A stretch of DNA of 64,000 nt. Origin: Sulfuracidifex tepidarius. GTDB taxonomy: Archaea > Thermoproteota > Thermoprotei_A > Sulfolobales > Sulfolobaceae. The first letter of the stretch is position 1. The number at the start of each line of letters is the position of its first letter. Under the pieces are notes generated by a model. It was not told where the DNA came from and did no database searches. It worked only from the letters and a program-made list of their open reading frames with translations. The DNA lies in contig NZ_AP018929.1 of the NCBI RefSeq assembly GCF_008326425.1, positions 1,936,875-2,000,874 of the forward strand. The letters run 5' to 3'. A program made the translations under genes and the position numbers. Below, one piece after another: positions 1 through 64,000 of this stretch.

Positions 1-34
1 ACTATCATAAGAGTATCATGTAATTAGAGCTAAA

Positions 35-100
35 ATGGCAGGCAAGAAGGACAAGGCTCAGAAGAAAGACCAAGCAGCTCAAGGTCAGAAGAAACAGTAA
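35..100 (+). CDS. Possible lysine/glutamine-rich microprotein (21 aa)
   Basis: A short open frame starts with ATG at 35 and ends with TAA at 98-100. It encodes a very basic peptide (MAGKKDKAQKK at the start, rich in Lys and Gln) with no recognisable fold. A T-rich terminator follows within about 40 bases, as expected for a short transcript's end. The bases upstream are AT-rich, but no convincing Shine-Dalgarno site is visible. It could be a real highly charged microprotein, or a chance frame in the tail of a transcript beginning outside the window. I do not recognise a family. Confidence 0.35.
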   Translation: MAGKKDKAQKKDQAAQGQKKQ

Positions 101-133
101 GACGTGAAGTCTTACCAAGGGCTTAAAAGTTAA

Positions 134-176
134 GGTTGTTTTTTGTTAGGGGTTTTCCCCCTTTTCTTTTTGTTTT
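134..176 (+). terminator. T-rich archaeal terminator
   Basis: Several T runs (GTTTTTTG, TTTTCCCCC, CTTTTCTTTTTG) follow the short lysine-rich frame. Oligo-T tracts without a strong hairpin are the usual transcription stop in Sulfolobales. Confidence 0.5.
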
Positions 177-253
177 CAATACTTTTAAAGTTGAAGTGAG
201 GTTTGAGGGAAAGAAACGCATAGGGACGAAGACGTTTACAGAAAAAGGGGGTT

Positions 254-303
254 AAGGGGGCGGAAAGCCTCGCCTCTCTGAGGCGGGAATGGATAGCCCC
301 CTT
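254..303 (+). ncRNA. IS200/IS605 right-end type hairpin (omegaRNA-like relic, copy A)
   Basis: An outer stem AAGGGGGC (254-261) pairs with GCCCCCTT (296-303), and an inner stem CGCCTC/GAGGCG (271-276 with 280-285) closes a 3-base loop. Between them lie CGGAAAG and GGAATGGATAG. The same layout recurs at 16727-16772, with different stems but the same GGAAG and GGATGGATAG signals. Paired changes in stems around constant unpaired bases indicate a conserved structured RNA or transposon end. It resembles the 3' ends of archaeal IS605 elements (TnpB guide-RNA region). No intact tnpB is present. Confidence 0.5.
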
Positions 304-339
304 TGTTTAAATACTTCTTTGTGAAATATCTTTCAGTGA

Positions 340-577
340 TGCTAATGACGCTCCTCCCCAGCTTGACCGAGGGCTTAGGACTGTGGGAGGAGCAATTAAT
401 ATCTCTCCTTTCCTTTAAGGGACTAGAGCTTTGCGATGAAAGTCCCCTCTTTTCAAGTGGGGGGCTCTCTGGCTACCCCGACTGCCCACCAAATGAGAGA
501 TGTAATCCCGAATAGATGGTGGGAACGATGAGCCACTCTGGAAGGGAACCCTCGCCGTGGCGGGGAGGAAGTCAGAC
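340..577 (+). mobile_element. Relic of the 3' end of an IS200/IS605 tnpB with its end hairpin
   Basis: No intact gene is present between 101 and 583. From about 340 the sequence reads like the variable tail of an archaeal tnpB in broken frames. It ends in AACCCTCGCC-GT-GGCGGGG followed by AGGAAGTCAG (547-575), the pattern that closes many archaeal IS605 elements. The relic runs up to the 3' end of the convergent TPP-enzyme gene. The call rests on the terminal hairpin and remembered family patterns, so the exact left limit is uncertain. Confidence 0.45.
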
Positions 578-583
578 ATACAT

Positions 584-2146
584 TCATCTTCCCTCAGTGA
601 CGACTTGTACAACTGAGGTCCTTCCCATCAAGGTCTCTCTCTTTGCTTCGCGTAAAGCGTCTCCCACCTCACTTGGATCCTCAACTAGCCTGAAGAACCC
701 GTTGAACGACCTTACGGTCTCCCCTATTCTGAAGCGTTTGTATCTAGTCCCTTGAATAGGAAGTCTATCCATGACTGCGTCCACGTTCTCTTCCACAGCA
801 AGGTAACCCGCGTTGTCGAATATCACTACCGTGACATGGGCCCTTGACGCTAAGGCGTAAAAAGCCTCCGGGACGCCGAGGATGAATGCGCCGTCTCCGA
901 TAGCTACCACTGAGAACCCTCTTGACTCCATGGTACCTCCAACTGCTGCACCCAGAGTCCACCCTAAATGGTTAGACGACAAGTCGGAGAAGTAAGAGGA
1001 GAACTTCTCGGGCATGGCGAAGTTGGGGTCTAGTACGTACTCGTTGTATATAGTGTCTGGACTCAGCTTCCCTATCTCCCAGGACAAGTATCTTGGACTT
1101 ATGGGAGACTTAGTGGAGAGCTTCTCTGCCTCCTCTCTCACCTCTTCTCTCCAGTTCCTCAGCTTTGTTTCTCTTCTCCTTTTTAACTGGAGGTTATCCA
1201 GGAAGTCGGAGACGTTACTCTGCACGCACAAGTCGCATGGGAAACCGTAAGTAGGAAGGTAAGAATAGAGCGGATCTACATCTACCTTGATCACTTTTCC
1301 TCTCACCTTGTCGGGAGGAGACCAGGGGACTTCGCTCTCTAGTACTAATACCAGGTCGTGCTTTTCTAGATCCGTCGAGCGGAGCGCCATAGGGCCTGAG
1401 GACGGATAGTTCAAGACCTCTCCTGCGAAATTGAGAACCGGTATACCTGACCTATCGGCGAAACCTCTTAGGGAATTGAACCACATCTCTTTCCTCCCTG
1501 CTCTCCACGTTACTATCACGGGGTTCTCGCTCTCCTCTATCATCTTCACTGCAGCCTCTAAATCGCTCCTTCTCACTCCGGGCTCGTGGAGGGACGGTTT
1601 GACTCCGAGGAACTTACCTTCCTTCAACGTGACTTCTCTAGAGAACGTCACGTAAACCGGACCCCTGGGCTCGCTCATCGCGACTGAATACGCTCTCACT
1701 ATCGTTTGCTCTACCATGGAAGGGTCCTTTATCTCTATGTCTAGTTTCGTAATCTGTCTCACTATCTCACGTTGGTCTTTCACCTCTTGAGTCCAATGAG
1801 TCCTGAGGGTTTTCCCTGTCCCTCCTTCCGTGATAGGTGGTAGGCCGGAAAGTACAATGAGCGGTATCCTTGACGTGTACGCGTTCATGATAGCTCCGAG
1901 CGCGTTTCCGGTACCGGGCACGGTGTGGAGCAGGGCACACCCTATTCCCCCTTTCAGGGAAACTCCTATGGCTGCTGATACTGCTTCTAGTTCATGTCTG
2001 GTAAGGACTAGTTCAGGGAACTCTTCAGCTAGAAGGGTCACGTGGTCAGTCCCAGTTGTGGAGAAGACCCACTTTACTCCTAACTCCCTGAGAGTCCTTA
2101 TCAACACTTGAGCTGAGTTCACACTTCCTTCTAAATCAAGAAGCAT
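584..2146 (-). CDS. Thiamine-diphosphate-dependent enzyme (acetolactate synthase / benzoylformate decarboxylase-like)
   Basis: A 520-residue protein with the three-domain layout of ThDP enzymes. The N-terminal PYR domain carries the conserved glutamate in RHELEA (E52). A central domain spans about 190-310. The C-terminal PP domain has the ThDP/Mg motif GDGAF (417-421), then DNAG (444-447) about 25 residues later. Length fits the acetolactate synthase / indolepyruvate / benzoylformate decarboxylase superfamily. No regulatory small subunit is adjacent, so a catabolic 2-oxoacid decarboxylase or lyase is as likely as acetolactate synthase. Its start overlaps the end of the upstream small gene by 11 bases, so the two are probably co-transcribed. 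Substrate cannot be read from the sequence. Confidence 0.85.
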   Translation of the reverse strand: MLLDLEGSVNSAQVLIRTLRELGVKWVFSTTGTDHVTLLAEEFPELVLTRHELEAVSAAIGVSLKGGIGCALLHTVPGTGNALGAIMNAYTSRIPLIVLSGLPPITEGGTGKTLRTHWTQEVKDQREIVRQITKLDIEIKDPSMVEQTIVRAYSVAMSEPRGPVYVTFSREVTLKEGKFLGVKPSLHEPGVRRSDLEAAVKMIEESENPVIVTWRAGRKEMWFNSLRGFADRSGIPVLNFAGEVLNYPSSGPMALRSTDLEKHDLVLVLESEVPWSPPDKVRGKVIKVDVDPLYSYLPTYGFPCDLCVQSNVSDFLDNLQLKRRRETKLRNWREEVREEAEKLSTKSPISPRYLSWEIGKLSPDTIYNEYVLDPNFAMPEKFSSYFSDLSSNHLGWTLGAAVGGTMESRGFSVVAIGDGAFILGVPEAFYALASRAHVTVVIFDNAGYLAVEENVDAVMDRLPIQGTRYKRFRIGETVRSFNGFFRLVEDPSEVGDALREAKRETLMGRTSVVQVVTEGR

Positions 2147-2390
2147 TAAACTTTGGCGGGAGAGTGGACAAAAGCGACGACATAGCCTTCTTTAATTCTT
2201 TCCACCTCAAGGTTGTGGACTCTATGACTCCTTTTTTGGACTTTACAGCGAATGGGAAGAGCTCAATGAAAATGAGGTAATCCCCGACGACTATGGGCTC
2301 TGTCTCTCCCTCCACAAAGTTCTCCTTGCTGGACATGCAAAAGTTCACCACGACGTCATCGGGTAAGAGCTTTAGGGTCATTTCGTCCAT
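2136..2390 (-). CDS. Small conserved-looking protein upstream of the TPP enzyme
   Basis: An 84-residue soluble protein of unknown family. A longer frame begins with TTG at 2423, but a TTTTAAAA element lies about 30-35 bases before the ATG at 2390 and overlaps the upstream TTG. The internal ATG therefore fits a near-leaderless transcript better. The protein alternates hydrophobic and charged strands, ends with an amphipathic helix, and has no metal motif. It overlaps the TPP-enzyme start by 11 bases, suggesting translational coupling and a related role, perhaps a partner subunit. Function is unknown. Confidence 0.6.
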   Translation of the reverse strand: MDEMTLKLLPDDVVVNFCMSSKENFVEGETEPIVVGDYLIFIELFPFAVKSKKGVIESTTLRWKELKKAMSSLLSTLPPKFNAS

Positions 2391-2541
2391 AGGAGAAATT
2401 AGCGTTTTTAGGTTAAAAATCAATTTTAAAATAATTAGAACATAACAGTAGTTTTATTAATACAAAATTTGTGTTTTTGTATGATGTCGATCCTCCCTTC
2501 AACCCCATTAAGATAAAAACGACATTAATCTCATCTTTCTT

Positions 2542-3402
2542 ATGAAAGTGGTTGTTCTGGGTTTAGGTACGATGGGGTGGAGGATAGCAAAGAACTTCGC
2601 CAAGGAAGGCGTCCTTGTAGGAGTGTGGAACAGGACGGAGGAAAAGGCTAAACGCTTCTCTTCTGAGTTCGGAGTCCCACCCCTTTCTCTAAGCGAGTTA
2701 GAGGACGTTGAATATGTCCTGCTTTCCCTTTCAGACGATGAAGCGGTTTCATCAGTTATGAGAAAGTTTGAAGTCAGGGGGAAAGTAGTTGTTGATACGT
2801 CAACGATCTCTCCACGCACGTCGATCTCCCTTGCAGAGGAGGTGAAGAAACGTGGTGGAGTAATGTACGACGCGCCAATCACGGGGTCTACTGGAATAGA
2901 GCAGAGAAAGGCTACAGTCATGGTAGGGGGCCCTGAAGAGAGGAAGAACGACGTGATCTCCCTGCTCAGGATGACCGCTGACAAGGTGATATACGTCGGG
3001 AGGAACGGTATGGGATTATACCTTAAGCTGGTCAACAACCTAATAGCTGGGTCTTACATGTTAGCCCTAGCTGAGGGCTTCACACTAGCTGAGAGGGCAG
3101 GGCTTGACTTGGACGTAGTGACCAGTTTCTTGTCAGGGGGGTCGATCGTGAGCTCTCCCCTTTCGTCCATGAAGTCCCCAATGATGAGGGATGGGAAGTA
3201 TGAGACTCAATTCAGGCTTTCCTTAATGGCGAAAGACCTAAGGATAATAGAGGAAGAGTGTAGAGCTCTCGGAGTCGCGAACTTCCTATCTTCACTGGCT
3301 TCCAAGATGTTTGACTCCGCCTCGAGGTCAGATTTAGGAGACAAAGACATGGCCTCCATCCAAGAGTTAGTTAGAAAGCTTTCAGGGGTTCGGACTTCAT
3401 AG
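2542..3402 (+). CDS. NAD(P)-dependent 3-hydroxyisobutyrate dehydrogenase-like protein
   Basis: A 286-residue beta-hydroxyacid dehydrogenase. The N-terminal Rossmann motif is GLGTMG (7-12), followed by the cofactor-selecting WNRTEEKA (29-36), which with Arg after Asn suggests NADP. The substrate motif DAPITGS spans 110-116, and KLVNN carries the expected catalytic lysine (K162) and Asn166. The all-alpha C-terminal half is complete. The family reduces succinic semialdehyde, glyoxylate or tartronate semialdehyde, or oxidises 3-hydroxyisobutyrate; which applies here is unknown. The gene is divergent from the small gene/TPP operon and has almost no leader, with an A/T-rich box about 30 bases before the ATG. 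Confidence 0.88.
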   Translation: MKVVVLGLGTMGWRIAKNFAKEGVLVGVWNRTEEKAKRFSSEFGVPPLSLSELEDVEYVLLSLSDDEAVSSVMRKFEVRGKVVVDTSTISPRTSISLAEEVKKRGGVMYDAPITGSTGIEQRKATVMVGGPEERKNDVISLLRMTADKVIYVGRNGMGLYLKLVNNLIAGSYMLALAEGFTLAERAGLDLDVVTSFLSGGSIVSSPLSSMKSPMMRDGKYETQFRLSLMAKDLRIIEEECRALGVANFLSSLASKMFDSASRSDLGDKDMASIQELVRKLSGVRTS

Positions 3403-3414
3403 GATTTCATAATA

Positions 3415-3525
3415 TTTCATATCAATCCTCAGCCCTTGGGCTTCACCAGAGTCACGGGGCAGTGCACCGCTCACCCTCTCCGCCTCTTTAGCGGCGTTTC
3501 TAAAGCCTGATGTAAGTGGAATTAT
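3415..3525 (-). mobile_element. Probable tnpB/IS605 3'-end relic (minus strand)
   Basis: Read on the minus strand, an open segment of about 40 codons ends at about 3410. It has an Ala/Lys/Arg/Glu-rich stretch and then GALPRDSGEAQGL. The DNA contains GAAGCCC-AA-GGGC and GAGGATTGATA, matching the GGAAG / stem / GGATGGATA layout of the two hairpins at 254 and 16727. No start or zinc-finger part survives. The rest of the 3403-3696 gap shows nothing else recognisable apart from the terminator of odsN. Confidence 0.35.
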
Positions 3526-3661
3526 GGACAGAGAACGGGAAAAATGTAGGTGATGGGTACGTTAGATGTTTTTCTTTAAAAAAGAAAAAAGAAAGAACTA
3601 ATCTCTTTTTTGAGAGAAAAGGGGAAGAGGTCGAGAGAAAAGGACATGTATATCTTTCCAC

Positions 3662-3677
3662 ACAGAAAAAAAGTTCA
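3662..3677 (-). terminator. T-run terminator downstream of odsN
   Basis: On the minus strand the first bases after the odsN stop reach GAACTTTTTTTCTG, a seven-T run typical of Sulfolobales transcript ends. It would end the soxL-soxN-odsN message. Confidence 0.55.
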
Positions 3678-3696
3678 ATTCTCATGTTTACACGTT

Positions 3697-3996
3697 CTAA
3701 GCTTTAACCTCAGTTTCTTCCAGAGGTTGGAGTATCTTGTGTGAGGGAACTCCTTCTAAAATGGATTTCCCATAGTCAACGGTTTCTCTATATCCTTCAC
3801 TCTTCATGAAGTCCCTGAATGCTTCCAGAGACTCCCACTCAGTGTAGATCATGTATTCTTGAGGGTTCATCACGTTCCTGTAAAGCTTTGCGGATGTCAT
3901 TCCCTTCACATTTGTGGACACCACGTCCCAGAACTTCTCCTCAAACTCCCTTTCATGACCTTTCTTTACGGTGTAGTAAAAACCTATGTTTATCAT
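3697..3996 (-). CDS. odsN: OdsN, ABM-type dimeric alpha/beta-barrel protein downstream of SoxN
   Basis: A 99-residue protein with the antibiotic-biosynthesis-monooxygenase (ABM) ferredoxin-like fold: strand IGFYYTVKKG, helix EREFEEKFWDV, strand KLYRN, then YMIYTEWES and the FRDFM helix. It sits directly downstream of soxN in the same direction. This is the position of odsN in the cbsAB-soxLN-odsN cluster described for Sulfolobales. The biochemical role of OdsN is not established. ABM relatives include haem-degrading and quinone monooxygenases, so a role in haem or quinone handling is possible. Identification rests on synteny plus fold. Confidence 0.8.
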   Translation of the reverse strand: MINIGFYYTVKKGHEREFEEKFWDVVSTNVKGMTSAKLYRNVMNPQEYMIYTEWESLEAFRDFMKSEGYRETVDYGKSILEGVPSHKILQPLEETEVKA

Positions 3997-4037
3997 TCAT
4001 TTCACCATGTTTAACTCTCACTCAGGGGAAATACGTG

Positions 4038-5726
4038 TTACTCGTAGGACTCATTTGGTTTCTTGTAGGCTACGTAATGGTATAGTGATATGGATTCTCC
4101 GAGGAGAATGAAGAGTAATCCTAGATCTACTCCGAACATGTTAGATTCATATCCTGTAGGAGGTATTGTCCACATTGTTACGGCTATGATTGCGCTAAAC
4201 ACTAAGAGTATCCCTATTATCACGGTAGCCATGTTCTTCTTCTTTTCCAACTTCAGGTCTATCGTTTCCTCTGATGAGGCAGTTCCGCCTTGTGGGATCG
4301 CCTTTATCGCAACAGGAGATAGGGATTTAGCGTAGAAGGCGAAGATCGCAAGCAAAGGTAGGAAGAGCGAAGCGCTAACCGGTGAGGGGGATGAGACAAA
4401 AGCAACAGCTGATCCCATGGTCATCATGGCAATTACCATGAAGAGTAGGACAGCTATAGGGCTGCTCATCTGAGCTTTCTTGAATAGCGGTATCCTAACC
4501 GACTTCTTCTCTCCTTCTCTATAGGGTAAGAAGAACATTCCCGCTCCTACTATGATAGCCGGAGGTAGGTAAACCATTACTTGTTCTGTCACGCTGTCAG
4601 GTATTCCCGGTTGTATATCTCCCCATATTGTGGTTTGTACTAGGTAAGTCAGCATCAGTATTCCGAACCCCGTGAACACTCTTCTTTTTAGGGGATGTAG
4701 CTCGTTGTTCCTATCCAAAAAGGGTACTAGCAAGAGGTATACTAAGGGTATTATAACGCCTATGAGCAGGAACAGAACCACGTCTGTAGTGAAGTCTGCG
4801 ATCTTGTAGACGAACAGGAAGAACCATGGAGGATAAGTCGTCACTTGGGCTGCCAGAGGGCTTGTAGGCGGTGGTGCAGGTTTGGGATCCAGGAACGGAT
4901 CTAGTCCTTGCGGTAGTCCGTTCAGGTAAGCTAATGCGTTTGGTATCGCAATGATGAACCCCCATGTGAGGAATATTAACGATAACATGTAAACGAAGTT
5001 CCTTGGCCACCAAGCGTTGAACTTCTTCTGCTCTTCTGCGGTATACACTGCAGGTGCCTTTGGCTTTGCCTTCCTTGACGGCATCATTCCATATCTTTCA
5101 GCCATAAGCAAGTGGAAGACAAACAGTACTCCTATCAGCGCAACTAGAATTATGTGCCATGCTAACACCCTTCCGAAGTTTCCGCTATCGTAGTTACCAA
5201 ACAAGATAGGCAACAGGAAAGACAACTGAGGAACAGACGAGATGATCCCTGCTCCGACGTCCACAGCGCTTGTAGCCAGCACGTCTCCTATTAAACTATA
5301 ACCCAGGAAGGAGGCTCCGAGCGTGAGGACCAGCATGAGGACCCCAAGGATCCAAAGCAATTCCCTCGGTTTCTTGTAAGCTCCAGTGAAGTAATTCCTG
5401 AACATGTGAACGTAAGCTAGAATTATCATCGCGTAAGACCCGTACAAGTGGCTGTACAAGAATACTGAACCGTAAGGCACACTGTTGATTATAGTCTCAG
5501 TGGACTGGTATCCAGCGTCCGCGTTGTAATAGAGGAGGAGAATTAAACCCGATATTACAGTGTAAAAGAAAGCTCCAGCAACTAGAGCACCTAACCATTC
5601 GTCAACGTGGTACATGTAATCTGGAGTTCTGAAGAAAGGCAGGTCGTCTAGCCCCAGCCTATCTTTAAACCAGTTTGATACCCTTGAGGTTAAACTTTGT
5701 TTCATCAAATCATTTTCACCTCTCAT
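4038..5726 (-). CDS. soxN: SoxN, cytochrome b of the bc1-analogous SoxLN complex
   Basis: A 562-residue polytopic protein homologous to cytochrome b. Two transmembrane helices carry the paired bis-histidine haem ligands with the canonical 14-residue spacing: H93/H107 and H191/H205. The quinol-oxidation-site motif, usually PEWY, is PPWFF at 299-303. The C-terminal half has about six further membrane segments. The protein should take electrons from caldariella-type quinol and pass them to the Rieske protein encoded just upstream. The ATG at 5726 lies within the soxL-soxN gap. A second ATG at 5705 has GAGGTGA about 10 bases before it and may be the true start. Confidence 0.92.
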   Translation of the reverse strand: MRGENDLMKQSLTSRVSNWFKDRLGLDDLPFFRTPDYMYHVDEWLGALVAGAFFYTVISGLILLLYYNADAGYQSTETIINSVPYGSVFLYSHLYGSYAMIILAYVHMFRNYFTGAYKKPRELLWILGVLMLVLTLGASFLGYSLIGDVLATSAVDVGAGIISSVPQLSFLLPILFGNYDSGNFGRVLAWHIILVALIGVLFVFHLLMAERYGMMPSRKAKPKAPAVYTAEEQKKFNAWWPRNFVYMLSLIFLTWGFIIAIPNALAYLNGLPQGLDPFLDPKPAPPPTSPLAAQVTTYPPWFFLFVYKIADFTTDVVLFLLIGVIIPLVYLLLVPFLDRNNELHPLKRRVFTGFGILMLTYLVQTTIWGDIQPGIPDSVTEQVMVYLPPAIIVGAGMFFLPYREGEKKSVRIPLFKKAQMSSPIAVLLFMVIAMMTMGSAVAFVSSPSPVSASLFLPLLAIFAFYAKSLSPVAIKAIPQGGTASSEETIDLKLEKKKNMATVIIGILLVFSAIIAVTMWTIPPTGYESNMFGVDLGLLFILLGESISLYHYVAYKKPNESYE

Positions 5727-5750
5727 GTGGAAAAGCGTTTCACGTTGAAC

Positions 5751-6719
5751 TCATGACGAGAACGGGTTCTCAGAGTCAGACACTTCAGTCTTATCTCCTA
5801 CGGAAGACCCGAAGCTACTTGATAAGTCTACCGTGGGATCCTTAGAGGGGACTCCGTTTGCACCTTCAGGGTATATGCCTACTCCTAATGAACCTAGGGC
5901 ATATAGGTAGTCTGTGGAGCTATCCCATTCGAGGATCGTGGTCGGAAGAGGCCTCTGTGTAGGTCCGGTTAAAGGTTGGGCTCCGTGGTACGGGTCGTAA
6001 GTGGAACCGTGGCAGTCGCAGTGTATGATTGTGGGCGCATTAGCTGCCTTAGCATTCGCTATCGCTTGTGCCGTTAAAGTATCGGGTTCTGGTGCGTTAA
6101 TTTGCGACGGAGTTACATATTTCGGAGGATAGAAATGAATGAAAGGTGGTTTGCATCCTAAGTGTTGACAGATAGCACTGTATGATACTATGGACTTGTT
6201 CGGTCCTACTCCACCAGGCCAGGTGTACTTATCACCAGTCTGAGGTACGGTTACAGTGTAAGAGGGTACTGAAACTGGCTTCCCCGAGCTATCTCCCAAG
6301 TTCAAAAGGAAGTTAGGCTCCCCTGAGAGGGGATAGTAGTAAATGGTTATGATAGGGCTATTCACGGGTAACGACGATGCCTTGATCGGATTCCCAGAGG
6401 AGTCTACCAGGAGGCTCTTCGGAAAAGCCGACACTGCTGACACATTAGGTGGAACGAGGACACGCAGTCCCGGGACTATCCCAGCTACCGTCGCCACACC
6501 GACACCTATTACCATGGCTTTGAGGAAGTTCCTTCTTCCCTCGTCTAAACCAGAGGTGTTCTTTTCGGCGAAGTTGAAAAGGTAACTATCTCCTTTCCTT
6601 ATGAACTCTCTGGGGTCGAAGTTCTTAGTCCTAATCGCTATGGTGAGTTCCCTGACGAAACGAAGCTGATCCCATTCCATGACTTTCTTATCTCCCTTTT
6701 TCCAGTGGAAAGATAACAT
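5751..6719 (-). CDS. soxL: SoxL, Rieske iron-sulfur protein with twin-arginine signal
   Basis: A 322-residue Rieske protein. Box I is CQHLGC (184-189) and box II is CDCHGS (234-239), giving [2Fe-2S] ligands C184, H186, C234 and H237 and a disulfide C189-C236. The 44 residues between boxes are longer than in mitochondrial Rieske proteins. A twin-arginine motif GRRNFLK (61-67) precedes a hydrophobic segment that would anchor the folded domain outside the membrane. About 60 cytoplasmic residues precede it. It is the redox partner of SoxN, 24 bases downstream. Starts at 6719 or at the ATG 39 bases later are both possible. Confidence 0.93.
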   Translation of the reverse strand: MLSFHWKKGDKKVMEWDQLRFVRELTIAIRTKNFDPREFIRKGDSYLFNFAEKNTSGLDEGRRNFLKAMVIGVGVATVAGIVPGLRVLVPPNVSAVSAFPKSLLVDSSGNPIKASSLPVNSPIITIYYYPLSGEPNFLLNLGDSSGKPVSVPSYTVTVPQTGDKYTWPGGVGPNKSIVSYSAICQHLGCKPPFIHFYPPKYVTPSQINAPEPDTLTAQAIANAKAANAPTIIHCDCHGSTYDPYHGAQPLTGPTQRPLPTTILEWDSSTDYLYALGSLGVGIYPEGANGVPSKDPTVDLSSSFGSSVGDKTEVSDSENPFSS

Positions 6720-7094
6720 TCAAGGTCGTGTAATTTTCTCATACATTTCTATTAAGGTTGAGACGTTAGACTGATAGTAGTCTAGGCGACTCAAAATCAA
6801 GGATCCTTTATCAGGGAGATGTCTAAGGTAAACTAGAAAATAATAATAATATATAACACTTTTAATACTATCTATTACTAAAAGTATAATTCGTTGAAAT
6901 CAAGGATTTGAAGTAAGCTTTTTTTCTTACTCTACACTGATGAGCGACTAGCAAGGAGTACGTAGCGGTCAAAACAAAAAAAAGAAGACCTGATTTAAGA
7001 ACAGATCTGGATTAGGTGATAGAAAAAAGAAAGGAAAGAAAGCTTCATTTAAATTATATTGCATAAAAATACAAAAATCATTTTCATTAGTAAA
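6720..7094 (-). promoter_or_regulatory. cbsB terminator and soxL promoter region
   Basis: This 375-base gap has no gene. On the minus strand the first part holds T-rich stops after cbsB (A runs at 6971-6985 and 7021-7040 on the plus strand). The second part has a strong TATA-like stretch near 6847-6858 (TTATATATTATT on the minus strand) about 130 bases before soxL. The cluster is thus probably transcribed as two units, cbsA-peptide-cbsB and soxL-soxN-odsN, with a leader on the second. Confidence 0.45.
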
Positions 7095-8033
7095 TTAATG
7101 TATACTGGACGAGTCATGGACTTCCATGGTCTTGCTTAAGGCTTCCCTTCCTTTCTCCCTCGCGGTATCCTTGTACGTTATCATGGAGAAGCCCATTGCT
7201 ACCAAGAAAATGTATTCCATTAAATGGAACCCTGTAATACCCATGAAAACGTCGCTAATCACCATGAAATAGCCTAAGCCAGCCATTCCGTTCCTCCTTA
7301 ATGCTGTCACGAGTGAAAGGTAGGTAGAGATGCTTAACAACAGGAGAAATAACCCTAAGTTATTTGGGTCATTGAAGGAAATCCCGTATATGGCAGAGAA
7401 AGTCATGTCCATTATCATGAACATGAATCTATTTGACTCGACCAGGAAATAAAGGGGTAAGAACAGGAAAAGGGATGGTATGGAAACTAAATACTTTATG
7501 ACGTCTTTCTTACTTTGTTTCCCCCAGAACGTGAAGAACGCGAAAGTAACTACGCTCAACAAGAACATGTAAGTGTACCCGGGGTTGAACGTGAAATTCA
7601 ATGAATCTATCGTCACTGCAGATATCATCGAGAAGGATATGAGAGCTAAAGTAGGAAGGAGGAATAGAGTGTCAAGACCTTTCCTCCTGAGGAAAGACTC
7701 CACTATCACAACAATTGAAACTGCTATACCGAGTATGGTGAACGGAAGGGAATGGTTGAACACGGGAGAGAGAACATCTACCACTGCGAGAGGAATTAAG
7801 GACTTTATCTTACCTGACATTGCTATTGCGATGAGGAATGAAGCCCCATACCCTAGGTATATACCAGCAGTACCTAGGTATTCCAAGGTTATTTTCCCCG
7901 GGATTGACAGAGGTAAGTAAGAGATTGGAAAGATGACTTGATAGAAGAATTGGAGAAAGAAAGCTACGAAAAGGAAAACTGTATACCACTTCAGATCCTT
8001 TTCTGAGATCAGTGACTTGATTTCCACTTTCAC
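7095..8033 (-). CDS. cbsB: CbsB, integral membrane subunit of cytochrome b558/566
   Basis: A 312-residue very hydrophobic protein with about nine predicted membrane helices separated by short loops and no cofactor motif. It lies between cbsA and soxL, the position of cbsB, the membrane partner of the extracellular haem protein CbsA. The start is GTG at 8033, which overlaps the TGA of the 30-codon gene upstream (GTGA), so translation is probably coupled. The short charged N-terminus (KVEIKSLISEKDLKW) is cytoplasmic by the positive-inside rule. The call rests on synteny and hydropathy. Confidence 0.85.
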   Translation of the reverse strand: MKVEIKSLISEKDLKWYTVFLFVAFFLQFFYQVIFPISYLPLSIPGKITLEYLGTAGIYLGYGASFLIAIAMSGKIKSLIPLAVVDVLSPVFNHSLPFTILGIAVSIVVIVESFLRRKGLDTLFLLPTLALISFSMISAVTIDSLNFTFNPGYTYMFLLSVVTFAFFTFWGKQSKKDVIKYLVSIPSLFLFLPLYFLVESNRFMFMIMDMTFSAIYGISFNDPNNLGLFLLLLSISTYLSLVTALRRNGMAGLGYFMVISDVFMGITGFHLMEYIFLVAMGFSMITYKDTAREKGREALSKTMEVHDSSSIH

Positions 8034-8122
8034 TTTCCTACACCTTTAGCGTAAAGGAAAGATATTCCTATTCCAATCCCCGAGACGATTACTCCGCTCA
8101 GTATGACCATTGTCAGGAACAT
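8030..8122 (-). CDS. 30-residue single-span membrane peptide between cbsA and cbsB
   Basis: A short frame opens with ATG at 8120-8122 and stops with TGA at 8030-8032. The peptide begins MFLTMVILSGVIVSGIGIGI and ends with a short basic tail (YAKGVGK), so it is one membrane helix with a positive cytoplasmic end. A strong Shine-Dalgarno sequence GGAGGTGA overlaps the cbsA stop, 4-5 bases before the ATG. Its own stop overlaps the GTG start of cbsB by four bases. Tight coupling on both sides, a good ribosome site and a Gly-rich helix make it a credible small subunit of the CbsAB complex. It is too short for routine gene calling. I know of no described homologue. Confidence 0.7.
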   Translation of the reverse strand: MFLTMVILSGVIVSGIGIGISFLYAKGVGK

Positions 8123-8127
8123 TTCAC

Positions 8128-9477
8128 TCACCTCCTATACATAACCCATATTATTCCCAGAGCTATCAAGGAGACTACTACACCCGCTATTGTCACGTCC
8201 ATAACCAAGGGGTTTATGCTCACTATTGGAGGTGCGGGAGGGGACGATAGACCGCTTAGGGATAGTTGCAGGAAGGAAGAAGTTATGCTCTTGTCGAATA
8301 GAGTTTCGCCTTCCTTTCCTTGCCATGCGGCGAACGCTACGTAATAGGTCTTTCCAGTAGTTATGTTAGGCATGTACTGGGAGTAATTTGATGGTACAGC
8401 CAGAGGCCTAACGTATTCCACAGTCCAATACCCTCCAGAGTAAGTTGCTCCTGTCTTGATGAAGAATAGACTACCCTCTAGTCCAGAGCTCTTCACCGGA
8501 GCGTACCAAATTCCAGAACAGTCAACTTCGTACATGTTGGTATTGTTTGTGTATAGCGGAACTGCGAAGCCTTGTCCGTTATCTACATATGGGAGCCCGG
8601 TCAAGGTTTTGTTATCCCACAAGTTAGCCTTGAAAGCTGGGTCACTATCATTATTCCATGTAGCACCTGAGACCCACATCCATATGTTAGCTGACCCTCC
8701 TACTTGTTTCAATGAACCCCCAGCGTAAGTGAAGTTCTCCCCGTCAAATTGTTGACCTGGGAACTTACCACCTATGTGCATCCCGTCCATGGACGGAGTA
8801 CCAGAGCCCATGTACCACATCATGGCAACTCTGTCCGGATAATACCAAGTGGAGTTAGTGTAATATCCATAAAACAGCCCGGAGTTGTATAGAATCCTCT
8901 CAACTGGTCTAAGGGAATGATAGAAGAGAATCGTCCCGTTGCTCAACACTTGGATTTGGCTACCATTAGGCATACCTACGGAAAGTCCGTCGTAAGAAAG
9001 GAATAGCCTTCCCGTCTCCTGTTTCCCGTTAACTATGGTATAGTACATGGTGTAATTGGACATTACATCATATTTGGCACCAGGGGTTATCTCGATGATC
9101 CTGAAGAGACCCGGTCCCGAAGCGGACGGATCTATACCCGCAGCGGCAGCTGACCAAGCTCCAAACGCAGGATTAGGGGCTTGCCACTTCACTAAAACCA
9201 TGATATCGCTACCGTTCCATGCTGCTTTAACCATGATGTTGTGAGTTAGGCCTGAAGTAGGCGCATTGGGAATGTTTGCAGACAAGGATAAGTTAGTCCA
9301 AGGAATGTTCTTCCAGAACGACTCAGTCCCCGGTGCCTTGAGGTTAGCAGATCCTACCTCCTTGTACACGGTAATCTGAGAAGACGTCTGTGCCATAGGC
9401 ACGTTCATGAAGCTCATAAGAAGAGAGATAAGGGAAACTAACAAGATAACAGAAAACACACCTTTGATTTTCCTCAA
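8128..9477 (-). CDS. cbsA: CbsA, extracellular haem-binding subunit of cytochrome b558/566
   Basis: A 449-residue exported protein. It has an N-terminal signal ([20 protein letters not shown]) and a C-terminal membrane anchor ending VMYRR. The body matches the haem-b-binding domain of the ethylbenzene-dehydrogenase gamma-subunit type ([18 protein letters not shown]). Many N-x-S/T sequons and a Ser/Pro-rich segment before the anchor suit a heavily glycosylated cell-surface cytochrome, as known for CbsA of Sulfolobus acidocaldarius. The start is TTG at 9477: an in-frame stop lies just upstream, and a nearby ATG is out of frame. It is first in the cbsA-peptide-cbsB unit. Confidence 0.9.
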
Positions 9478-10052
9478 CTCATGTCACATTGAAGATTTAC
9501 GGTTCACAAGAATTAAGTGTGAAACGTTGGACTCATGGACATTCTTCCCCTTGCCATGACAAGGGAGAAAAGAACTTCATTTCGGACTGATTTTGTAATT
9601 TCCCATCCCCAGATACTATTAGAAAATATCGACTAAAGATAGGAATTAATATTATCAGACTTGTTATATCTACTTTTTTAAATATTGAGTAACTATTTTT
9701 ATTTATTTTATTAATATAGTATATTGTGATTTTCATGATATTTCTATAGTTTTTATAACAGTTGTTCTGTTTCAACCTTTACTCTTAACTCAGATAAATA
9801 CTTGATTTATATATATAATTTTATTAATGAATATTATTTCATTACTCTATTTTAAATAGAAAAAGGATAGGTTTAGCCTCTGATGAACACCTCACATAGA
9901 CTCGTGGTTCTAACTGCAAAATTGAAGGTCAAGAGTTGTTTTCATGATAGTTTCTAAACTTAAATAATTTAAACAGAGTTAACTCTGGTCTATGATCTCT
10001 CTATATTATCTTTATGTTAAAAAATTTAAGGCAATAAACCCACTTTTAAGTT
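9478..10052. promoter_or_regulatory. Divergent AT-rich control region between cbsA and the regulator gene
   Basis: A 575-base gap without a convincing gene; an 80-codon minus frame has composition unlike coding sequence. On the cbsA side a TTAATT box lies about 35 bases before the TTG start. On the other side a very AT-rich stretch leads into the gene at 10053. The length and divergence fit a control region for the respiratory cluster and the regulator-led operon. Confidence 0.4.
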
Positions 10053-10577
10053 ATGTGTATATTTTTCACAGACAAAATAGAAAGACCCTTGAACGCTGAT
10101 AAAATAGTAATACTTAAGATGAAGGAGTTTTCTAAATTAGGACGTGAGAACGTAATTAAAGTCATAGCAAGGGAAAGACCTTCAGAGATGAGCAAGAGCT
10201 ATTATTACTTTACTTTGAATAAGCTTAAGTCCCTTGGGCTAATGAGGGACAACAGCATCTCTTTCAAGGCTACCATACCGATCACTGGAGATTACTCACA
10301 TCTGAAAGGTATTCTTTACGTTACTGAAAACAAGAATTTGATATACATAAACCTTGAAGTCGAGAACGGAACTCATTGTGTTAACTGTGCTCTTAAGGAG
10401 AGCTGTCTCTATGCTGTTAAGACAATAGCTAAGGAGACTGACATAAAGCTTAGGAGGGAGAACATAAGGCAAGCCTGGGAGGAACTCATAGAGGAAGCAT
10501 GGAGAAGGGTGGTGGAGAACTCGGTTTCCATGAACGTTCCAGTTTCTCAAACTGATCTAGTTAAAGAGTCCAGTTAA
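10053..10577 (+). CDS. Winged-helix-like protein with His-Cys3 metal/redox motif
   Basis: A 174-residue soluble protein. The N-terminal 70 residues have the helix-turn-helix pattern of archaeal regulators (SEMSKSYYYFTLNKLKSLGL as recognition region). They are followed by two beta strands and then HCVNC-x5-C (H108, C109, C112, C118), a possible zinc, Fe-S or haem site. The C-terminus is a long charged helix. The gene is divergent from cbsA and heads toward the U32/MBL/radical-SAM genes. A sensor-regulator of respiration or haem supply is a reasonable inference, but no family is firmly recognised. Confidence 0.65.
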   Translation: MCIFFTDKIERPLNADKIVILKMKEFSKLGRENVIKVIARERPSEMSKSYYYFTLNKLKSLGLMRDNSISFKATIPITGDYSHLKGILYVTENKNLIYINLEVENGTHCVNCALKESCLYAVKTIAKETDIKLRRENIRQAWEELIEEAWRRVVENSVSMNVPVSQTDLVKESS

Positions 10578-10659
10578 CGTCTCAGTGAAGAAAAATCATT
10601 ATCTCTTTTAACACAGTTAAAAACACTATACTTTAATATTAGGTATGAGATAAAAGATT

Positions 10660-11775
10660 ATGAGACTCGTTGTAGGTACGAACTTCGAAGATTCCTTAAT
10701 AGAGAATATTGGAAAATTTCCGGTTAAGTACTTGTTTGGAAGCGAGACGAAAACGGTCACAGGTCACGGGAGAGCCTCTTTCGTTCTGCCCAACGTTGAT
10801 AGGGAGAGATTAAAGGTACATGCGTCAATTGCCCATGAGAAAGGGATCAGGTTTCTGTACACTATGAATACCGCTACTCTTGGAGGGGAGGAGTACTCTG
10901 GAAAATTCATGAGTAAGGTTATGAAGGAAGTGGACTCCCTCTCTGAAATAGTGGACGGTTTCATCGTCGCTTTACCTATCCTGATTTCATATATAAGGAG
11001 GGAATTCCCTGATAAGGAGATTTCAGTTTCGTCTTACTCTAGGGTGTATAACGTAAGGGAAGCTGAAGAGTACTACATGATGGGTGTAGACACGGTGATA
11101 GCACATGAGGACGTGAACAGGAACTTCAGGACGTTGAAGGAGATGAGGAAATTCATTGATGTAGAAGTCATCACTAATAACTCCTGCCTTTGGGGATGTC
11201 CTTACAGGAGGACTCACGACGTGATATCTTCCATTACGTCGAGGGAAGATCAGGATAGAAAGGTCTGGTTCGAGTACCCTATACTCATGTGTGCTACCGA
11301 CGTTAGGAACGACTTGAATAATTTGATTAGAATGAGGTGGATCAGACCGGAAGATCTCCACTTCTACGAGGAAATAGGGATCGATAGGTTCAAGATAGCG
11401 GGTAGGAACAAGAGCACGGAATGGATCACACGTGCGGTCAAGGCTTACTCCGAGAGGAAATATGAAGGAAACCTACTCGACATCGTGAGCTACCCCCAAG
11501 GGAGGGCAGTCCCAAAAGTGATGAGGAAGGTGGGAGGGCCTTCATATTACGACGTTTTGGAGAAAGTTAAGGTAGACAACAGTGAGTTTCCCGAAAGATG
11601 GTTAAACTTCTTCAAGTACAACGAATGTGAGAGCAAGAGGTGTGAAGACTGCAAGTACTGCGATATAATAGCAGAGAGGGTACTAAAGGTTGAGGGTGAT
11701 AAGCCGAAGGATAAGGTTAAAGCACCATTGGAATTAATTCCGAGGTTTGAAAATGAGGAAAATACAAGTAATTAA
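10660..11775 (+). CDS. Peptidase-U32-family (UbiU/UbiV-like) Fe-S protein
   Basis: A 371-residue TIM-barrel protein of the U32 type. The phrase [14 protein letters not shown] matches the family signature of a strand ending in FKI-x-GR. Cysteines at C176, C180 (NNSCLWGC) and C211, plus a Cys-rich C-terminus ([12 protein letters not shown]), are candidate [4Fe-4S] ligands, as in UbiU/UbiV and tRNA/rRNA hydroxylation relatives. These are now seen mainly as O2-independent hydroxylases or sulfur-chemistry proteins rather than proteases. A TATA-like ACTTTAATATT lies about 25-30 bases before the ATG, so this gene probably begins a transcript covering the next three genes. Confidence 0.75.
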
Positions 11776-12400
11776 ACTCAAGGAGAGGGACTTCTTCGGA
11801 AGGGAACTAGCCCATAACGTAGTCCTAGTTATTGACGGGGACGGAGTAACTATGATTGATACCAGTCTGCCGGAGAACTTTGACTCCCTGGCGCATCAGC
11901 TCAAGGAATTGAACCTATCCTTAGAGGACGTGTCTAGGGTAGTCCTGAGCCATTCTCACCCGGACCATGTAGGGAACGCTGAGGCGATTAGGAGGATCTC
12001 CGGGGCTAGAGTTTACGCTCACAGAGAGGAAAATTTCACACAGTCTAATTTCAATTTAAGCTATGAAGAAGTGAACAGTGAGATTCCGGTCTCCCGTGAG
12101 GAGTTCGACCGCACATTGGAACGGATAAACCAAATCAAGATGGATTTACCTAGAATAGACGTGAAGCTTGAGGGAGGAGAAGATATCTCAGGTTTCCGAG
12201 TCCTGCACACCCCGGGCCACACCCCGGGCCATATAGCTCTATTCGACGGAGAGAACTTGGTGGCAGGTGACGCTATCAGGAATGAGAACGGATTAATGCC
12301 ACCTTTGAGGTTCTTCAATTGGAACAACGAGATGGCCCTGAAGTCCTTCAATTTCCTCACCTCCCTTCCGTACAAGAGGGTGATCCCTTATCACGGGTGA
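11753..12400 (+). CDS. Metallo-beta-lactamase-fold hydrolase
   Basis: A 215-residue MBL-fold protein with the dinuclear metal motif SHSHPDH (H67, H69, D71, H72). Further ligands are in HTPGHTPGH and the aspartate of VAGDAI, and the last histidine is in the terminal PYHG. A TTG six bases upstream is in frame, but ATG at 11753 with GAGGT before it is the better start. It overlaps the U32 gene by 23 bases, and the next radical-SAM gene follows after 4 bases. The family covers glyoxalase II, sulfur dioxygenase and other thioester or phosphodiester hydrolases; substrate unknown. The C-terminus is short but complete. Confidence 0.85.
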
Positions 12401-12404
12401 TACG

Positions 12405-13445
12405 ATGCTTCCTTCAGTGGTGGTGTGGGAGAGCACCAAAGCATGTGATTTCAACTGTAGGCATTGTAGAGCCGTCAGCATAAAGGAAAGGCTTCCTGAA
12501 GAACTCACCGCAGAGGAGGTTGAGAGGAGGGTCATAGACCGCATCAAGGGCCTTTTCGTAATCAGTGGAGGCGACGCCATGAAAAGAGACGACATCTTGG
12601 ACATAGCTAAGTACGCTTCTTCCAAGCTCGTTACTGCCCTTTCACCTAGCGGGTCCAGGATAACCAAGGACGTAGCACAGAAGATAAAGGACGCTGGGAT
12701 CAGGGCTGTCTCGATCAGCGTAGACGGCCCTGAGCCTATCCACGACGACTTCAGGGGAGTCCCAGGGGCATACGAGATAGCGAGTGAGGCATCCAGGAAC
12801 GTAAAGGACGTAGGACTTCACCTTCAGGTGAACAGCACGGTGAGCAGATTCAATATAGACCACTTGGACGAACTGAAAGACACGGTCATGTCCCTGAATC
12901 CGGACACGTGGGACGTGTTCGTTCTCATCCCTACGGGGAGGGCAACCAGGAACATGGAGATACTCCCGATACAGAACGAGATGCTCATGTTGAAGGTCAG
13001 GGAATGGAGGAGAAAAGGGATTAACGTTAAGATGACGTGTAACCCTTACTTCGTGAGGTTCAGCGCAGTAAGGGGAGACCCAGTGCCGAAATACGACCCA
13101 GAGAAGGGGAGAGGGTCGTCTGGAGGTGCAAGGGGATGCATGGCTTCAAACGGTTTCCTCTTCGTGGCTTATAACGGCGACGTTTATCCTTGCGGTTTCC
13201 TACCCATAAAGCTGGGGAACGTGAAGGAACGCCTCCTAGACGAAATATACAACTCTCCCCTCTCTAGGAGCATATCAGACCCTTCCGCCTTAAAGGGGAA
13301 GTGTGGAGTCTGTGAATACAAGCTAGTCTGCGGAGGGTGTAGGGGTAGGGTTTACTCCAAGACCCGTGACGTCCATGGTGAGGACGAGTTCTGTCTTTAC
13401 CACCCGAGAGTGATGTACCATGATAAGCGTTTCCAGATTGCTTAA
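12405..13445 (+). CDS. Radical-SAM/SPASM protein, AhbD-like haem-synthase candidate
   Basis: A 346-residue radical-SAM enzyme. CDFNCRHC (C14, C18, C21) binds the SAM [4Fe-4S] cluster, and ISGGDAM replaces the usual GGEP. A SPASM-type C-terminal region (YPCGFLPIKLGNV, then CGVCEYKLVCGGCRGR) provides auxiliary cluster ligands. VWESTKACDFNCRHCRA resembles the NirJ/AhbD group. With an AhbC-like gene directly downstream, the likely role is conversion of iron-coproporphyrin III to haem b in the siroheme-dependent archaeal pathway. A peptide-modifying SPASM role cannot be excluded. The start is 4 bases after the MBL stop. Confidence 0.75.
   Translation: MLPSVVVWESTKACDFNCRHCRAVSIKERLPEELTAEEVERRVIDRIKGLFVISGGDAMKRDDILDIAKYASSKLVTALSPSGSRITKDVAQKIKDAGIRAVSISVDGPEPIHDDFRGVPGAYEIASEASRNVKDVGLHLQVNSTVSRFNIDHLDELKDTVMSLNPDTWDVFVLIPTGRATRNMEILPIQNEMLMLKVREWRRKGINVKMTCNPYFVRFSAVRGDPVPKYDPEKGRGSSGGARGCMASNGFLFVAYNGDVYPCGFLPIKLGNVKERLLDEIYNSPLSRSISDPSALKGKCGVCEYKLVCGGCRGRVYSKTRDVHGEDEFCLYHPRVMYHDKRFQIA
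12717..12772 (+). repeat. Near-identical 56-bp segment shared by the two radical-SAM genes (copy 1)
   Basis: Positions 12717-12772 match 13807-13862 at 54 of 56 bases (differences at 12750 and 12767 by eye), including third codon positions. Flanking sequence of the two genes is clearly diverged. The segment encodes SVDGPEPIHDDFRGVPGAY in both proteins. Confidence 0.8.
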
Positions 13446-13470
13446 CGGTAGACAGGAAGGAGGGGACTCG

Positions 13471-14505
13471 GTGAGGTTCTCTCCCGATACCTCTTATCCT
13501 AAGGTATTGGTATTCAACGTCACTAAGAACTGTAACTTGAGATGCGAACACTGTTATTCGTCTTCAGGAGGAGGTCACTTTCAAGACTTAAGCTTGGACA
13601 AATGGTTGAAGGGGATCAAGGAGGCATCAGACATGGGGGTCAAGCACATTCTGTTGTCAGGAGGAGAACCGTTAGCAAGGCCTGATTTACCCCTGATAGC
13701 GAAGGAGGCCCACGACAGGGGAATCTCGGTGGAGCTGTCAACAAACGGGACTATGTTGAAGGACAAGCTAGAGTCCATGAGGAGATACGTGAGTTACGTG
13801 GGGATAAGCGTAGACGGCCCTGAGCCTATCCACGATGACTTCAGGGGAGTCCCAGGAGCATATAAGAAAGCTCTAGACGGGATCAGGTATTCCAGAGACC
13901 TGGGTATCAAGACAGGGATAAGGTTCACGATAACGTCCAGGAATTACCAGTACATACCTCATATTTTCGACCTCATGAGGGAGGAGAAGCTTCAGCGTGT
14001 GTGCTTCTACCACCTAGGGTACGCGGGAAGGGCATCAAAAGGGATTGACGTGAGTAATGAGGTCAGGTACAAGGTCATTAGACAAGTGATAGAGCTCACC
14101 AAGGGGTTAGATTTCGAAGTGCTCACCGCTGACAACCCTGTGGACGGGATATTAATTTACCATGTAACTAAGAGCGACAGGGTTAAGGAACTCTTGATGA
14201 GGAATGGAGGTAACAAGTCAGGGGAGAGGATAGCCGACATATCTCCTGAAGGAGAGATCTACCCAGACCAGTTCACTAGGATTAGGATAGGAGATCTCGA
14301 AAACCTCAGAGCTACATGGGACAACCCGACGGAGTTGTTGACCAAGTTAAGATCCAGGAGAAAATACGTCAAGTGTTCATTATGTCCTTTCTTCGACATG
14401 TGCAACGGAGGTTTGAGAGGAAGGGCTTTCTCTCTAGGCGACTTGTGGGGGAGAGACCCTTCTTGCTATCTGGATCAGCTTCTGAAAGGAGAAAGCCTAG
14501 TTTAG
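13471..14505 (+). CDS. ahbC: Radical-SAM protein, AhbC/NirJ-like (12,18-didecarboxysiroheme to Fe-coproporphyrin)
   Basis: A radical-SAM protein with CNLRCEHC (C21, C25, C28 from the chosen start), LSGGEPL, LSTNG, GISVDG, FYHLGYAGRA and TADNPVDG. The last two strings are hallmarks of the NirJ/AhbC group, which removes the propionate-derived side chains of didecarboxysiroheme. The C-terminus has CSLCPFFDMCNGG for an auxiliary cluster. An ATG at 13420 would overlap the preceding gene by 26 bases. GTG at 13471 is preceded by AAGGAGGGG, so I prefer it. Together with the AhbD-like gene it could supply haem for the cytochromes encoded 4-10 kb away. Confidence 0.75.
   Translation: MRFSPDTSYPKVLVFNVTKNCNLRCEHCYSSSGGGHFQDLSLDKWLKGIKEASDMGVKHILLSGGEPLARPDLPLIAKEAHDRGISVELSTNGTMLKDKLESMRRYVSYVGISVDGPEPIHDDFRGVPGAYKKALDGIRYSRDLGIKTGIRFTITSRNYQYIPHIFDLMREEKLQRVCFYHLGYAGRASKGIDVSNEVRYKVIRQVIELTKGLDFEVLTADNPVDGILIYHVTKSDRVKELLMRNGGNKSGERIADISPEGEIYPDQFTRIRIGDLENLRATWDNPTELLTKLRSRRKYVKCSLCPFFDMCNGGLRGRAFSLGDLWGRDPSCYLDQLLKGESLV
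13807..13862 (+). repeat. Near-identical 56-bp segment shared by the two radical-SAM genes (copy 2)
   Basis: Partner of 12717-12772 at an offset of 1090 bases. Identity at synonymous sites suggests recent gene conversion between the two paralogues. Confidence 0.8.
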
Positions 14506-14639
14506 CATAAACTGGAACATAATTGTCTTCTCTATAGAATTTAATTTGACTAAATCAATTAATTTAAGATTATTTTGCTAAAGATGATTTTGCAATATTA
14601 ATGAACATTGTTATATATTTTAATTAGATAGTTCTCTAG

Positions 14640-15000
14640 GCTAGATTTGTAATCATTAAGTAAAGGAATAGGTATAGCCTGAATTCGCTTCTTTTTACGT
14701 TATCCTTGAGCATCACATAGATGGAGTTCGTGGTCGTGTGCGCAGTCTACTACCAGTACTGGGTCGTCTTTTGTCGTGTTTTCTTCACTGTTTTGAAGAG
14801 GTCGATTGTTGCTAACTCGTCCGGGTTTTGAGTATTGTCCCTAGTTTATGTTCGTTGTTTGTGCTATTTCTAGCGCTCCTCCCCTCGTTATTGCTCCTAG
14901 AGACGGTTCGATTGTCGTGTCCTTTCTCAGGTCTACTGGTTCCGTTAACGCTACGTCCGCTGCGTCCTTTAAGGCTTTGTAATATTCATGATCACTTAAG
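14640..15000 (-). pseudogene. Decayed protein gene, possibly a transposase relic
   Basis: The 14506-15357 gap contains one decayed gene on the minus strand. From about 15000 down, one frame reads DHEYYKALKDAADVALTEP and VDLRKDTTIEPSLGAITRGG, then stops near 14848. A second frame continues NPDELATIDLFKTVKKTRQK, meets two stops at about 14750, and runs on as YVMLKDNVKRSEFRLYLFLY to a stop at 14641. Several lesions and coding-like composition mark it as a pseudogene. The family is not firmly recognised; IS-encoded proteins in Sulfolobales leave relics like this. Nothing else is recognised in the gap. Confidence 0.4.
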
Positions 15001-15357
15001 TTTCACTTATGAGTTATATTCTACCTAGTAATTTTTAAAAAGTTTTTAAGGTCTACTCGGATTACAAGGTTTTTCGGATAAAAGCTACACTTGAAAGAAA
15101 GACATATTGTCTCGTTGTTGAGTTACATGGAAGAGAAGAGGTAAGTGGCGATGCTGAAAGGGTCACTCGACCCGAAGAGGCTTTAGCAAGAATAAAATAA
15201 TATGAACTGCTAAAGAATTCAACGAGATGCCAAACGAAAACAACGAGTAGAAGGAGAAAGAAGTAGGAATACTACTCAATTCTTACAACTATTATTTCTA
15301 AAGAGATATTAAACAAAAAGAGAAAGATTCTTAAATATATTTTCTATTTCATTTATT

Positions 15358-15594
15358 ATGACTTGTGAGAAGTGGATTTTTAGATTGCTAGTTAAGGAGG
15401 AAATGGATAGAATAGATTTCATAAAATGGTTGAAGAAGAATTTTCCCCACTCAAAACTTCTGAAGATTGTCCTCGAAAAATTAGAATTGTTAAATAAAGA
15501 TCCGTTCAACTATGCCAGAGAGAAACTAGGAAAGGATAAGTACGGTAACCCTATGTTCTCTATACGAGTTACGGGCGATATAAGGATAATTTAA
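15358..15594 (+). CDS. RelE/ParE-like toxin homologue, short at the C-terminus
   Basis: A 78-residue basic protein with the RelE/ParE outline: an N-terminal helix pair, LEKLELLNKDPFNYAREKLG, then FSIRVTGDIRII, matching the family core strand RVGDYRII. The usual final strand with a His/Tyr-containing end (about 10-15 residues) is missing because the frame stops right after IRII, so it may be truncated or inactive. A TATA-like CTTAAATATATTTT lies about 20 bases before the ATG. No co-directional antitoxin precedes it. A small acidic ORF converges on it with overlapping stops. Confidence 0.55.
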   Translation: MTCEKWIFRLLVKEEMDRIDFIKWLKKNFPHSKLLKIVLEKLELLNKDPFNYAREKLGKDKYGNPMFSIRVTGDIRII

Positions 15595-15773
15595 AGCGCT
15601 GATTCAAAAATTGTATAGTCTTCATTCGGGAGATCGGGTCTCATAAGAGGGTTTACGGGCGTTAACTTTTTCTCATTCTCTAAATCTTTAATAGCCTCAT
15701 TAAATGCATCCCTCACTTCATCAAAGTCTTCAAATTCTACGAAAGTATCTTCACCTTTCTTGACAATTCTCAT
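15591..15773 (-). CDS. Small acidic protein convergent with the RelE-like gene
   Basis: A 60-residue acidic protein (MRIVKKGEDTFVEFEDFDEV at the start) with one predicted helix and a Pro-rich tail. Its stop overlaps the end of the RelE-like gene by 4 bases. The N-terminal strand followed by an acidic helix is compatible with an antitoxin, but type II antitoxins are normally co-transcribed with their toxin. The convergent layout makes this uncertain. An AT-rich box (CTTTAATT) immediately precedes the start. Family unknown. Confidence 0.45.
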   Translation of the reverse strand: MRIVKKGEDTFVEFEDFDEVRDAFNEAIKDLENEKKLTPVNPLMRPDLPNEDYTIFESAL

Positions 15774-15857
15774 AATTAAAGGTTTATTGAGGACATTAAA
15801 AGGGTAGCTGGTTTTCGTAGAGCTGACTTCCAGCCTGAGGGCTTGTAGTTCACTTTC

Positions 15858-16460
15858 TCAGGATAGAAATAGGGCCTCAATATCCTTTCCTGTATTCACG
15901 AAAGACGATGAAGCAACATTGATTGACTCCTTCCTTTCATTGACTTTTGTTTTACAAACTATTAAAGTATTGTTTCTCAGAGAGGATGGGGCGAGCTTTC
16001 CAGGGCTCTCTCCTCTTACTGTATAAATTGCAGTTATATCCATAAATTTCTTAATAGAAGACGCCACTATAGTCCATGCTTTCTCCCTCCCGTTGAATAT
16101 CAACACAGTTCTACCGTCCTTTCTTAAAGTAAGGCTCAGATTTCTCATTATCTAATCTAAACCTTCTCTGAATGCTTCCTCTGAGATGGAGATTTCCTTC
16201 CTCTCAACCTCTGAAGGATTTGGAAGAGGGACGAACATTTTCATCACTTGGTGATGAATTACGGGCAGAGGGGAATACGACCTAATAAGTCCGTAGTAGG
16301 GGGATCAACTACCGCCAAACCTATTTCCTTTGGATATAAATTAACGTCTCGTGCATCCCCCAGAATCGGAGTGATAACTCCTTTTCTATCCCATTCTCCA
16401 GTCCAACTTTACAGTTAAACGGAGACTGTAAGGTGGGTTTCTCCCTTCTTGATAACGCAA
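15858..16460 (-). pseudogene. Decayed DNA methyltransferase (DPPY-type, DUF1156-like)
   Basis: On the minus strand the first piece encodes SPFNCKVGLENGIEK. A frameshift near 16395 leads to VITPILGDARDV, the SAM-binding acidic motif region, and LAVVDPPTTDLLGRIPL, the DPPY catalytic motif with Tyr lost. It then stops (TAA near 16257). After a further gap the last piece (96 codons, 15858-16148) reads LRKDGRTVLIFNGREKAW and FMDITAIYTVRGESPGKLAP, the C-terminal strands of amino-methyltransferases. At least two lesions separate the pieces. The remaining frame could be translated but would lack the SAM site. Confidence 0.6.
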
Positions 16461-16499
16461 AAGAATAGACATTACAATAGGTTATATATACGAAAGCTG

Positions 16500-16718
16500 C
16501 TTAGGTAAGGTAGAAAAGTTGTTAGATCAGAGGACTAAGGTTAAGCTAGTTCTTGATTAGGAAATAGCAAGTCTTTTCCAGAGAAGTACAAGAATAAAAT
16601 AGAAGAATTAAGGAGTAAGGGTTTAGAGATTAATAAAATAGAAGAATTAAGGAGTAAGGGTTTAGAGATTGACTTCAAGAACGCTCATGAGAAGGAATAC
16701 ATAATTTATCTATCTTAA
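16500..16718 (+). pseudogene. Broken ORF carrying a 39-bp internal duplication
   Basis: A TATA-like GGTTATATATACG (about 16480) is followed by short coding-like pieces: VEKLLDQRTKVKLVLD ends with TAG near 16560. A shifted frame then reads EKYKNKIEELRSKGLEI, repeats KIEELRSKGLEI in frame, and ends DFKNAHEKEYIIYLS at TAA 16716-16718. No family recognised. The preceding bases (16149-16500) hold only the methyltransferase relic. Confidence 0.35.
16593..16670 (+). repeat. Perfect tandem duplication, 2 x 39 bp
   Basis: Unit 16593-16631 is repeated exactly at 16632-16670. The length is a multiple of three and the duplication is in frame with a short ORF, so it adds 13 residues. Absence of any mismatch points to a recent event or a possible assembly artefact. 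Confidence 0.9.
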
Positions 16719-16726
16719 TAGGGGTT

Positions 16727-16772
16727 CAAAGGGACGGAAGACCCTCGTCAGGGAGGGATGGATAGCCCTTTG
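16727..16772 (+). ncRNA. IS200/IS605 right-end type hairpin (omegaRNA-like relic, copy C)
   Basis: Outer stem CAAAGGG (16727-16733) pairs with CCCTTTG (16766-16772). Inner stem CCCTC (16742-16746) pairs with GAGGG (16753-16757). Unpaired parts ACGGAAGA and ATGGATAG match copy A at 254-303, while the stems differ in a base-paired manner. No tnpB is adjacent. The hairpin lies 57 bases before the start of the M24 peptidase gene, so it could also act in its leader or as a terminator of the upstream relic. Confidence 0.5.
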
Positions 16773-16829
16773 TATAAGTTTAATTTTGTGAGTAGTATAT
16801 TTATCCCTCTCTTTTACTAGAGTAGAAAC

Positions 16830-17885
16830 ATGAAAAGGAGCAGAGTAGATAAATTGAGGGACTTGATGGGAAAAAAGGAGGTAGATTACGTCATTTTAGG
16901 GCCTACAAGTAACATGTTTTACCTCACAGGTTTCACTGATGAACAGATGGAAAGACCACTCCTCTTCATAGTGTCGCGGGATGAGGCTTACTTCTTGGCT
17001 CCTAAGCTCTACGAGGAGCAGTTGTCACAAACCGGGTTCTCTGTACTCTCCTATCATGATGGTGAGGATCCCTATTCCCTCACGAGGATGGAGAAACGAA
17101 GCAGGGTTGCACTTGACGACCAACTGTGGACTGCCTTCACGTACCAAATAGAGAAAAGGTTTTCTCCCACCCTTTCCCTAGCTAGTTCTCTCCTAATGGA
17201 ACTCAGGTCTAGGAAAGAGCAGGAAGAGATAGATATCATGATGGAAGGCATTACGACCGCTGAGAGTAGCTTTCTGGACTTCTTGAACGAGGTGAAGGAA
17301 GGGTTAAGTGAGTGTGAGCTAGCGAGGAAACTAGAGGAGGAGTTCTCTGTCCGTGGGGTGTCACCTTCCTTCCCTACAATATTGACATCAGGATATAACA
17401 CTTCTATGCCACACCTCAGGTGTACCAATAGGAAAGTGAAGAAGGGGGACGTGGTTATCGTCGATTTCGGAATCAAATTCAAGGGTTATTCCACGGACTC
17501 CACGCGCGTGGTGTCAGTCGGGAGCCCAAACCCCGAGGTAAAGAAAGTTCATGACGTGGTAGTTAGAGCACAAGAGGAAGCGGAGAGTAGCGTCAGTGGA
17601 ATGAAGGCAAAGGACGTAGACCGTCTAGCTAGGTCAGTGATAGAGAAGGAGGGTATGGGAAATTTCTTCATTCACAGGACTGGGCACGGGATAGGCATAG
17701 ACGTGCATGAAGACCCTTATATCTCTAAAGGAAATGAGGAGGCTGTGGACGATAACATGACCTTCACTGTAGAACCGGGAGTTTACATTCCCGGTAAATT
17801 TGGCGTCAGGGTAGAGGACATGGTCCTCATGAAAGGTAGAGTCAGACCAATGAACTCACTAAGTAAAGAGATTTACATAGTATAA
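16830..17885 (+). CDS. pepQ: Xaa-Pro dipeptidase / aminopeptidase P family (M24B)
   Basis: A 351-residue cytosolic metallopeptidase. The N-terminal creatinase-like domain spans about 1-125 and the pita-bread catalytic domain follows. All five metal ligands are visible: D212 (VDFGIKF), D223 (TDSTRV), H286 (GHGIGID), E315 (VEPGVY) and E329 (RVEDMV). Length matches archaeal prolidases. A TATA-like AGTATATTTATCC lies about 30 bases before the ATG, giving a short leader. It is probably monocistronic, with no functional neighbour. Confidence 0.92.
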   Translation: MKRSRVDKLRDLMGKKEVDYVILGPTSNMFYLTGFTDEQMERPLLFIVSRDEAYFLAPKLYEEQLSQTGFSVLSYHDGEDPYSLTRMEKRSRVALDDQLWTAFTYQIEKRFSPTLSLASSLLMELRSRKEQEEIDIMMEGITTAESSFLDFLNEVKEGLSECELARKLEEEFSVRGVSPSFPTILTSGYNTSMPHLRCTNRKVKKGDVVIVDFGIKFKGYSTDSTRVVSVGSPNPEVKKVHDVVVRAQEEAESSVSGMKAKDVDRLARSVIEKEGMGNFFIHRTGHGIGIDVHEDPYISKGNEEAVDDNMTFTVEPGVYIPGKFGVRVEDMVLMKGRVRPMNSLSKEIYIV

Positions 17886-18012
17886 AACCTAGAAAAGGAA
17901 AACGTATATATGCACATGATTTTTTGTTCCTACACTTCTTTTCCCTCATTTAGCACTATACATCTTATCGCTATGCAGTATATTTCTGCTTTATATCCTG
18001 TTGACTCTCAGC

Positions 18013-18921
18013 TTACGTTTCCTTCGATAATAGTCTATACTTTATCCCTTCTATAATTGACCTTATCTCCATAAAACCGAACGGATCTTTACCTAAATAG
18101 TTAAGAAATCTATCCTCATTACTTACCGTAATTTTCCTTACTTCAGATCTCTTTTTCATTACATATCCCATTTCTTTACCTAAAGTAAGAATTGCCTTCA
18201 ACTTAGCTTTCCTATTTGGAGGAGAGAAAGATTGTATAAGTCTAACGAAATATAGTGGTATAAAGTTAGAAAGGATCTGTTTCTTATTGTAATAAGAGAG
18301 GAGAAGGATCAACTGATTTCTCATGGTCAAATAGGAGGTGAACTGTGAAGGGAGTCTCTTGAACGTGCCGTGGGCTTCGTGAATGACTCTCGACTTAGGA
18401 ACCATCATAACTCTGTATCCTGCTCTGTATAACCTCCAGGATAGCTCTGTATCTTCCCAGTAGAAGAAGTAGTGTTCATCAAAGCCTCCCACTCTCTCCA
18501 ACACGTCTCTTCTAGTTAACGCTGCAGCTGTTGAAAACCAGGGGATCTCTGATGGCTCTTCTCCCCAACTCCACTCAGTGTAAACACTTTGAACTGCTGC
18601 GATACTCTCGTCACTCTTTGTTACCTCAACTAGTGGATCCAACCAGTCCTTGGGCACCTCCACGTCGTTGTCTAAGAAAGCCATGTATTTAGTCTTGAAA
18701 GTCCTGATTGCGACGTTCCTAGCATAGGAGGGCCCATAGTTCCTGTCTAAAGGAATTACCTTCACTCCTTTAGACTTGAGGTATTCTAAGCTACCATCCT
18801 TAGAACCGTTATCTACTACTATCACCTCGTTTGGATATTCAGTTCTCAGCACACTGTCGAGATATAGCTTCAGCAAATGTAAACCATTGTAGTTAAGTAC
18901 TACAATAGGAATTTCCTGCAT
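18013..18921 (-). CDS. GT2-family glycosyltransferase
   Basis: A GT-A-fold glycosyltransferase. IPIVVLNYNGLHLLKLYLDS starts the nucleotide-binding domain, VVDNGSKDGS follows, and FLDNDVEVP carries the DxD metal motif. GFDEHYFFYWEDTELSWRL is the acceptor-side ED motif of rhamnosyl/galactosyl-type family 2 enzymes. The basic C-terminus has an amphipathic segment for membrane association. ATG at 18921 has ATTTAAAT about 25 bases upstream, fitting a leaderless message. ATG at 18966 would add 15 residues. The gene stands alone between pepQ and the UDP-sugar operon and opens the glycan island. Confidence 0.85.
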   Translation of the reverse strand: MQEIPIVVLNYNGLHLLKLYLDSVLRTEYPNEVIVVDNGSKDGSLEYLKSKGVKVIPLDRNYGPSYARNVAIRTFKTKYMAFLDNDVEVPKDWLDPLVEVTKSDESIAAVQSVYTEWSWGEEPSEIPWFSTAAALTRRDVLERVGGFDEHYFFYWEDTELSWRLYRAGYRVMMVPKSRVIHEAHGTFKRLPSQFTSYLTMRNQLILLLSYYNKKQILSNFIPLYFVRLIQSFSPPNRKAKLKAILTLGKEMGYVMKKRSEVRKITVSNEDRFLNYLGKDPFGFMEIRSIIEGIKYRLLSKET

Positions 18922-19041
18922 TGAAACGAATATGTTGTTCCAATTTAAATCTTTTTTGTTGTTCATGTCTAAACTTTAACTACAACATAAATACTACATT
19001 TGGAAAAATAGAAAAATACTTGTTTTTAAGGCCATGTTGAT

Positions 19042-19806
19042 TTAAATTCCCTGTTTCACGTACTCTGCATAACCATTAAAGTTACCTAGGTCGTAAACTT
19101 GAGATACTTCTACGACTCTGAAGTCTACTCCGTTCTTTATCAAGGTTCTGATCCCGCAAGTGAGTTGCAGTTCTTCTGAGTAAGAAATTCCTCTGAGGGC
19201 GGAGAAGATTCTCCTATCGAACATGTAGTAAGGGACGATAATCATGTTTGACCTAGGAACTTTGGGCTTCTCCTCTACATCTATGACCTTGTCGCCCTCA
19301 GCTATAACTACACCGTAATTCCTAGCGTCAGTAACTCTCGTAGTTAGAAAGGAATTTGTTTTCATTTTACTTATATCCAGATCCTTAACTATCGTATCAG
19401 CTGCAACTACTAGGAACTTGTCCTTTGCGTAAGGTTCAGCGCGCAGCACTGCATCACCGAACCCTCTCGGCTCGTTTTGGTTGACAAAAGCTAAATTGCT
19501 GGATTCAATCTTCTTATAAAAGCTCATTAGGCTTTCGGCTTGTGAGTTCTTTCCTTTCATCTCCAGGAACCTTACGAACTCATAATCAGGGGTAAAGTAA
19601 TCTTCGATTACCCTCTTGTTCTTGCTGACTACGAAAATGAAATCCCTCAATCCATTTTCGAATAGTTGCTCGAAAATCACTTGTATGACGGGCTTGAGTT
19701 CACCGTTAAACGGAACTGGGAGCATCTCCTTTGGTATTTCCTTACTTACTGGTAGCATCCTGGTTCCCAAACCTGCAGCCGTAATTATTCCTTGCGTGTC
19801 ACTCAC
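19042..19806 (-). CDS. galU: UTP-glucose-1-phosphate uridylyltransferase
   Basis: A 254-residue nucleotidyltransferase with GLGTRMLPVSKEIPKEMLPV near the N-terminus, the signature GxGTRxLPxTKxxPKxMLPV of UDP-glucose pyrophosphorylases. Further motifs are GFGDAVL and DLGNFNGYAEYV at the C-terminus. It makes UDP-glucose from UTP and glucose-1-phosphate. It overlaps the end of the UDP-glucose dehydrogenase gene by 8 bases, so the two enzymes act in sequence from one transcript. Confidence 0.9.
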   Translation of the reverse strand: MSDTQGIITAAGLGTRMLPVSKEIPKEMLPVPFNGELKPVIQVIFEQLFENGLRDFIFVVSKNKRVIEDYFTPDYEFVRFLEMKGKNSQAESLMSFYKKIESSNLAFVNQNEPRGFGDAVLRAEPYAKDKFLVVAADTIVKDLDISKMKTNSFLTTRVTDARNYGVVIAEGDKVIDVEEKPKVPRSNMIIVPYYMFDRRIFSALRGISYSEELQLTCGIRTLIKNGVDFRVVEVSQVYDLGNFNGYAEYVKQGI

Positions 19807-21016
19807 CCAAACCTATTGCTCTGAACTTATATCCTAACACTGAAGGGTTAAGGATCCTTCTTCCGTCTACTACGTATTTTCCTTTAAGCTTCTCTTCGAT
19901 CCCAATAAATTCTTTCCATTCAGTTGCAATTATTACTCCTTCAGACATGTTCACGCATTCATCTAGGCTGGTCATTTGCGCCAGGTCAGTCTTGGCTTTG
20001 GGGTCGTAAGCGAACACTGTAGCACCGTCTTCCTTAAGCAACCTGATGATTTTTATTGAGACGCTCTCTCTAGTGTCGTCTGTGTCAGGCTTAAACGCTA
20101 CGCCGAGGACGCATATCCTCCTGTCTTTGAGGCTCCCCATCATTTCCTTGAGGAGTCCCACCGCCTTTCTGGGCCTCTCGTTGTTAACTTGGATGGCGGC
20201 CTCAACTAGTCTCAATGGAGTTCCCATGCTTCTGGCATAGGACGCGATCGCAAGTGTATCCTTGGGGAAACAGGATCCTCCCCAACCTAGGCCTGCCCTC
20301 AAGAAATAAGGAGAAATTCTCTTGTCGAACCCTATTCCCTTGGCTATGTTATTCACGTCGCAGCCTGGGATTTTCTCGCAGAGGTTAGCTATCTCGTTAA
20401 TGAACGAAACCTTCATAGCTAAAAAGGAATTAGCAGCGTACTTTATCATCTCAGCCTCCTCAGGAGTAGTCCTCAATATGGGCGCGTTAGTGAACTTCCA
20501 TACTTCCTCTACTAGGTCTCCTGCCTCCTTAGAGGTACTCCCTATCACCACTCTGTCAGGCCTTATACTATCCTCTATAGCGGTTCCCTCTTTCAAGAAC
20601 TCTGGGTTTGAGACAGTCTCAATCCCGGTGATTTCTCTTACCTTCCTGGACGTTCCTGGCAGAACCGTGCTCTTCATGACGATAACTGCGTCCTTTCTGA
20701 GTACCTTGGAAAGGGACTTAGCCGCAGAGAAGACGTAGTCCAAGTATATCTCTCCGTTAACTGTAGGTGTGCTTACCGAGATGAAAGCTAAGTCCACCTC
20801 CCTCAGGAAGGAATAGTCAGTAGTGAAAAAGAGTCTCCCAGTGTTCTTTTTCAGCAACTCGTCGAGGCCTGGCTCATAAATCGGGTTAACGCTACAGTTG
20901 AGCCCGTCTACCCTTTTCTGGTCTATATCAACGCCTATTATGTGATGGCCTTGGTTAGCTAATACTGCCGACGTGACTATCCCTACATATCCGAGGCCTA
21001 CAACGCCTATTTTCAT
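19799..21016 (-). CDS. ugd: UDP-glucose 6-dehydrogenase
   Basis: A 405-residue protein with Rossmann motif GLGYVGIVTSAVLANQGH, substrate-loop STVLPGT, and the active-site cysteine in GWGGSCFPKD. The C-terminal UDP-binding domain has VLGVAFKPDTDDTRES. It oxidises UDP-glucose to UDP-glucuronate with two NAD+. The open frame extends 12 codons upstream, but ATG at 21016 is preceded by GAGGTGATT and begins exactly at the Rossmann strand, so it is chosen. The start lies 10 bases after the epimerase stop, in one operon. Confidence 0.93.
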   Translation of the reverse strand: MKIGVVGLGYVGIVTSAVLANQGHHIIGVDIDQKRVDGLNCSVNPIYEPGLDELLKKNTGRLFFTTDYSFLREVDLAFISVSTPTVNGEIYLDYVFSAAKSLSKVLRKDAVIVMKSTVLPGTSRKVREITGIETVSNPEFLKEGTAIEDSIRPDRVVIGSTSKEAGDLVEEVWKFTNAPILRTTPEEAEMIKYAANSFLAMKVSFINEIANLCEKIPGCDVNNIAKGIGFDKRISPYFLRAGLGWGGSCFPKDTLAIASYARSMGTPLRLVEAAIQVNNERPRKAVGLLKEMMGSLKDRRICVLGVAFKPDTDDTRESVSIKIIRLLKEDGATVFAYDPKAKTDLAQMTSLDECVNMSEGVIIATEWKEFIGIEEKLKGKYVVDGRRILNPSVLGYKFRAIGLGE

Positions 21017-21026
21017 TCGAATCACC

Positions 21027-21950
21027 TCATAGTTGTTCTCTGAACCACTCAATTGTCTTCTTTAGTCCGTCTTCTACTGAAACTTTGGGTTCCCATCCCA
21101 GCTTCTCCCTGGCTTTAGAGATGTCAGCAGCCCTTCTAGGTGGGTCATCTGGCCTGGGAGGGAGGAACTTTATCTTAGACGTTGAACCTGACATTTCAAG
21201 TATCATGCTAGCTAAGTCTATTATTTTCATTTCCTTGTTAGACCCGACGTTGAAGACCTCTCCCTTGAGACTCTTCAAGAACATCATTTTGAGCGTTGCG
21301 TTTACCCAATCGTCCACGTAGAGGAAAGCCCTAGTCTGGTTTCCGTCCCCAAAGATTGTAATGTCTTCTCCCTTAATTGCTTGGTATATGAACCTAGAAA
21401 CGACTCTCCCGTAACTCCCGTCCTCTCTTAGCCTTGGTCCGTAGACGTTGAAGGGCCTCTGAATCCTCACGTCCAGTCCGTACTCCCTGTAGTAAGACAT
21501 GATCAAGGCCTCGGAGAACCTCTTGCTCTCGTCGTAACAACTCCTTATTCCATTAGGGTTCACTTTCCCCCAGTACGTCTCCGGAGTGGGCACTATCTCT
21601 GCTGAACCATAGACCTCAGAGCTAGAGGTATATACCATGACCCCGTCGCTTTTCCTCGTTATCTCTAACATTTTGTAAGTTCCCATGGAGTTCGACATAG
21701 CGGTCTCAACTGGGTGTTGTATGTAGTCCTCCGGGGAGGGTCTCGCTGCAAGGTGGACTACGTAATCAAACTTCTCGTTTAAGTCGGTGGACTCGATCTT
21801 TCCTTTGATCAGTTTCACTTTTTCAGGCAAGGCGTGATACTTAACGGTGGAGAAATCATCAACGACTGTGATATCGTGGTCCTCTTTAATTAAGGACTCA
21901 ACTAAGAACGAGCCAAGGAAACCGGCTCCTCCGCTGATTAAAATTTTCAT
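21027..21950 (-). CDS. NAD-dependent epimerase/dehydratase, probable UDP-glucuronate decarboxylase
   Basis: An extended-SDR enzyme of about 307 residues. GGAGFLGSFL binds NAD, and the catalytic YDESK follows GIRSC. The combination RSCYDESKR and FNVYGPRL is characteristic of UDP-xylose synthases (UDP-glucuronate decarboxylases). With ugd just downstream, the pathway UDP-Glc to UDP-GlcA to UDP-Xyl is likely; a 4-epimerase giving UDP-GalA is the alternative. The frame extends to 22046, but ATG at 21950 begins at the Rossmann strand. It is first gene of the epimerase-ugd-galU operon. Confidence 0.85.
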   Translation of the reverse strand: MKILISGGAGFLGSFLVESLIKEDHDITVVDDFSTVKYHALPEKVKLIKGKIESTDLNEKFDYVVHLAARPSPEDYIQHPVETAMSNSMGTYKMLEITRKSDGVMVYTSSSEVYGSAEIVPTPETYWGKVNPNGIRSCYDESKRFSEALIMSYYREYGLDVRIQRPFNVYGPRLREDGSYGRVVSRFIYQAIKGEDITIFGDGNQTRAFLYVDDWVNATLKMMFLKSLKGEVFNVGSNKEMKIIDLASMILEMSGSTSKIKFLPPRPDDPPRRAADISKAREKLGWEPKVSVEDGLKKTIEWFREQL

Positions 21951-22246
21951 ATGACTATTTAAAGAAAATGGGAAAAAAGCTTTTTGGATTATCCCTAAAG
22001 ATAATCTATTTTGTCTTATAAGGTTAAAAACTGTTATTCTATTCAAAGTGATGAGACATGACGTGGATTTTAAACGAAAAAACTTGGATTAACTACAAGA
22101 AATGTAAATGTCTATAATTTGGACGGTTACTATACACTTGATAATATGTTTATATACTTACTATTGTTAGAATAAAGGTTCTACTACTATAAACACCAAT
22201 ACAAGATTTTATAAGATAACAAGAAGAGTATATTAGGTGAAAACAA

Positions 22247-22387
22247 ATGAAATCCACAGTTGCTTTAGAAAAGCAGAAGAACAAGACAGAGATAAATGAA
22301 GGACCAGCGTATTACTTAGATCTAGACAAGAAGAGATCTTCTACTCACATTCTGGATAGTCCCTTACTTTATCTAAAGGTGAATTAA
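22247..22387 (+). CDS. Small 46-residue protein of unknown function
   Basis: ATG at 22247 to TAA at 22385-22387 encodes a 46-residue charged protein (MKSTVALEKQKNKTEINEG at the start). A Shine-Dalgarno AGGTGA sits 6-7 bases before the ATG, and a TATA-like GATTTTATAAG lies about 35 bases upstream. A T-rich stop (ACTTTTTTAG) follows directly. Promoter, ribosome site, frame and terminator agree, so a real small gene is likely in this otherwise empty 460-base gap. Family not recognised; no membrane segment. Confidence 0.5.
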   Translation: MKSTVALEKQKNKTEINEGPAYYLDLDKKRSSTHILDSPLLYLKVN

Positions 22388-22412
22388 AAACTTTTTTAGA
22401 AGTTTAATTTTG
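22388..22412. terminator. T/A-rich bidirectional stop between convergent genes
   Basis: AAAACTTTTTTAGAAGTTTAATTTTG lies between the 46-codon gene and the convergent membrane-protein gene. It gives T runs on both strands. Confidence 0.4.
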
Positions 22413-23102
22413 TTAGTTCTGCTCTTGATATACCCTGACGTCAAGGACAAGATTCCCCTTCCTCATCTCTTGTTTCTTGATGAAGGAAATCTTCGATTCC
22501 CTCTCTGCTATTATGGAAGCTACAATGAGGGCTTGTATAAATCCTATTGCGCCTATCGGGCTGGACGGCTTAGGATTTACAATGGTTACGTTGAATTCAG
22601 ACTGTCCAACTTCTACTTTCACGTCATCGCAGAACTTGTAGAGCTCTGTCATACCTTTCTTTAGTATCAATTCTGCGTCCTCAGTCATGGATATACCGCT
22701 TCTCCTTAACTCTTGTATTAAGATGGTAGCTGGAGTTTCCATGAATACTCCGAAAACTCCGTTAAAGTTTTGTATGAATTTTCTCTCTACTTTATCTATA
22801 TTAATAGGGAATTTTTCTAGCATTAACATACCGTTTTGCCCGAGAGAGGAAGGAACGAAAATCCTGTAGAAATTCCTCTTGTCGTAAGTCCTGAAAGCAA
22901 GCTCCAGATTGTCGTTCATAGTTTTAGTCAGAAGTTCTGCCTTGTTGTCTGAGGAACCTCCCATGTTTACTCCCAGTACTGCAAGTCCTCCTGTAACTAG
23001 AGTTGTTCCGAAAATTGCAATCGGATAATAAGAAATGACGAAAAGTCCAATTACAATAAGCGCAATTCCTATAAGGATTATATATGCCCACGCACCCCGC
23101 AT
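22413..23102 (-). CDS. Membrane-anchored protein with cytoplasmic alpha/beta domain
   Basis: About 229 residues. Two hydrophobic N-terminal segments form a membrane hairpin (AWAYIILIGIALIVIGLFVI and IAIFGTTLVTGGLAVLGVNM), followed by a soluble domain of about 160 residues. GGAGGTGA precedes ATG at 23102; an in-frame GTG at 23111 overlaps the stop of the GT4 gene before it. It is last in a three-gene set with two glycosyltransferases. Sulfolobales glycan loci contain similar uncharacterised proteins; a scaffold or chain-length role is only a guess. Confidence 0.65.
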   Translation of the reverse strand: MRGAWAYIILIGIALIVIGLFVISYYPIAIFGTTLVTGGLAVLGVNMGGSSDNKAELLTKTMNDNLELAFRTYDKRNFYRIFVPSSLGQNGMLMLEKFPINIDKVERKFIQNFNGVFGVFMETPATILIQELRRSGISMTEDAELILKKGMTELYKFCDDVKVEVGQSEFNVTIVNPKPSSPIGAIGFIQALIVASIIAERESKISFIKKQEMRKGNLVLDVRVYQEQN

Positions 23103-23107
23103 TCGGT

Positions 23108-24166
23108 TCACCTCCAGTAAACTTTCTCAGTCATATCTATTACTTGATTCCAAGTCACCACTTCCTTTTTACCCTCCTTTCCTAGATCGTCCCATCTACC
23201 GTCCAAAACCTCATTTACGACTTTTGATAATTCGCTTTCATCGTTAGGAGGAACCAGCAAACCATTTGTCCCGTGCTTCACCCTATATCTCAGGCTTCCA
23301 ACGGCAGAAGCTATGACTGTCTTCTCTCTGCTCCATGCCTCACTTAGAACTATTGAGAACGCCTCTGCGTAATCTGTAATGCTAGGTATTACTACAGCTG
23401 ACGCCCCGTCCAGTAACGAAATTTTCTTTTTCTCATCTACTATTCCCATGAAAATGCACTTATCACTGACATTTAGTTTCCTCGCTAGTTCTTTATATTT
23501 CTTTATGTCACCAGGACCAGCGAAAACTACCTTTGCATTTACCTTTCTGGATGCCCTCATCAGGAGATCTACACCTTTGATTGTGTGTAATCTACCTAGA
23601 TATAATACATACTTCTCTTCTATTTCAGGTTTCATTTTAGGTGCAGATAATAAGTAATCGTCAACACCATCAGGGATGATCTCAGCCTCCTTTCCATACG
23701 TCTTTACAAGTTCGGCATCTCCCAGATTCTTGGCTATTATCACATCAGCGTTCCTTATCGCAGATTCCGTTACCTTGTGATATAGAGGCGCCATTCCTCT
23801 GACCAACGGATTTGGATGACTCCTTAATGAGTTCATCGCCATGACGGTAAGAACTTTCCTATCCTTTATTTTCTTTATTAACTTAACTGTAAAAAGCGAA
23901 TTTTGAGAATGGAAGTGATATACGCCTTCTTTCAACTCAACCTTTTCAAGAGGATAAGTAAGGTCTGGCATCCCTAGAGGCCTTATTGACTTAACTCTAG
24001 TCACGTTGAAGTTGAACTTCTCCTCGGGAACCTTGTCAGAGGTAATAACTTCTACCTCGTGAATTTTAGATTGTCTTGATGCTAACTCATACAAGACCTT
24101 TTCCATTCCTCCGGGGACTGGATAGAAGGAGTGATTTACGTGGATCACTTTTTCAGTGCGCTCCAC
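23108..24166 (-). CDS. GT4-family glycosyltransferase
   Basis: A 352-residue GT-B enzyme. GGMEKVLYELASR near the N-terminus is the glycine loop. YVLYLGRLHTIKGVDLLMRA opens the donor domain, and EAFSIVLSEAW is the EX7E catalytic/donor motif, followed by GLLVPPNDESEL. No signal or membrane span. It overlaps the GT2 gene upstream by 22 bases and the membrane-protein gene downstream, forming one operon. It probably adds a sugar to a lipid-linked glycan on the cytoplasmic face; donor unknown. Confidence 0.88.
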   Translation of the reverse strand: MERTEKVIHVNHSFYPVPGGMEKVLYELASRQSKIHEVEVITSDKVPEEKFNFNVTRVKSIRPLGMPDLTYPLEKVELKEGVYHFHSQNSLFTVKLIKKIKDRKVLTVMAMNSLRSHPNPLVRGMAPLYHKVTESAIRNADVIIAKNLGDAELVKTYGKEAEIIPDGVDDYLLSAPKMKPEIEEKYVLYLGRLHTIKGVDLLMRASRKVNAKVVFAGPGDIKKYKELARKLNVSDKCIFMGIVDEKKKISLLDGASAVVIPSITDYAEAFSIVLSEAWSREKTVIASAVGSLRYRVKHGTNGLLVPPNDESELSKVVNEVLDGRWDDLGKEGKKEVVTWNQVIDMTEKVYWR

Positions 24167-25224
24167 ATTTTCACCTCTCCTTTAAACAAAGCATACATTT
24201 GAGCTATGATCAGGAAAATCTGATTTGGAAACCAAGCCTTAATTACGTTTCTCGTCTTTTTAGGGACGTAAAGTAATCCCAACAAGGAAAGCATCAATAA
24301 ACTCAGAATTGGGTCGGACAAGGTTACTATGGCAAATCCTACCACTAATATCCACGGGTTTATCAGGTGGAGGTAAGCTTCCTCAGCAAAGACCTTCTTG
24401 AACTTCTTGTTCTCGCTTTTCAACACCTTAGGAAGGTATCTGGTGAAATGTATTATCAAATGTGACCCTCTCCTTGCCTTCCAACGGACGTAATCCATTC
24501 CAGAGGGTGCTAGCTCGTAAGCCCTCATGTTCACGCACACAGCTCTATACCCCTTCAGTGCAGTGATAGTAGCTATTGTACTATCATCAGCTCCAACTAT
24601 CGGTATCTCGTCACAGGACAGAACATCCTTTCTAAAAGCAGTCATTTCCCCGTGAAATATTGGGGAAGAATGTATAGCTGATTCTCCCATTCTAAGGACG
24701 TTGTAAAAGTCCCTGTAAGAGTTCTCGGCAGAGGAATTGGCGTGTTTTATACAGCTTACTGCCCCCACCTCACCGTGGAGGTATTTTATGGCATTCTGAA
24801 GTGGGTCGTCCCATTTTGCATCTACGTCGGTCATGAGCACTATGTTGTTGCTAGACGCCTTAACTCCTTCCTTTATTGCAAAGATCTTCCCTCTCCTCTC
24901 AGTCTTTATTATTTTCATTCTGGGTATCTGTAAATAACTCATTCCAGAAGAAATTTCATCTTGAATGTTTCTTATTTCTTCAAAGGTTCCGTCGTCGCTG
25001 GAATCTACTATGACTAGCTCTACCTTTTCACGAGGGTAGCTTTCTAATACATTCATTATTTTCTCCCTTATCTTGTCCTTCTCGTTGTAAGACGGTATTA
25101 TCACGCTCACCGGTGGGAGGTCTTCATTCTCCTTTAAGTCTAATTTCTTGTTCTTGATGTAAGCAAAGTAGCTTAACGGTTCAGTAAAATGTATGGCTAG
25201 CAAAGAGAGACCTATATCGAGCAT
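24145..25224 (-). CDS. Membrane-bound GT2-family glycosyltransferase
   Basis: A 359-residue processive-looking GT2. VSVIIPSYNEKDKIREKI starts the GT-A domain, TDVDAKWD is the metal motif, and YELAPSGMDYVRWKARRG resembles the TED/QxxRW region of synthase-type enzymes. Hydrophobic helices lie at the N-terminus and at about 290-345. Such enzymes often polymerise or transfer hexoses across membranes. First gene of the operon running to 22413. Confidence 0.85.
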   Translation of the reverse strand: MLDIGLSLLAIHFTEPLSYFAYIKNKKLDLKENEDLPPVSVIIPSYNEKDKIREKIMNVLESYPREKVELVIVDSSDDGTFEEIRNIQDEISSGMSYLQIPRMKIIKTERRGKIFAIKEGVKASSNNIVLMTDVDAKWDDPLQNAIKYLHGEVGAVSCIKHANSSAENSYRDFYNVLRMGESAIHSSPIFHGEMTAFRKDVLSCDEIPIVGADDSTIATITALKGYRAVCVNMRAYELAPSGMDYVRWKARRGSHLIIHFTRYLPKVLKSENKKFKKVFAEEAYLHLINPWILVVGFAIVTLSDPILSLLMLSLLGLLYVPKKTRNVIKAWFPNQIFLIIAQMYALFKGEVKMWSALKK

Positions 25225-25305
25225 GAAGTGATTATAAAAACTAAAAATAAAAGCGTTTCCATGAATTTTGCTTACAATATAAAAATATCTTATAATTAAG
25301 TTTTA

Positions 25306-26352
25306 CTATAGAACTTTATTTACTAAATCAAGAAGATTTCTTTCGTAATTCTCTATCGAAAAATCTTCTGCTTTCTTCATCATTTCCTTGGCTTTACAGA
25401 AGTTCCACTCGTTGATAGCTTCCTCAATTTTAGCTTGGATCTCATCGTCCTTATGGTATGTATATTTAATTGGGACGAAGTCTACTACACCTCCTACGTC
25501 TCTGGAAACAGGGATTAGACCGGCATTCATTCCCTCAACTACAGCTACGCCGAAGCCTTCTATGTACGGCGTCGGATTGAAGTATACTCTTGAGGAGAGC
25601 AAGAGCTTGGTTTTCTGTTCTTCTTCTACGTTAGGGTAGAGACTAACGTTTTCAGTTTTAGATTCTAAGAGCTCCCTGAAGTATTGTTCGTCTTGAACGT
25701 GTCCCGCTAAGATGAACTTTACGTCGCTCAGATTTCTCGCTACCTTCAATACCCTCTCTAGACCCCTATCTCTGGAGAATCGAGACACAGTTATCACTGC
25801 TTTCTCTCTCTCGAAATCTTCTTTTAATTTACCATCTAATTTAAGGTGAACTGGAGGATGAAGTAAAGTTGCGTCGATGTCCCAGAAGTACTTAGCCTCT
25901 GCCTTGGTCCATCTACTGTTTACAGCGATTATACTACCTTCCTTCTTGGCTCTCTGTATGAACGTTTTCCTTATCTGATATTGAGGGAGTATCTTCAATC
26001 TTTCTTTGATTGGAGATCTAATTCTATAGTCAACATTAAATTGATGGAAATAGATGATATCTCCCATAATTGGTTGAATGTCACCATGCATGTTAATAGT
26101 GACCTTTCTTTTAGATAGGAAGTCATGAAGCATCTGAAGAGTTACGTTCTTTAAATCGGGTAACCTCTCGATACTCAAGTTCTTTAGAGTATCATCCTTC
26201 TTAAGCTCGTTTAGGATGAGAGGAGAAGTCCTAGATGTAATTAGTGTTATGTGGTATCCTCCCTTGGAGAGTATCCTCAAAGTGTCAATGGTCATCAGCT
26301 GAATTCCTCCCAGGACGTTTAGATCAAGTAAGGCTATCGAAACCTTTTTCAT
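25306..26352 (-). CDS. GT4-family glycosyltransferase
   Basis: A 348-residue GT-B enzyme. GGIQLMTIDTLRIL near the N-terminus, VITVSRFSRDRGLERVLKVA at the donor-domain entry, and IEGFGVAVVEGMNAGLIPV as the EX7E-type motif (E-G-F-G-V-A-V-V-E). It starts 4 bases after the stop of the preceding GT4 gene, so they are co-transcribed. Donor and acceptor are unknown. Confidence 0.86.
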   Translation of the reverse strand: MKKVSIALLDLNVLGGIQLMTIDTLRILSKGGYHITLITSRTSPLILNELKKDDTLKNLSIERLPDLKNVTLQMLHDFLSKRKVTINMHGDIQPIMGDIIYFHQFNVDYRIRSPIKERLKILPQYQIRKTFIQRAKKEGSIIAVNSRWTKAEAKYFWDIDATLLHPPVHLKLDGKLKEDFEREKAVITVSRFSRDRGLERVLKVARNLSDVKFILAGHVQDEQYFRELLESKTENVSLYPNVEEEQKTKLLLSSRVYFNPTPYIEGFGVAVVEGMNAGLIPVSRDVGGVVDFVPIKYTYHKDDEIQAKIEEAINEWNFCKAKEMMKKAEDFSIENYERNLLDLVNKVL

Positions 26353-26356
26353 GAGA

Positions 26357-27550
26357 TCACAGGATTTCCTTGTAGGTCGAAATTAACTGATCTATAATCA
26401 CTTTGTTATCGAACTTTTTGCTTGCATTATCTCTGGCTATGAGCCCCATCTTCCTGACCTCTTCCCTTGGCATTAATGATACCTTATACAGCGCTTCTCC
26501 GAATTCCTTAATGTCATAAGTGTTAACGTGATAACCGTCTACTCCGTCGTTCACTTGCTCTATCAATCCTCCATTACCTTTAGTTACGATAGTTGGCCTT
26601 CCTGCTAGCATGGATTCTATCACTACCCTTCCCCACGTATCTATGTATAAGCTTGGGACAACTACGAAGTCGACGTCAGCCAAAATCTGTTTGAGAGACA
26701 ATAAATACTTCTCATAAGGAACTCTCTTGGTCATTTCAACACTCTTCTCGATTCCTAGATCTCTTACGGTCGAGATCACTTCGCTCGATTCAAGTCCTCC
26801 GGGGATCTTTAGTCTAATGTTAGGGTTCTTCTTCGAAGCGTATGCGAAAGCATGAAGGAGTTGAAATACCCCTTTCTCTCTGTCGGGGTAACTCAGGTAA
26901 GCGAAAGTGAACTTGGAAGAGGGTGTGTAAGGTACGTAATCGATGTTGGATGCGAGGGCATTCACGTTAATTATTCTTATTTTGTCTTCTGGAAAACCTC
27001 TAGATACTAGAACGTCTTTCACCACTTTGCTTACTGCAATTATAGCGGAAGCTGAAGAAACATTGGCCTTTATCCTCTCCATTTTCTTCACAGCGTAATA
27101 AGCCTCAGCCAAGGAAGTGTAACTCCTCATGCCTTTCTTTTTCATGCCTATACACTTACTGAGCTTGGTAATACTTCTACAGTCACAGAAGTTTTCCTCC
27201 ATCGAATTGAAGTAACATGTAGGCCACCAGTATTGTACGTTTATTACGGTCTTTACACCCATCTTCTCTGCAAGTGGTATTATTCCGTGCCAAGCGTTAG
27301 CTAGATGAATTATAGATCCTTTCTCTGGCTTTATCTCACTCAAGACTTTAGAAGAGTACTTCTCGCTATTGAGTATGGCTTCTCTTCCAAACAACTTCCC
27401 TTCTCGGGGTGGCTCTATGTAGTTGAAATCCGACTTAAAAGTCGTGTACATGTTCACCTCTATTCCGGCTTCGCTCAATTTCTTGTACATCAGTAGCGTA
27501 GTAGCGTAAACTCCTCTAAGATCTGTCTCGGTAAGTATTCTCACTCTCAT
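26357..27550 (-). CDS. GT4-family glycosyltransferase
   Basis: A 397-residue GT-B enzyme with FTFAYLSYPDREKGVFQLLH at the donor domain and WGRVVIESMLAGRPTIVTKG as donor motif. The acceptor domain has an insertion with several cysteines (CYFNSMEENFCDCRSITKLSKCIG), unusual for a cytoplasmic transferase and possibly a metal site. The frame starts with ATG at 27550, close to an AT-rich promoter. First gene of a two-GT operon. Confidence 0.86.
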   Translation of the reverse strand: MRVRILTETDLRGVYATTLLMYKKLSEAGIEVNMYTTFKSDFNYIEPPREGKLFGREAILNSEKYSSKVLSEIKPEKGSIIHLANAWHGIIPLAEKMGVKTVINVQYWWPTCYFNSMEENFCDCRSITKLSKCIGMKKKGMRSYTSLAEAYYAVKKMERIKANVSSASAIIAVSKVVKDVLVSRGFPEDKIRIINVNALASNIDYVPYTPSSKFTFAYLSYPDREKGVFQLLHAFAYASKKNPNIRLKIPGGLESSEVISTVRDLGIEKSVEMTKRVPYEKYLLSLKQILADVDFVVVPSLYIDTWGRVVIESMLAGRPTIVTKGNGGLIEQVNDGVDGYHVNTYDIKEFGEALYKVSLMPREEVRKMGLIARDNASKKFDNKVIIDQLISTYKEIL

Positions 27551-27803
27551 TATAATTTATTAGCGTAATAACTCGATATAAAATTTTTCTTTTTTGTAAA
27601 GTCAATTAGTACTTTAGTCTAACGCATCAAACAAGTCAATGTTAAGAAATAATAGATAATTTCTTTTTACAGATATTCTCAGCTTTTGAAGAGGTACAAT
27701 CTGAAACACTACTATAGATTTAGATGGTAGATAATTCATATTAAGAACGACAGCGACGGTGTCTTTCTCTTTTATCTTCTAACCTTGACCAGCAAAAAAT
27801 TTT

Positions 27804-28067
27804 ATGAAGCGTTCTACCATTTTCTATCATATGTCACCACAGAAGTTCTATGGCTATTTATTATTGTTCACAGGGATACTATCATTATTGATCTATACAA
27901 TTTTATCTATATCTTTTCATTTATTTAATTATTATTTCACAATTCTCCTTATATTAGTTTCTTTCTTTGTTATAACTTTAGGTCTATTACTAAAATCCAC
28001 ACCAGACCCTATGTCTCTTGAAGAAGTAGAGCAGGAGATAATCAAGGAAATGAAATCTTTGGATTAA
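27804..28067 (+). CDS. Small membrane protein with two spans and acidic tail
   Basis: An 87-residue protein (or 78 if started at ATG 27831). Two hydrophobic helices (YGYLLLFTGILSLLIYTILS and FTILLILVSFFVITLGLLLK) are followed by a cytoplasmic acidic helix EEVEQEIIKEM. It lies 50 bases before a GT4 gene in the same direction. The 253-base gap upstream holds only an AT-rich promoter region. No family recognised; helper proteins of this size are common in archaeal glycan loci. Confidence 0.6.
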   Translation: MKRSTIFYHMSPQKFYGYLLLFTGILSLLIYTILSISFHLFNYYFTILLILVSFFVITLGLLLKSTPDPMSLEEVEQEIIKEMKSLD

Positions 28068-28116
28068 TGCCGAACCTTTATGAAAACTTATATTCTTAGC
28101 AGGTCTTATCAGTGTA

Positions 28117-29253
28117 ATGAAAGTTGTCTTTCTGCCACTGACCACTAGGCCTTGGGACGGTATAGAGGTTTACTCATATGAACTCGCTAAACGATTCAGC
28201 AGGATGGGAATAGACATCGTGGGAGTAAGGATATCACTCGAAAATAAGGTAAACGAAGTGAACGACCACTTTAAGGTAATAGACGTTAAGACACCTAATT
28301 TAAAACGTCAGGCATACCATTTTAGAGTAATCTATGCTTACCTACAGAAACATGACTTAATAAAGGAAGCCGATGTGGTTCATGCAGTTGGTGGCTACTA
28401 TCTAGGTGTCAGGTTTCTTCCAGCTAGGAAGATAGTAACAGTAATAGGTTCCAGTAGCCTTCGTGAGAGATCTTCAATAAAGAAGCAGATTAGGAGAATC
28501 TATTCGTCCTTCTTATACAGGGGAGCTCAGGGATACATTTTCCCCAACGAGGTCATTAAGAAGGAATTTATGAGTTATCTCAAGCCGAAGAGACACGTAG
28601 TGATACCAATAGGGATCGATCTGGATTCGATGAGAGTGAGTGAATCCAAGGCAGAGTTAAGAGAGAGGCTAGGTTTAGATAAGGATGAGTATATATTCCT
28701 TTATCTAGGGCAGCTGGTAAACGGGAAGAGGCTCCCTGAGATGGTTAAGGCGTTTAGCCTGTTACTCAAGGAGAAGCCAAACTCTAGGCTAGCGATGGTC
28801 AGTTGGGGTTATCTTAAGAACGAATTACAAGGTTTAGTGAATAGCCTCAAAATTCAGGATCGTGTCACTTTCATCCCTCCTGTAAAGTATGATGAAAGAA
28901 AGTATTACTATAAGGCATCTGACGCTTTCTTGATGCTTGGAGATTCATTCGGCGATGGGGGTGTAAGTACGGCTGTAATGGATGCTCTTGGCTCTGGACT
29001 TCCTATCCTAGTGTCGAAGCATAGTCCCAACGTAGAGGTGGTGAAAGATGGAATCAACGGATTCTGTGTTGATCCTTCAGACGTTCAGTCCGTCAAAGAA
29101 GCGATGATAAGGATCGTTGAAGATCCTAATCTCGGAAAGAATTCACTTGAAATCGCCAAACGTTATACATGGGAAGAAGTCGCCAAATCGACTCTGGAAT
29201 TTTATAAACAAGCATTTAATGACCTAGAAGTTTCATATGAGTTAAAAATGTAA
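28117..29253 (+). CDS. GT4-family glycosyltransferase
   Basis: A 378-residue GT-B enzyme. DGIEVYSYELAKRFSRMGID is the N-terminal acceptor-domain start, YIFLYLGQLVNGKRLPEMVK opens the donor domain, and GDGGVSTAVMDALGSGLPIL occupies the usual EX7E position with D/G in place of the first Glu. The missing first glutamate could alter activity or donor choice. The C-terminus is complete (YTWEEVAKSTLEFYK). Probably co-transcribed with the small membrane-protein gene before it. Confidence 0.84.
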   Translation: MKVVFLPLTTRPWDGIEVYSYELAKRFSRMGIDIVGVRISLENKVNEVNDHFKVIDVKTPNLKRQAYHFRVIYAYLQKHDLIKEADVVHAVGGYYLGVRFLPARKIVTVIGSSSLRERSSIKKQIRRIYSSFLYRGAQGYIFPNEVIKKEFMSYLKPKRHVVIPIGIDLDSMRVSESKAELRERLGLDKDEYIFLYLGQLVNGKRLPEMVKAFSLLLKEKPNSRLAMVSWGYLKNELQGLVNSLKIQDRVTFIPPVKYDERKYYYKASDAFLMLGDSFGDGGVSTAVMDALGSGLPILVSKHSPNVEVVKDGINGFCVDPSDVQSVKEAMIRIVEDPNLGKNSLEIAKRYTWEEVAKSTLEFYKQAFNDLEVSYELKM

Positions 29254-29335
29254 AGATAATTTCTTGTATAGATAATAAATTAAAATGAATTAAAAGAAAA
29301 TACATAAATAAAAATAAAAAAGTTACTTATTGAAG

Positions 29336-31015
29336 TTAATTAGTAGGCGTACCCGCCAACATTTCTCCTGAATTGAAGAAGACAGTATCGTTTTCAATTA
29401 TTCCGTTATAGTATGTATCATATCCACTTAAATTAGGTCCATTAAAGTAAATGGAAAGCGTTTCTATATAAGGTCCACCAAAATTTACGCCCGAGATTTT
29501 ACCTTGGGTGGGTATTTCGTGACCTTCGTAACAATATACAGTAACGTAAAACTCATAGGTCGGATCGCTAGATACTCCGTATCTTCCCAGAAGTTCTCCT
29601 CCCATGAATGCAGCTTCAGGGGAGTGTTCAGATGTAGCTATCATTGCATATCCTAAAATTGCGAGAGGTATTAACAAAATCAGGAAAAATGGAGCTATTT
29701 TGAAAAGTAATTTCTTTTGTTGTAGATAAACTATAATTATTACAGTGAAAAACACCATCGCTTGTGGTATCATCCTTGTTAATACATTGCTGATGTTGTT
29801 AGCTAACCCTAATGCGCTCTGCATCGCAATCAGCGATAATCCCACCGCAAAAGCCATCCATAGGAATTTGTTCGTCTTCCTCGATTTTAGAAGTAATATA
29901 AACGAGGCTATTCCGCTAGCCAAGAATATTCCTCCATCGATTAACTTGCTTATTACTGAATAGAAGTGATAAGGAGAAGAAGGTATGAAAGTGCTCGCAA
30001 GGTGAGACGACGGAAGAACGAGGTTCTTTGTAGCTTCGGGTATAAATATCGATTCCAGTAAAGTAACTAAACGGCCTAATAACAGATCTGCACCTCCTTG
30101 TGCTCCCTGAGCTAATGGATTGAAGAAGACCCAATAGATGTAAATTGAGGCAGTCAAAAGGGAAGAGTAACCTACATATTTCCAGTTAAAGTTTCCAATT
30201 TTTCTATAAAATGCTATCATCCCTATTAGGGCAGTGACGGAGCTTCCGAAAGTTCCTATGTCAGTTAAACCGGTAAGCCCAGTTATCACAACTAAGAGAG
30301 GAAGCAATCTAGATCCTCCGTTCTTTATAATTAACCCTATGAGCAGAAACGCTGGCATTAGCAAGTTGTATGACATTAGCTGCGGCGACCATTCTGCGAC
30401 ATAGAATGGCATTGAAGCGATGATCATGACAAGGAACCCAAGTTCAGAAAAAGGCGATTTCAAGAAAAGCCTAAGGAACGCATAACCAGTAATTAACTGA
30501 ATGAGAGGGAAAATGAATGGACCATAGAAAATAAAGTAAGTTGTTGGTGATAAAGGTGAGAATAAGAAGGAAATTGCTCCGTAAATGAAGCCAAACGGAT
30601 AATAAGCTTGATAAAGACCTGGATTCATGAGTGTAGAATGCCTTGCGAGTAGTAGGAAGACCTCTGAAGAGTGTCCTAACTCGTCCCTAGCAAGCACAAA
30701 GACCGGGTTGATGAAATAAAATAGAAAGAAGCTATTGAAGATTAAGAAAACTAGAGACGCTGGGACAATCTTGTTGTAGAGTTTCTTATCGAACTTCTGG
30801 TACTGAAGAATGGGTATTATTATTGCAAAAGCGCAAAGAAAATCTCCTATCCAGAATACAGGAGGTAACTCCTGGGTAAGTCCGAAAGGATATCTAAGTA
30901 AATCGTAGTTATTAATAGACACATTTAATATTTCGAATAATGAAATTTCTATCGCACCGGCAAAAAGGATAACTGATAATGTCTCAGGTTTCAAAAACCT
31001 CATTTCATATACCAC
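29336..31015 (-). CDS. Polytopic membrane protein of the glycan island
   Basis: A 559-residue protein with about 12 membrane segments and a C-terminal extracytoplasmic domain of about 90 residues rich in Tyr, Gly and N-glycosylation sequons. The size, the loop after the first helices with FVLARDELGHSSE, and the soluble tail recall GT-C-type transferases or glycan polymerases. The expected acidic DxD/DE motif is ambiguous (RDELGHSSE near residue 108). It overlaps the 80-residue gene upstream by 11 bases and is the last of a five-gene minus-strand operon starting with a GT2. Confidence 0.7.
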   Translation of the reverse strand: MVYEMRFLKPETLSVILFAGAIEISLFEILNVSINNYDLLRYPFGLTQELPPVFWIGDFLCAFAIIIPILQYQKFDKKLYNKIVPASLVFLIFNSFFLFYFINPVFVLARDELGHSSEVFLLLARHSTLMNPGLYQAYYPFGFIYGAISFLFSPLSPTTYFIFYGPFIFPLIQLITGYAFLRLFLKSPFSELGFLVMIIASMPFYVAEWSPQLMSYNLLMPAFLLIGLIIKNGGSRLLPLLVVITGLTGLTDIGTFGSSVTALIGMIAFYRKIGNFNWKYVGYSSLLTASIYIYWVFFNPLAQGAQGGADLLLGRLVTLLESIFIPEATKNLVLPSSHLASTFIPSSPYHFYSVISKLIDGGIFLASGIASFILLLKSRKTNKFLWMAFAVGLSLIAMQSALGLANNISNVLTRMIPQAMVFFTVIIIVYLQQKKLLFKIAPFFLILLIPLAILGYAMIATSEHSPEAAFMGGELLGRYGVSSDPTYEFYVTVYCYEGHEIPTQGKISGVNFGGPYIETLSIYFNGPNLSGYDTYYNGIIENDTVFFNSGEMLAGTPTN

Positions 31016-31247
31016 CTAGGATACCTATCATGTAATATACTACCAAGCCAATCCATAGTAACGTAATACCGTTTATTATAGGTCTGCTCTTCTGAGGGAA
31101 GGGGAAGAATGCTATTTCAACGAGCACTGCAATTATGGCGTTCAAGAGAATTAGTAACCTGAAGTCCCTGATTCCTAGGATAAGCATTAAAGAATCAATT
31201 ATACCGGTTGCCATTATGAATGTTACTGGATAGTACTTGTATTCCAT
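31005..31247 (-). CDS. Small membrane protein (80 aa)
   Basis: A three-helix hydrophobic protein (SLMLILGIRDFRLLILLNAI, then EIAFFPFP and NGITLLWIGLVVYYMIGILG). It overlaps its neighbours on both sides (25 and 11 bases), indicating tight translational coupling with the 165- and 559-residue membrane proteins. No motif or family recognised. A likely subunit of the same membrane assembly. Confidence 0.65.
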   Translation of the reverse strand: MEYKYYPVTFIMATGIIDSLMLILGIRDFRLLILLNAIIAVLVEIAFFPFPQKSRPIINGITLLWIGLVVYYMIGILGGI

Positions 31248-31720
31248 TGTCTCACCTCCCTGATTGAATTAATTGTATTAAAAATTTCTGTTAAGATTAT
31301 TACTGGTATTATCACATTGAAGAATGTAAAACCAATTGTGAAGTTTATAACGAGCCCTATGAGAGCTATTGCAACGAAACCTAATCCTAAAGAGAGACCG
31401 AGGAGAGAAAGTTCTGACAATACTTCGGTTATTCTCGGGTAGAACCCCTTTAATACGGCATATCCGACGAAGAAAAGCGTATAGGGAATTCCAAAGATGA
31501 GCAGCGGTTTAAGCAACGCAGACAAGACAGTGAGTAGAAGTATAATCGAAGAAGTATGAATAACCACTTCCATTGTTCCTACCTTCTGTTTCACGTCAAA
31601 TGATTCTCTTGTTTCCTCCACTGCATCATTGAAAGAGTAGCCTTTAGACATAAGGTAATCTACGTGTTCTCTTACTGTGGAGAATTTATTCGATGTAGAT
31701 TTCTCTTTATTTGTTTCCAC
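31223..31720 (-). CDS. Membrane protein with N-terminal helical domain (165 aa)
   Basis: The first 50 residues are soluble (VREHVDYLMSKGYSFNDAVE resembles a UBA-like helical bundle). Three to four membrane helices follow. The start is GTG at 31720. A TATA-like ATTTATAAC lies about 25 bases upstream, so transcription probably starts at or next to the GTG, giving this part of the operon a leaderless internal promoter. Family not recognised. Confidence 0.65.
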   Translation of the reverse strand: METNKEKSTSNKFSTVREHVDYLMSKGYSFNDAVEETRESFDVKQKVGTMEVVIHTSSIILLLTVLSALLKPLLIFGIPYTLFFVGYAVLKGFYPRITEVLSELSLLGLSLGLGFVAIALIGLVINFTIGFTFFNVIIPVIILTEIFNTINSIREVRQWNTSTIQ

Positions 31721-31828
31721 AAGAAGTGATACAGCTGGTGTTATAAATGGTTTATCCAGCTTCTTTTCCCGATTTGTTTAATAATAAGCTGTGTCTCAAA
31801 AAAGTTTGTGTAGTGTAAGTGTAGCTGA

Positions 31829-32494
31829 TTACTTCACTGTAAGGAAAGTCTGAGTAAACAAATTAGTTTTTTCAAACTTTGACTCAGATGAATTGTAATA
31901 ATATAATATAAATATTATTTTATAATTACCTGTGTTTGATACAGTAAAGTTTATTGGTACTTTCCATTGCTGATTGTTAGAAAGCACTTTATATGAAGAC
32001 GTTATGGTTTCGTTATCTCCAGTAGAGCTGTTCTGTAATATAACTGACAACTTGTAAAACATTGGCTTCCCTTCATGATTTTCAACCAGAACGTTATACT
32101 CGATTAATTGACCTGGTATAACGTTGCTCGTATATCCTCCTACAGCACCGTTCTCGTTAAGAAGCAACATCTCAGAGAAGCCTTGCTTTGTCTCTGCATG
32201 TATCACGATAACCCCGAAGGAGAAAACTGACATGACTATGAAGATACCTATTAAAATCCCCTTAAACGTGGTATCTCTATCTCTTTTTGAAACAAGAATA
32301 CTATTTTTGAAAAGGTAGAACCATAAACGGTTATATAATGACTTAATTTTATTTCGAAATAGGTAAAACAACACAAGAATTATGGGTAAGGTCAGGAGTG
32401 AAGCGTATAGCTCTATCATTAAGAGGTCTTGTGAGGAATGGTATTCTAGACAAAGCGTATTATACTGCTGGATGAATTGTTGCATCTGATTCAT
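31829..32494 (-). CDS. Membrane-anchored protein with extracellular DUF1616-like beta domain
   Basis: A 221-residue protein. Two membrane segments (LTLPIILVLFYLFRNK and ILIGIFIVMSVFSFGVIVIH) flank a basic cytoplasmic loop. The C-terminal 110 residues are an extracellular beta-sandwich (VIPGQLIEYNVLVENHEGKP, then KVPINFTVSNTGNYKIIFIL) with N-glycosylation sequons, resembling the DUF1616 domain of archaeal surface proteins. It overlaps the GT2 gene upstream by 35 bases. Confidence 0.65.
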   Translation of the reverse strand: MNQMQQFIQQYNTLCLEYHSSQDLLMIELYASLLTLPIILVLFYLFRNKIKSLYNRLWFYLFKNSILVSKRDRDTTFKGILIGIFIVMSVFSFGVIVIHAETKQGFSEMLLLNENGAVGGYTSNVIPGQLIEYNVLVENHEGKPMFYKLSVILQNSSTGDNETITSSYKVLSNNQQWKVPINFTVSNTGNYKIIFILYYYNSSESKFEKTNLFTQTFLTVK

Positions 32495-33425
32495 TTAGAC
32501 CACTGTCTACTTTTATAGTTAAAAAGCCTATTGAATATCCTAAAAGTGAAAAGAAGATAAGGAACGGCGATCCTAGGGTATACTTTGACCACTTGTAAAC
32601 CTCACACGTTTCTCTGTTTACTTTCAGGAGAATACCTAAGTAAATTACTCCGATGAAAGGGAGCAAGAGTGAAGGATAGAAAATAGCAAGACTTACGGAC
32701 ATCAAGACAACGAATAGGACTGCGCTCACTCTCATTGTACCGTCCTTTATGACCCAGCTCTCTCCAGTAAATTCTCTGTACATTCTAGCTCCTATGGCAG
32801 ACTCGATGTTCTGCTCTATATATGATTTCAGATTGTTTCTATGATAGTGATAAATTATATCTTGGGTATTAACTACGTACTTATAACCTGCTGCAGTTAG
32901 TTTCTTCAGAAGTTCATCCTCTTGCATGTAATTCATTTTTACGTTGAATCCTCCCACCTTAATCACGGCCTCCCTTCTGTAAATTGCCCCGTTAGCTGTA
33001 GCAAAGCCCTTACATAGGAACGCGTCTATGGCTTTCTGCATGAACGAAGAGTCGGGAGGAGCGAAAACCTTGGTGAAAACAACACCTATTTTCTCGTCCT
33101 TTTCCATTAGACTAACAGCGTAATCTATCCACCCAGGGGTTGCTACCATCGCATCGCTATCCAAGAAGGCTACGTATTTTCCTCTCGACTCTAAAACGCC
33201 CCGATTGTAAGCTATTCCCCTGCCCTTTCTTTTCTCTTCAATTACTCTGATTTTATATTTAGAGGAGAATTTATCAACTATTCTTAAGGTATCGTCTGTA
33301 GAATTTCCATCCACTACCAATATCTCAAAATTCCTGTAATTCAATCTCGAAATAGACTCCATTGTTTTTTCTACAGTCTTAGCAGAGTTTTTTGTAGCTA
33401 CTACAATTGTTACTAGAGGATCCAT
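32460..33425 (-). CDS. GT2-family glycosyltransferase with C-terminal membrane helices
   Basis: A 321-residue protein. VTIVVATKNSAKTVEKTMES starts the GT-A domain, VVDGNSTDDTL follows, and FLDSDAMV carries the DxD motif. YMQEDELLKKL is the acceptor ED motif. Two membrane helices lie near 230-265 and one near 290-310. First gene of the operon running to 29336. The layout is that of AglE/AglG-like enzymes that decorate dolichol-linked glycans. Confidence 0.85.
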   Translation of the reverse strand: MDPLVTIVVATKNSAKTVEKTMESISRLNYRNFEILVVDGNSTDDTLRIVDKFSSKYKIRVIEEKRKGRGIAYNRGVLESRGKYVAFLDSDAMVATPGWIDYAVSLMEKDEKIGVVFTKVFAPPDSSFMQKAIDAFLCKGFATANGAIYRREAVIKVGGFNVKMNYMQEDELLKKLTAAGYKYVVNTQDIIYHYHRNNLKSYIEQNIESAIGARMYREFTGESWVIKDGTMRVSAVLFVVLMSVSLAIFYPSLLLPFIGVIYLGILLKVNRETCEVYKWSKYTLGSPFLIFFSLLGYSIGFLTIKVDSGLNESDATIHPAV

Positions 33426-33512
33426 GATCCACTTCTCCTTTACTAGTTAAAAAATATACATTATGTAGCCACTTTTTTAAAGCTGAACTCATTAATCATG
33501 TAAGTGTAACTT

Positions 33513-35024
33513 TTGAGTGATAACGATCCCTCTAAGGTAGGAAAACGGCTTGCTTCAAACTACATTAGCTTGTTTAAGGGAAGGCTTCTCTCTCACATGA
33601 TAGGCTTCATTGGATCTATCATGGTCATCAGAATACTCATGCCACAGGACTATGGTATTCTCTCCCTTGCTATGTCTTTACCGTACCTTTTAGGTTCTTT
33701 AGGAAATGGAGGAGTTAACATAGCAGTAACTAGACTAGTAGCTAAGTACAGCGACGATGAATTTAGAGTGAAGAAATATATTTCGTCAGGGATCGCTTTC
33801 GACCTGCTCTTCGGCACTGCACTAGCCATTATTGGATATTTTCTAACCCCTTTTATTTTTACAACAATTTATGATAAGCCGTCCGTGATACCATATGCTC
33901 AGTTTGCGTCCTTGTTTTCAATTCCCTATTGGGGTTCAAGTTCCATATTTCAAGGTATTCTAGGCCTTGAAATGACGGAGGAGAACAGTAAAATGTGGAT
34001 AGCTCATTATACTGTTCAAACAGTTTTAGGCATAGGATTAGCGTTATCTTTCCTCAGAGTATATGGAGTCGAAATAGCGTATATGCTAGCTTATTTAGCC
34101 ATGATAATATACGGTATGAGTTTACTAATAAGAAAGTCATTACTGACGGTTCCCTCTCTCTCCTTCATGAAAGAACTAATCACCTTCGGCCTTCCTCTCA
34201 CAATGACTTCAATTTCCTCAGTATTTGGAGGTATTTACTCTGTTTCTATAGTGAACAGGTTTTTCTCCATCTTCGAGGTATCTAACTTCACGGCTTCAAA
34301 CAAAACAGGAGTTGTAATAGATACCTTGGTGAATCCTCTAGGTTATTCAATTCAACCGACACTTTCAAAGCTCGATTACTCAGATAAGGCTACTGTATCT
34401 ACAATAATTAATAAGATATATAAATTAAATTTAATAATTAATCTTCCAGTTCTAATTGTTCTTGGTTACATGAGCTATCCGATAATTTTCATACTTGCAG
34501 GGCAGAGCTACACATTGGCACCTTTAATGTTGAAGCTTACGGTAATACGAATGATAGAATCAAATCTTCTAGGATATCCTGTATTTAATTCTGTGTTGAC
34601 ATATGCAGGTAAGGTCCGAACAGTGTCGAAGGTTAATACGTTAACGCAGATCATTTTTTCAGGTTTAATAACGGTTCTTGTACCGTTATATGGATATTGG
34701 GGATACTTCGTTGCGTCATGGGTGGATTTCATTCCAAGTTTCATTATATCGTTTCTTGCTCTAAGGGATCTGATCCCATCTTACAAGCCTCCAGTGAAGG
34801 AAACTGCAAAGGCTTTCTTAATAACCTCCGTTGTTCTCTCTCCCTTGCTATACCCAAGCATTATAGTAGTTCCCTTTTCGTTTCTATTCTTAATTATTTT
34901 GTTTAAACTGTACTCAGTAACGAAGGTTATATCTAAAGAAGAGATAAATGTCATCATGAAAGCCGTAGATTCATCGTCTCTCAAGGTAATGAGCCCATTG
35001 CTTAAAAGAGTATTTAGTGTTTAA
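33513..35024 (+). CDS. Polysaccharide/lipid-linked oligosaccharide flippase (MOP superfamily, Wzx-like)
   Basis: A 503-residue protein with about 14 membrane helices, starting MSDNDPSKVGKRLASNYISL (initiator TTG). The N-terminal LFKGRLLSHMIGFIGSIMVI and IRILMPQDYGILSLAMSLPY are typical of the polysaccharide-biosynthesis (RfbX/Wzx) family, including YGILSLA. It would flip the lipid-linked glycan built by the neighbouring glycosyltransferases to the outside. Only clear exporter in the island. Divergent from the GT2 operon with a short shared promoter region. Confidence 0.86.
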   Translation: MSDNDPSKVGKRLASNYISLFKGRLLSHMIGFIGSIMVIRILMPQDYGILSLAMSLPYLLGSLGNGGVNIAVTRLVAKYSDDEFRVKKYISSGIAFDLLFGTALAIIGYFLTPFIFTTIYDKPSVIPYAQFASLFSIPYWGSSSIFQGILGLEMTEENSKMWIAHYTVQTVLGIGLALSFLRVYGVEIAYMLAYLAMIIYGMSLLIRKSLLTVPSLSFMKELITFGLPLTMTSISSVFGGIYSVSIVNRFFSIFEVSNFTASNKTGVVIDTLVNPLGYSIQPTLSKLDYSDKATVSTIINKIYKLNLIINLPVLIVLGYMSYPIIFILAGQSYTLAPLMLKLTVIRMIESNLLGYPVFNSVLTYAGKVRTVSKVNTLTQIIFSGLITVLVPLYGYWGYFVASWVDFIPSFIISFLALRDLIPSYKPPVKETAKAFLITSVVLSPLLYPSIIVVPFSFLFLIILFKLYSVTKVISKEEINVIMKAVDSSSLKVMSPLLKRVFSV

Positions 35025-35041
35025 TAAAATATAGACATAAT

Positions 35042-36154
35042 TTATATTTCATTCTTAGTTTTATCTAGAATACCTATAAAAGATGATACAGTGTATTCCC
35101 ATGAGAACATTTCCGAACATTCTAGAGCTATTTTAGAATATTTTTCATAATTAGAAAGTATATTTAGAGTCTCCCTAGTCATTTCCTCCACGTTTCCAGT
35201 TTTAACAATTCTCACAGCGTCGCACTTTCCGTAGTAATGTGTCATTGCAGGGATATCGTAAGTCACAACAGGTACACCACATGCTAAGGCCTCAGCTACC
35301 ACTATTCCAAATGAGTCTATATATGTAGGATAAATAAACACTTTCCCTGACTTCATAGTGCTGAATATCATGTCTCTACTTACTTCTCCTAAGTATGATA
35401 TTCCAGTATCTTTAATTTTTTCTTCCAGATTGAAATCATGGTCTATAGGCCCCGCTATTGCTAACTTATTGTAGCCCTTTTCTTTTAGTCTTTTCATGAC
35501 TTCTATTGTATCGTGAGTTCCTTTCATGAATCCAACCCTTGAAACTTGTATAGCGTCTAGATCCATCAGGGGTTTTGCCCTTCTTGCGCTCTCTAGATCT
35601 ACACCTGCAGGTGGGTCCATTGGATAACAGTCAATTCCATAATTTTCTTTGAGTGAGTTGGATAATATTAGCCCGGCGCATATGTTATTTTTATTTTTTC
35701 TATATCTTTTTAGATTAGAAATACTACTTATAAACCAAAAGGTACCATCAATTGGATTAGTTTTTTTAATTAATTCCATGTAAAATTTCCACAAAGGATG
35801 AAATATAAAAGGTTCAGTATAGATCATGTTGATACTGTTTCGAGTTGAAGCTCCTATAACAAAATCGTATTTTCTTGAGATCTTATTGATCCTATTTTTA
35901 AAAATCGTAGAAAGATAAATTTTTCTTATAAGTCTGTATTGTTTACTATCGCTAGGCAAAACAATTTTATCCTCTAGCTTTACCTTGTTTTTCAGATCGG
36001 GGAAAGTATCCAGTAGCCCTGCTTCTTTTTTAGAGACGACCTCGATTAAGCCTACTTCTATTCCGTAGTCAGGAAGTCTGGATAATAACTCCTTTACAGT
36101 TGTCGTTGCACCGCTTATAGTGGGCCTTCCTATATTGACGTATAAAAGTTTCAT
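35042..36154 (-). CDS. GT4-family glycosyltransferase
   Basis: A 370-residue GT-B enzyme. SGATTTVKELLSRLPDYGIE starts the acceptor domain. LDAIQVSRVGFMKGTHDTIE opens the donor domain. IDSFGIVVAEALACGVPVVT is the donor motif, with Asp for the first Glu and the second Glu retained. Convergent with the flippase gene (18-base gap). Confidence 0.86.
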   Translation of the reverse strand: MKLLYVNIGRPTISGATTTVKELLSRLPDYGIEVGLIEVVSKKEAGLLDTFPDLKNKVKLEDKIVLPSDSKQYRLIRKIYLSTIFKNRINKISRKYDFVIGASTRNSINMIYTEPFIFHPLWKFYMELIKKTNPIDGTFWFISSISNLKRYRKNKNNICAGLILSNSLKENYGIDCYPMDPPAGVDLESARRAKPLMDLDAIQVSRVGFMKGTHDTIEVMKRLKEKGYNKLAIAGPIDHDFNLEEKIKDTGISYLGEVSRDMIFSTMKSGKVFIYPTYIDSFGIVVAEALACGVPVVTYDIPAMTHYYGKCDAVRIVKTGNVEEMTRETLNILSNYEKYSKIALECSEMFSWEYTVSSFIGILDKTKNEI

Positions 36155-36395
36155 ATTTATGAGTAGTCAAATGATCCAATTTAAAAACTTATTTTAGAGG
36201 ATCTATTTAAACGCAACTAACAATAGAGAAAATTTTTCTTGTTATAAAGGAGTTTCGGTTTTATTTATAGATATGCGGACGGCATTTTAGCTATTTTTAA
36301 TAGGTTAAAATAACTTATCAGGATATTCCAGATATCTCCCTTTGAAAGATCCCCAATATAAGCTTTATTAAACACTTGCGCAATTTTGTATTAAG

Positions 36396-37496
36396 TTGAG
36401 AATTATACAGGTAGCTCCATTCTATCACCCCGTTCTAGGAGGAGTAGAAAAGGTAGTACAGAAAATTTCTGAATACATGAAGGAAAAAGGCCATGAGGTA
36501 GTCGTAGTTACATACAATAGAGACAGAGACAAAAGTAATATTTATAAAGAAAAAGAAATTATAAATGGAGTTGAGGTTATTAGGCTTCCTCCTAAGTTTA
36601 CATGGAGTCACGGTTCTTATAGTTCGCTTCTACCGAAAATAGTATCCGACCTTAACCCAGATTTAATTCATGTACATGTCTGGAGACATCCTCATGTATT
36701 TCAACTAAGTTCTATGAAAGTTCCTAAGATACTTCAACCACACTCTCCTTTTTATTCGAGAAAACAGATAGGAAAATTCACTTTTATTTACTATAAAATT
36801 GTGGATTCTTTCCTAGGTAAAGAAATGAAGAATTACAATGTTATCTCTATAACACCACTTGAGAGGGATACAATAAAGAAGAAATTTAAGGTAGATTCTG
36901 TAGTAATACCCAACGGTATTGAGGACTATTATTTCGATGTAAAAAGTAAAGGAGACGACTATTACCTTTTTTTAGGAAGGGTTAGCAGTGAAAAGAACGT
37001 TATGAAAATGCTGAAGGGTTTCGCTTTGTCGAAGGTGAGTAGGCCACTTATCATAGCTGGTCCAGACGGTGGTTTGGGGACCGAAGTGAGGTCTTTCATC
37101 CATAAAACTGGTATTAATGCGAAATATGTAGGAAGCGTTACAGAGGAAGAAAAAATAGAGCTATTAAGTAAATGCAGAGCCTTGATCAATCCCAGACCTT
37201 ATGAGGCATTTGGAATCACGTTAATTGAAGCTCAAGCTATGGGTAAGCCTTGCATGATAGTCGGACATGGAGGACAGGAATACGCTGCCCCTCCTGGGGT
37301 ATCCAGCATAAGGGGTGAAGACAATGAAGTTGATATTTCCAATTTATTTAAGCAGATAGAAAATGATGAAATTTTTGAACTATTGTCAAAAGGAGCTAGA
37401 CAGTATTCAGAGAGGTTTAGGTACAGCAAAGTTTTAGCTGAAATAGAGGAATACTACAACACTGTGGCCCAAAAAACTATAGAAAAAAATAATTAA
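36396..37496 (+). CDS. GT4-family glycosyltransferase
   Basis: A 366-residue GT-B enzyme, starting with TTG at 36396. YHPVLGGVEKVVQKISEYM is the N-terminal Gly loop, YYLFLGRVSSEKNVMKMLKG the donor-domain start, and YEAFGITLIEAQAMGKPCMI the intact EX7E motif. GGQEYAAPPG follows. The 240-base gap upstream is AT-rich with no gene. Confidence 0.87.
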   Translation: MRIIQVAPFYHPVLGGVEKVVQKISEYMKEKGHEVVVVTYNRDRDKSNIYKEKEIINGVEVIRLPPKFTWSHGSYSSLLPKIVSDLNPDLIHVHVWRHPHVFQLSSMKVPKILQPHSPFYSRKQIGKFTFIYYKIVDSFLGKEMKNYNVISITPLERDTIKKKFKVDSVVIPNGIEDYYFDVKSKGDDYYLFLGRVSSEKNVMKMLKGFALSKVSRPLIIAGPDGGLGTEVRSFIHKTGINAKYVGSVTEEEKIELLSKCRALINPRPYEAFGITLIEAQAMGKPCMIVGHGGQEYAAPPGVSSIRGEDNEVDISNLFKQIENDEIFELLSKGARQYSERFRYSKVLAEIEEYYNTVAQKTIEKNN

Positions 37497-37617
37497 CATA
37501 TTAAAAGATTTTATATGAGATATAATTTATTTTATCTAATAATTTTATAGTAATGGAATTATAGGGAAACTCTTAATAAAGTGCTAAGTTACTGTTATTT
37601 TTGAGGTACATAGATCA

Positions 37618-38580
37618 ATGGCTTCCGACAATAGCGTTACCTTGAGTATTATAGTTATTAATGTAAAGGGAAAGGAAAATCTAATGCCTCTTATAGATTC
37701 TCTCTTAAATTCCTCTTTCAAAGATTTCGAAGTCATAGTTATTGATGACGTAGAACAAAAATTTGAAGATAAAAGGATAAGACTGTTAAAAATAAATGAA
37801 GATAAAGGAATTGCTTTCTGCAGAAATCTAGGTATTAAGAATTCTGTAGGTAAATTTATTCTTTTTTTAGATAATGATACTGAAGTAGATCATGATACTC
37901 TGGAAAAGTTTATCTCATATCTAATAGAAAATCCTGATTCTGTAGTTCAACTTAAGTTAGTGAGGCCTAATCACGTGATAGACGCAACAGGTGGATTAGT
38001 AGATGATTTGGGATATCCTATAGAATTAAACAGGGACGTGGAAGAGTCTAAGATAGACAGGGAAATAGAAGTGCTTTATGCTAAGGGAGCTGCTATGGGA
38101 ATGTCTAGGAATACCTTGAATCAAATAGGACTTTTCGACGAAATTTACTTTTACGGTTACGAAGAGACCGATCTTTGTTACAGAGCGAGAAAAATGGGGA
38201 TAAAGGTGATAGCTCTTCCTTTCGGAAGGGTAATTCATAAGGAGCATGGCTCATTTTCGAAAGATAACAAGGGAAGGGAAACTAGATTAGCTCATTTTCT
38301 AGAACGCGGAAGGCTTTATTTCATATTTAAGAACTTTGACTCTATGTTTCTTTTGAAACGTGTTCCTCGCGTCTTATTCTATTTCTTTGGATCAATACTA
38401 AAGGATATATACGGAAGGAAATATCATTTGGCAAAAACTAAGATAAGGGCTTTCGCTTGGTTCGTATCAAAATTTCCTTCTATTATAGCCGAAAGGAGGA
38501 ATATTAAAGGAGTCACAGTAAACGAGAAAGAACTAATGAAACTAAGGCTTATTGTAAGGCACGGGGAGACAGTTAGTTAG
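37618..38580 (+). CDS. GT2-family glycosyltransferase (paralogue of 46935-47858)
   Basis: A 320-residue enzyme with VTLSIIVINVKGKENLMPLI at the N-terminus, FLDNDTEV (DxD) and YEETDLCYRA (acceptor ED). IDATGGLVDDLGYPIELNRD and the C-terminal DIYGRKYHL/IRAFAWF are closely matched by the gene at 46935, so the two are paralogues, probably with related sugar specificity. One hydrophobic helix near 240-255 could bind the membrane. Confidence 0.86.
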   Translation: MASDNSVTLSIIVINVKGKENLMPLIDSLLNSSFKDFEVIVIDDVEQKFEDKRIRLLKINEDKGIAFCRNLGIKNSVGKFILFLDNDTEVDHDTLEKFISYLIENPDSVVQLKLVRPNHVIDATGGLVDDLGYPIELNRDVEESKIDREIEVLYAKGAAMGMSRNTLNQIGLFDEIYFYGYEETDLCYRARKMGIKVIALPFGRVIHKEHGSFSKDNKGRETRLAHFLERGRLYFIFKNFDSMFLLKRVPRVLFYFFGSILKDIYGRKYHLAKTKIRAFAWFVSKFPSIIAERRNIKGVTVNEKELMKLRLIVRHGETVS

Positions 38581-38926
38581 ATATGTTTTCACCCAAGAGT
38601 TTCCTCTAAAAAGTTATTGTGTAGGAATTAGATAATACACTCAATAATATTATACTACATTATATAACGATTAAACTGTTGTAGCGGTGTAATTAGTCCT
38701 TTTACTCTTAAATAATACTAGCGCCCGCGAAGCGTAATGTGTTATCAAACCTTGATTTCTTTTCCTTTCCAGCGAGGAGTCTTGTTCCTTTGTTGTCTAT
38801 AAAAAGTAGGGGTATTTAAACTAGTTACTAATACAGATAATACCTGGAAATCAGTACAGATAGTAAATTATTTCAATACTCATGAATTTATAAGTTGAAG
38901 GAGCTAGTTCTATTTGGTAACTGGGA
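38581..38926. other. Gene-free 346-base spacer
   Basis: AT-rich except for one GC-rich patch near 38728-38745 (GCGCCCGCGAAGCG). No frame longer than about 40 codons and no convincing RNA gene. The last 50 bases provide the promoter for the following GT2 gene. Confidence 0.4.
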
Positions 38927-39844
38927 TTGAGCAGGACGTCTGTGGAAGACAATTTCCCTAGAGTGAGTAAAGAAGATGTAACTGTGGTTCTTTGTACTTT
39001 AAACGAGGAAGATGCTATAGGTAAGGTGATAGATGATCTTTTTTCTCATGGATACAGTAATATTCTGGTAGTAGATGGATATTCCAAAGACAGAACGAGG
39101 GAAATAGCTGAGTCTAAGGGAGTTAAGGTGGTGATGCAGATTAATTCAGGTAAAGGAGGAGCCGTTATAACTGCTATAAATAAGGTAGATACAAACTTCA
39201 TTGCGTTTATGGACGCTGACGGCACATATTCTGCCTCAGACTTGGATAGGTTGCTTTACCACGCGCCAGATTATGTGGAAGTCATAGGAAAGAGATGTAA
39301 AAGAGGAATAAGGACTCTCCATAGATTCGGAAACTGGGTTATAAATAAATTGTTTGCAATGGCTTTTTCTGAAGACGTGGGGGATGTTCTCTCAGGAATG
39401 TATATCCTTAAAACAGAAATAGCAAAGAAACTAGATCTTAGATCTAATGGCTTTGAAATAGAGGTAGAAATTGCTTCCCAGATGGCACGTTTCGGTAAAA
39501 TAGCATATGTCCCCATATCTTACGGAGAGAGAATAGGAAAGACTAAATTATCAAGTTTTAGGGATGGTTTAAAGATCGTATTGTACCTATTCAAGATGAT
39601 GAGATTCCAAAATCCCTTAGTGTTTTACGCTATAGTTGCTGGAATTTTCATTGTACCAGGCTTGATATCTTTGTCATACGCTTTCATTTTATATATTTTA
39701 ACAGGAATATATCATAATGGATACGCGTTGATGGGAGCTATATTGACAATAGTAGGCGTTCAAGGAACGCTCGTAGCTGGTTTATCCTCTATGCTGAAGA
39801 GAATAGAAAAGCTTCTCTTGACGTCAAATGTATCTGTTAAGTAG
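38927..39844 (+). CDS. Dolichol-phosphate-mannose-synthase-like GT2
   Basis: A 305-residue enzyme, starting with TTG at 38927. VTVVLCTLNEEDAIGKVIDD, VVDGYSKDRT and FMDADGTYSASDL follow the DPM1/AglJ type, and GNWVINKLFAM with the later GFEIEVEI matches the acceptor region. Two C-terminal membrane helices (LVFYAIVAGIFIVPGLISLS and GYALMGAILTIVGVQGTLVA) are present. The role is probably charging the archaeal dolichol carrier with the first or a donor sugar. Confidence 0.88.
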   Translation: MSRTSVEDNFPRVSKEDVTVVLCTLNEEDAIGKVIDDLFSHGYSNILVVDGYSKDRTREIAESKGVKVVMQINSGKGGAVITAINKVDTNFIAFMDADGTYSASDLDRLLYHAPDYVEVIGKRCKRGIRTLHRFGNWVINKLFAMAFSEDVGDVLSGMYILKTEIAKKLDLRSNGFEIEVEIASQMARFGKIAYVPISYGERIGKTKLSSFRDGLKIVLYLFKMMRFQNPLVFYAIVAGIFIVPGLISLSYAFILYILTGIYHNGYALMGAILTIVGVQGTLVAGLSSMLKRIEKLLLTSNVSVK

Positions 39845-39976
39845 AGGTATTTCTATTAAACGCCTTTCTTTTTGTCTATAAAAACATTTATAATATTGCA
39901 AAATAAAGAAAGCGACGAAAGATCTTTATAAGCACATCTGGATTAATTTTTTATTCAGAAATTGGAGGTGTTGAAT

Positions 39977-41728
39977 GTGTATATATTATTATTGATCGCT
40001 TTAGCTATATCAGGTATAACCTTACAAGAATTCTTGCTTAGAAAAGTAAATACTCCTTTAAAGTCGTTAATTCTGGTTCTGTACTCCGCTATTCTCTCTA
40101 TTGCAGGATTTTTAGTAATAATCTTTGAGACCCTCTTAAATGAGCCACTACTTGGGATATACTTGATTTCCTTCTCTTTGCCAGCATTTTTCATTGTTTA
40201 TCTAACAAATTATTTCAAATTCTTCAAGCAACCAGAGTTTCTAGGCCTTTTAGTTGTATTATTTACAGTTCTGTCTTTCGCTAGTTCAGTGTACGTACCA
40301 TCTACTTTACAGACTGTCACGGAAGATTCACCTCATTTATGCGATCCTTCTGCATATCCATTCTTTATCGATTTAAGTAATATATTACAGAATTCATCTT
40401 ATGATTCGTATAAAATAAACATTAACTTAGGTCAGGGAACAAGTGAAGCCTATCTCGTTTATGGAGAGTTCTTACTTTATCTTAACGAATCTAAAGAAGT
40501 CCAATTTTTAGCCAATCAGACAATCAGTTTATTGCATAATGGGGACCTTAAGACCGCAAATAGTTCATATTCACAAATGTTTCGCGAATATAATCTAATG
40601 ACATCTACATTGCAATCCTTAATTTACAATTCGAATCAATTGTTTGACAAACTAGGAGGTTCTTCGATCTCTACTTTCAGTTATGATTTAAATCAATTCA
40701 ACTCCAAGGTTACATCTAGGGTTTACTACGTCGAGAAAATAATGTCATTAATTCAAAATTATTCTTTTAAGTCGTACCATCCAGTGTCTGTACATCTTAG
40801 TCCAACTGTGCTAGAATTTAATAATACTGTAGAAATTAATGGGAATATCACCTCCTCTTACGGATCTCCCAATGGATCAGTAGTAATTTATGTTAACAAT
40901 ATCTCAATTCAGAGATCATTAAATAACGGAGAGTTTAGTTTCCCACTTAAGTTGACTCAGTACGTTAGAGCCCTTCCTATAACGGTAGAATACCTAGGTA
41001 ACAAAGGGTATCTTCCAAATATTAGTTCCTTCTATCTTCCTACTAATGTAGTCCTAACGAGTATGACATTTAATGTAACACCAAGGGGGAGCATCTACCC
41101 TGGTGAAACTATAACAATTCAAGGAAATGTAAGCGGAAATTTCAGGACCTTATCAGTATCATTCGATAATATAACTAGATACTTCATGGTAGGCCATAAT
41201 TATTCAATTCGTTTTGCATTACCCACTAACTTAACTAACGAAACATACTTCCTAAACGTTACCGCCTTGCCTGATGGAATGTATTCGCCTTACACTAAGA
41301 TAGTCTCCATTACGCCACACTTGTATAACATCAGCGTTACAGTTTCTTTGCCAAGCAAATGGATAGTCCCAAGTTCAATAACTTTAACGGGACACGTTTC
41401 ATATAGTTCCGCTCCGGTTGATACTAAAGTATACGTGTTTGTGGATTCGCAGAGGTATGAAGCAATAGTAAGGAATGGAGAATTTCATGTCACAATAAAA
41501 CCAAAGCTTACTCTAATATACGGGAAACAAGTGGTTATCGTGGATACAGTTCCATCTAATCTGTATTATAGACATATAGTTTCAGCTACGACTACCTTAT
41601 ACAACCCCTTCTGGTTCTTGGTAATCTTCATTATCTTACTCATATACATTGTCTTGAATAAGACGAGGAAGAAACAGGAAAAAGCTTATTTAATTGAAAA
41701 ATATGTGGGTGGCGAGGATGAACTTTAA
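39977..41728 (+). CDS. Large membrane protein with extracellular beta domains and C-terminal anchor
   Basis: About 583 residues. An SD sequence GGAGGTG (39964-39970) precedes GTG at 39977; TTG codons at 39962 and 39971 are poorer starts. About four N-terminal membrane helices are followed by an extracellular region of about 430 residues with a helical part, then three beta-sandwich-like repeats with dense N-x-S/T sequons. A last helix (FWFLVIFIILLIYIVLN) leads to a short basic cytoplasmic tail. The next ORF overlaps its end. No catalytic motif recognised; a surface scaffold or adhesin-like role is possible. Confidence 0.68.
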   Translation: MYILLLIALAISGITLQEFLLRKVNTPLKSLILVLYSAILSIAGFLVIIFETLLNEPLLGIYLISFSLPAFFIVYLTNYFKFFKQPEFLGLLVVLFTVLSFASSVYVPSTLQTVTEDSPHLCDPSAYPFFIDLSNILQNSSYDSYKININLGQGTSEAYLVYGEFLLYLNESKEVQFLANQTISLLHNGDLKTANSSYSQMFREYNLMTSTLQSLIYNSNQLFDKLGGSSISTFSYDLNQFNSKVTSRVYYVEKIMSLIQNYSFKSYHPVSVHLSPTVLEFNNTVEINGNITSSYGSPNGSVVIYVNNISIQRSLNNGEFSFPLKLTQYVRALPITVEYLGNKGYLPNISSFYLPTNVVLTSMTFNVTPRGSIYPGETITIQGNVSGNFRTLSVSFDNITRYFMVGHNYSIRFALPTNLTNETYFLNVTALPDGMYSPYTKIVSITPHLYNISVTVSLPSKWIVPSSITLTGHVSYSSAPVDTKVYVFVDSQRYEAIVRNGEFHVTIKPKLTLIYGKQVVIVDTVPSNLYYRHIVSATTTLYNPFWFLVIFIILLIYIVLNKTRKKQEKAYLIEKYVGGEDEL

Positions 41729-42356
41729 AGTAATTATTTTATCAATCTTGATAATTTTAAGTATTTTTACTCTTTTATTTGAGTTCCCAATAAATGGTTA
41801 TTTATCTCCAGGGAATAATGGGCCTTATGGTATGTCCAAGGTATTTTCTGAGCTGGGGAACTCATCTAAAACCACCATGATATACTTGGTGTTGACTCCA
41901 AGCTACAACGCGAGTTACCTATATAGCTATGTGGAAGATGGGAACACCCTTATACTAGCCGGAAACCTGACTTTCCTGAATGATCTATTGAGCAAGATGA
42001 ACGTTAGTATGTTATTAACTACAGGAATTTATGTAAATTACACATCATTTTACCAAATACCCGAGAACGTGGTAGCTTACTATCATGGGATCAGTATGGT
42101 GTTTCCAAGTCCTCACCCAATACTAGGGGGTATCCCCTTAGTCAAGTCGGGGCATTACGCGCTCATATCGCAGGAGAGGTTAGGTAAGGGCAAATTGATA
42201 GTGTTTTCTACCCCAGACTTCTTTATGAATAAATACGTTAATGCGGGATACCAGAATCTGGATTTTTTGAAGCAACAGATAGGTCGTTCTTCTATAGCAA
42301 TCAATTCCCCTCAACCATTGATAATATATATTAGAGCATATTTGGAAGGAATTTAA
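41718..42356 (+). CDS. DUF4350-like membrane-anchored protein
   Basis: About 212 residues, starting with ATG at 41718 (11 bases inside the previous gene). A single N-terminal signal-anchor (FKVIILSILIILSIFTLLFE) is followed by an extracellular alpha/beta domain: YGMSKVFSELGNSSKTTMIY, GNTLILAGN, GIPLVKSGHYA, GKGKLIVFSTPDFFMN. This order matches the DUF4350 (GATase-like) domain. Such proteins often accompany DUF4129/MoxR genes, which are absent here. Confidence 0.65.
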   Translation: MNFKVIILSILIILSIFTLLFEFPINGYLSPGNNGPYGMSKVFSELGNSSKTTMIYLVLTPSYNASYLYSYVEDGNTLILAGNLTFLNDLLSKMNVSMLLTTGIYVNYTSFYQIPENVVAYYHGISMVFPSPHPILGGIPLVKSGHYALISQERLGKGKLIVFSTPDFFMNKYVNAGYQNLDFLKQQIGRSSIAINSPQPLIIYIRAYLEGI

Positions 42357-42376
42357 AAGTTGGAACAAGCTTTTTA

Positions 42377-44164
42377 ATGAAGTCTTTCATGATTACTTAT
42401 ATGAAAACAAAGATAGTGTTTTTATCATTTATAGTATCATTTATTATATTAGTCATGGTATTGCTTTCCACGGTAAACGCGGTGTCCTATGAAGGTTATG
42501 GACTTCGGATTTACTCTCCCTACCCTTTCTATATAAATGGTAAACTAGTTTCACCGGGTACGTACTATGAAGGATTTGGTGAAGTAGTTAATCTAACCTT
42601 TCCTACATATTTTTACAAAGATTCTGTATCAAGGTGTTATTTAAATTCAATTGACCTTAATGAAAGCAATGCAGAAAGTAATACTCCTGGTGTGTTAGAG
42701 CTCTATAATTCCAGTAATTCAACTATAATTGTTCTTAATACATCAGATTTTTATGAGACCTATGTAACTCCTCGCTATTTACAGCAGTACTACGTGAACG
42801 TAACATATAATTTACAGTTACCAGAGGCCCCGATAAAGTCTGGCTGGTATGATAGCCAATTTTTATTCAATATTCATTTACCTTTGATAGAAAATATTAG
42901 CTCTAACTACAGATATTATACCTATGAAATTCTAGTTAACGGAGTACCAGAGAGTTATTTTCACGTTGGTTCACCACTTAACATAAAAATACTGTCATAT
43001 TATCAGGTATATGAAAAATTCATTAATAATATTACAGGGTATCTGAACGGGACTCTCGTAAAACTTTCTACAGGATGGTATAACTATGGAGATGATCTGA
43101 ATTTAACTTCTCCTCTGTATACTGGGGTTGGATCACGATTAATCATATGGGGAAACGAAGTCGGGAACTTCAAGTTAACATCTCCCATCACTTTCGATGA
43201 TAATGAGACGAACCAGTTTTACGTTAATTTCACCTCTCCAACTTTCATAAAATCTAATGGCCTAATCTATGAGACTACTGGTCAATGGTTTAACGAAAGC
43301 CAGAAATTTATGATTGAGAGCTCTTACCCAATAAACGCTACGTATAGATATTTCAGCGAAGGAAATTATCCTAGATATTGTGTGGGAGTTTATGGACCAA
43401 TGAATATTACTGATAAACAAGTAGTACAATATTTGCTTACGTTTCCGGTTCAGTTAGAAGTTCAGTTGTCTAATGGGACTGAAATGACGTTTTCCTCTCA
43501 ATGGATAAATGTAGGGACAACAGTTCACGTTTTACCACAGACAGCTTACGCCGATGAAGGTAAGGTGAGATACATAGTTCCTTCTCAAAACTTCTCTCGG
43601 CCCGAAGAGTTACAATATTTAAAGCAATATCTATTGAATGTACAACCATCAATAGTAGCTATGGTAAATGGGACTAACACCACCATCGGAGTAACATGGA
43701 TGAATGCAGGGACAAATGTGACTCTATACAAGGTTTATTACATCAATTCCACCACAAGGATGGTTTTGTTAAGCTCTAACACTATGAGTTTCATTGTGAA
43801 CTCTCCTATGAACATCTCCGCAGTTTATCAGCTTCAGGATCTAGTTCAAGTATACGGTAAATATTCCACAAGTATCATTTACTCCTTCAATAACTGGGAA
43901 CCATACGGTTCAACGGTTACGATACCTCCTCTCCTTAGCTATGATAAAACATTGTTCCAGTTAAATTCAACCGTTAATACCATCTTGGTGAACTCTCCTA
44001 AATTCCTAAATCTTTCCTATGATCCTTTCAACGTTACTAGTTCAAATGGTATAGTTAATAATCAATCTAATTCAAACTTCACCTTCATACTTGTTTCTGT
44101 CATTGGAATAGCTGCGATAGCAGTCCTAGTCTACACTGTACTAATAAGAAGAAATCCACAATAG
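42377..44164 (+). CDS. Secreted/anchored multi-repeat surface protein
   Basis: A 595-residue protein with an N-terminal signal helix (IVFLSFIVSFIILVMVLLST) and a C-terminal anchor (FILVSVIGIAAIAVLVYTVL). The ectodomain has at least five copies of a module of about 70-90 residues built on NGT-x(5-7)-W-x-N-x-G-T-x-V: LNGTLVKLSTGWYNYGDDLN, LSNGTEMTFSSQWINVGTTV and VNGTNTTIGVTWMNAGTNVT. The modules resemble beta domains seen next to thermopsins. Heavy N-glycosylation is predicted. Third gene of a likely operon with the two genes before it. Confidence 0.7.
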   Translation: MKSFMITYMKTKIVFLSFIVSFIILVMVLLSTVNAVSYEGYGLRIYSPYPFYINGKLVSPGTYYEGFGEVVNLTFPTYFYKDSVSRCYLNSIDLNESNAESNTPGVLELYNSSNSTIIVLNTSDFYETYVTPRYLQQYYVNVTYNLQLPEAPIKSGWYDSQFLFNIHLPLIENISSNYRYYTYEILVNGVPESYFHVGSPLNIKILSYYQVYEKFINNITGYLNGTLVKLSTGWYNYGDDLNLTSPLYTGVGSRLIIWGNEVGNFKLTSPITFDDNETNQFYVNFTSPTFIKSNGLIYETTGQWFNESQKFMIESSYPINATYRYFSEGNYPRYCVGVYGPMNITDKQVVQYLLTFPVQLEVQLSNGTEMTFSSQWINVGTTVHVLPQTAYADEGKVRYIVPSQNFSRPEELQYLKQYLLNVQPSIVAMVNGTNTTIGVTWMNAGTNVTLYKVYYINSTTRMVLLSSNTMSFIVNSPMNISAVYQLQDLVQVYGKYSTSIIYSFNNWEPYGSTVTIPPLLSYDKTLFQLNSTVNTILVNSPKFLNLSYDPFNVTSSNGIVNNQSNSNFTFILVSVIGIAAIAVLVYTVLIRRNPQ

Positions 44165-44238
44165 AATTAGCTCGTATTTTTTATTTTAAGTAAAGAATTA
44201 AGGTAAAACTTTTTATATAGATCATTTATCTTTCCTAC

Positions 44239-45285
44239 ATGAAAGCAATAATACTCCATGGAGGTCAGGGTACAAGGCTAAGACCACTCACCCACACTGG
44301 TCCGAAACAATTGATAAAGATTGGCGGGAAGCCTGTATCTCAATGGGGTCTAGAGGCGCTTTCAAAGGTAGGAATTAAGGAGTTCGGAATAGTTCTCGGA
44401 AATAATCACCCAGAAAAGGTAGTAGAATACTACGGTGACGGTTCAAAGTTTGGAGTATCAATTACTTACATCTATCAAGGAGAGGCTCTGGGTCTTGCGG
44501 ACGCAGTGAAAAAAACTGAAGATTTCGTAGGTGGAGATAACTTCATTGTTTACCTAGGAGACAACGTAATTCTAGAAGGACTAGAGGAGCTTTTAAAGTT
44601 TCAAGGCTCAGCATCTATTTTGCTCGCTCAAGTGGAGAACCCTCAACGTTTCGGAGTAGCTCAAATAAAAGATGGCAGGATAATCAGACTTGTAGAGAAA
44701 CCCAAAGAACCCATTTCAGATCTGGCCTTAGTAGGTGTATATGCGTTTACTCCAGACATATTTGACGCAATAAATAAAATAAAACCAAGTTGGAGGGGAG
44801 AGTTGGAAATTACAGACGCAATTCAGAAGCTTATAGATGAAGGTAAGAGTGTCTCTTACCATGTTATAAGAGGATGGTGGAAAGATACGGGTACACCTGA
44901 AGATCTATTGGACGCAAATCTCAAATTACTTGATAATTTCCTGGTAGAAGACAATAATGGATCTGTTGAAAATTCTAAAATACGCGGAAGAGTATATATC
45001 TCTCCGCAAGCAAAGGTGGTTAATTCCGACATTAGGGGCCCCGTTTACATAGGTAAAGGATCAGTAGTGGAGAACTCAATGATAGGTCCTTATACTTCTA
45101 TAGGTGATGAATGCAAAATTAGGGACTCTGAAGTAACAAATTCTCTGTTACTTGACAGATCAGAGGTGAGCGGGGTTCAATTAATAGATTCTATAATCGG
45201 GCAAAGCTCAAAAATATCGAAGAAAGTGTCCAGTTTCCACGGATCTCGATTCATTGTAGGCGAAAACACCGTATTGCAGTTATGA
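44239..45285 (+). CDS. Glucose-1-phosphate thymidylyltransferase-like (long RmlA type)
   Basis: A 348-residue enzyme. GGQGTRLRPLTHTGPKQLIK is the nucleotidyltransferase signature with the thymidylyltransferase-type H-T/S-x-P-K-Q. YLGDNVI is the metal-binding D, EKPKEP follows, and WWKDTGTPEDLL is typical of long RmlA. The C-terminal 100 residues form a left-handed beta-helix of hexapeptides (GPVYIGKGSVVENSMIGPYT). It would make dTDP- or UDP-activated glucose for the island. TTTTTATATAG lies about 25 bases before the ATG, giving a leaderless transcript. Confidence 0.88.
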   Translation: MKAIILHGGQGTRLRPLTHTGPKQLIKIGGKPVSQWGLEALSKVGIKEFGIVLGNNHPEKVVEYYGDGSKFGVSITYIYQGEALGLADAVKKTEDFVGGDNFIVYLGDNVILEGLEELLKFQGSASILLAQVENPQRFGVAQIKDGRIIRLVEKPKEPISDLALVGVYAFTPDIFDAINKIKPSWRGELEITDAIQKLIDEGKSVSYHVIRGWWKDTGTPEDLLDANLKLLDNFLVEDNNGSVENSKIRGRVYISPQAKVVNSDIRGPVYIGKGSVVENSMIGPYTSIGDECKIRDSEVTNSLLLDRSEVSGVQLIDSIIGQSSKISKKVSSFHGSRFIVGENTVLQL

Positions 45286-45676
45286 TGTATTTATCAATAT
45301 TCTCTAATTTTCTTTTATACTTCATCAGACCTTAAAAGTCAAGATTTTTATATTTCAGATCTTCATAGGCCTCGAGATTTTAATGCGTAGCGCAAAGAAG
45401 TCCATACGCTCCGTAGCATGGGAGGCAAATGATCTAATGTTTCGTGAGGAAGAGGGAAGCCTTAGACATCAATACTGGAGGAAGTTCTCTTGCTCTTTAA
45501 GATCTGACGAAGATATTTCTATATTGCTTATTTTGATTTGGTTACTATATCATACTTTTAAAGTCGTAAACTAATTTTTCTAAGTATATAGAGACTTAAA
45601 GTTATATATACTATTATCCCTCGTTAATGAATATGAAGATTTATAGACATGTAAGTGTTTGATAAATTGATATATA
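45286..45676. other. Gene-free 391-base spacer with promoter of the next GT4
   Basis: One 63-codon frame (45383-45574) has unconvincing composition and no Shine-Dalgarno or TATA signal; I do not accept it. A strong TATA-like AGTTATATATAC lies at about 45599-45612 and a second ATATATAATG sits at the start of the GT4 gene. Confidence 0.4.
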
Positions 45677-46792
45677 ATGGATTTGAAGTCTCTAGTTGTC
45701 CTACCGCCTCTCTTCTTTAATAGTGAAGCAAAAACTGCGGTAGCGTTCATTAAAGCTATCCGAGAGTACGGGATATCACAAATAGTTTCAGTTTCAACTA
45801 GAAATGACGATTATACGCAAGTTGATGAGATGGTAGAATTAGTTAAAGGCATAAAATCTTCCTCACTTCCAATAATAAGCGGACCATTAATCTCTGGACC
45901 AATAGATTACATCTTATTGAATGCCATGAAAATCATAGGTAGATTTGACTTCTCGTTAAATCTCTATTATGTTGATGTACCAGTAGGACTAGATGCATCC
46001 TACATTATTTATCCTCCCTCTGCTTTAATGTCTAGAGAGGAAATTATTAAAAGGAGATCGGGTTTAAAAAGAATTTATGCTAATATTGTTGAGAACTTAG
46101 TGCAGAAATCCGCCAACTCGAAGCATTTGTTATGTAGTTCCTCTTACATTAAGGACCTTATCAAGAGAGAGTATAATTACGAATGTTCAGTTATATATCC
46201 GCCAGTTGATGTGTTTTGGACTCCTAAGATTAATGAAGAAAAAGAGGAACTGGTAGTAGGAGTTGGAAAGTACGTCGAGCCAAAACACTGGGAGGAATTC
46301 ATTCAAATAGCTAAGCTTGTGAAAGAGAAAAATAAGGAGGTAAAATTCACGATAATAGGCGGGCTAGACAAGGTGAGATCGTCAAGAGAGTATTTCAATA
46401 AGCTTCGGGAATTAGCAGGGGATAACGTAGAGCTTATGACGGATGTCTCCGAGAAAGATAAATGGGACATAATAAGTCGTGCGAAGATAATTCTACATTG
46501 CATGAGGAACGATAATTTCGGTCTGGGAGTCGCGGAGTCAATGTTCACAGGAGCTGTTCCAGTTATGTATAGAGCAACCGGGTCTTTAATTGACATTTCA
46601 GATAACGGTAAATATGGAGTCCTTTACAGCACAGTTCAAGAAGCGGCGAATTCCATTTTAGATATAATGATGGACGACGAGAAGTTTATGTCCTATAGCA
46701 GGAAATCCTTGGAAAGAGCTAAGGAATTCTCTTACGACACATTTAAGGCAAAGGTGTTTACTCTTCTTGATGAAATAACAAGAGGGCGTTGA
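45677..46792 (+). CDS. GT4-family glycosyltransferase
   Basis: A 371-residue GT-B enzyme related to the ALG11/ALG2 type. LVVGVGKYVEPKHWEEFIQI opens the donor domain, and NDNFGLGVAESMFTGAVPVM is the donor motif with the second Glu retained and the first replaced by Asn/Asp. YPPSALMSREEI resembles the acceptor loop of ALG11-like mannosyltransferases. Cytoplasmic. No operon partner. Confidence 0.85.
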   Translation: MDLKSLVVLPPLFFNSEAKTAVAFIKAIREYGISQIVSVSTRNDDYTQVDEMVELVKGIKSSSLPIISGPLISGPIDYILLNAMKIIGRFDFSLNLYYVDVPVGLDASYIIYPPSALMSREEIIKRRSGLKRIYANIVENLVQKSANSKHLLCSSSYIKDLIKREYNYECSVIYPPVDVFWTPKINEEKEELVVGVGKYVEPKHWEEFIQIAKLVKEKNKEVKFTIIGGLDKVRSSREYFNKLRELAGDNVELMTDVSEKDKWDIISRAKIILHCMRNDNFGLGVAESMFTGAVPVMYRATGSLIDISDNGKYGVLYSTVQEAANSILDIMMDDEKFMSYSRKSLERAKEFSYDTFKAKVFTLLDEITRGR

Positions 46793-46934
46793 AGAAGTAT
46801 ATCATTATTTTTATTTAAATATATTTTCCTTCTCTTTGATGGTTCATCCAAAAATTAATATCAAGTTTAAATAAATTCTTATAAGGGAAAAATCTTTTAT
46901 AATTTGTGTACACACTTTATCTAGTTGTATTAAA

Positions 46935-47858
46935 TTGATGATGAGTATTGTCATTATAAACTATGGAGATACCACTTACTTTAGAAAGTTAATTGATTCT
47001 CTGGACAATAAGGAAATGGAAATTGAGATTCTTGTAGGAACATTTGATAAAATAAATAAAGATGCAGAAGGGAAAATAAAATGGATATACCTAGATAAAA
47101 ATTACGGTCCTCCAGGTAATAGGAATAGAGTGGCGAGATATGCCAAGGGAGACTTCATAGTTTTCCTAGATAACGATGTTGTTCTAAGTCCTGATTTTTC
47201 CGTTAATATATCAAAATACCTAGATCACAGTTCCATACTGCAGTTAGTGCTTATGAGGGAAGACGGAAGGATAGATAGCGCAGGAGGTTTAATAGATAAG
47301 TTAGGATACCCTCATGAAATAGGCAGAGACCAAAGATTTACTTCTCAAGAAGTAAAAGAAATACTCTATGCAAAGGGAGCAGGAATGATAGTACCAAGAG
47401 ACGTATTCTTAAAACTTAATGGATTTGATGAAGACTATTTTTACGGTTATGCGGATACTGATCTAAGTCTCAGGGCATGGAAAACCGGATACAGAGTAGT
47501 TTCAATTCCAGTAACTGCAATTCATTATGAGCATGGCTCTTTTAGTTCGGACGAAGTTGAGAGAAAGCTCAGGCTTGCCTTCCTCTTGGAGAGCCGGAGG
47601 CTTTATTTCGTGACGAAGAACTTCGAATGGAGTTTTCTGCTCTCGGTTTTCCCAAAAATGGCTTTCTTCTTTCTAGGTTCAATGATTAAAGATATAGTAA
47701 TCAGAAAGGACTTCAGTTTATTTGTAACCAGGTTCAAGGCGGGAACATGGTTTCTCGGTAAATTGACCGAAATTTCTAGGAAGAGACTGAAATACAGAGG
47801 GAAGTATAGACTGGGAGAGAAGGAATTGGTGAAGAAAGGTCTTATAATAGACCATTAG
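46935..47858 (+). CDS. GT2-family glycosyltransferase (paralogue of 37618-38580)
   Basis: A 307-residue enzyme. SIVIINYGDTTYFRKLIDSL, KNYGPPGNRNRVARYAKGDF, FLDNDVVL (DxD) and YADTDLSLRAWK (acceptor motif) are present. It shares IDSAGGLIDKLGYPHEIGRD and YEHGSFSSD with the gene at 37618 and may transfer a related sugar. The C-terminal basic region has one possible membrane-associating helix. Monocistronic. Confidence 0.86.
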   Translation: MMMSIVIINYGDTTYFRKLIDSLDNKEMEIEILVGTFDKINKDAEGKIKWIYLDKNYGPPGNRNRVARYAKGDFIVFLDNDVVLSPDFSVNISKYLDHSSILQLVLMREDGRIDSAGGLIDKLGYPHEIGRDQRFTSQEVKEILYAKGAGMIVPRDVFLKLNGFDEDYFYGYADTDLSLRAWKTGYRVVSIPVTAIHYEHGSFSSDEVERKLRLAFLLESRRLYFVTKNFEWSFLLSVFPKMAFFFLGSMIKDIVIRKDFSLFVTRFKAGTWFLGKLTEISRKRLKYRGKYRLGEKELVKKGLIIDH

Positions 47859-48075
47859 TTATCTTTATTTCTTTATTCATGAGAGGCTAGATCGTACTGG
47901 TTAACTCAGGGTAAGTCCCTTGTTCTTGTTGTCAATAGCATTATTTGTCTTTTCTCTTTGTTTATGAAAACTATTTATATGATGTATAATCAAATTGTTA
48001 AGTAAAACAAATAAAAGAATTTATTAGCTATTCTATACCTGCATATAAAAATACAGAACAAGAAAATTCCTATCT

Positions 48076-49107
48076 CTAGACTTCAATAAAAGGCATTTCG
48101 TTCTCATTAGGTACAACTATCTTGTAATTTCCCTTGATGAGTCTCTGTCTTACAGCAGCTGAGAACATGTCCATGAAGAAAGTCTTATAACAAGACTCTG
48201 CATGAGGGATTCTGTAAATGTCTAGACGAATGTTTAATTCTTTATTATATTTCATTGCCATTCTGAATGCCTTCAGATAGTTACTAGGAGATGCTAACTT
48301 TTTCCCCATGGCCTTTCTTATACCTTCTTTTAAATAATTGGCTATAAAGTATTCTTTAATATATTTTCTAAATTTAGAATTAGTTATCATTATAAATAAA
48401 AATCTACTTATTTTTATATGTAAATCGCTAACTTCATCTTCAGTAGTAGCTTTTCCTTTGTGATAACCAGTTTCGTATGGAAAGTACTTTACTTTGTATC
48501 CATGATGATATAGTTCCATTCCGAGTACACTAGAATCGAAATAAAGAAACGGAACTTCGTAGAATATGAATCCTCTAGATCTGGAAAATTCGCCTCTCAG
48601 CATCATCATGGCTCCTGAGACGTAAGTGACTAAACTCTCCTTGTTTGGATCCATGTTCGCTGTATGTAATCTGATTACGTTTCCATCATCCGCGATGAAT
48701 CTACCCGTGTCAATCTTTCCTTTTCCCGTTATAAATTTCCCTTGAATTGCACCTAGCTTTGGATCGCTCTCCATCAATTCGGTCAAAATATTTGCGGAAT
48801 CTGGATTAGGGACTGCATCTGGATTGACCAGGTATAGATATTTGGACTCCTTCGATGCGGCTTTGAAGGCTATGTTATTTCCTCCTCCAAAGAAAGTATT
48901 AATGTCAGATCTCAATAATTTGAATCGTGAATCTGTTACTTTCTCCTTCAAAAACTTGTATGTAGAATCTGTTGAGCCATTATCTAGAGCTATCACTTCG
49001 TAATTCGGATAATCTAAACTTCTTAGAGCTTTCAGATGTTCCTCTACAATTTGTTGTTCTTTCATTGAATTGAAATGAACTACTAAGATCGATATTTTTG
49101 GCTTCAC
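48076..49107 (-). CDS. GT2-family glycosyltransferase
   Basis: A 343-residue enzyme, starting with GTG at 49107. ISILVVHFNSMKEQQIVEEH, ALDNGSTDSTY and YLVNPDAVPNPDS (N-P-D in place of DxD, as in rhamnosyltransferases). YFDSSVLGMELYHHGYKV stands at the acceptor motif. The rhamnosyl/galactofuranosyl-type sequence may use a deoxysugar donor such as that made by the RmlA-like enzyme. A TATA-like GGGTTTTTATAG lies about 25 bases upstream, beside an ACAGTAGA element resembling the palindrome near 49565. Confidence 0.84.
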   Translation of the reverse strand: MKPKISILVVHFNSMKEQQIVEEHLKALRSLDYPNYEVIALDNGSTDSTYKFLKEKVTDSRFKLLRSDINTFFGGGNNIAFKAASKESKYLYLVNPDAVPNPDSANILTELMESDPKLGAIQGKFITGKGKIDTGRFIADDGNVIRLHTANMDPNKESLVTYVSGAMMMLRGEFSRSRGFIFYEVPFLYFDSSVLGMELYHHGYKVKYFPYETGYHKGKATTEDEVSDLHIKISRFLFIMITNSKFRKYIKEYFIANYLKEGIRKAMGKKLASPSNYLKAFRMAMKYNKELNIRLDIYRIPHAESCYKTFFMDMFSAAVRQRLIKGNYKIVVPNENEMPFIEV

Positions 49108-49215
49108 GGGTATTACAGTAGATTACTACTATAAAAACCCTTTTATATTAAAAAGATAAGAACAAAAATTAGCTTTTATCTACTTAAAAAAAGATAAAGT
49201 GTTAAATTAAATAAA

Positions 49216-49563
49216 TCATTCTCGTTGACGAATAAAATCGTATTCAGGAAGAGGTTTTCTCGCTTTTTGACCTTTGTTTAGGACCTCGTCTATAACGCTT
49301 TTTATTTTCTCGGCTTCTTGAATATGCCTTTCGTATTCTTCTATCTTCTTGAGGATCATCTTGCCCTTATCCGTTGTTTGGAATGCCTTGTTTCCTGTTT
49401 CTATAATTAGATCGCTCTTTATGAGATCAGATAGATAACCGGTAATCGTTTTATGATTCAGATTAGCAGCGTACATCAAAGAGGTCTTCTGAGTTTCTTT
49501 TATAGAGGCGCTCAAAATAGATTTAATTATAGCTATCTTATTTCTTCTAGCCCTCCTTTTCAT
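49216..49563 (-). CDS. Winged-helix transcriptional regulator (HTH_45-like)
   Basis: A 115-residue basic protein. The wing-HTH core is SLMYAANLNHKTITGYLSDL, LIKSDLIIETG and AFQTTDKGKMIL, the outline of the archaeal HTH_45 family, followed by a coiled-coil dimerisation helix (KKIEEYERHIQEAEKI). A near-perfect palindrome covers the 20 bases before its ATG, so it probably represses itself. Located in the glycan island, it is the best local candidate regulator of surface-glycan genes. Confidence 0.78.
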   Translation of the reverse strand: MKRRARRNKIAIIKSILSASIKETQKTSLMYAANLNHKTITGYLSDLIKSDLIIETGNKAFQTTDKGKMILKKIEEYERHIQEAEKIKSVIDEVLNKGQKARKPLPEYDFIRQRE

Positions 49564-49584
49564 AGTTTTCTATAGTAGAAAACT
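49564..49584. promoter_or_regulatory. Palindromic operator in the wHTH gene promoter
   Basis: GTTTTCTATAGTAGAAAAC (49565-49583) has 8-bp arms around TAG, extended to 9 bp by the flanking A-T pair. It lies between the start codon (49563) and the TATA element CTTTTTATAC (about 49587-49597 on the minus strand). In a leaderless promoter this is where a bound repressor blocks polymerase. A half-site GTTTTCTA follows at about 49597. Confidence 0.65.
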
Positions 49585-49710
49585 TGTATAAAAAGGTTTT
49601 CTATGAACATTAGAGTTATTGAAACTAAAAAATAGACCAAACGGTAGTGTAAAAAAGATTAAAGCTAAATCATACGGGACTTTTTCTAACAAAACAGTAT
49701 ATCTGGCCTT

Positions 49711-49735
49711 AGTTTTCTGTACAGTAGAAACTTGT
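49711..49735. promoter_or_regulatory. Second copy of the palindrome-like element
   Basis: AGTTTTCTGTACAGTAGAAA and the following CTTGT repeat the order of the 49564 element (AGTTTTCT...AGTAGAAA...CTTGT) about 147 bases away. No gene starts nearby. The spacing suggests looping or an upstream auxiliary operator. Confidence 0.45.
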
Positions 49736-50265
49736 CGTTAATAAGTTTCAAATACTATCTAAGATCTTTCTATAGAGAGTAAAAGTATATAGATTAATTC
49801 TTTTAATAGACATACTCTTTTTAACAGTATTGATGTTTAATATCAATGTGTAGAATATCAATTTAGCGAAGAACTTTTTTTCCTAAAAAAAATTAAGAGG
49901 AATAAGTACCTCCTGTATAAAATTAGAGAGACAATGGACTTAAATATTAGAAGTAAAATGGCAGCACCCTCTATATAAGCTCAACTGAAGTTGGGTAAAT
50001 ATAGTCTTTAAATAGAACGTTATATTTTAAAATAAATTGACTAAAAATTAGTAGAATTTCTCTAAAATTCTAAGAGTTATGTCTAAAATAACTTTTTAGC
50101 TATAAGATTTCGCTTGTTAAACAAAAATAGTGATGGCAGTGAGTAGGAATCCGGACCAAAGCGGAACATGACATTATCAAAACTGATTATTTTTTGAAAA
50201 GATATAAAATATAGTTTTTATAAATCAAAAGAAAATACTTAAGAAAGACTTAATTATATAAGAAT
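49736..50265. other. AT-rich gene-free spacer
   Basis: No frame of useful length. A short GC-richer patch near 50130-50170 (GGAATCCGGACCAAAGCGG) stands out from the AT-rich surroundings but matches no RNA I know. The stretch lies between divergent regulator and convergent GT4 genes. Confidence 0.35.
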
Positions 50266-51261
50266 TTATGGTAAGAATTTCAGGTTTTCTATAATCTTTG
50301 ATGCAGCTGAATCTGGAGAGTGATTTGTGTTTACAAATTTAATGTTTTCATGAAAATCTAGATCTATCTTGTTTTCTAAGATATCCAGTATACGGGTTGC
50401 GAACTCTTCTTCACTTTCTGCATTTACGTAATTTATCTTCTCTATGCCTTCTACAGCTATTTTACTGGCAATGATAGGTTTCCCTGAGGCCATATATTCT
50501 AGTGTCTTTAATTTAACTCCTCCTCCCCTCTTTAACGGAGCTATACAGATGTCTGCTGCTTTTATGTATGGTGCGGTTGACTCTACATACCCAGTAGCGT
50601 GGACGGGAGGTTCTACAGATGGAGGAGATGGTCCTACAAGATAGAAATTGGCATCCTTTCCCTTAGCCCTTATAATTTTTGATATCTTAATTACTGATAG
50701 CGCAGCTTCCTTATTTGGGGGATAACTCATTCCCCCAACGAAGACTACCGCCGGTTTCTTTAACTCAACCGGCTTAGCGTTGCTAAACGCTTCTACATCT
50801 ATAACGTTAGGGAGTATCTTTGCTTTCTTCAGTATAGTTCTCTCAGTTTCGGACGGAACGAATGTGACGTCGCAAATCTCCCCTATTCTCTCTAGAATTG
50901 AGACTATTCTCTTTCCAAAGCTGGACAGCCCCGTGTCCTGCCTTGATTCCACAGAATGGAGATGAATAAAGCAAGGAACCCTTAACATCCTAGAGGAGAC
51001 AAGGGAAGGGATTACGGGCCACGCTGTCTCTGAGATTATTACGTCGTATTTTCCGTCGACTATCCTTTTTATAAAGGTGGGAGATATTTCTCTAAGCCAG
51101 AGAAGTCTCTTTCCCTTTTCGTCTGCCTTTCTCTTGGAATAAGGAACTATATCAACGTCAATTCCCTTTTTTCTTAGCTCCCTTGAAATCAGGTACACTT
51201 GTTCATGAATTCCGCCCCTCTGAGGATATATGCTCTCCATCATGACGAAAGCTATTTTCAT
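50266..51261 (-). CDS. GT4-family glycosyltransferase
   Basis: A 331-residue GT-B enzyme with GGIHEQVYLISRELRKKGID (N-terminal), PAVVFVGGMSYPPNKEAALS (donor domain) and APLKRGGGVKLKTLEYMASG, the G-x-G-x-K-x-K-x-L-E-Y motif of the PEP-CTERM/ALG-type GT4 (first Glu replaced). PIIASKIAVEGI follows. Divergent from the GT2 gene at 51367, with TATA boxes in the 105-base gap. Confidence 0.86.
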   Translation of the reverse strand: MKIAFVMMESIYPQRGGIHEQVYLISRELRKKGIDVDIVPYSKRKADEKGKRLLWLREISPTFIKRIVDGKYDVIISETAWPVIPSLVSSRMLRVPCFIHLHSVESRQDTGLSSFGKRIVSILERIGEICDVTFVPSETERTILKKAKILPNVIDVEAFSNAKPVELKKPAVVFVGGMSYPPNKEAALSVIKISKIIRAKGKDANFYLVGPSPPSVEPPVHATGYVESTAPYIKAADICIAPLKRGGGVKLKTLEYMASGKPIIASKIAVEGIEKINYVNAESEEEFATRILDILENKIDLDFHENIKFVNTNHSPDSAASKIIENLKFLP

Positions 51262-51366
51262 ATATGAAATTAGTTCTTCCTATTTTTAAAATTTCTTCTA
51301 TATTGAAGTACCTTTAAATGGAAATAATTAAATACTTGGAAGTTCCTATTATAGCTGTGTAATAAC

Positions 51367-52386
51367 TTGGACGTTACAATAGGGATTCCTACATTCAAAA
51401 ATGACGGAAGGACTATTCTATACACTTTGCAGTCTTTGACCAAACAAACTTACGCGGATTTCAAGGTTTTAATTGCGTATAAACCGAGCGAAAACGATAG
51501 AACTCTGGACGTTATAGAAAAATTTACTAAGTCATTAGATCTGAAAATAATGTTTCAGAGAGAAGGTTACTTTGACGAAGCCTTGAACATGATTTATTCT
51601 ACATCCAAAAGTGATATCCTTATATCAACAGACGATGATGCAGTCCCTTCAACTAATTGGGTCGAGTCCCATATAAGGGCCCATGAGAACTTCTACGACG
51701 CGGGCGTCATAGGTCCTTTTTTAGGGATCTCGCATAGATCATCCTTGATAGCAAGGCTTTATTCAAATATATTTGAAGATCCATTAGAGGAAGATATGAG
51801 GTTATCCAATAATTATTTCGCAAAGACCGGGATCCTAGTTAGGAATAATCTATTTAGAAATGCAGGGTCAAAGGTTAGAACATTTAATCCAATTGGGGTC
51901 AATATGAGCATTAAGAAAGAAGTGTATTCGGATTTCAAGCTTCCTAATATGACCCTGCGGGGTATAAACAATGAACTGTATTTATGTCTTCATGCATATG
52001 AAAAAGGATATCCTTGTACATTGGTAAACGAAAAAATTGAGGTAGAACATTTCGATCGTGATTCAATGAGCCGTCCCAAAAATTTGTCAGGAATAATTGA
52101 ACGTTTCGCAGAATTTTCCTTGTCAGTGTATTATCTTTCTAAGTTGGGATATGATCTTGACTTCAAGAAACTTAAGCTAGATATCTTTTTGAAATCTATT
52201 CCTTGGAAGTTTAAAAAAGATGAGAAATTAAAAGCGCAGCTCGTAGGCATAAAGAAAGGAATAGATATATCTTTAGAGGCATTAAAACTTAAGAAAGATG
52301 AAAAATGGATAAGACAAAAATTAATGGAAATTCGCGGAGAGCAACAGAACTCATCTAATGTTTTGAGGGATTATCAAAATGTCTAA
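51367..52386 (+). CDS. GT2-family glycosyltransferase
   Basis: A 339-residue enzyme, starting with TTG at 51367. VTIGIPTFKNDGRTILYTLQ, YKPSENDRTLDVIEKF and ISTDDDAVPS (D-D-D metal motif) are present, then FNPIGVNMSIKKEVY in the acceptor region. The C-terminal 80 residues are helical and highly charged. Its end overlaps the start of the first LamG-like gene by 8 bases, linking the glycosyltransferase and the secreted proteins in one transcript. Confidence 0.85.
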   Translation: MDVTIGIPTFKNDGRTILYTLQSLTKQTYADFKVLIAYKPSENDRTLDVIEKFTKSLDLKIMFQREGYFDEALNMIYSTSKSDILISTDDDAVPSTNWVESHIRAHENFYDAGVIGPFLGISHRSSLIARLYSNIFEDPLEEDMRLSNNYFAKTGILVRNNLFRNAGSKVRTFNPIGVNMSIKKEVYSDFKLPNMTLRGINNELYLCLHAYEKGYPCTLVNEKIEVEHFDRDSMSRPKNLSGIIERFAEFSLSVYYLSKLGYDLDFKKLKLDIFLKSIPWKFKKDEKLKAQLVGIKKGIDISLEALKLKKDEKWIRQKLMEIRGEQQNSSNVLRDYQNV

Positions 52387-53506
52387 GATATCTAGAAGGC
52401 AATTTGTAGGACTACTAGCAGTAGGATCTATCGGGATCACTGCAGTAGTCCTGGAAGGCAGTAGGAAAGGTAATAACTACAACTCAGGTTCACCTACATC
52501 TTCAAAGACCTCATTAGCGGGAACTACATTCACTCCTTTAGTAATTTTAGTTGGTTCTTCTCAACAGTGCAAGGCTATAGGTTCAAACGGAGAAGTCATC
52601 TTCTCAGGCACCTGCTCTGATGGAAGTGGAACTTGCGGTATTTATGAGGCAATGCAGTACGTCAACCAGAACTTCGGCGCTGGAAAGGTTGACCTCATAG
52701 GCGAGTTCTATCCTACCAGTTCACCTTCCCCGATCCCCAACGTTGAACTTGACGGAAACGCAGTGATTTACTTGTCCCCTGCTAACTTGCAGTTCATTAT
52801 GTCCTCAACTAGGGGTAACGGAATAAAGCTTCTATGGTATCAGAACTACGGTTTCGTCAACACCTTGCTCTCTCGCTCGCCTTCCTTTTCGCTTTCTCCT
52901 TACTTTTTCTTCCCTACCACAGCCTCATCGGTTTTCTTCGCTAACGGTGACCTTACCTTAGGCACTCCTTCATCATTCACAGTAGGAGCTTGGGTGAACG
53001 GAAATCAGAACAACAACGGAGGATATATCCTCACCTATGGATCCATGAGTGGAATATCCTGGGCCATACAGTACGGATATGGAGCGATTCTCTTTAACAC
53101 AGATCAGACGTTAAAATATTATTATGACGAAGCTCCTTTCCATGTTGCAGTCACTTACGACAACGGAGACGTCACTCTGTACGTCAACGGCAAACCCGTG
53201 TCAACATCCACCTCTTCCATCTCATACGTAACTCCCTCTTATCTGTGGTTGAACAACTTCCCTAAGGTAAATCAGCAATCAGGTCTCTCTCCTTCCTCTC
53301 CGTTTTCGTCTATAGAGAACGTTCAGTTCTACCCTAAGGTTCTCTCTCAATCTCAGATCGAGGCAATTGCATCACCTACTGCTTCGCCAGTAGACCCATC
53401 CATATCTTTCTGGGCCCTCTATCGCTACATCTTTTATCTCGGAGATCTGATCACAGGGAAGGGATTTCAGAGGATGGGAGGCGTCCTAGAAGGAGGTGTG
53501 TTCTAG
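52379..53506 (+). CDS. Tat-exported LamG-like (concanavalin-fold) protein, copy 1
   Basis: A 375-residue protein. SRRQFVGLLAVGSIGITAVV (5-24) is a twin-arginine signal, and a Ser/Thr/Gly linker follows to about residue 58. Residues 60-130 (CSDGSGTCGIYEAMQYV, GKVDLIGEFYP) resemble the start of pectate-lyase-type repeats. A LamG jelly roll is read from SSFTVGAWVNG through FHVAVTYDNGDVTLYVNGKP to IENVQFYPKVLSQSQIEAIA. A hydrophobic C-terminus (ISFWALYRYIFYLGDLITG) ends the protein. From 52554 on, the DNA is apparently identical to copy 2. A carbohydrate-binding or surface role is inferred. Confidence 0.75.
   Translation: MSKISRRQFVGLLAVGSIGITAVVLEGSRKGNNYNSGSPTSSKTSLAGTTFTPLVILVGSSQQCKAIGSNGEVIFSGTCSDGSGTCGIYEAMQYVNQNFGAGKVDLIGEFYPTSSPSPIPNVELDGNAVIYLSPANLQFIMSSTRGNGIKLLWYQNYGFVNTLLSRSPSFSLSPYFFFPTTASSVFFANGDLTLGTPSSFTVGAWVNGNQNNNGGYILTYGSMSGISWAIQYGYGAILFNTDQTLKYYYDEAPFHVAVTYDNGDVTLYVNGKPVSTSTSSISYVTPSYLWLNNFPKVNQQSGLSPSSPFSSIENVQFYPKVLSQSQIEAIASPTASPVDPSISFWALYRYIFYLGDLITGKGFQRMGGVLEGGVF
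52554..53505 (+). repeat. 952-bp direct repeat, copy 1
   Basis: Positions 52554-53505 correspond to 54020-54971 (offset 1466) without a difference that I could find by eye, and the encoded proteins are identical over about 316 residues. Sequences outside, including the 58-residue and 48-residue N-termini and the bases after the stop, differ. The repeat ends inside the stop codon (TAG versus TAA). Confidence 0.9.
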
Positions 53507-53874
53507 GCTTAAAATATTTCTAATTTATTAGATTCTTTTCTAAATTATTTTTGGTTCCTTCCAATTTATATAACGTTTCTTTAGCTTCGATTACATAATT
53601 AATAAAGTAGTTTCTTGACCTCATATAGTTGATCTCTTTTTAATCTAACTCCTTTTGACTAGTCCTAAATATAAGGAAATTTTCTGATTAATAACTTTAT
53701 AGATTATCTGAGAATTCATCAAGTAGAGAAAGAAAAAGTTTTTACTATAATATTTTTATAAATAGCTTTTTATTACTATATAAAGATAAGAGCTCAGTTA
53801 CGAACGAAATTTATTTAAAAATAATATCAATTTTATAGAAAACTTAATATAGATTAGTTAGGAACTGAATATCT
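53507..53874 (+). promoter_or_regulatory. Gene-free AT-rich spacer with promoter of LamG copy 2
   Basis: 368 bases, strongly AT-rich, no gene. A TATA-like AACTTAATATAG (about 53840-53852) lies about 25-30 bases before the ATG at 53875. T runs just after 53507 may end the first transcript. Confidence 0.45.
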
Positions 53875-54972
53875 ATGAGCAAAATTTCAAGAAGAGAGTT
53901 CATAGGACTGTTAGGCGTAGGAGCTGTAGCTTTAGGTTCGTCTAAATTAGCTCTCTCTTCAAGCCCCTCCAGTGAAATACCATCTTCCTTTTTTGGTTCG
54001 TCATTGGCAGTAGTCTTTAGTTCTTCTCAACAGTGCAAGGCTATAGGTTCAAACGGAGAAGTCATCTTCTCAGGCACCTGCTCTGATGGAAGTGGAACTT
54101 GCGGTATTTATGAGGCAATGCAGTACGTCAACCAGAACTTCGGCGCTGGAAAGGTTGACCTCATAGGCGAGTTCTATCCTACCAGTTCACCTTCCCCGAT
54201 CCCCAACGTTGAACTTGACGGAAACGCAGTGATTTACTTGTCCCCTGCTAACTTGCAGTTCATTATGTCCTCAACTAGGGGTAACGGAATAAAGCTTCTA
54301 TGGTATCAGAACTACGGTTTCGTCAACACCTTGCTCTCTCGCTCGCCTTCCTTTTCGCTTTCTCCTTACTTTTTCTTCCCTACCACAGCCTCATCGGTTT
54401 TCTTCGCTAACGGTGACCTTACCTTAGGCACTCCTTCATCATTCACAGTAGGAGCTTGGGTGAACGGAAATCAGAACAACAACGGAGGATATATCCTCAC
54501 CTATGGATCCATGAGTGGAATATCCTGGGCCATACAGTACGGATATGGAGCGATTCTCTTTAACACAGATCAGACGTTAAAATATTATTATGACGAAGCT
54601 CCTTTCCATGTTGCAGTCACTTACGACAACGGAGACGTCACTCTGTACGTCAACGGCAAACCCGTGTCAACATCCACCTCTTCCATCTCATACGTAACTC
54701 CCTCTTATCTGTGGTTGAACAACTTCCCTAAGGTAAATCAGCAATCAGGTCTCTCTCCTTCCTCTCCGTTTTCGTCTATAGAGAACGTTCAGTTCTACCC
54801 TAAGGTTCTCTCTCAATCTCAGATCGAGGCAATTGCATCACCTACTGCTTCGCCAGTAGACCCATCCATATCTTTCTGGGCCCTCTATCGCTACATCTTT
54901 TATCTCGGAGATCTGATCACAGGGAAGGGATTTCAGAGGATGGGAGGCGTCCTAGAAGGAGGTGTGTTCTAA
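53875..54972 (+). CDS. Tat-exported LamG-like (concanavalin-fold) protein, copy 2
   Basis: A 365-residue protein. SRREFIGLLGVGAVALGSSK (5-24) is a twin-arginine signal, diverged from copy 1 at synonymous and replacement sites. From residue 50 the protein is identical to copy 1: a Cys-containing N-terminal domain, the LamG jelly roll, and the hydrophobic C-terminal segment ending GKGFQRMGGVLEGGVF. The stop TAA is followed at once by ATG of the beta-helix gene in the same frame. That codon could once have been sense, or is read through, giving an 850-residue Tat-LamG-beta-helix protein. Confidence 0.75.
   Translation: MSKISRREFIGLLGVGAVALGSSKLALSSSPSSEIPSSFFGSSLAVVFSSSQQCKAIGSNGEVIFSGTCSDGSGTCGIYEAMQYVNQNFGAGKVDLIGEFYPTSSPSPIPNVELDGNAVIYLSPANLQFIMSSTRGNGIKLLWYQNYGFVNTLLSRSPSFSLSPYFFFPTTASSVFFANGDLTLGTPSSFTVGAWVNGNQNNNGGYILTYGSMSGISWAIQYGYGAILFNTDQTLKYYYDEAPFHVAVTYDNGDVTLYVNGKPVSTSTSSISYVTPSYLWLNNFPKVNQQSGLSPSSPFSSIENVQFYPKVLSQSQIEAIASPTASPVDPSISFWALYRYIFYLGDLITGKGFQRMGGVLEGGVF
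54020..54971 (+). repeat. 952-bp direct repeat, copy 2
   Basis: Partner of 52554-53505. The repeated part looks clearly more GC-rich than the flanking N-terminal coding sequence and the AT-rich spacer, consistent with spread of an imported cassette by recombination. Confidence 0.9.
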
Positions 54973-56427
54973 ATGATAGTAGTCTCTGACCACATGGATC
55001 CAGACGTAGACTTCTATGTTCCACCAGGATCAGACGCTACTGATGTTTTAAACGAAGCTCTCCAGCTCGGGAACATCTATGGTGTGGCTCACATTATGAT
55101 TAGAGGTAGATTGTATCTTTATGCAAACGGAAACACTCTCTTTAGCTTAGAACAGAGCAAGCACTACCTTTTTGAAGGGGATGGCTTAGGAGAGCTGTAC
55201 TACGTTAACCCTAATAACGCACAGAACCCCGGTCCGGTTTTTGCCGTGGCGTCGATAGCGACTTCACAAATGCAGGAAATAGGGGATACAGCTCCAGTCG
55301 TAGGTAAACAGTTCGCGGCGTATTCCACAAATGGGTGGATGGTAGCTTTCAAAAACTTGAGGTTATTGAATCAAACATCTCAGCGTTGGTTTATAATCAC
55401 AGGCTTTTCGGGCATGCATTCCCTCATGATGTATTTCGACGGAGTAGAATTCTTCTCAGGCATATGGATAAATGAAACCACTGAAGTAGTTGTGTATAAC
55501 TGTTATGCTAATGGAGCCGAACTTCTCTTTGACTCTCAGTCTAGAGAATTAACGGTTTTTGGTTCTAGATTCGAACATAATGCTGTGCTTGCAATGTCAG
55601 CTAGAGGATGGTCTGTAGTAGGCTGTGTTTTCGTAGGAAAAGGTTCTTATCTCAATCCAGGTAACGATGGAAACGATGGATCAGTGGTAGCTTGTGTATT
55701 TGATGGAGCAACACTAATTACGCAAGGAGCAACAAACCTGAAGATAGTTGCATCCCAATTTCAGAATGTGACTTTCAGCGGATATCAAGGCACTGTTCAA
55801 CTGACTTTAGGATGGAATTATGTAATAGTTGGCTGTTCTTTCGTTCAGTTCCCACTTTCAATAACTAACGTATATAACGGGCATACGATAGTCATAGCCA
55901 TGAACAACTTCGATTATGGCTCTTATGCAGAAATAGGAGTTTGTGACAGCGGTTACGTGGACTCAATAGTGATTATGGGTAACATTTTCTCCTCTCAGCC
56001 TTATAATTCCTCTCTGATCTTCTTCACAGGGAGCCCTCAATATAGATCGACAAGCAATGCAATTTACTTTACTGGAACCATAAACATGCTACAAATAGCC
56101 TTTAACACCTTCATAAACGCGGCTAACCGGTCTGGAGCAACTTTAGGAATTAAGGCAGCTGAGAACGAAAACCTTCACGGACAAGGGTATATCAACTTGG
56201 GCATCTCCGTAAAATACGCATATATCTCCTTTAACTACTTCAAGAACAATCAGGGCCTTCACGATAATGGCACGGGAAAGCCCCTGGGAGTGTTTTACAT
56301 GCAACAGTTAGGGTCTTCCATGCCCACAGTGAGTTATCTCATGTTTTACTTTAACGTAAACGAGGACAACCCCTTGTACATACCATCCTCACAGAGCTAT
56401 ATATCACAATTCAACATAGGTATGTGA
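54973..56427 (+). CDS. Right-handed parallel beta-helix protein (pectate-lyase-like), no signal peptide
   Basis: A 484-residue protein. An N-terminal cap (DFYVPPGSDATDVLNEALQL, AHIMIRGRLYLY) is followed by about ten beta-helix coils with regular aliphatic/aromatic and Asn positions: VVYNCYANGAELLF, VFGSRFEHNAVL, VVGCVFVGKGSYL, IVASQFQNVTF, IVGCSFVQFPL, IAMNNFDYG, IMGNIFSS. The fold is that of polysaccharide lyases/hydrolases and phage tailspikes. Catalytic residues cannot be assigned. It has no signal of its own and begins directly after the stop of LamG copy 2 in the same frame, so it may be exported with it. Confidence 0.72.
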   Translation: MIVVSDHMDPDVDFYVPPGSDATDVLNEALQLGNIYGVAHIMIRGRLYLYANGNTLFSLEQSKHYLFEGDGLGELYYVNPNNAQNPGPVFAVASIATSQMQEIGDTAPVVGKQFAAYSTNGWMVAFKNLRLLNQTSQRWFIITGFSGMHSLMMYFDGVEFFSGIWINETTEVVVYNCYANGAELLFDSQSRELTVFGSRFEHNAVLAMSARGWSVVGCVFVGKGSYLNPGNDGNDGSVVACVFDGATLITQGATNLKIVASQFQNVTFSGYQGTVQLTLGWNYVIVGCSFVQFPLSITNVYNGHTIVIAMNNFDYGSYAEIGVCDSGYVDSIVIMGNIFSSQPYNSSLIFFTGSPQYRSTSNAIYFTGTINMLQIAFNTFINAANRSGATLGIKAAENENLHGQGYINLGISVKYAYISFNYFKNNQGLHDNGTGKPLGVFYMQQLGSSMPTVSYLMFYFNVNEDNPLYIPSSQSYISQFNIGM

Positions 56428-56530
56428 TATATTATGCTAGAGGAAAGAGAACAAACTGGAAGACATTCCAAGACGTGCTAGGTCGAGAAAATCCGTCTTA
56501 TTTAAATAGGACATATGGGTCAGGAGAACC

Positions 56531-56971
56531 ATGAAAGCGATCATAAAATACGATAACGGGGAAACAGAGGAAGTAGAGCTAGAAAAGAAAGAGGTCATAC
56601 CAAGCGACCAAGGGAATGTAGCCCACTTTAAGTATGTTAAGCTGGATAAATCAAAGAGCATCGTTATCCACGTATATCTGCCAACCACAGAGGAACCTAA
56701 CGTTAGGGCTATAGACATAGGAAAGGAAGTGGTAGAAAGGAAGACTTCAATTTCAAGATACAACAACATTGCAGACGATCTAATCACGAGAGCTAAGTTT
56801 ATGAGTCCTTCCGTCGATAAATGTGTTTTTTGTGGAGACTTAGCCTCCAACACCTTTAAAGGTAAGAAAGTTTGTTCCTCTTGTTTTGCGGAGCTAAATA
56901 AACATGGAGAGGCGTCTGAGGAGTTCTCTAAGTACTTAAGAAACAAGACGATCCACAAGTGGAACTCTTAA
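56531..56971 (+). CDS. Zinc-ribbon protein of unknown function
   Basis: A 146-residue protein. An N-terminal beta-rich domain (AIIKYDNGETEEVELEKKEV, IVIHVYLP) and a helical middle lead to CVFCGDLASNTFKGKKVCSSC, a C-x2-C-x13-C-x2-C zinc ribbon near 100-120. A TATA box CTTATTTAAATAGG lies at about 56496-56509, with CAGGAG just before the ATG. Stand-alone transcript; no family recognised. Confidence 0.68.
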   Translation: MKAIIKYDNGETEEVELEKKEVIPSDQGNVAHFKYVKLDKSKSIVIHVYLPTTEEPNVRAIDIGKEVVERKTSISRYNNIADDLITRAKFMSPSVDKCVFCGDLASNTFKGKKVCSSCFAELNKHGEASEEFSKYLRNKTIHKWNS

Positions 56972-57054
56972 AGGTGTCTGTAAAGATGTTTCTCTTGATA
57001 CAAGGCTCATGTTTTGCTGTTTTCTTTTAGTACTCGTTTTCCAACGACGTTCTA

Positions 57055-57068
57055 CGGTCAGCTGACCG
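57055..57068. promoter_or_regulatory. Perfect 14-bp palindrome CGGTCAGCTGACCG
   Basis: A gap-free palindrome in the spacer between the zinc-ribbon and membrane-protein genes, 83 bases before the latter's start. GC-rich for this context. It could be an operator for the downstream gene or part of a hairpin stop for the upstream one. Confidence 0.35.
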
Positions 57069-57150
57069 CTTCTTCGTATCACATTAACAGGAGAGAAATT
57101 GTCGCTAAAAATTGTAAGGATTTACCTTTCATGAGAAAAGCGTAATTATC

Positions 57151-57561
57151 ATGAGAAACCCTCTCAACCCCATGGAAATAGGAAAATACGCCTTATCAGG
57201 ACTTATAGGTGGACTCCTGGAAGTACCCTTTTATCTCAAGGACTTGGAGGTCTTCTCGGAGATCTCTTTCAGGATCACAGGGGTCCACTCCGTGGTGGTT
57301 GGGGTTATCCTTCACTTGATTGCATCAGTGATCATAGGAGTTGTTGCACTTTCTCTCTTGAACGTAGCCGGAATAGAAGGGAGAGGTTTCTGGGCGTCTC
57401 TGCTCATCGGGATCATGCTGGGGTCGTCGGTTTTATCACTGTTTAGCCTACCCGTCCACCTCACGGTCTTTCCCCTGAAGATAACTCTCGTTTACGTTAT
57501 ATCGCACATCTTTTACGGAGTTTTCGTCTACCTCGCTTACTGGGTCCTTCAAAGAGGGTAG
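57151..57561 (+). CDS. Small four-helix membrane protein
   Basis: A 136-residue protein with four membrane helices (ALSGLIGGLLEVPFYL, VVVGVILHLIASVIIGVVAL, WASLLIGIMLGSSVLSLF, ITLVYVISHIFYGVFVYLAY). Histidines sit inside or at the edge of helices 2 and 4. The layout resembles small DUF/YagU-like membrane proteins, but no family is certain. It lies 97 bases before the CARF gene, which has its own TATA box. Confidence 0.65.
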   Translation: MRNPLNPMEIGKYALSGLIGGLLEVPFYLKDLEVFSEISFRITGVHSVVVGVILHLIASVIIGVVALSLLNVAGIEGRGFWASLLIGIMLGSSVLSLFSLPVHLTVFPLKITLVYVISHIFYGVFVYLAYWVLQRG

Positions 57562-57658
57562 AACCTCAGCACAGCTCTCCGCGACTGAAAATTGATAGTA
57601 GTTACAGAATTTAAGGAAAAACAAAATACTTATAAATCTTCATGTTAATAGCACACTC

Positions 57659-58180
57659 ATGAAGTTAGTGGCTTCTCTTGGGACTTCCCCCGGAGGGATC
57701 CTCGAGACGTTCGAATACCTAAGGGGGAGAGGGATTGAGGTCAACGATATAGTGATAGTGAAAACCAAGGACAGTGCAGTCAGTAAAGCGTATGACTACC
57801 TACTCTCCATGTTTTCGTGCTGCGTGAAGTTGAGGTACAACGACGTGATGATGGGAGCTATCGACTTACCTTTCAGCGATATAACTACTTCAGACGACTT
57901 GAACGAGCTAATGAAAATTGTATCACCAGCGATTAACCAAGGGGACTACGTTGATATCACGGGAGGAAGAAAGGCTATAAGTATGGTCATGGGGCTGATA
58001 GCCATGAAGAGGAAGGCCCACGTGGTCACTACCATAGTGTCTCAGTCTAAGTACAACGAAGTTCAGGAAAAGCTGAGGAAGGGTCATCAACCTGTGACCC
58101 AAAACTGCTCACCTTCTGACAAGGAATTCTTCTGTAGCCTCTTGTCTAGTGACGCTGTGACTATAGAGATAAACTTGTAG
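57659..58180 (+). CDS. CARF-domain protein, ring-nuclease-like (Crn1-like)
   Basis: A 173-residue single-domain CARF (Rossmann-like) protein. LGTSPGG (7-13) has the Ser (S10) that contacts cyclic oligoadenylate in ring nucleases. DITGGRKAIS (99-108) is the D-x-TGGRKxxS motif of CARF proteins, and VIVKTKD forms the second strand. A basic segment (EKLRKGHQ, 137-144) may supply the catalytic lysine, and an additional 25 residues end the fold. Size fits stand-alone Crn1 ring nucleases of Sulfolobales, which degrade cA4 made by type III CRISPR complexes. No array or cas gene lies in the window. TATA ACTTATAAATC about 25 bases upstream gives a leaderless transcript. Confidence 0.75.
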   Translation: MKLVASLGTSPGGILETFEYLRGRGIEVNDIVIVKTKDSAVSKAYDYLLSMFSCCVKLRYNDVMMGAIDLPFSDITTSDDLNELMKIVSPAINQGDYVDITGGRKAISMVMGLIAMKRKAHVVTTIVSQSKYNEVQEKLRKGHQPVTQNCSPSDKEFFCSLLSSDAVTIEINL

Positions 58181-58397
58181 TAGAGTTTTTTCAGGCCCAA
58201 GTTAGACCTAGGGCGTAGAACCTAGAGGAAGGGAACATCTCTTCCGGTCATGGCCATACCGTTTTTTAAAAATTTCTATATAATGTAATAGATACAGAAT
58301 AACTATTATTATTTTAGCTCTGTATTATAGTTTAAAATATTAGATTAGAGAAGAAAAAATTTTTCATAAAAAATCAGATCTTTTAATTTTTTACTAT

Positions 58398-59804
58398 TTA
58401 AATCCCGGATTTAGCCTCGTTTATTTCTTCTAAGCTCTTACCTATCGTGTTAGGAAGTATGATTATCAGTATCACCCCCAGTATTACCATAGGGACCTGG
58501 AATCCTACCCATATAGGTAACGCACCAACGGACGATATTAATCCCAATATGATTGCAGTTGAGATTGCGGCACCCAGATGTGCGAAACCATCTATGAAAG
58601 CGAAAGCCGTACCGCGTGCGTAAGTCGGGACGTTCTCAGTGCCGTTCAGGTAGTTCAGCTGGTTGCTCCACCCCACACCTATCAGGTTGGTCAATACGAA
58701 ACCGAGCGTCATGACGGTCAGGTCCCCTGAGGTCGCTCCCAGGACAGAGACGGCAACACCGAGGAGCATCCCTATCGCGTAAGATAGGGTCACGAGTATA
58801 GGCCTTCTCACCTTCTCCACGACGGCTCTCAGCACTATAGCACCTAGGAAAGTCGCTACCCCAGCATCGCCGTAAAGTAAGGTCACTGAGTTGGACACCG
58901 AGGAGAGGGAAGGAACTGTGCTAGTCCACAACAGGAACTCTGTGAGGTAAGGATACTCCCCGAAGTAAAAGAAGAATACAGCGAGCATTATCAGTATTAC
59001 CCTGGTCCTATACTTGGGGTTCTTGAAGATGTAGAATGGATCTACCTTCTTCTCCTGGTACTCTATAGGGATAGGAGCGGGAAGCTCCTTCATCCCTGTC
59101 TTTTCCATTGCTTTCTTCTCCATGTCACTGACTACCTTCTCCGCCTCCTGTGTCTTTCCCTGCAGTGCCAGCATCCTCACGGTCTCCGAAGCATGTCCCC
59201 TAATAGCCAGGGTGATCAGAGCTAGGGTCGCTCCAACTCCGAAGATTACCCTCCAACCTATTGAGGGATCAGCGACGTCTATGTAGGATGCCATGAAAGG
59301 CCCTAGTCCGAGCCCTGCCCAACCAGCAATGTATACCAAGTTGAAGTACTTAGCTCTGTTCTTTGCCGGGACCATTTCAACTATGTAAGTTGGAACTAGG
59401 ATCAAGTCCCCTCCTATACCCATTCCTGTTATGAACCTGAACAGTACGAACATGGGGTAGTTAACTGCTAAAGCGTTCCCCAGACTACCTACGGCTGTCA
59501 AGAGGGCTGTCACCATGAGCATCGGTTTCCTTCCCACCTTGTCTCCTAGATAGCCCAGCAACAGCGCTCCAGGTATGTAACCGAACAGACCCATGGAGAC
59601 GACGGTTGAGGCTTCAGACGAGGTCAGACCGGTGTACTTCAGGGAAGTAGACGAAAACGCTATTCCCACGTCTATGACGTCGTATAGAGCTATGAAGTAA
59701 CCGAAGGCTAGGGCTAGAACTATCGAAATGGGTAACACCATTACGGGCAATCTGTCTAGCCTTGCAGTTAAGATAGAGGCTACCTTTTTTCTGGCGTCGT
59801 CCAT
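58398..59804 (-). CDS. MFS transporter (sugar/metabolite:H+ symporter type)
   Basis: A 468-residue 12-helix transporter. The signature GYLGDKVGRKPML lies between helices 2 and 3, and RFITGMGIGGDLILVPTYIV in helix 4 is typical of the sugar porter/MHS families (RxxxGxGxGG). A cytoplasmic loop between helices 6 and 7 holds about 50 charged residues (EAEKVVSDMEKKAMEKTG). Substrate unknown; organic acids, phosphate or aromatic acids are the usual cargo of close families. T-rich sequence follows the gene. Confidence 0.85.
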   Translation of the reverse strand: MDDARKKVASILTARLDRLPVMVLPISIVLALAFGYFIALYDVIDVGIAFSSTSLKYTGLTSSEASTVVSMGLFGYIPGALLLGYLGDKVGRKPMLMVTALLTAVGSLGNALAVNYPMFVLFRFITGMGIGGDLILVPTYIVEMVPAKNRAKYFNLVYIAGWAGLGLGPFMASYIDVADPSIGWRVIFGVGATLALITLAIRGHASETVRMLALQGKTQEAEKVVSDMEKKAMEKTGMKELPAPIPIEYQEKKVDPFYIFKNPKYRTRVILIMLAVFFFYFGEYPYLTEFLLWTSTVPSLSSVSNSVTLLYGDAGVATFLGAIVLRAVVEKVRRPILVTLSYAIGMLLGVAVSVLGATSGDLTVMTLGFVLTNLIGVGWSNQLNYLNGTENVPTYARGTAFAFIDGFAHLGAAISTAIILGLISSVGALPIWVGFQVPMVILGVILIIILPNTIGKSLEEINEAKSGI

Positions 59805-60229
59805 GAATGGTTTAAATACATTTCCATGTAAAAAGTTTCTTACATAAATTTTGAGAACCAGTTAAAATAATAATACCAAACCAGGGGAGTTGTTTATGGG
59901 TGTTTCCGAGCAGGAGACTTTCTGTTAGATCTAATCCCTCAAAGGTCATCTCAAGACACACCTTCACTATTACAATTCTTCGTGAACTATCATGAAGGAG
60001 TACGCTTTACCACCAGCTATGGAGCCAACGTAATCGTCTTGACCAGATTTGCATGCTATTTTAAGAGAGGAGTGTTACTGTCAAGGTCAACATTTCAATG
60101 GGGGCATGTCCACCTCAAAGGGGGAATCCTCCAAACTCTGAGACCCATTTTAAAGAAAGGTGTGTATGTACATATACATGTATACTTTTGTTGCCTAAAA
60201 TTTTTTAGACGCTATCAGTAGACAATACC
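59805..60229. other. Spacer with possible decayed sequence
   Basis: No intact gene. The part from about 59890 to 60150 is less AT-rich than usual spacers and has short coding-like pieces in several frames without a recognisable family, as expected of an old insertion relic. A near-palindromic TATGTACATATACATGTATA at about 60166-60185 includes the TATA element for the broken HEPN gene. Confidence 0.35.
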
Positions 60230-60623
60230 ATGCAAAGGTATAATGACTGGCTGAGGAAAGCTGAGAGGAATCTAAAGTCGGCTGAAGTTAACATGGAGAA
60301 TCAACTGTATGAGGAAGTATGTTATGAGTCTCAGCAGACAGCTGGAAAGGCGGTCAAAGCTCTGCTGAACTTTCGTCACATGGAAGCCATACATCAATCA
60401 ACCACTCTCCTTCTGTAGCGTTCTGGAGTATCACTGCCCAAGGACATTGAGGTCTGCGTACAGGAGCTGGACAAACAGTATATATTCCATTCCGTTACCC
60501 TGACATATACGATGAGGGGCACCGGTGGACTATTATAGTGACGAGTTGGCTAAACGGTGCTTGGAATATGGTAAGAAAATTTTAGAGTGGGTGGAAAGAG
60601 TTGTTAGAGAGACTTTGCAATAA
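60230..60623 (+). pseudogene. HEPN-domain toxin gene, disrupted by frameshifts
   Basis: The first 50 codons (MQRYNDWLRKAERNLKSAEV, then YEEVCYESQQTAGKAVKALL) are a typical HEPN N-terminus of the COG2250 type. The frame breaks near 60395. A second frame resumes SGVSLPKDIEVCVQELDKQY, a third gives RYPDIYDEG, and a fourth gives DYYSDELAKRCLEYGKKILE to TAA at 60621-60623. At least three frameshifts mean no full-length HEPN protein can be made. It overlaps the intact nucleotidyltransferase gene, forming a HEPN/MNT module. Confidence 0.75.
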
Positions 60624-60978
60624 TTATTCAAAAAAAGTAAATCCTAAGATAGTTATACTTTTCGGTTCTCGTGCTAGGGGAGACTATACTAACGAGAGCG
60701 ACATCGACGTCCTGGTAGTGTCAGACGCTCTACCTAAAGACTCCAGGGAGGGATTTGGTATACTCTTCGACCCCAATGAGCCTGAAGTCGAGCCAGCGGC
60801 GATGAACACTGAGGTGTTCATGAGAAAGCTCAAGAACGGCTCAACCTTCATCTTAGAGGTCATCGAAGACGGGAAAATACTCTGCGGGGATGATAATTTC
60901 ATAGAGGAAATGAAAGAAATTTACGCTGAGGTTAGGAAGAGGTTTAGAAGAGAGGGAAAAATGTGGACGTGGGATTAA
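60601..60978 (+). CDS. MNT-type minimal nucleotidyltransferase (antitoxin of HEPN/MNT pair)
   Basis: A 125-residue protein starting with TTG at 60601. VILFGSRARGDYTNESDIDV (18-37) holds the G-S-x10-D-x-D motif (D34, D36) of minimal nucleotidyltransferases. In HEPN/MNT (type VII) toxin-antitoxin systems the MNT enzyme AMPylates and neutralises the HEPN RNase. Here it is intact while its HEPN partner upstream is broken, so it may be an orphan antitoxin or act on another HEPN protein. Confidence 0.82.
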   Translation: MLERLCNNYSKKVNPKIVILFGSRARGDYTNESDIDVLVVSDALPKDSREGFGILFDPNEPEVEPAAMNTEVFMRKLKNGSTFILEVIEDGKILCGDDNFIEEMKEIYAEVRKRFRREGKMWTWD

Positions 60979-61167
60979 CGAACGTGTAGAGAAGGTCGTC
61001 TGGTAAACTCACCCGCCATTTACTGATCTAAATCGCTTAACTAAATATAACAATAATTAAAATTAATAAACATATAATAGTTATACACAGTAAAATATAT
61101 AGAAATGGAGAATATTCTTATGTAGTCAATTAATAAAAAAATTAAAAAAATAATTTAAAAAAACTTT

Positions 61168-62025
61168 TTAGGAGCTGAAAGTTATATTAACAGACGTCCC
61201 TGCAGCTTCCCTTATGGTCTGCTCTATAACGTTAACTCCGTCCCATATATTTGAGAACATTTTTTGATCGTATAAGTGTTCCATCACGTATTGTCCATTA
61301 GCTTCCTTGAGAGGAAGTATGTTGTAGAGTGGTCCGTATGCCATGTAAGTTCCGTTAGGCCCAGTGATTATGAGGACTGTGACGATGTGGGTCTTCAGGA
61401 TTGCTAAGGGCTCATGTGTACCGTTGAATACTGCGTCAAGCTGGTAATGCATGACTAGCTGATAAAGGGGAGTTGGAAGGAAGTGTGAAGTCTCATTGGC
61501 TCCTACTGGGATTAAGTCTCCTTCAGGTATAGGTTGGCAATCTGCAGTCTCGTTCATCCACTTGTTGTACAGATATATGTAATAGAAGTGAACTGGTTCG
61601 TCAGGCTCATAGGGCTGGTAACCAGTGAATATGAGTCCAGTAGTGTTAGGGAAAGGTCTGTACGGGTTTGATGTTCCGAAAGTGTAGTTGAGCTGTCCGA
61701 ACCCAGACATGATTACGTAAAGAGGCCAACCGTCGGAGAGCGCTACGTGGCAACCTAACCACCCGACTAAGTAGACGTCTACTTGTCCCGGCGGGGCGAA
61801 GTCCTCCGACGAAGCATAGAAGAACTTGCCTGATGGCACTGTAGCGTACATAGGAGGCACTTGGTTGTTAGCTACCGGAACAGACGTTGCTGGGTAAGTT
61901 GTGCTTGAAGTTCCCGAGGGGTCTGAGTTGTAAGCTGCTAAAAACTCGGGAACTACAGCTGCAGCAATTAAGGCTGTCAAGGTAAGGAGTATTAAAAACT
62001 TCTCCCTTCCTTTCAAAGATATCAT
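61168..62025 (-). CDS. Exported DUF929-like protein
   Basis: A 285-residue protein with an N-terminal signal-anchor (FLILLTLTALIAAAVVPEFL) and a Ser/Thr/Pro linker to about residue 60. The outer domain has VDVYLVGWLGCHVALSDGWP followed by PLYVIMSGFGQLNYTFG, the pattern of Sulfolobales DUF929 (thioredoxin-like) proteins, with one cysteine (C92) at the active-site-like position. Divergent from the PQQ-propeller gene. Two exported proteins sharing a control region suggest a common process, possibly sulfur-compound oxidation. Confidence 0.65.
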   Translation of the reverse strand: MISLKGREKFLILLTLTALIAAAVVPEFLAAYNSDPSGTSSTTYPATSVPVANNQVPPMYATVPSGKFFYASSEDFAPPGQVDVYLVGWLGCHVALSDGWPLYVIMSGFGQLNYTFGTSNPYRPFPNTTGLIFTGYQPYEPDEPVHFYYIYLYNKWMNETADCQPIPEGDLIPVGANETSHFLPTPLYQLVMHYQLDAVFNGTHEPLAILKTHIVTVLIITGPNGTYMAYGPLYNILPLKEANGQYVMEHLYDQKMFSNIWDGVNVIEQTIREAAGTSVNITFSS

Positions 62026-62133
62026 GTTTATCTGAAGAAAGAAAAGAATGTTTTTTTATTTAAGCTTTACGTAATAAAGTAAATAAGGTAAACTTTTTTT
62101 AAATAGAGTAAACTCTCCTCTTTCAGAAAAACT
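62026..62133. promoter_or_regulatory. Divergent promoter with paired GTAAAC boxes
   Basis: For the plus gene, a TATA element TTTTTTTAAATA (about 62094-62105) is flanked by GTAAAC at 62088-62093 and again at 62108-62113, exactly 20 bp (about two helical turns) apart. For the minus gene, TTAAATAAA lies about 30 bases before the ATG. CTTTACGTAATAAAG at 62066-62080 is an inverted repeat with 5-bp arms. The boxes are a plausible activator or repressor site controlling the propeller protein. Confidence 0.5.
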
Positions 62134-63690
62134 ATGGATAAAAAAGTGGTCGTAGCTCTCGTGATTGTTTTGATTGTGGGAGCGAGCTTAGGTTTCTTTT
62201 TAGGTCATGTTTCAACGTCAACATCTCCTTCAACAACTTCATCGTCGACCTCATCGTCTACGTCATCAGCGTCCACAGTTTCTATGTCTTCTACAACCTC
62301 TAATGTAAGCTTCAACGTATATATGGACGGAATCCTCTTCACCGATTTCTATTACCCTTCAAATTCTCCATCAGCGGATCCCTCAAATTTCGTCATGTAC
62401 GGAATGACATCTAATAGAGACCCAGTGATCGCTGGTCATCTTAACGTTTCTTGGATAACTCCACTAATGGGAAACTTCGAGCAAAACATGACCCTATGGA
62501 ACCAACTGAACAAGGAATACGGGAAATCCTTCGGTGCAGCGTACAGACAGGCTACGGGAATAGCCGTAGGTCCCACTGAAGCAAACGGGATGGTATATGT
62601 AGCAAGTGACGCTGGTTGGGTGTACGGAATAAACGAGATGAACGGAAAGATTGTCTTCATGCTTTATACTCCGGGAACTCTGAGCATGTGGGAGCCTCTG
62701 ATCTATCACGGTGTAGGGTTAGTAGGTTTAGGTGGAGCTATGTTTGACTATCAACAGGGAGCTCTGAACGGATTCGGAGGAGGTCATAGGGGACAATACA
62801 CTGGTATAAATGGGTTACTTGCTTTCAACGCTACTGATGGGAAACCCCTGTGGCTCGATTTAACCAGATCTCAAGCAATGCCTACCGGAGTTATAAATGA
62901 CGGAATAGTCTACTGGGATGATGGAGACGGTGTAATTCACGCTACTAACATAACTGACGGAAAGACGTTGTGGACTTTCCAATATGACGGAAGCGGAAAC
63001 ATGGCATCTCTTGACTTCTATCACGGGATAGTTATAGCTGGCTTCTCACAAGCTTATCCTACTAACACGTCTGCAATAGTAGGAGTTTACGCATCTAACG
63101 GAAGTGAGGCATGGATGATCAAGTTGCCCTACGCTACTACGTCCGCAGTGGGAGACGCAGTAATGAGCGTGTATGACGGATATGTAGTGGACGGGTTCTT
63201 AGGTTATGGGAACGGAAGCCTTCCTTTATTGAATCACATTTATTCAATGCAAGTCCTGTTAGTAGCTAATGCAACTACAGGCAACGTGATATGGACTGCC
63301 AATGTCACTGACGGATTCGTGCACCCAGGCGACACTAACAACGGTTATAATCCTGAGATCATAGGAGAGGTCATTTACGAACCTACGATAGAAGGTAATG
63401 TAATAGCATATAACATCACTGACGGAAAGATCATCTGGTCTTCACCGAAACTCTCCAACGGAGTGCTCCAAGCTGCTCCTACATATTACGACGGATATCT
63501 ATTTGTTCCAGCAGGATCTACCATAGCAGTACTCAACTCTACCAACGGAGACTTGGTGAACGTCTTCCACACTCAGTTTATAATGAGACAGCAGATGATC
63601 ATAGTCGGTAACACTCTAATTGAAGCTAGCGGTACTAATTACGTCTTCGCTGTTCCAGTATACAATGTGATTCATGAGAGCTCTATTTAA
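62134..63690 (+). CDS. Exported PQQ-binding-like beta-propeller protein, tetrathionate-hydrolase-like
   Basis: A 518-residue protein. A signal helix (VVVALVIVLIVGASLGFFLG) and a Ser/Thr-rich linker (to about 57) are followed by propeller blades with the repeat A-x-(N)-x-T/N-D-G-K-x-x-W: LLAFNATDGKPLWLDL, HATNITDGKTLWTFQYDG, VANATTGNVIWTANVTDG, AYNITDGKIIWSSP. GVGLVGLGGAMFDYQ and SQAMPTGVINDGIVYWDDGD resemble the tetrathionate hydrolases of acidophiles, which are PQQ-fold enzymes without PQQ. It would hydrolyse tetrathionate outside the cell at low pH. A quinoprotein dehydrogenase is the alternative. Confidence 0.75.
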   Translation: MDKKVVVALVIVLIVGASLGFFLGHVSTSTSPSTTSSSTSSSTSSASTVSMSSTTSNVSFNVYMDGILFTDFYYPSNSPSADPSNFVMYGMTSNRDPVIAGHLNVSWITPLMGNFEQNMTLWNQLNKEYGKSFGAAYRQATGIAVGPTEANGMVYVASDAGWVYGINEMNGKIVFMLYTPGTLSMWEPLIYHGVGLVGLGGAMFDYQQGALNGFGGGHRGQYTGINGLLAFNATDGKPLWLDLTRSQAMPTGVINDGIVYWDDGDGVIHATNITDGKTLWTFQYDGSGNMASLDFYHGIVIAGFSQAYPTNTSAIVGVYASNGSEAWMIKLPYATTSAVGDAVMSVYDGYVVDGFLGYGNGSLPLLNHIYSMQVLLVANATTGNVIWTANVTDGFVHPGDTNNGYNPEIIGEVIYEPTIEGNVIAYNITDGKIIWSSPKLSNGVLQAAPTYYDGYLFVPAGSTIAVLNSTNGDLVNVFHTQFIMRQQMIIVGNTLIEASGTNYVFAVPVYNVIHESSI

Positions 63691-64000
63691 AAGGAAAATT
63701 ATTACCATTTTTAGAAATCTTTTATTTACTAAGTGATATATTTTTCTTAAATCATTGTGACTGCAATATATCAAGTCTAAAGCGTTTGTCCTTTCCATTC
63801 TTAAAACAAGAAGATTCGTATTAGTGTCGCTTTGTAGAACACTTCAATCTCTTTAGATTTTAGTAGTTAGCAATTAATTCTAAGTTTTATATTTAGTTGA
63901 AAGAAAATTAAAGGTAAATCCTAATAAGATTTGAAGAGATCTAAAAGGATATTAGACTGGAATATTCTTAAATCATCTATAGTCTGTGAGCTAGCTTATT
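63691..64000. other. Gene-free window end
   Basis: 310 bases after the propeller gene, AT-rich, with T runs at 63705-63735 that could terminate its message. No gene or repeat recognised up to the end of the window. Confidence 0.4.

Follow-up and report, generated by a model that had tools for sequence, protein, structure and literature searches.

A homogenised body shared by two adjacent Tat-exported LamG genes of Sulfuracidifex tepidarius, consistent with ectopic recombination between old paralogues

Genes at the locus

The window analysed here is a 64,000-nucleotide stretch of the Sulfuracidifex tepidarius genome (GCF_008326425.1, contig NZ_AP018929.1), which is assembled as one 2.56-Mb contig and is 99.9% complete. 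The genes of the locus all lie on the plus strand, and upstream of them comes an island that encodes glycosyltransferases, a polysaccharide transporter, and a nucleotidyl transferase. A family-2 glycosyltransferase gene (GT2; 51367..52386; Pfam Glycos_transf_2, 1.2e-14) overlaps by 8 nt the start of gene A (52379..53506), which encodes 375 amino acids comprising a Tat signal, an N-terminal domain, a LamG/ConA-like domain (Laminin_G_3, 3.2e-11), and a conserved C-terminal segment. An AT-rich intergenic region with TATA-like boxes (53507..53874) follows, which from its sequence is probably the promoter of a second operon. This operon opens with gene B (53875..54972), a paralogue of A encoding 365 amino acids (Laminin_G_3, 3.3e-11), whose stop codon abuts the ATG of a gene for a β-helix protein (54973..56427). 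GT2 and the β-helix gene serve below as markers of the A and B contexts, respectively. A small protein gene (56531..56971), with a possible zinc-ribbon-like C-terminus suggested by weak, sub-threshold Pfam matches, comes next and is kept after the β-helix gene in six other genomes (G025, G013, G014, G018, G004, and G011). Further downstream, positions 57659-58180 encode a Crn1-type CRISPR ring nuclease (NF040581, 203 bits).

The LamG assignment lies above the curated cut-off of the family (PF13385, 44 bits against 27.6). The product of gene B passes the TIGR01409 Tat profile (17.7 against a cut-off of 16.7), and that of gene A is not listed by this profile; an R-R-x-F motif is invariant across the LamG family. 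An AlphaFold2 model of the LamG protein has modest confidence (pLDDT 58) and was used only for the fold class; its best matches among solved structures include pentraxins and PAPP-A. The proteins thus resemble Laminin_G_3, ConA-like lectins, and the pentraxin fold in both domain match and structure, but differ from these in an N-terminal domain and a conserved C-terminal segment of their own, and in having been found in Sulfolobaceae alone. The β-helix protein (484 amino acids, pLDDT 75) has the HK620 tailspike as its best PDB match, with further matches to tailspikes and carbohydrate-active β-helices. Its conservation is strong, with a mean column identity of 71%, and it has no apparent signal peptide, its most hydrophobic stretches being internal and none N-terminal. 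This protein lacks a described family (window 54973-56427; homologous loci L019, L021, L023, L024, L025, and L026) and is restricted to LamG-bearing Sulfolobaceae, apart from a broken remnant in genome G019; genome G020 has two copies. Searches of one literature library found no earlier description of the LamG family or of such a conversion in Sulfolobales.

An exact repeat behind diverged signals

Genes A and B are direct repeats 0.5 kb apart, and exact comparison of 52554..53505 with 54020..54971 gave 952 identical positions out of 952, an identity that is as good as the assembly. In both genes the repeat sets in a few residues after the conserved domain has begun and takes in the first two bases of the stop codon, which reads TA|G in A and TA|A in B. 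In front of it, the 5′ parts of A (52379..52553) and B (53875..54019), each consisting of signal and linker, align over 47 residues, of which only 21 are identical; where the residue is the same (Met and Trp excluded), 16 of 20 codons differ, against none of 307 in the body (Fisher p about 9e-24). What follows the stop codons is unrelated, namely the AT-rich intergenic region behind A and the β-helix gene behind B. The sequence-only reading had described two bodies identical at synonymous sites, Tat signals diverged at many silent positions, and unrelated downstream sequences, and on alignment all of this proved accurate.

DNA- and protein-level searches of the complete genome found two copies of the body, both intact, and no third copy or silent or partial donor. 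The intergenic region together with the B signal (53507-54019, 513 bp) is unique within the genome and the genus, where only short, chance-level matches occurred, and the A and B signals are each other's only relatives within the genome. Borrowing of the B signal from another Tat gene was rejected because no relative exists in the genome besides the A signal, and a viral or plasmid origin was rejected because phages, plasmids, and viral contigs gave no match.

The body had also been described as richer in GC than its surroundings, which holds relative to the signals and the glycosylation island, but not to the rest of the window, where its composition is ordinary. Third-position GC (GC3) is 0.50-0.51 in the body, 0.30-0.32 in the signals, mostly 0.31-0.39 in the GC-poor island (window 33000-52400), and about 0.42-0.63 elsewhere in the window. 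It is therefore the island and the signals that are AT-rich, the body having the composition of the wider genome section, in which GC3 is about 0.5-0.6. GC-biased conversion was considered and rejected, as the body exceeds its counterpart in the sister species by 0.13 in GC3, within the 0.00 to 0.25 by which other orthologue pairs do so.

Distribution and gene contexts in relatives

The relatives were represented by one genome per species. The LamG family is present in 8 of 31 Sulfolobaceae genomes, and among 398 genomes in the phylum, those outside Sulfolobaceae yielded nothing beyond weak, partial matches to the LamG portion, so that by sequence the Tat-exported LamG proteins appear specific to Sulfolobaceae. 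Gene B stands directly upstream of the β-helix gene in S. tepidarius, Sulfolobales archaeon HS-7 (G004), G013, G014, G018, and G020, and in Metallosphaera yellowstonensis MK1 (G011) a C-terminal piece of B precedes it; the junction is conserved across five genera. Gene A adjoins GT2 in S. tepidarius, G018, and M. yellowstonensis, and G013 and G014 each have a gene that its sequence places with A, in a region that contains a GT4 glycosyltransferase but lacks that GT2. Relatives of GT2 at E<1e-60 are confined to LamG-carrying genomes (6 of 6; Fisher p 4e-5, with genomes counted as if unrelated).

Diverged, homogenised, and fused pairs

In G013, G014, and G018, which belong to one other genus (g7), A and B are diverged over their full length (57-58% nucleotide identity, longest shared run 13-14 nt), are oppositely oriented at a distance of about 37-43 kb, and have bodies that form separate A and B clades in the tree. 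The S. tepidarius bodies group apart from both clades, with that of the sister species in the same genus (G025). Since other genera also have the A and B contexts, and the pair is diverged in g7, the duplication predates the identity seen in the tract.

A second homogenised pair is found in M. yellowstonensis, where A and the N-terminal piece of B are diverged over codons 4-134 and identical in every base over codons 135-200, while the C-terminal piece of B, next to the β-helix gene, shows 99.3% identity to A across about 275 bp. The B gene is split there by assembly gaps, and its two pieces might belong to different genes. Such gaps are as expected at an exact repeat. An insertion sequence, too, may have played a part: the gap in the N-terminal piece is immediately followed by a transposase-like gene (L027:1443-2164 and L025:9460-9793). 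The breakpoint between diverged and identical sequence differs from that of S. tepidarius and the bodies of the two species are just 52% alike, so homogenisation appears to have taken place independently in the two.

In the sister species a single gene overlaps GT2 exactly like A, including the 8-nt overlap, and abuts the β-helix gene exactly like B. Of the 15 sites in its first 48 nt at which A and B differ, 9 match A and 3 match B, and its 3′ junction (TAA|ATG) is that of B. This gene therefore looks like the product of a crossover between A and B, with an A-like 5′ end, judged from those 15 sites, and a B-like 3′ end. The surrounding region (G025:C1:1874000-1890000) has many frame breaks relative to the window orthologues, among them glycosyltransferases and an MFS transporter, and its β-helix gene has an in-frame TAA; either sequencing errors or real decay could account for these breaks.

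Origin of the repeat

The pair is best explained, with high probability, by recurrent ectopic homologous recombination between neighbouring old paralogues, through gene conversion or unequal crossing-over. The starting point would be an old duplication of a Tat-exported LamG gene, with A beside a glycosyltransferase and B in an operon with the β-helix gene. Since A and B are adjacent in S. tepidarius, homologous recombination could act between their bodies, and the sequence of one body, beginning close to where the mature domain starts and continuing as far as the stop codon, would recently have been overwritten by that of the other, either by non-reciprocal transfer or by expansion through unequal crossing-over and subsequent contraction, while the signals, promoters, and flanks remained separate. 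In the sister species, a crossover between the A and B bodies would have deleted the interval and left a single fusion. This history is indicated by a tract of identity bounded by diverged but homologous flank; the route and direction of transfer are more conjectural, as the body tree is compatible with transfer from A to B or from B to A, and conversion and unequal crossing-over with contraction have the same outcome here, either of which fits. The view that old paralogous N-termini carry freshly homogenised bodies is borne out by the recurrence of both contexts in other genera and by the exclusive relationship of the two signals. Of the conversion or cassette exchange that the sequence-only reading went on to propose, the conversion half gained from the second genus with its different breakpoint and from the crossover-like gene of the sister species, and exchange as a source of variation did not.

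Gene conversion has been documented in Sulfolobus (PMC4471258). In S. acidocaldarius, of the same archaeal order, experimental conversion is non-reciprocal homologous recombination, but its tracts are described in the account given there, which cites Mao and Grogan 2012, as short-patch and discontinuous. Set against that description, a continuous tract of 952 bp would favour crossing-over or repeated events. Ectopic gene conversion and concerted evolution of tandem paralogues in general resemble this locus in that identity is almost complete but confined to a sharply bounded tract, the flanks are old, and recurrent cases and deletion products occur; the locus differs from the usual case in that the pair encodes secreted archaeal proteins in different gene contexts and the tract is unbroken across nearly all of the mature domain, ending at the stop codon.

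Alternatively, one ancestral gene like that of the sister species might recently have been duplicated in tandem, with one of the copies then acquiring, or quickly evolving, a new promoter and signal. This would suit the one gene found between GT2 and the β-helix gene in that species, and signal peptides do evolve fast. It is nevertheless unlikely: the codon contrast between 5′ parts and bodies is beyond what the speed of protein change explains, silent sites in the first 16 codons differ at 8 of 12 between A and B and at 2 of 9 between A and the sister-species gene (small numbers), and A and B exist as separate genes in other genera. An assembly artefact, whether a false duplication or a merging of similar bodies into one consensus placed twice, is less probable still. 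The exact identity does rest on the assembly, exact repeats are classic trouble spots, and the M. yellowstonensis assembly is broken at this point; against this, both copies have unique and different signals and flanks that stay in frame, the genome is complete in one contig, and both contexts recur in relatives. Consensus merging might hide some differences, but could not create the overall pattern.

Least probable is a cassette-exchange system that varies a surface receptor in the manner of antigenic variation, as the sequence-only reading had suggested. Constant flanks around an exchangeable secreted domain and the setting in a surface-glycan island would suit such a system, and the vls, pilE/pilS, and msp2 donor cassettes (PMC4534519) likewise exchange the body of a surface protein between fixed flanks. 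However, many known antigenic-variation systems use libraries of silent donors (PMC4534519), whereas here the only two copies are intact genes in conserved neighbourhoods, and recombination between them yields uniformity, removing the variation that such a system would need.

Possible function and significance

Based on fold and neighbourhood, A and B may be surface glycan-binding partners of the products of the surrounding glycosylation island: Tat-exported, lectin-like proteins in two transcription contexts, whose putative ligand may be S-layer glycans or exopolysaccharide of the cell itself. For the Ups pili of Sulfolobales, a species-specific recognition that involves S-layer N-glycans has been proposed (PMC7064770). 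Tat exports folded proteins (PMC2910488); as the genes of B and the β-helix protein abut and the latter has no apparent signal, the two are perhaps exported together as a folded complex.

It is a doubtful but conceivable extension that repeated conversion is the means by which selection holds A and B to one and the same mature LamG body, a single surface lectin being needed from two regulons, one with the glycosyltransferase and the other with the β-helix partner. If so, archaeal surface self-recognition would rest on the concerted evolution of two lectins together with their glycan enzymes.

The event is real, but of an already known kind, with the same process at work in relatives. Its value lies in a clean record, left in nature, of protein-coding paralogues recombining ectopically within Sulfolobaceae, with diverged, homogenised, and fused states preserved in related genomes and a continuous tract that contrasts with the discontinuous short patches of laboratory conversion as described in the account cited above. 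The locus also brings to light a co-occurring set for which no family description turned up (Tat-LamG protein, β-helix protein, small protein, and GT2) that is tied to the surface-glycan islands of these archaea.

Follow-up and report, generated by a model that had tools for sequence, protein, structure and literature searches.

Hitchhiking through the Tat translocase is known for hydrogenases and formate dehydrogenases, and the examples given are cofactor enzymes with a signal on one subunit and none on the other (PMC10924467). WceF of Pantoea stewartii, a trimeric glycosidase of tailspike fold shown to hydrolyse stewartan, is the product of a gene in an exopolysaccharide cluster and has a Tat signal of its own (PMC7949094); Tat signals can thus be borne by tailspike-fold enzymes from such clusters. 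For Sulfolobus-type archaea, Shine-Dalgarno (SD) motifs are described as rare in de novo initiation and ample for reinitiation (Huber et al. 2019, PMC6728339), and the same account includes a Sulfolobus solfataricus gene pair with touching stop and start codons and an intragenic SD. Stop-codon readthrough is presented in one review as demonstrated in archaea only for selenocysteine and pyrrolysine, next to one -1 frameshift (PMC8211752).

The locus described here lies in a window of 64,000 nucleotides of Sulfuracidifex tepidarius DNA (contig NZ_AP018929.1), the whole stretch that was analysed. It holds a LamG gene that touches a gene for a signal-less beta-helix protein, a third gene behind these two, and a second LamG gene and a glycosyltransferase gene in front of them. 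Positions are those of the window.

51367-52386, plus strand: GT2 glycosyltransferase, assigned by profile; by neighbourhood comparison also a LamG neighbour in G025, G018 and G011
52379-53506, plus strand: LamG copy 1, solo paralogue, overlapping the GT2 gene by 8 nt; its body equals that of copy 2, putatively by conversion (sequence comparison)
52554-53505, plus strand: 952-nt tract identical to 54020-54971 (sequence comparison)
53875-54972, plus strand: LamG copy 2, partner of the beta-helix gene, 365 aa, with twin-arginine signal (TIGR01409), Laminin_G_3 domain (PF13385) and conserved GFQRMG C-terminus
54020-54971, plus strand: 952-nt tract identical to 52554-53505 (sequence comparison)
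54958-54964, plus strand: SD motif GGAGGTG in the final LamG codons, 8 nt upstream of the ATG (sequence; duplex energy -8.7)
54970-54972, plus strand: LamG stop codon TAA, read from the sequence
54973-56427, plus strand: right-handed beta-helix protein, 484 aa, without signal peptide (ORF, AlphaFold, N-terminal scan)
56531-56971, plus strand: third gene of the trio, for a zinc-ribbon-like protein of 146 aa with four invariant Cys and cytosol-like composition (homologues, linear discriminant analysis)

The LamG stop is followed by the ATG at 54973 with zero spacer and in one frame, as the first-pass annotation had read it. Within an 864-kb sample of the own genome, a gap of zero was found at seven of 665 same-strand neighbouring ORF pairs, this joint included, and a gap of -4 (overlap) at 60, counts that are approximate since they derive from a mechanical set of ORFs of at least 100 aa. 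The joint is real and not unusual; it is an ordinary archaeal operon boundary. Eight genomes, among them the own genome (G000), carry the pair and were compared. Five of them (G000, G025, G018, G011, G004) have a gap of 0 nt, G013 and G014 one of +2 and G020 one of +1, the frames differing in the latter three; the stop of the partnered LamG gene is TAA in G000, G025, G013, G014, G018 and G020, TAG in G004 and TGA in G011.

The GGAGGTG motif pairs with the 3' end of the own-genome 16S rRNA (ending in GGATCACCTCAC), and its duplex energy is matched or beaten by 8.75% of 80 close-coupled ATG starts and by just 0.4% of 250 distant ones. An SD of -5.6 or better is present at all eight partnered junctions (range -5.6 to -9.6), despite the varying stop and gap. 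Solo LamG paralogues, which have no beta-helix gene after them, occur in G013, G014, G018 and G011; in the first three of these the LamG ends pair more weakly with the anti-SD (-2.7, -2.7 and -4.8, respectively) and encode GP or GS where the partners have GV. With a 12-nt anti-SD, solos reach -6.8 to -7.9 and partners -7.5 to -13.9, a contrast that fails at the G020 partner (-7.5), which is no better than two solos (-7.9). The arrangement is of a known kind. As in the S. solfataricus pair, the stop abuts the start and the SD lies within the upstream ORF, but that pair reads UGAGUG and is reported as uncoupled in vitro (PMC6728339), whereas the joint described here reads TAA then ATG and its coupling is putative. 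Ribosomes that finish LamG at the TAA would start the beta-helix protein at the abutting ATG, using the SD in the last LamG codons; the two genes probably form one operon and may be co-translated.

No hydrophobic N-terminal segment is present in the beta-helix protein (over residues 1-45, KD17 peaks at 0.8), which bears out the signal-less start noted earlier, and an upstream start is ruled out by an in-frame stop. All nine homologues likewise lack such a segment (maximum KD17 0.69-1.34, first 45 residues) and begin straight at the N-cap; the structure matches set in at residue 1 or 2, too early for a signal to precede them. AlphaFold predicts a right-handed beta-helix (pLDDT 77.7, pTM 0.80) with a best Foldseek E-value of 8.7e-4. 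Its best PDB fold match is the tailspike TSP3 of phage CBA120 (5w6f; Z 27.2, rmsd 3.3, 340 residues), and other top matches are AlgE epimerases, whose A-modules also start at the N-cap, and the Vibrio polysaccharide lyase RbmB (Z 23-27 across the set). Searches of Pfam (over cut-off), PHROGs, NCBIfam and PDB sequences gave no match to a named family; the fold is predicted to be of the tailspike/polysaccharide-lyase type, and we claim no named family for it. TSP3 is a phage tailspike, whereas the beta-helix protein is 14% identical to it, has no virion context and has no viral or phage relative that we found; a viral origin was rejected, with none of four pattern matches on viral contigs confirmed.

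Composition was assessed by linear discriminant analysis trained on 27 ORFs with a signal and 257 without one; 78% and 3.5% of these, respectively, were called secreted in cross-validation. The beta-helix protein is secreted-like, only one of the 257 signal-less ORFs scoring as high, and so are all nine homologues; beta-helix folds may by nature be poor in Lys and Glu, so that the composition may in part reflect the fold. Sequons number 178 against 99.5 expected in signal-bearing proteins of the own genome, 6 against 5.7 in the beta-helix protein of the window and 0 against 3.8 in the window LamG. Summed over homologues they number 74 against about 58 for the beta-helix (nine rows) and 21 against about 48.5 for LamG (13 rows). 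The window beta-helix protein is at chance level and LamG depleted; as proof of export, sequon enrichment gives no help.

Among 31 genomes of the family, 9 have a relative of the beta-helix protein; in the order the count is 9 of 214, and in a sample of 398 drawn from the whole phylum it is 5, each again a member of that family. LamG is present in 8 of the 214 order genomes and ends directly upstream of the beta-helix gene in eight of the nine genomes, the exception being G019; the Tat-signal LamG accompanies the beta-helix in 8/8 genomes whose beta-helix gene is whole or nearly so. The zinc-ribbon protein (146-150 aa) comes after the beta-helix gene in seven of eight genomes; in G020 its gene is unlinked but present and adjoins glycosyltransferases. 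All three genes are thus shared by the same 8 of the 31 family genomes (Fisher 1.3e-7 for LamG and the third gene, kinship ignored). Between G013 and G014, dN/dS is about 0.09 for the beta-helix, 0.2 for LamG and 0.18 for the third gene, which indicates that all three are under purifying selection. A further beta-helix gene in G020 lacks a LamG directly upstream, and the two copies of this genome are poorly placed on long branches of the beta-helix tree. Glycosyltransferases are encoded nearby, as is a membrane protein of polysaccharide biosynthesis, and the GT2 neighbour is cytosol-like in composition. In G019 (L036:9651-9914) only beta-helix fragments with stops were seen, with neither LamG nor third gene. 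In G025, of the same genus, the beta-helix gene (L026:8318-9772) is interrupted by an in-frame TAA behind codon 343, and a number of genes around it are broken into two ORFs each, either through decay or through sequence errors.

Both LamG copies of the window score 44 bits against Laminin_G_3 (gathering cut-off 27.6). The Tat signal proposed for copy 2 holds: SRRxF is present and TIGR01409 scores 17.7 bits (cut-off 16.7). RRxF is found in all 13 LamG rows, and TIGR01409 gave no match over nine other LamG proteins scanned (0/9). TatC is encoded in the own genome (E 1.8e-47) and in 30 of the 31 family genomes.

On balance we lean towards an SD-initiated pair in which LamG takes the folded beta-helix protein through Tat as a hitchhiker, for the handling of exopolysaccharide. 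Piggy-back export, the best remaining of the three explanations offered by the first-pass annotation, is supported indirectly: it is favoured because all nine homologues lack any signal, their composition is secreted-like, and the Tat-signal LamG co-occurs in 8/8 genomes. It also fits because the signal-less folded protein has, wherever a genome retains its gene, a twin-arginine LamG for company whose gene end holds its ribosome-binding site. The genes occur together in the same 8/31 genomes, with fragments only in G019 and one extra unpaired copy in G020. Against hitchhiking stand the chance-level sequons of the beta-helix and the depleted ones of LamG, unlike those of signal-bearing proteins, the G020 copy without adjacent LamG, and the nine LamG proteins missed by TIGR01409. 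The beta-helix protein would fold in the cytoplasm and bind the LamG protein, whose twin-arginine signal would carry the complex through the translocase; outside the cell, the pair might bind or trim exopolysaccharide from the surrounding glycosyltransferase cluster, as fold and neighbourhood suggest. The cytosol-like zinc-ribbon protein may, at a guess, aid assembly or quality control before export. An AlphaFold single-chain model (pTM 0.55, without an interface measure) was set aside as evidence for a LamG/beta-helix interface.

As in the known hitchhikers, one subunit bears the signal and the other does not; those examples are cofactor enzymes (PMC10924467), whereas LamG and the beta-helix protein match no redox family and their complex is putative. 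WceF shares the tailspike-type right-handed beta-helix, the location in an exopolysaccharide cluster and a Tat signal in play (PMC7949094), but it has the signal itself and a shown activity, whereas here the signal sits on a separate LamG protein and activity on glycans is putative. We tentatively raise, as a possibility somewhat short of even, an archaeal non-redox hitchhiker: a WceF-like tailspike-fold protein with its Tat signal on a separate LamG lectin at a touching joint, and a co-inherited zinc-ribbon factor for assembly or proofreading. A literature search over titles and abstract openings returned no archaeal non-redox Tat hitchhiker and no prior account of the beta-helix family. If the pair is co-exported, thermoacidophilic archaea would add surface proteins of the lectin/tailspike type to the known Tat hitchhikers, and the pair would offer a handle on how these organisms deal with their exopolysaccharides.

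Somewhat unlikely is an SD-initiated operon pair whose beta-helix protein stays in the cytosol, for instance with lipid-linked glycan intermediates as its targets, and whose LamG partner leaves the cell on its own. The missing signal, the cytosol-like composition of the third gene and GT2 neighbour, the chance-level sequons of the window protein and the G020 copy without adjacent LamG agree with cytosolic residence, but the secreted-like composition of nine of nine homologues, the many fold relatives that work on extracellular polysaccharides and the 8/8 co-occurrence with Tat-signal LamG do not. Unlikely, too, is export of the beta-helix protein by a route of its own that needs no N-terminal signal, of the AlgE type. 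AlgE-type epimerases are exported via type I secretion; their A-modules, with an equal start at the N-cap, are among the best fold matches, which together with the secreted-like composition and the solo beta-helix gene in G020 speaks for such a route. It leaves the pairing with LamG unexplained, however, and no hydrophobic segment is present at the C-terminus (KD17 at most 1.11, last 45 residues).

Readthrough of the LamG stop to an 850-residue Tat-LamG-beta-helix protein, raised in the first-pass annotation, is very improbable: the zero spacer is in frame in five of the eight genomes with the pair, but the frame is lost in the other three (G013, G014, G020), whose proteins cannot be joined in this way because the frames differ, and with TAA, TAG and TGA all in use neither frame nor stop context is kept in relatives as programmed readthrough would have it; the ATG is served by its own strong SD, a search for an unsplit LamG/beta-helix fusion among homologues found none, the two genes being separate in every relative, and the review cited above gives nothing as demonstrated for archaea beyond the two special amino acids and the single frameshift (PMC8211752). 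The joint being ordinary, a hunt for readthrough can be spared.

For the joint, the first-pass annotation had also raised a recent split by cassette replacement. The separate genes of every relative speak against a split, whereas a recent replacement of the LamG body, via gene conversion, is supported. Copy 1 does end in TAG at the codon where copy 2 has TAA. In the LamG body tree, solo and partner genes fall apart in G013, G014 and G018 but not in the window. The solo and partner loci of G011 share a 275-nt stretch at 99.3% identity that takes in the beta-helix gene's first 26 nt; the N-terminal part of the partner-locus LamG there enters a scaffold gap. At L033:6178-6204 of G011 (M. yellowstonensis) the solo LamG is followed by these 26 nt, apparently a footprint of conversion with the partner locus as donor. 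G025 has a single LamG gene between the GT2 and beta-helix genes. Rather than a recent split, the 952-nt identity of copies 1 and 2 thus reflects recent gene conversion involving the partner gene and a solo paralogue of old standing; conversion, together with the loss of a copy in G025, is preferred because the solo/partner tree, the G011 footprint and the single G025 copy fit it. Copies 1 and 2 would have been homogenised in this way, and the SD kept by window copy 1 and by the G011 solo would most simply reflect overwriting by the partner's end.

LamG residues 75-127 (54097-54255) align weakly with residues 23-84 of the beta-helix N-cap (55039-55224; hhalign E 0.03, probability 1.7%), a hint that LamG may itself include a beta-helix cap. 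On the minus strand, a winged-helix HTH_45 gene (49216-49563) has relatives within about 10 kb of the LamG/beta-helix loci in G013, G014, G018, G011 and G025. Just 3' of the operon, on the plus strand, lies a gene for the CRISPR ring nuclease Crn1 (57659-58180; NCBIfam NF040581, 203 bits, cut-off 125), with a homologue at the equivalent place in G025.
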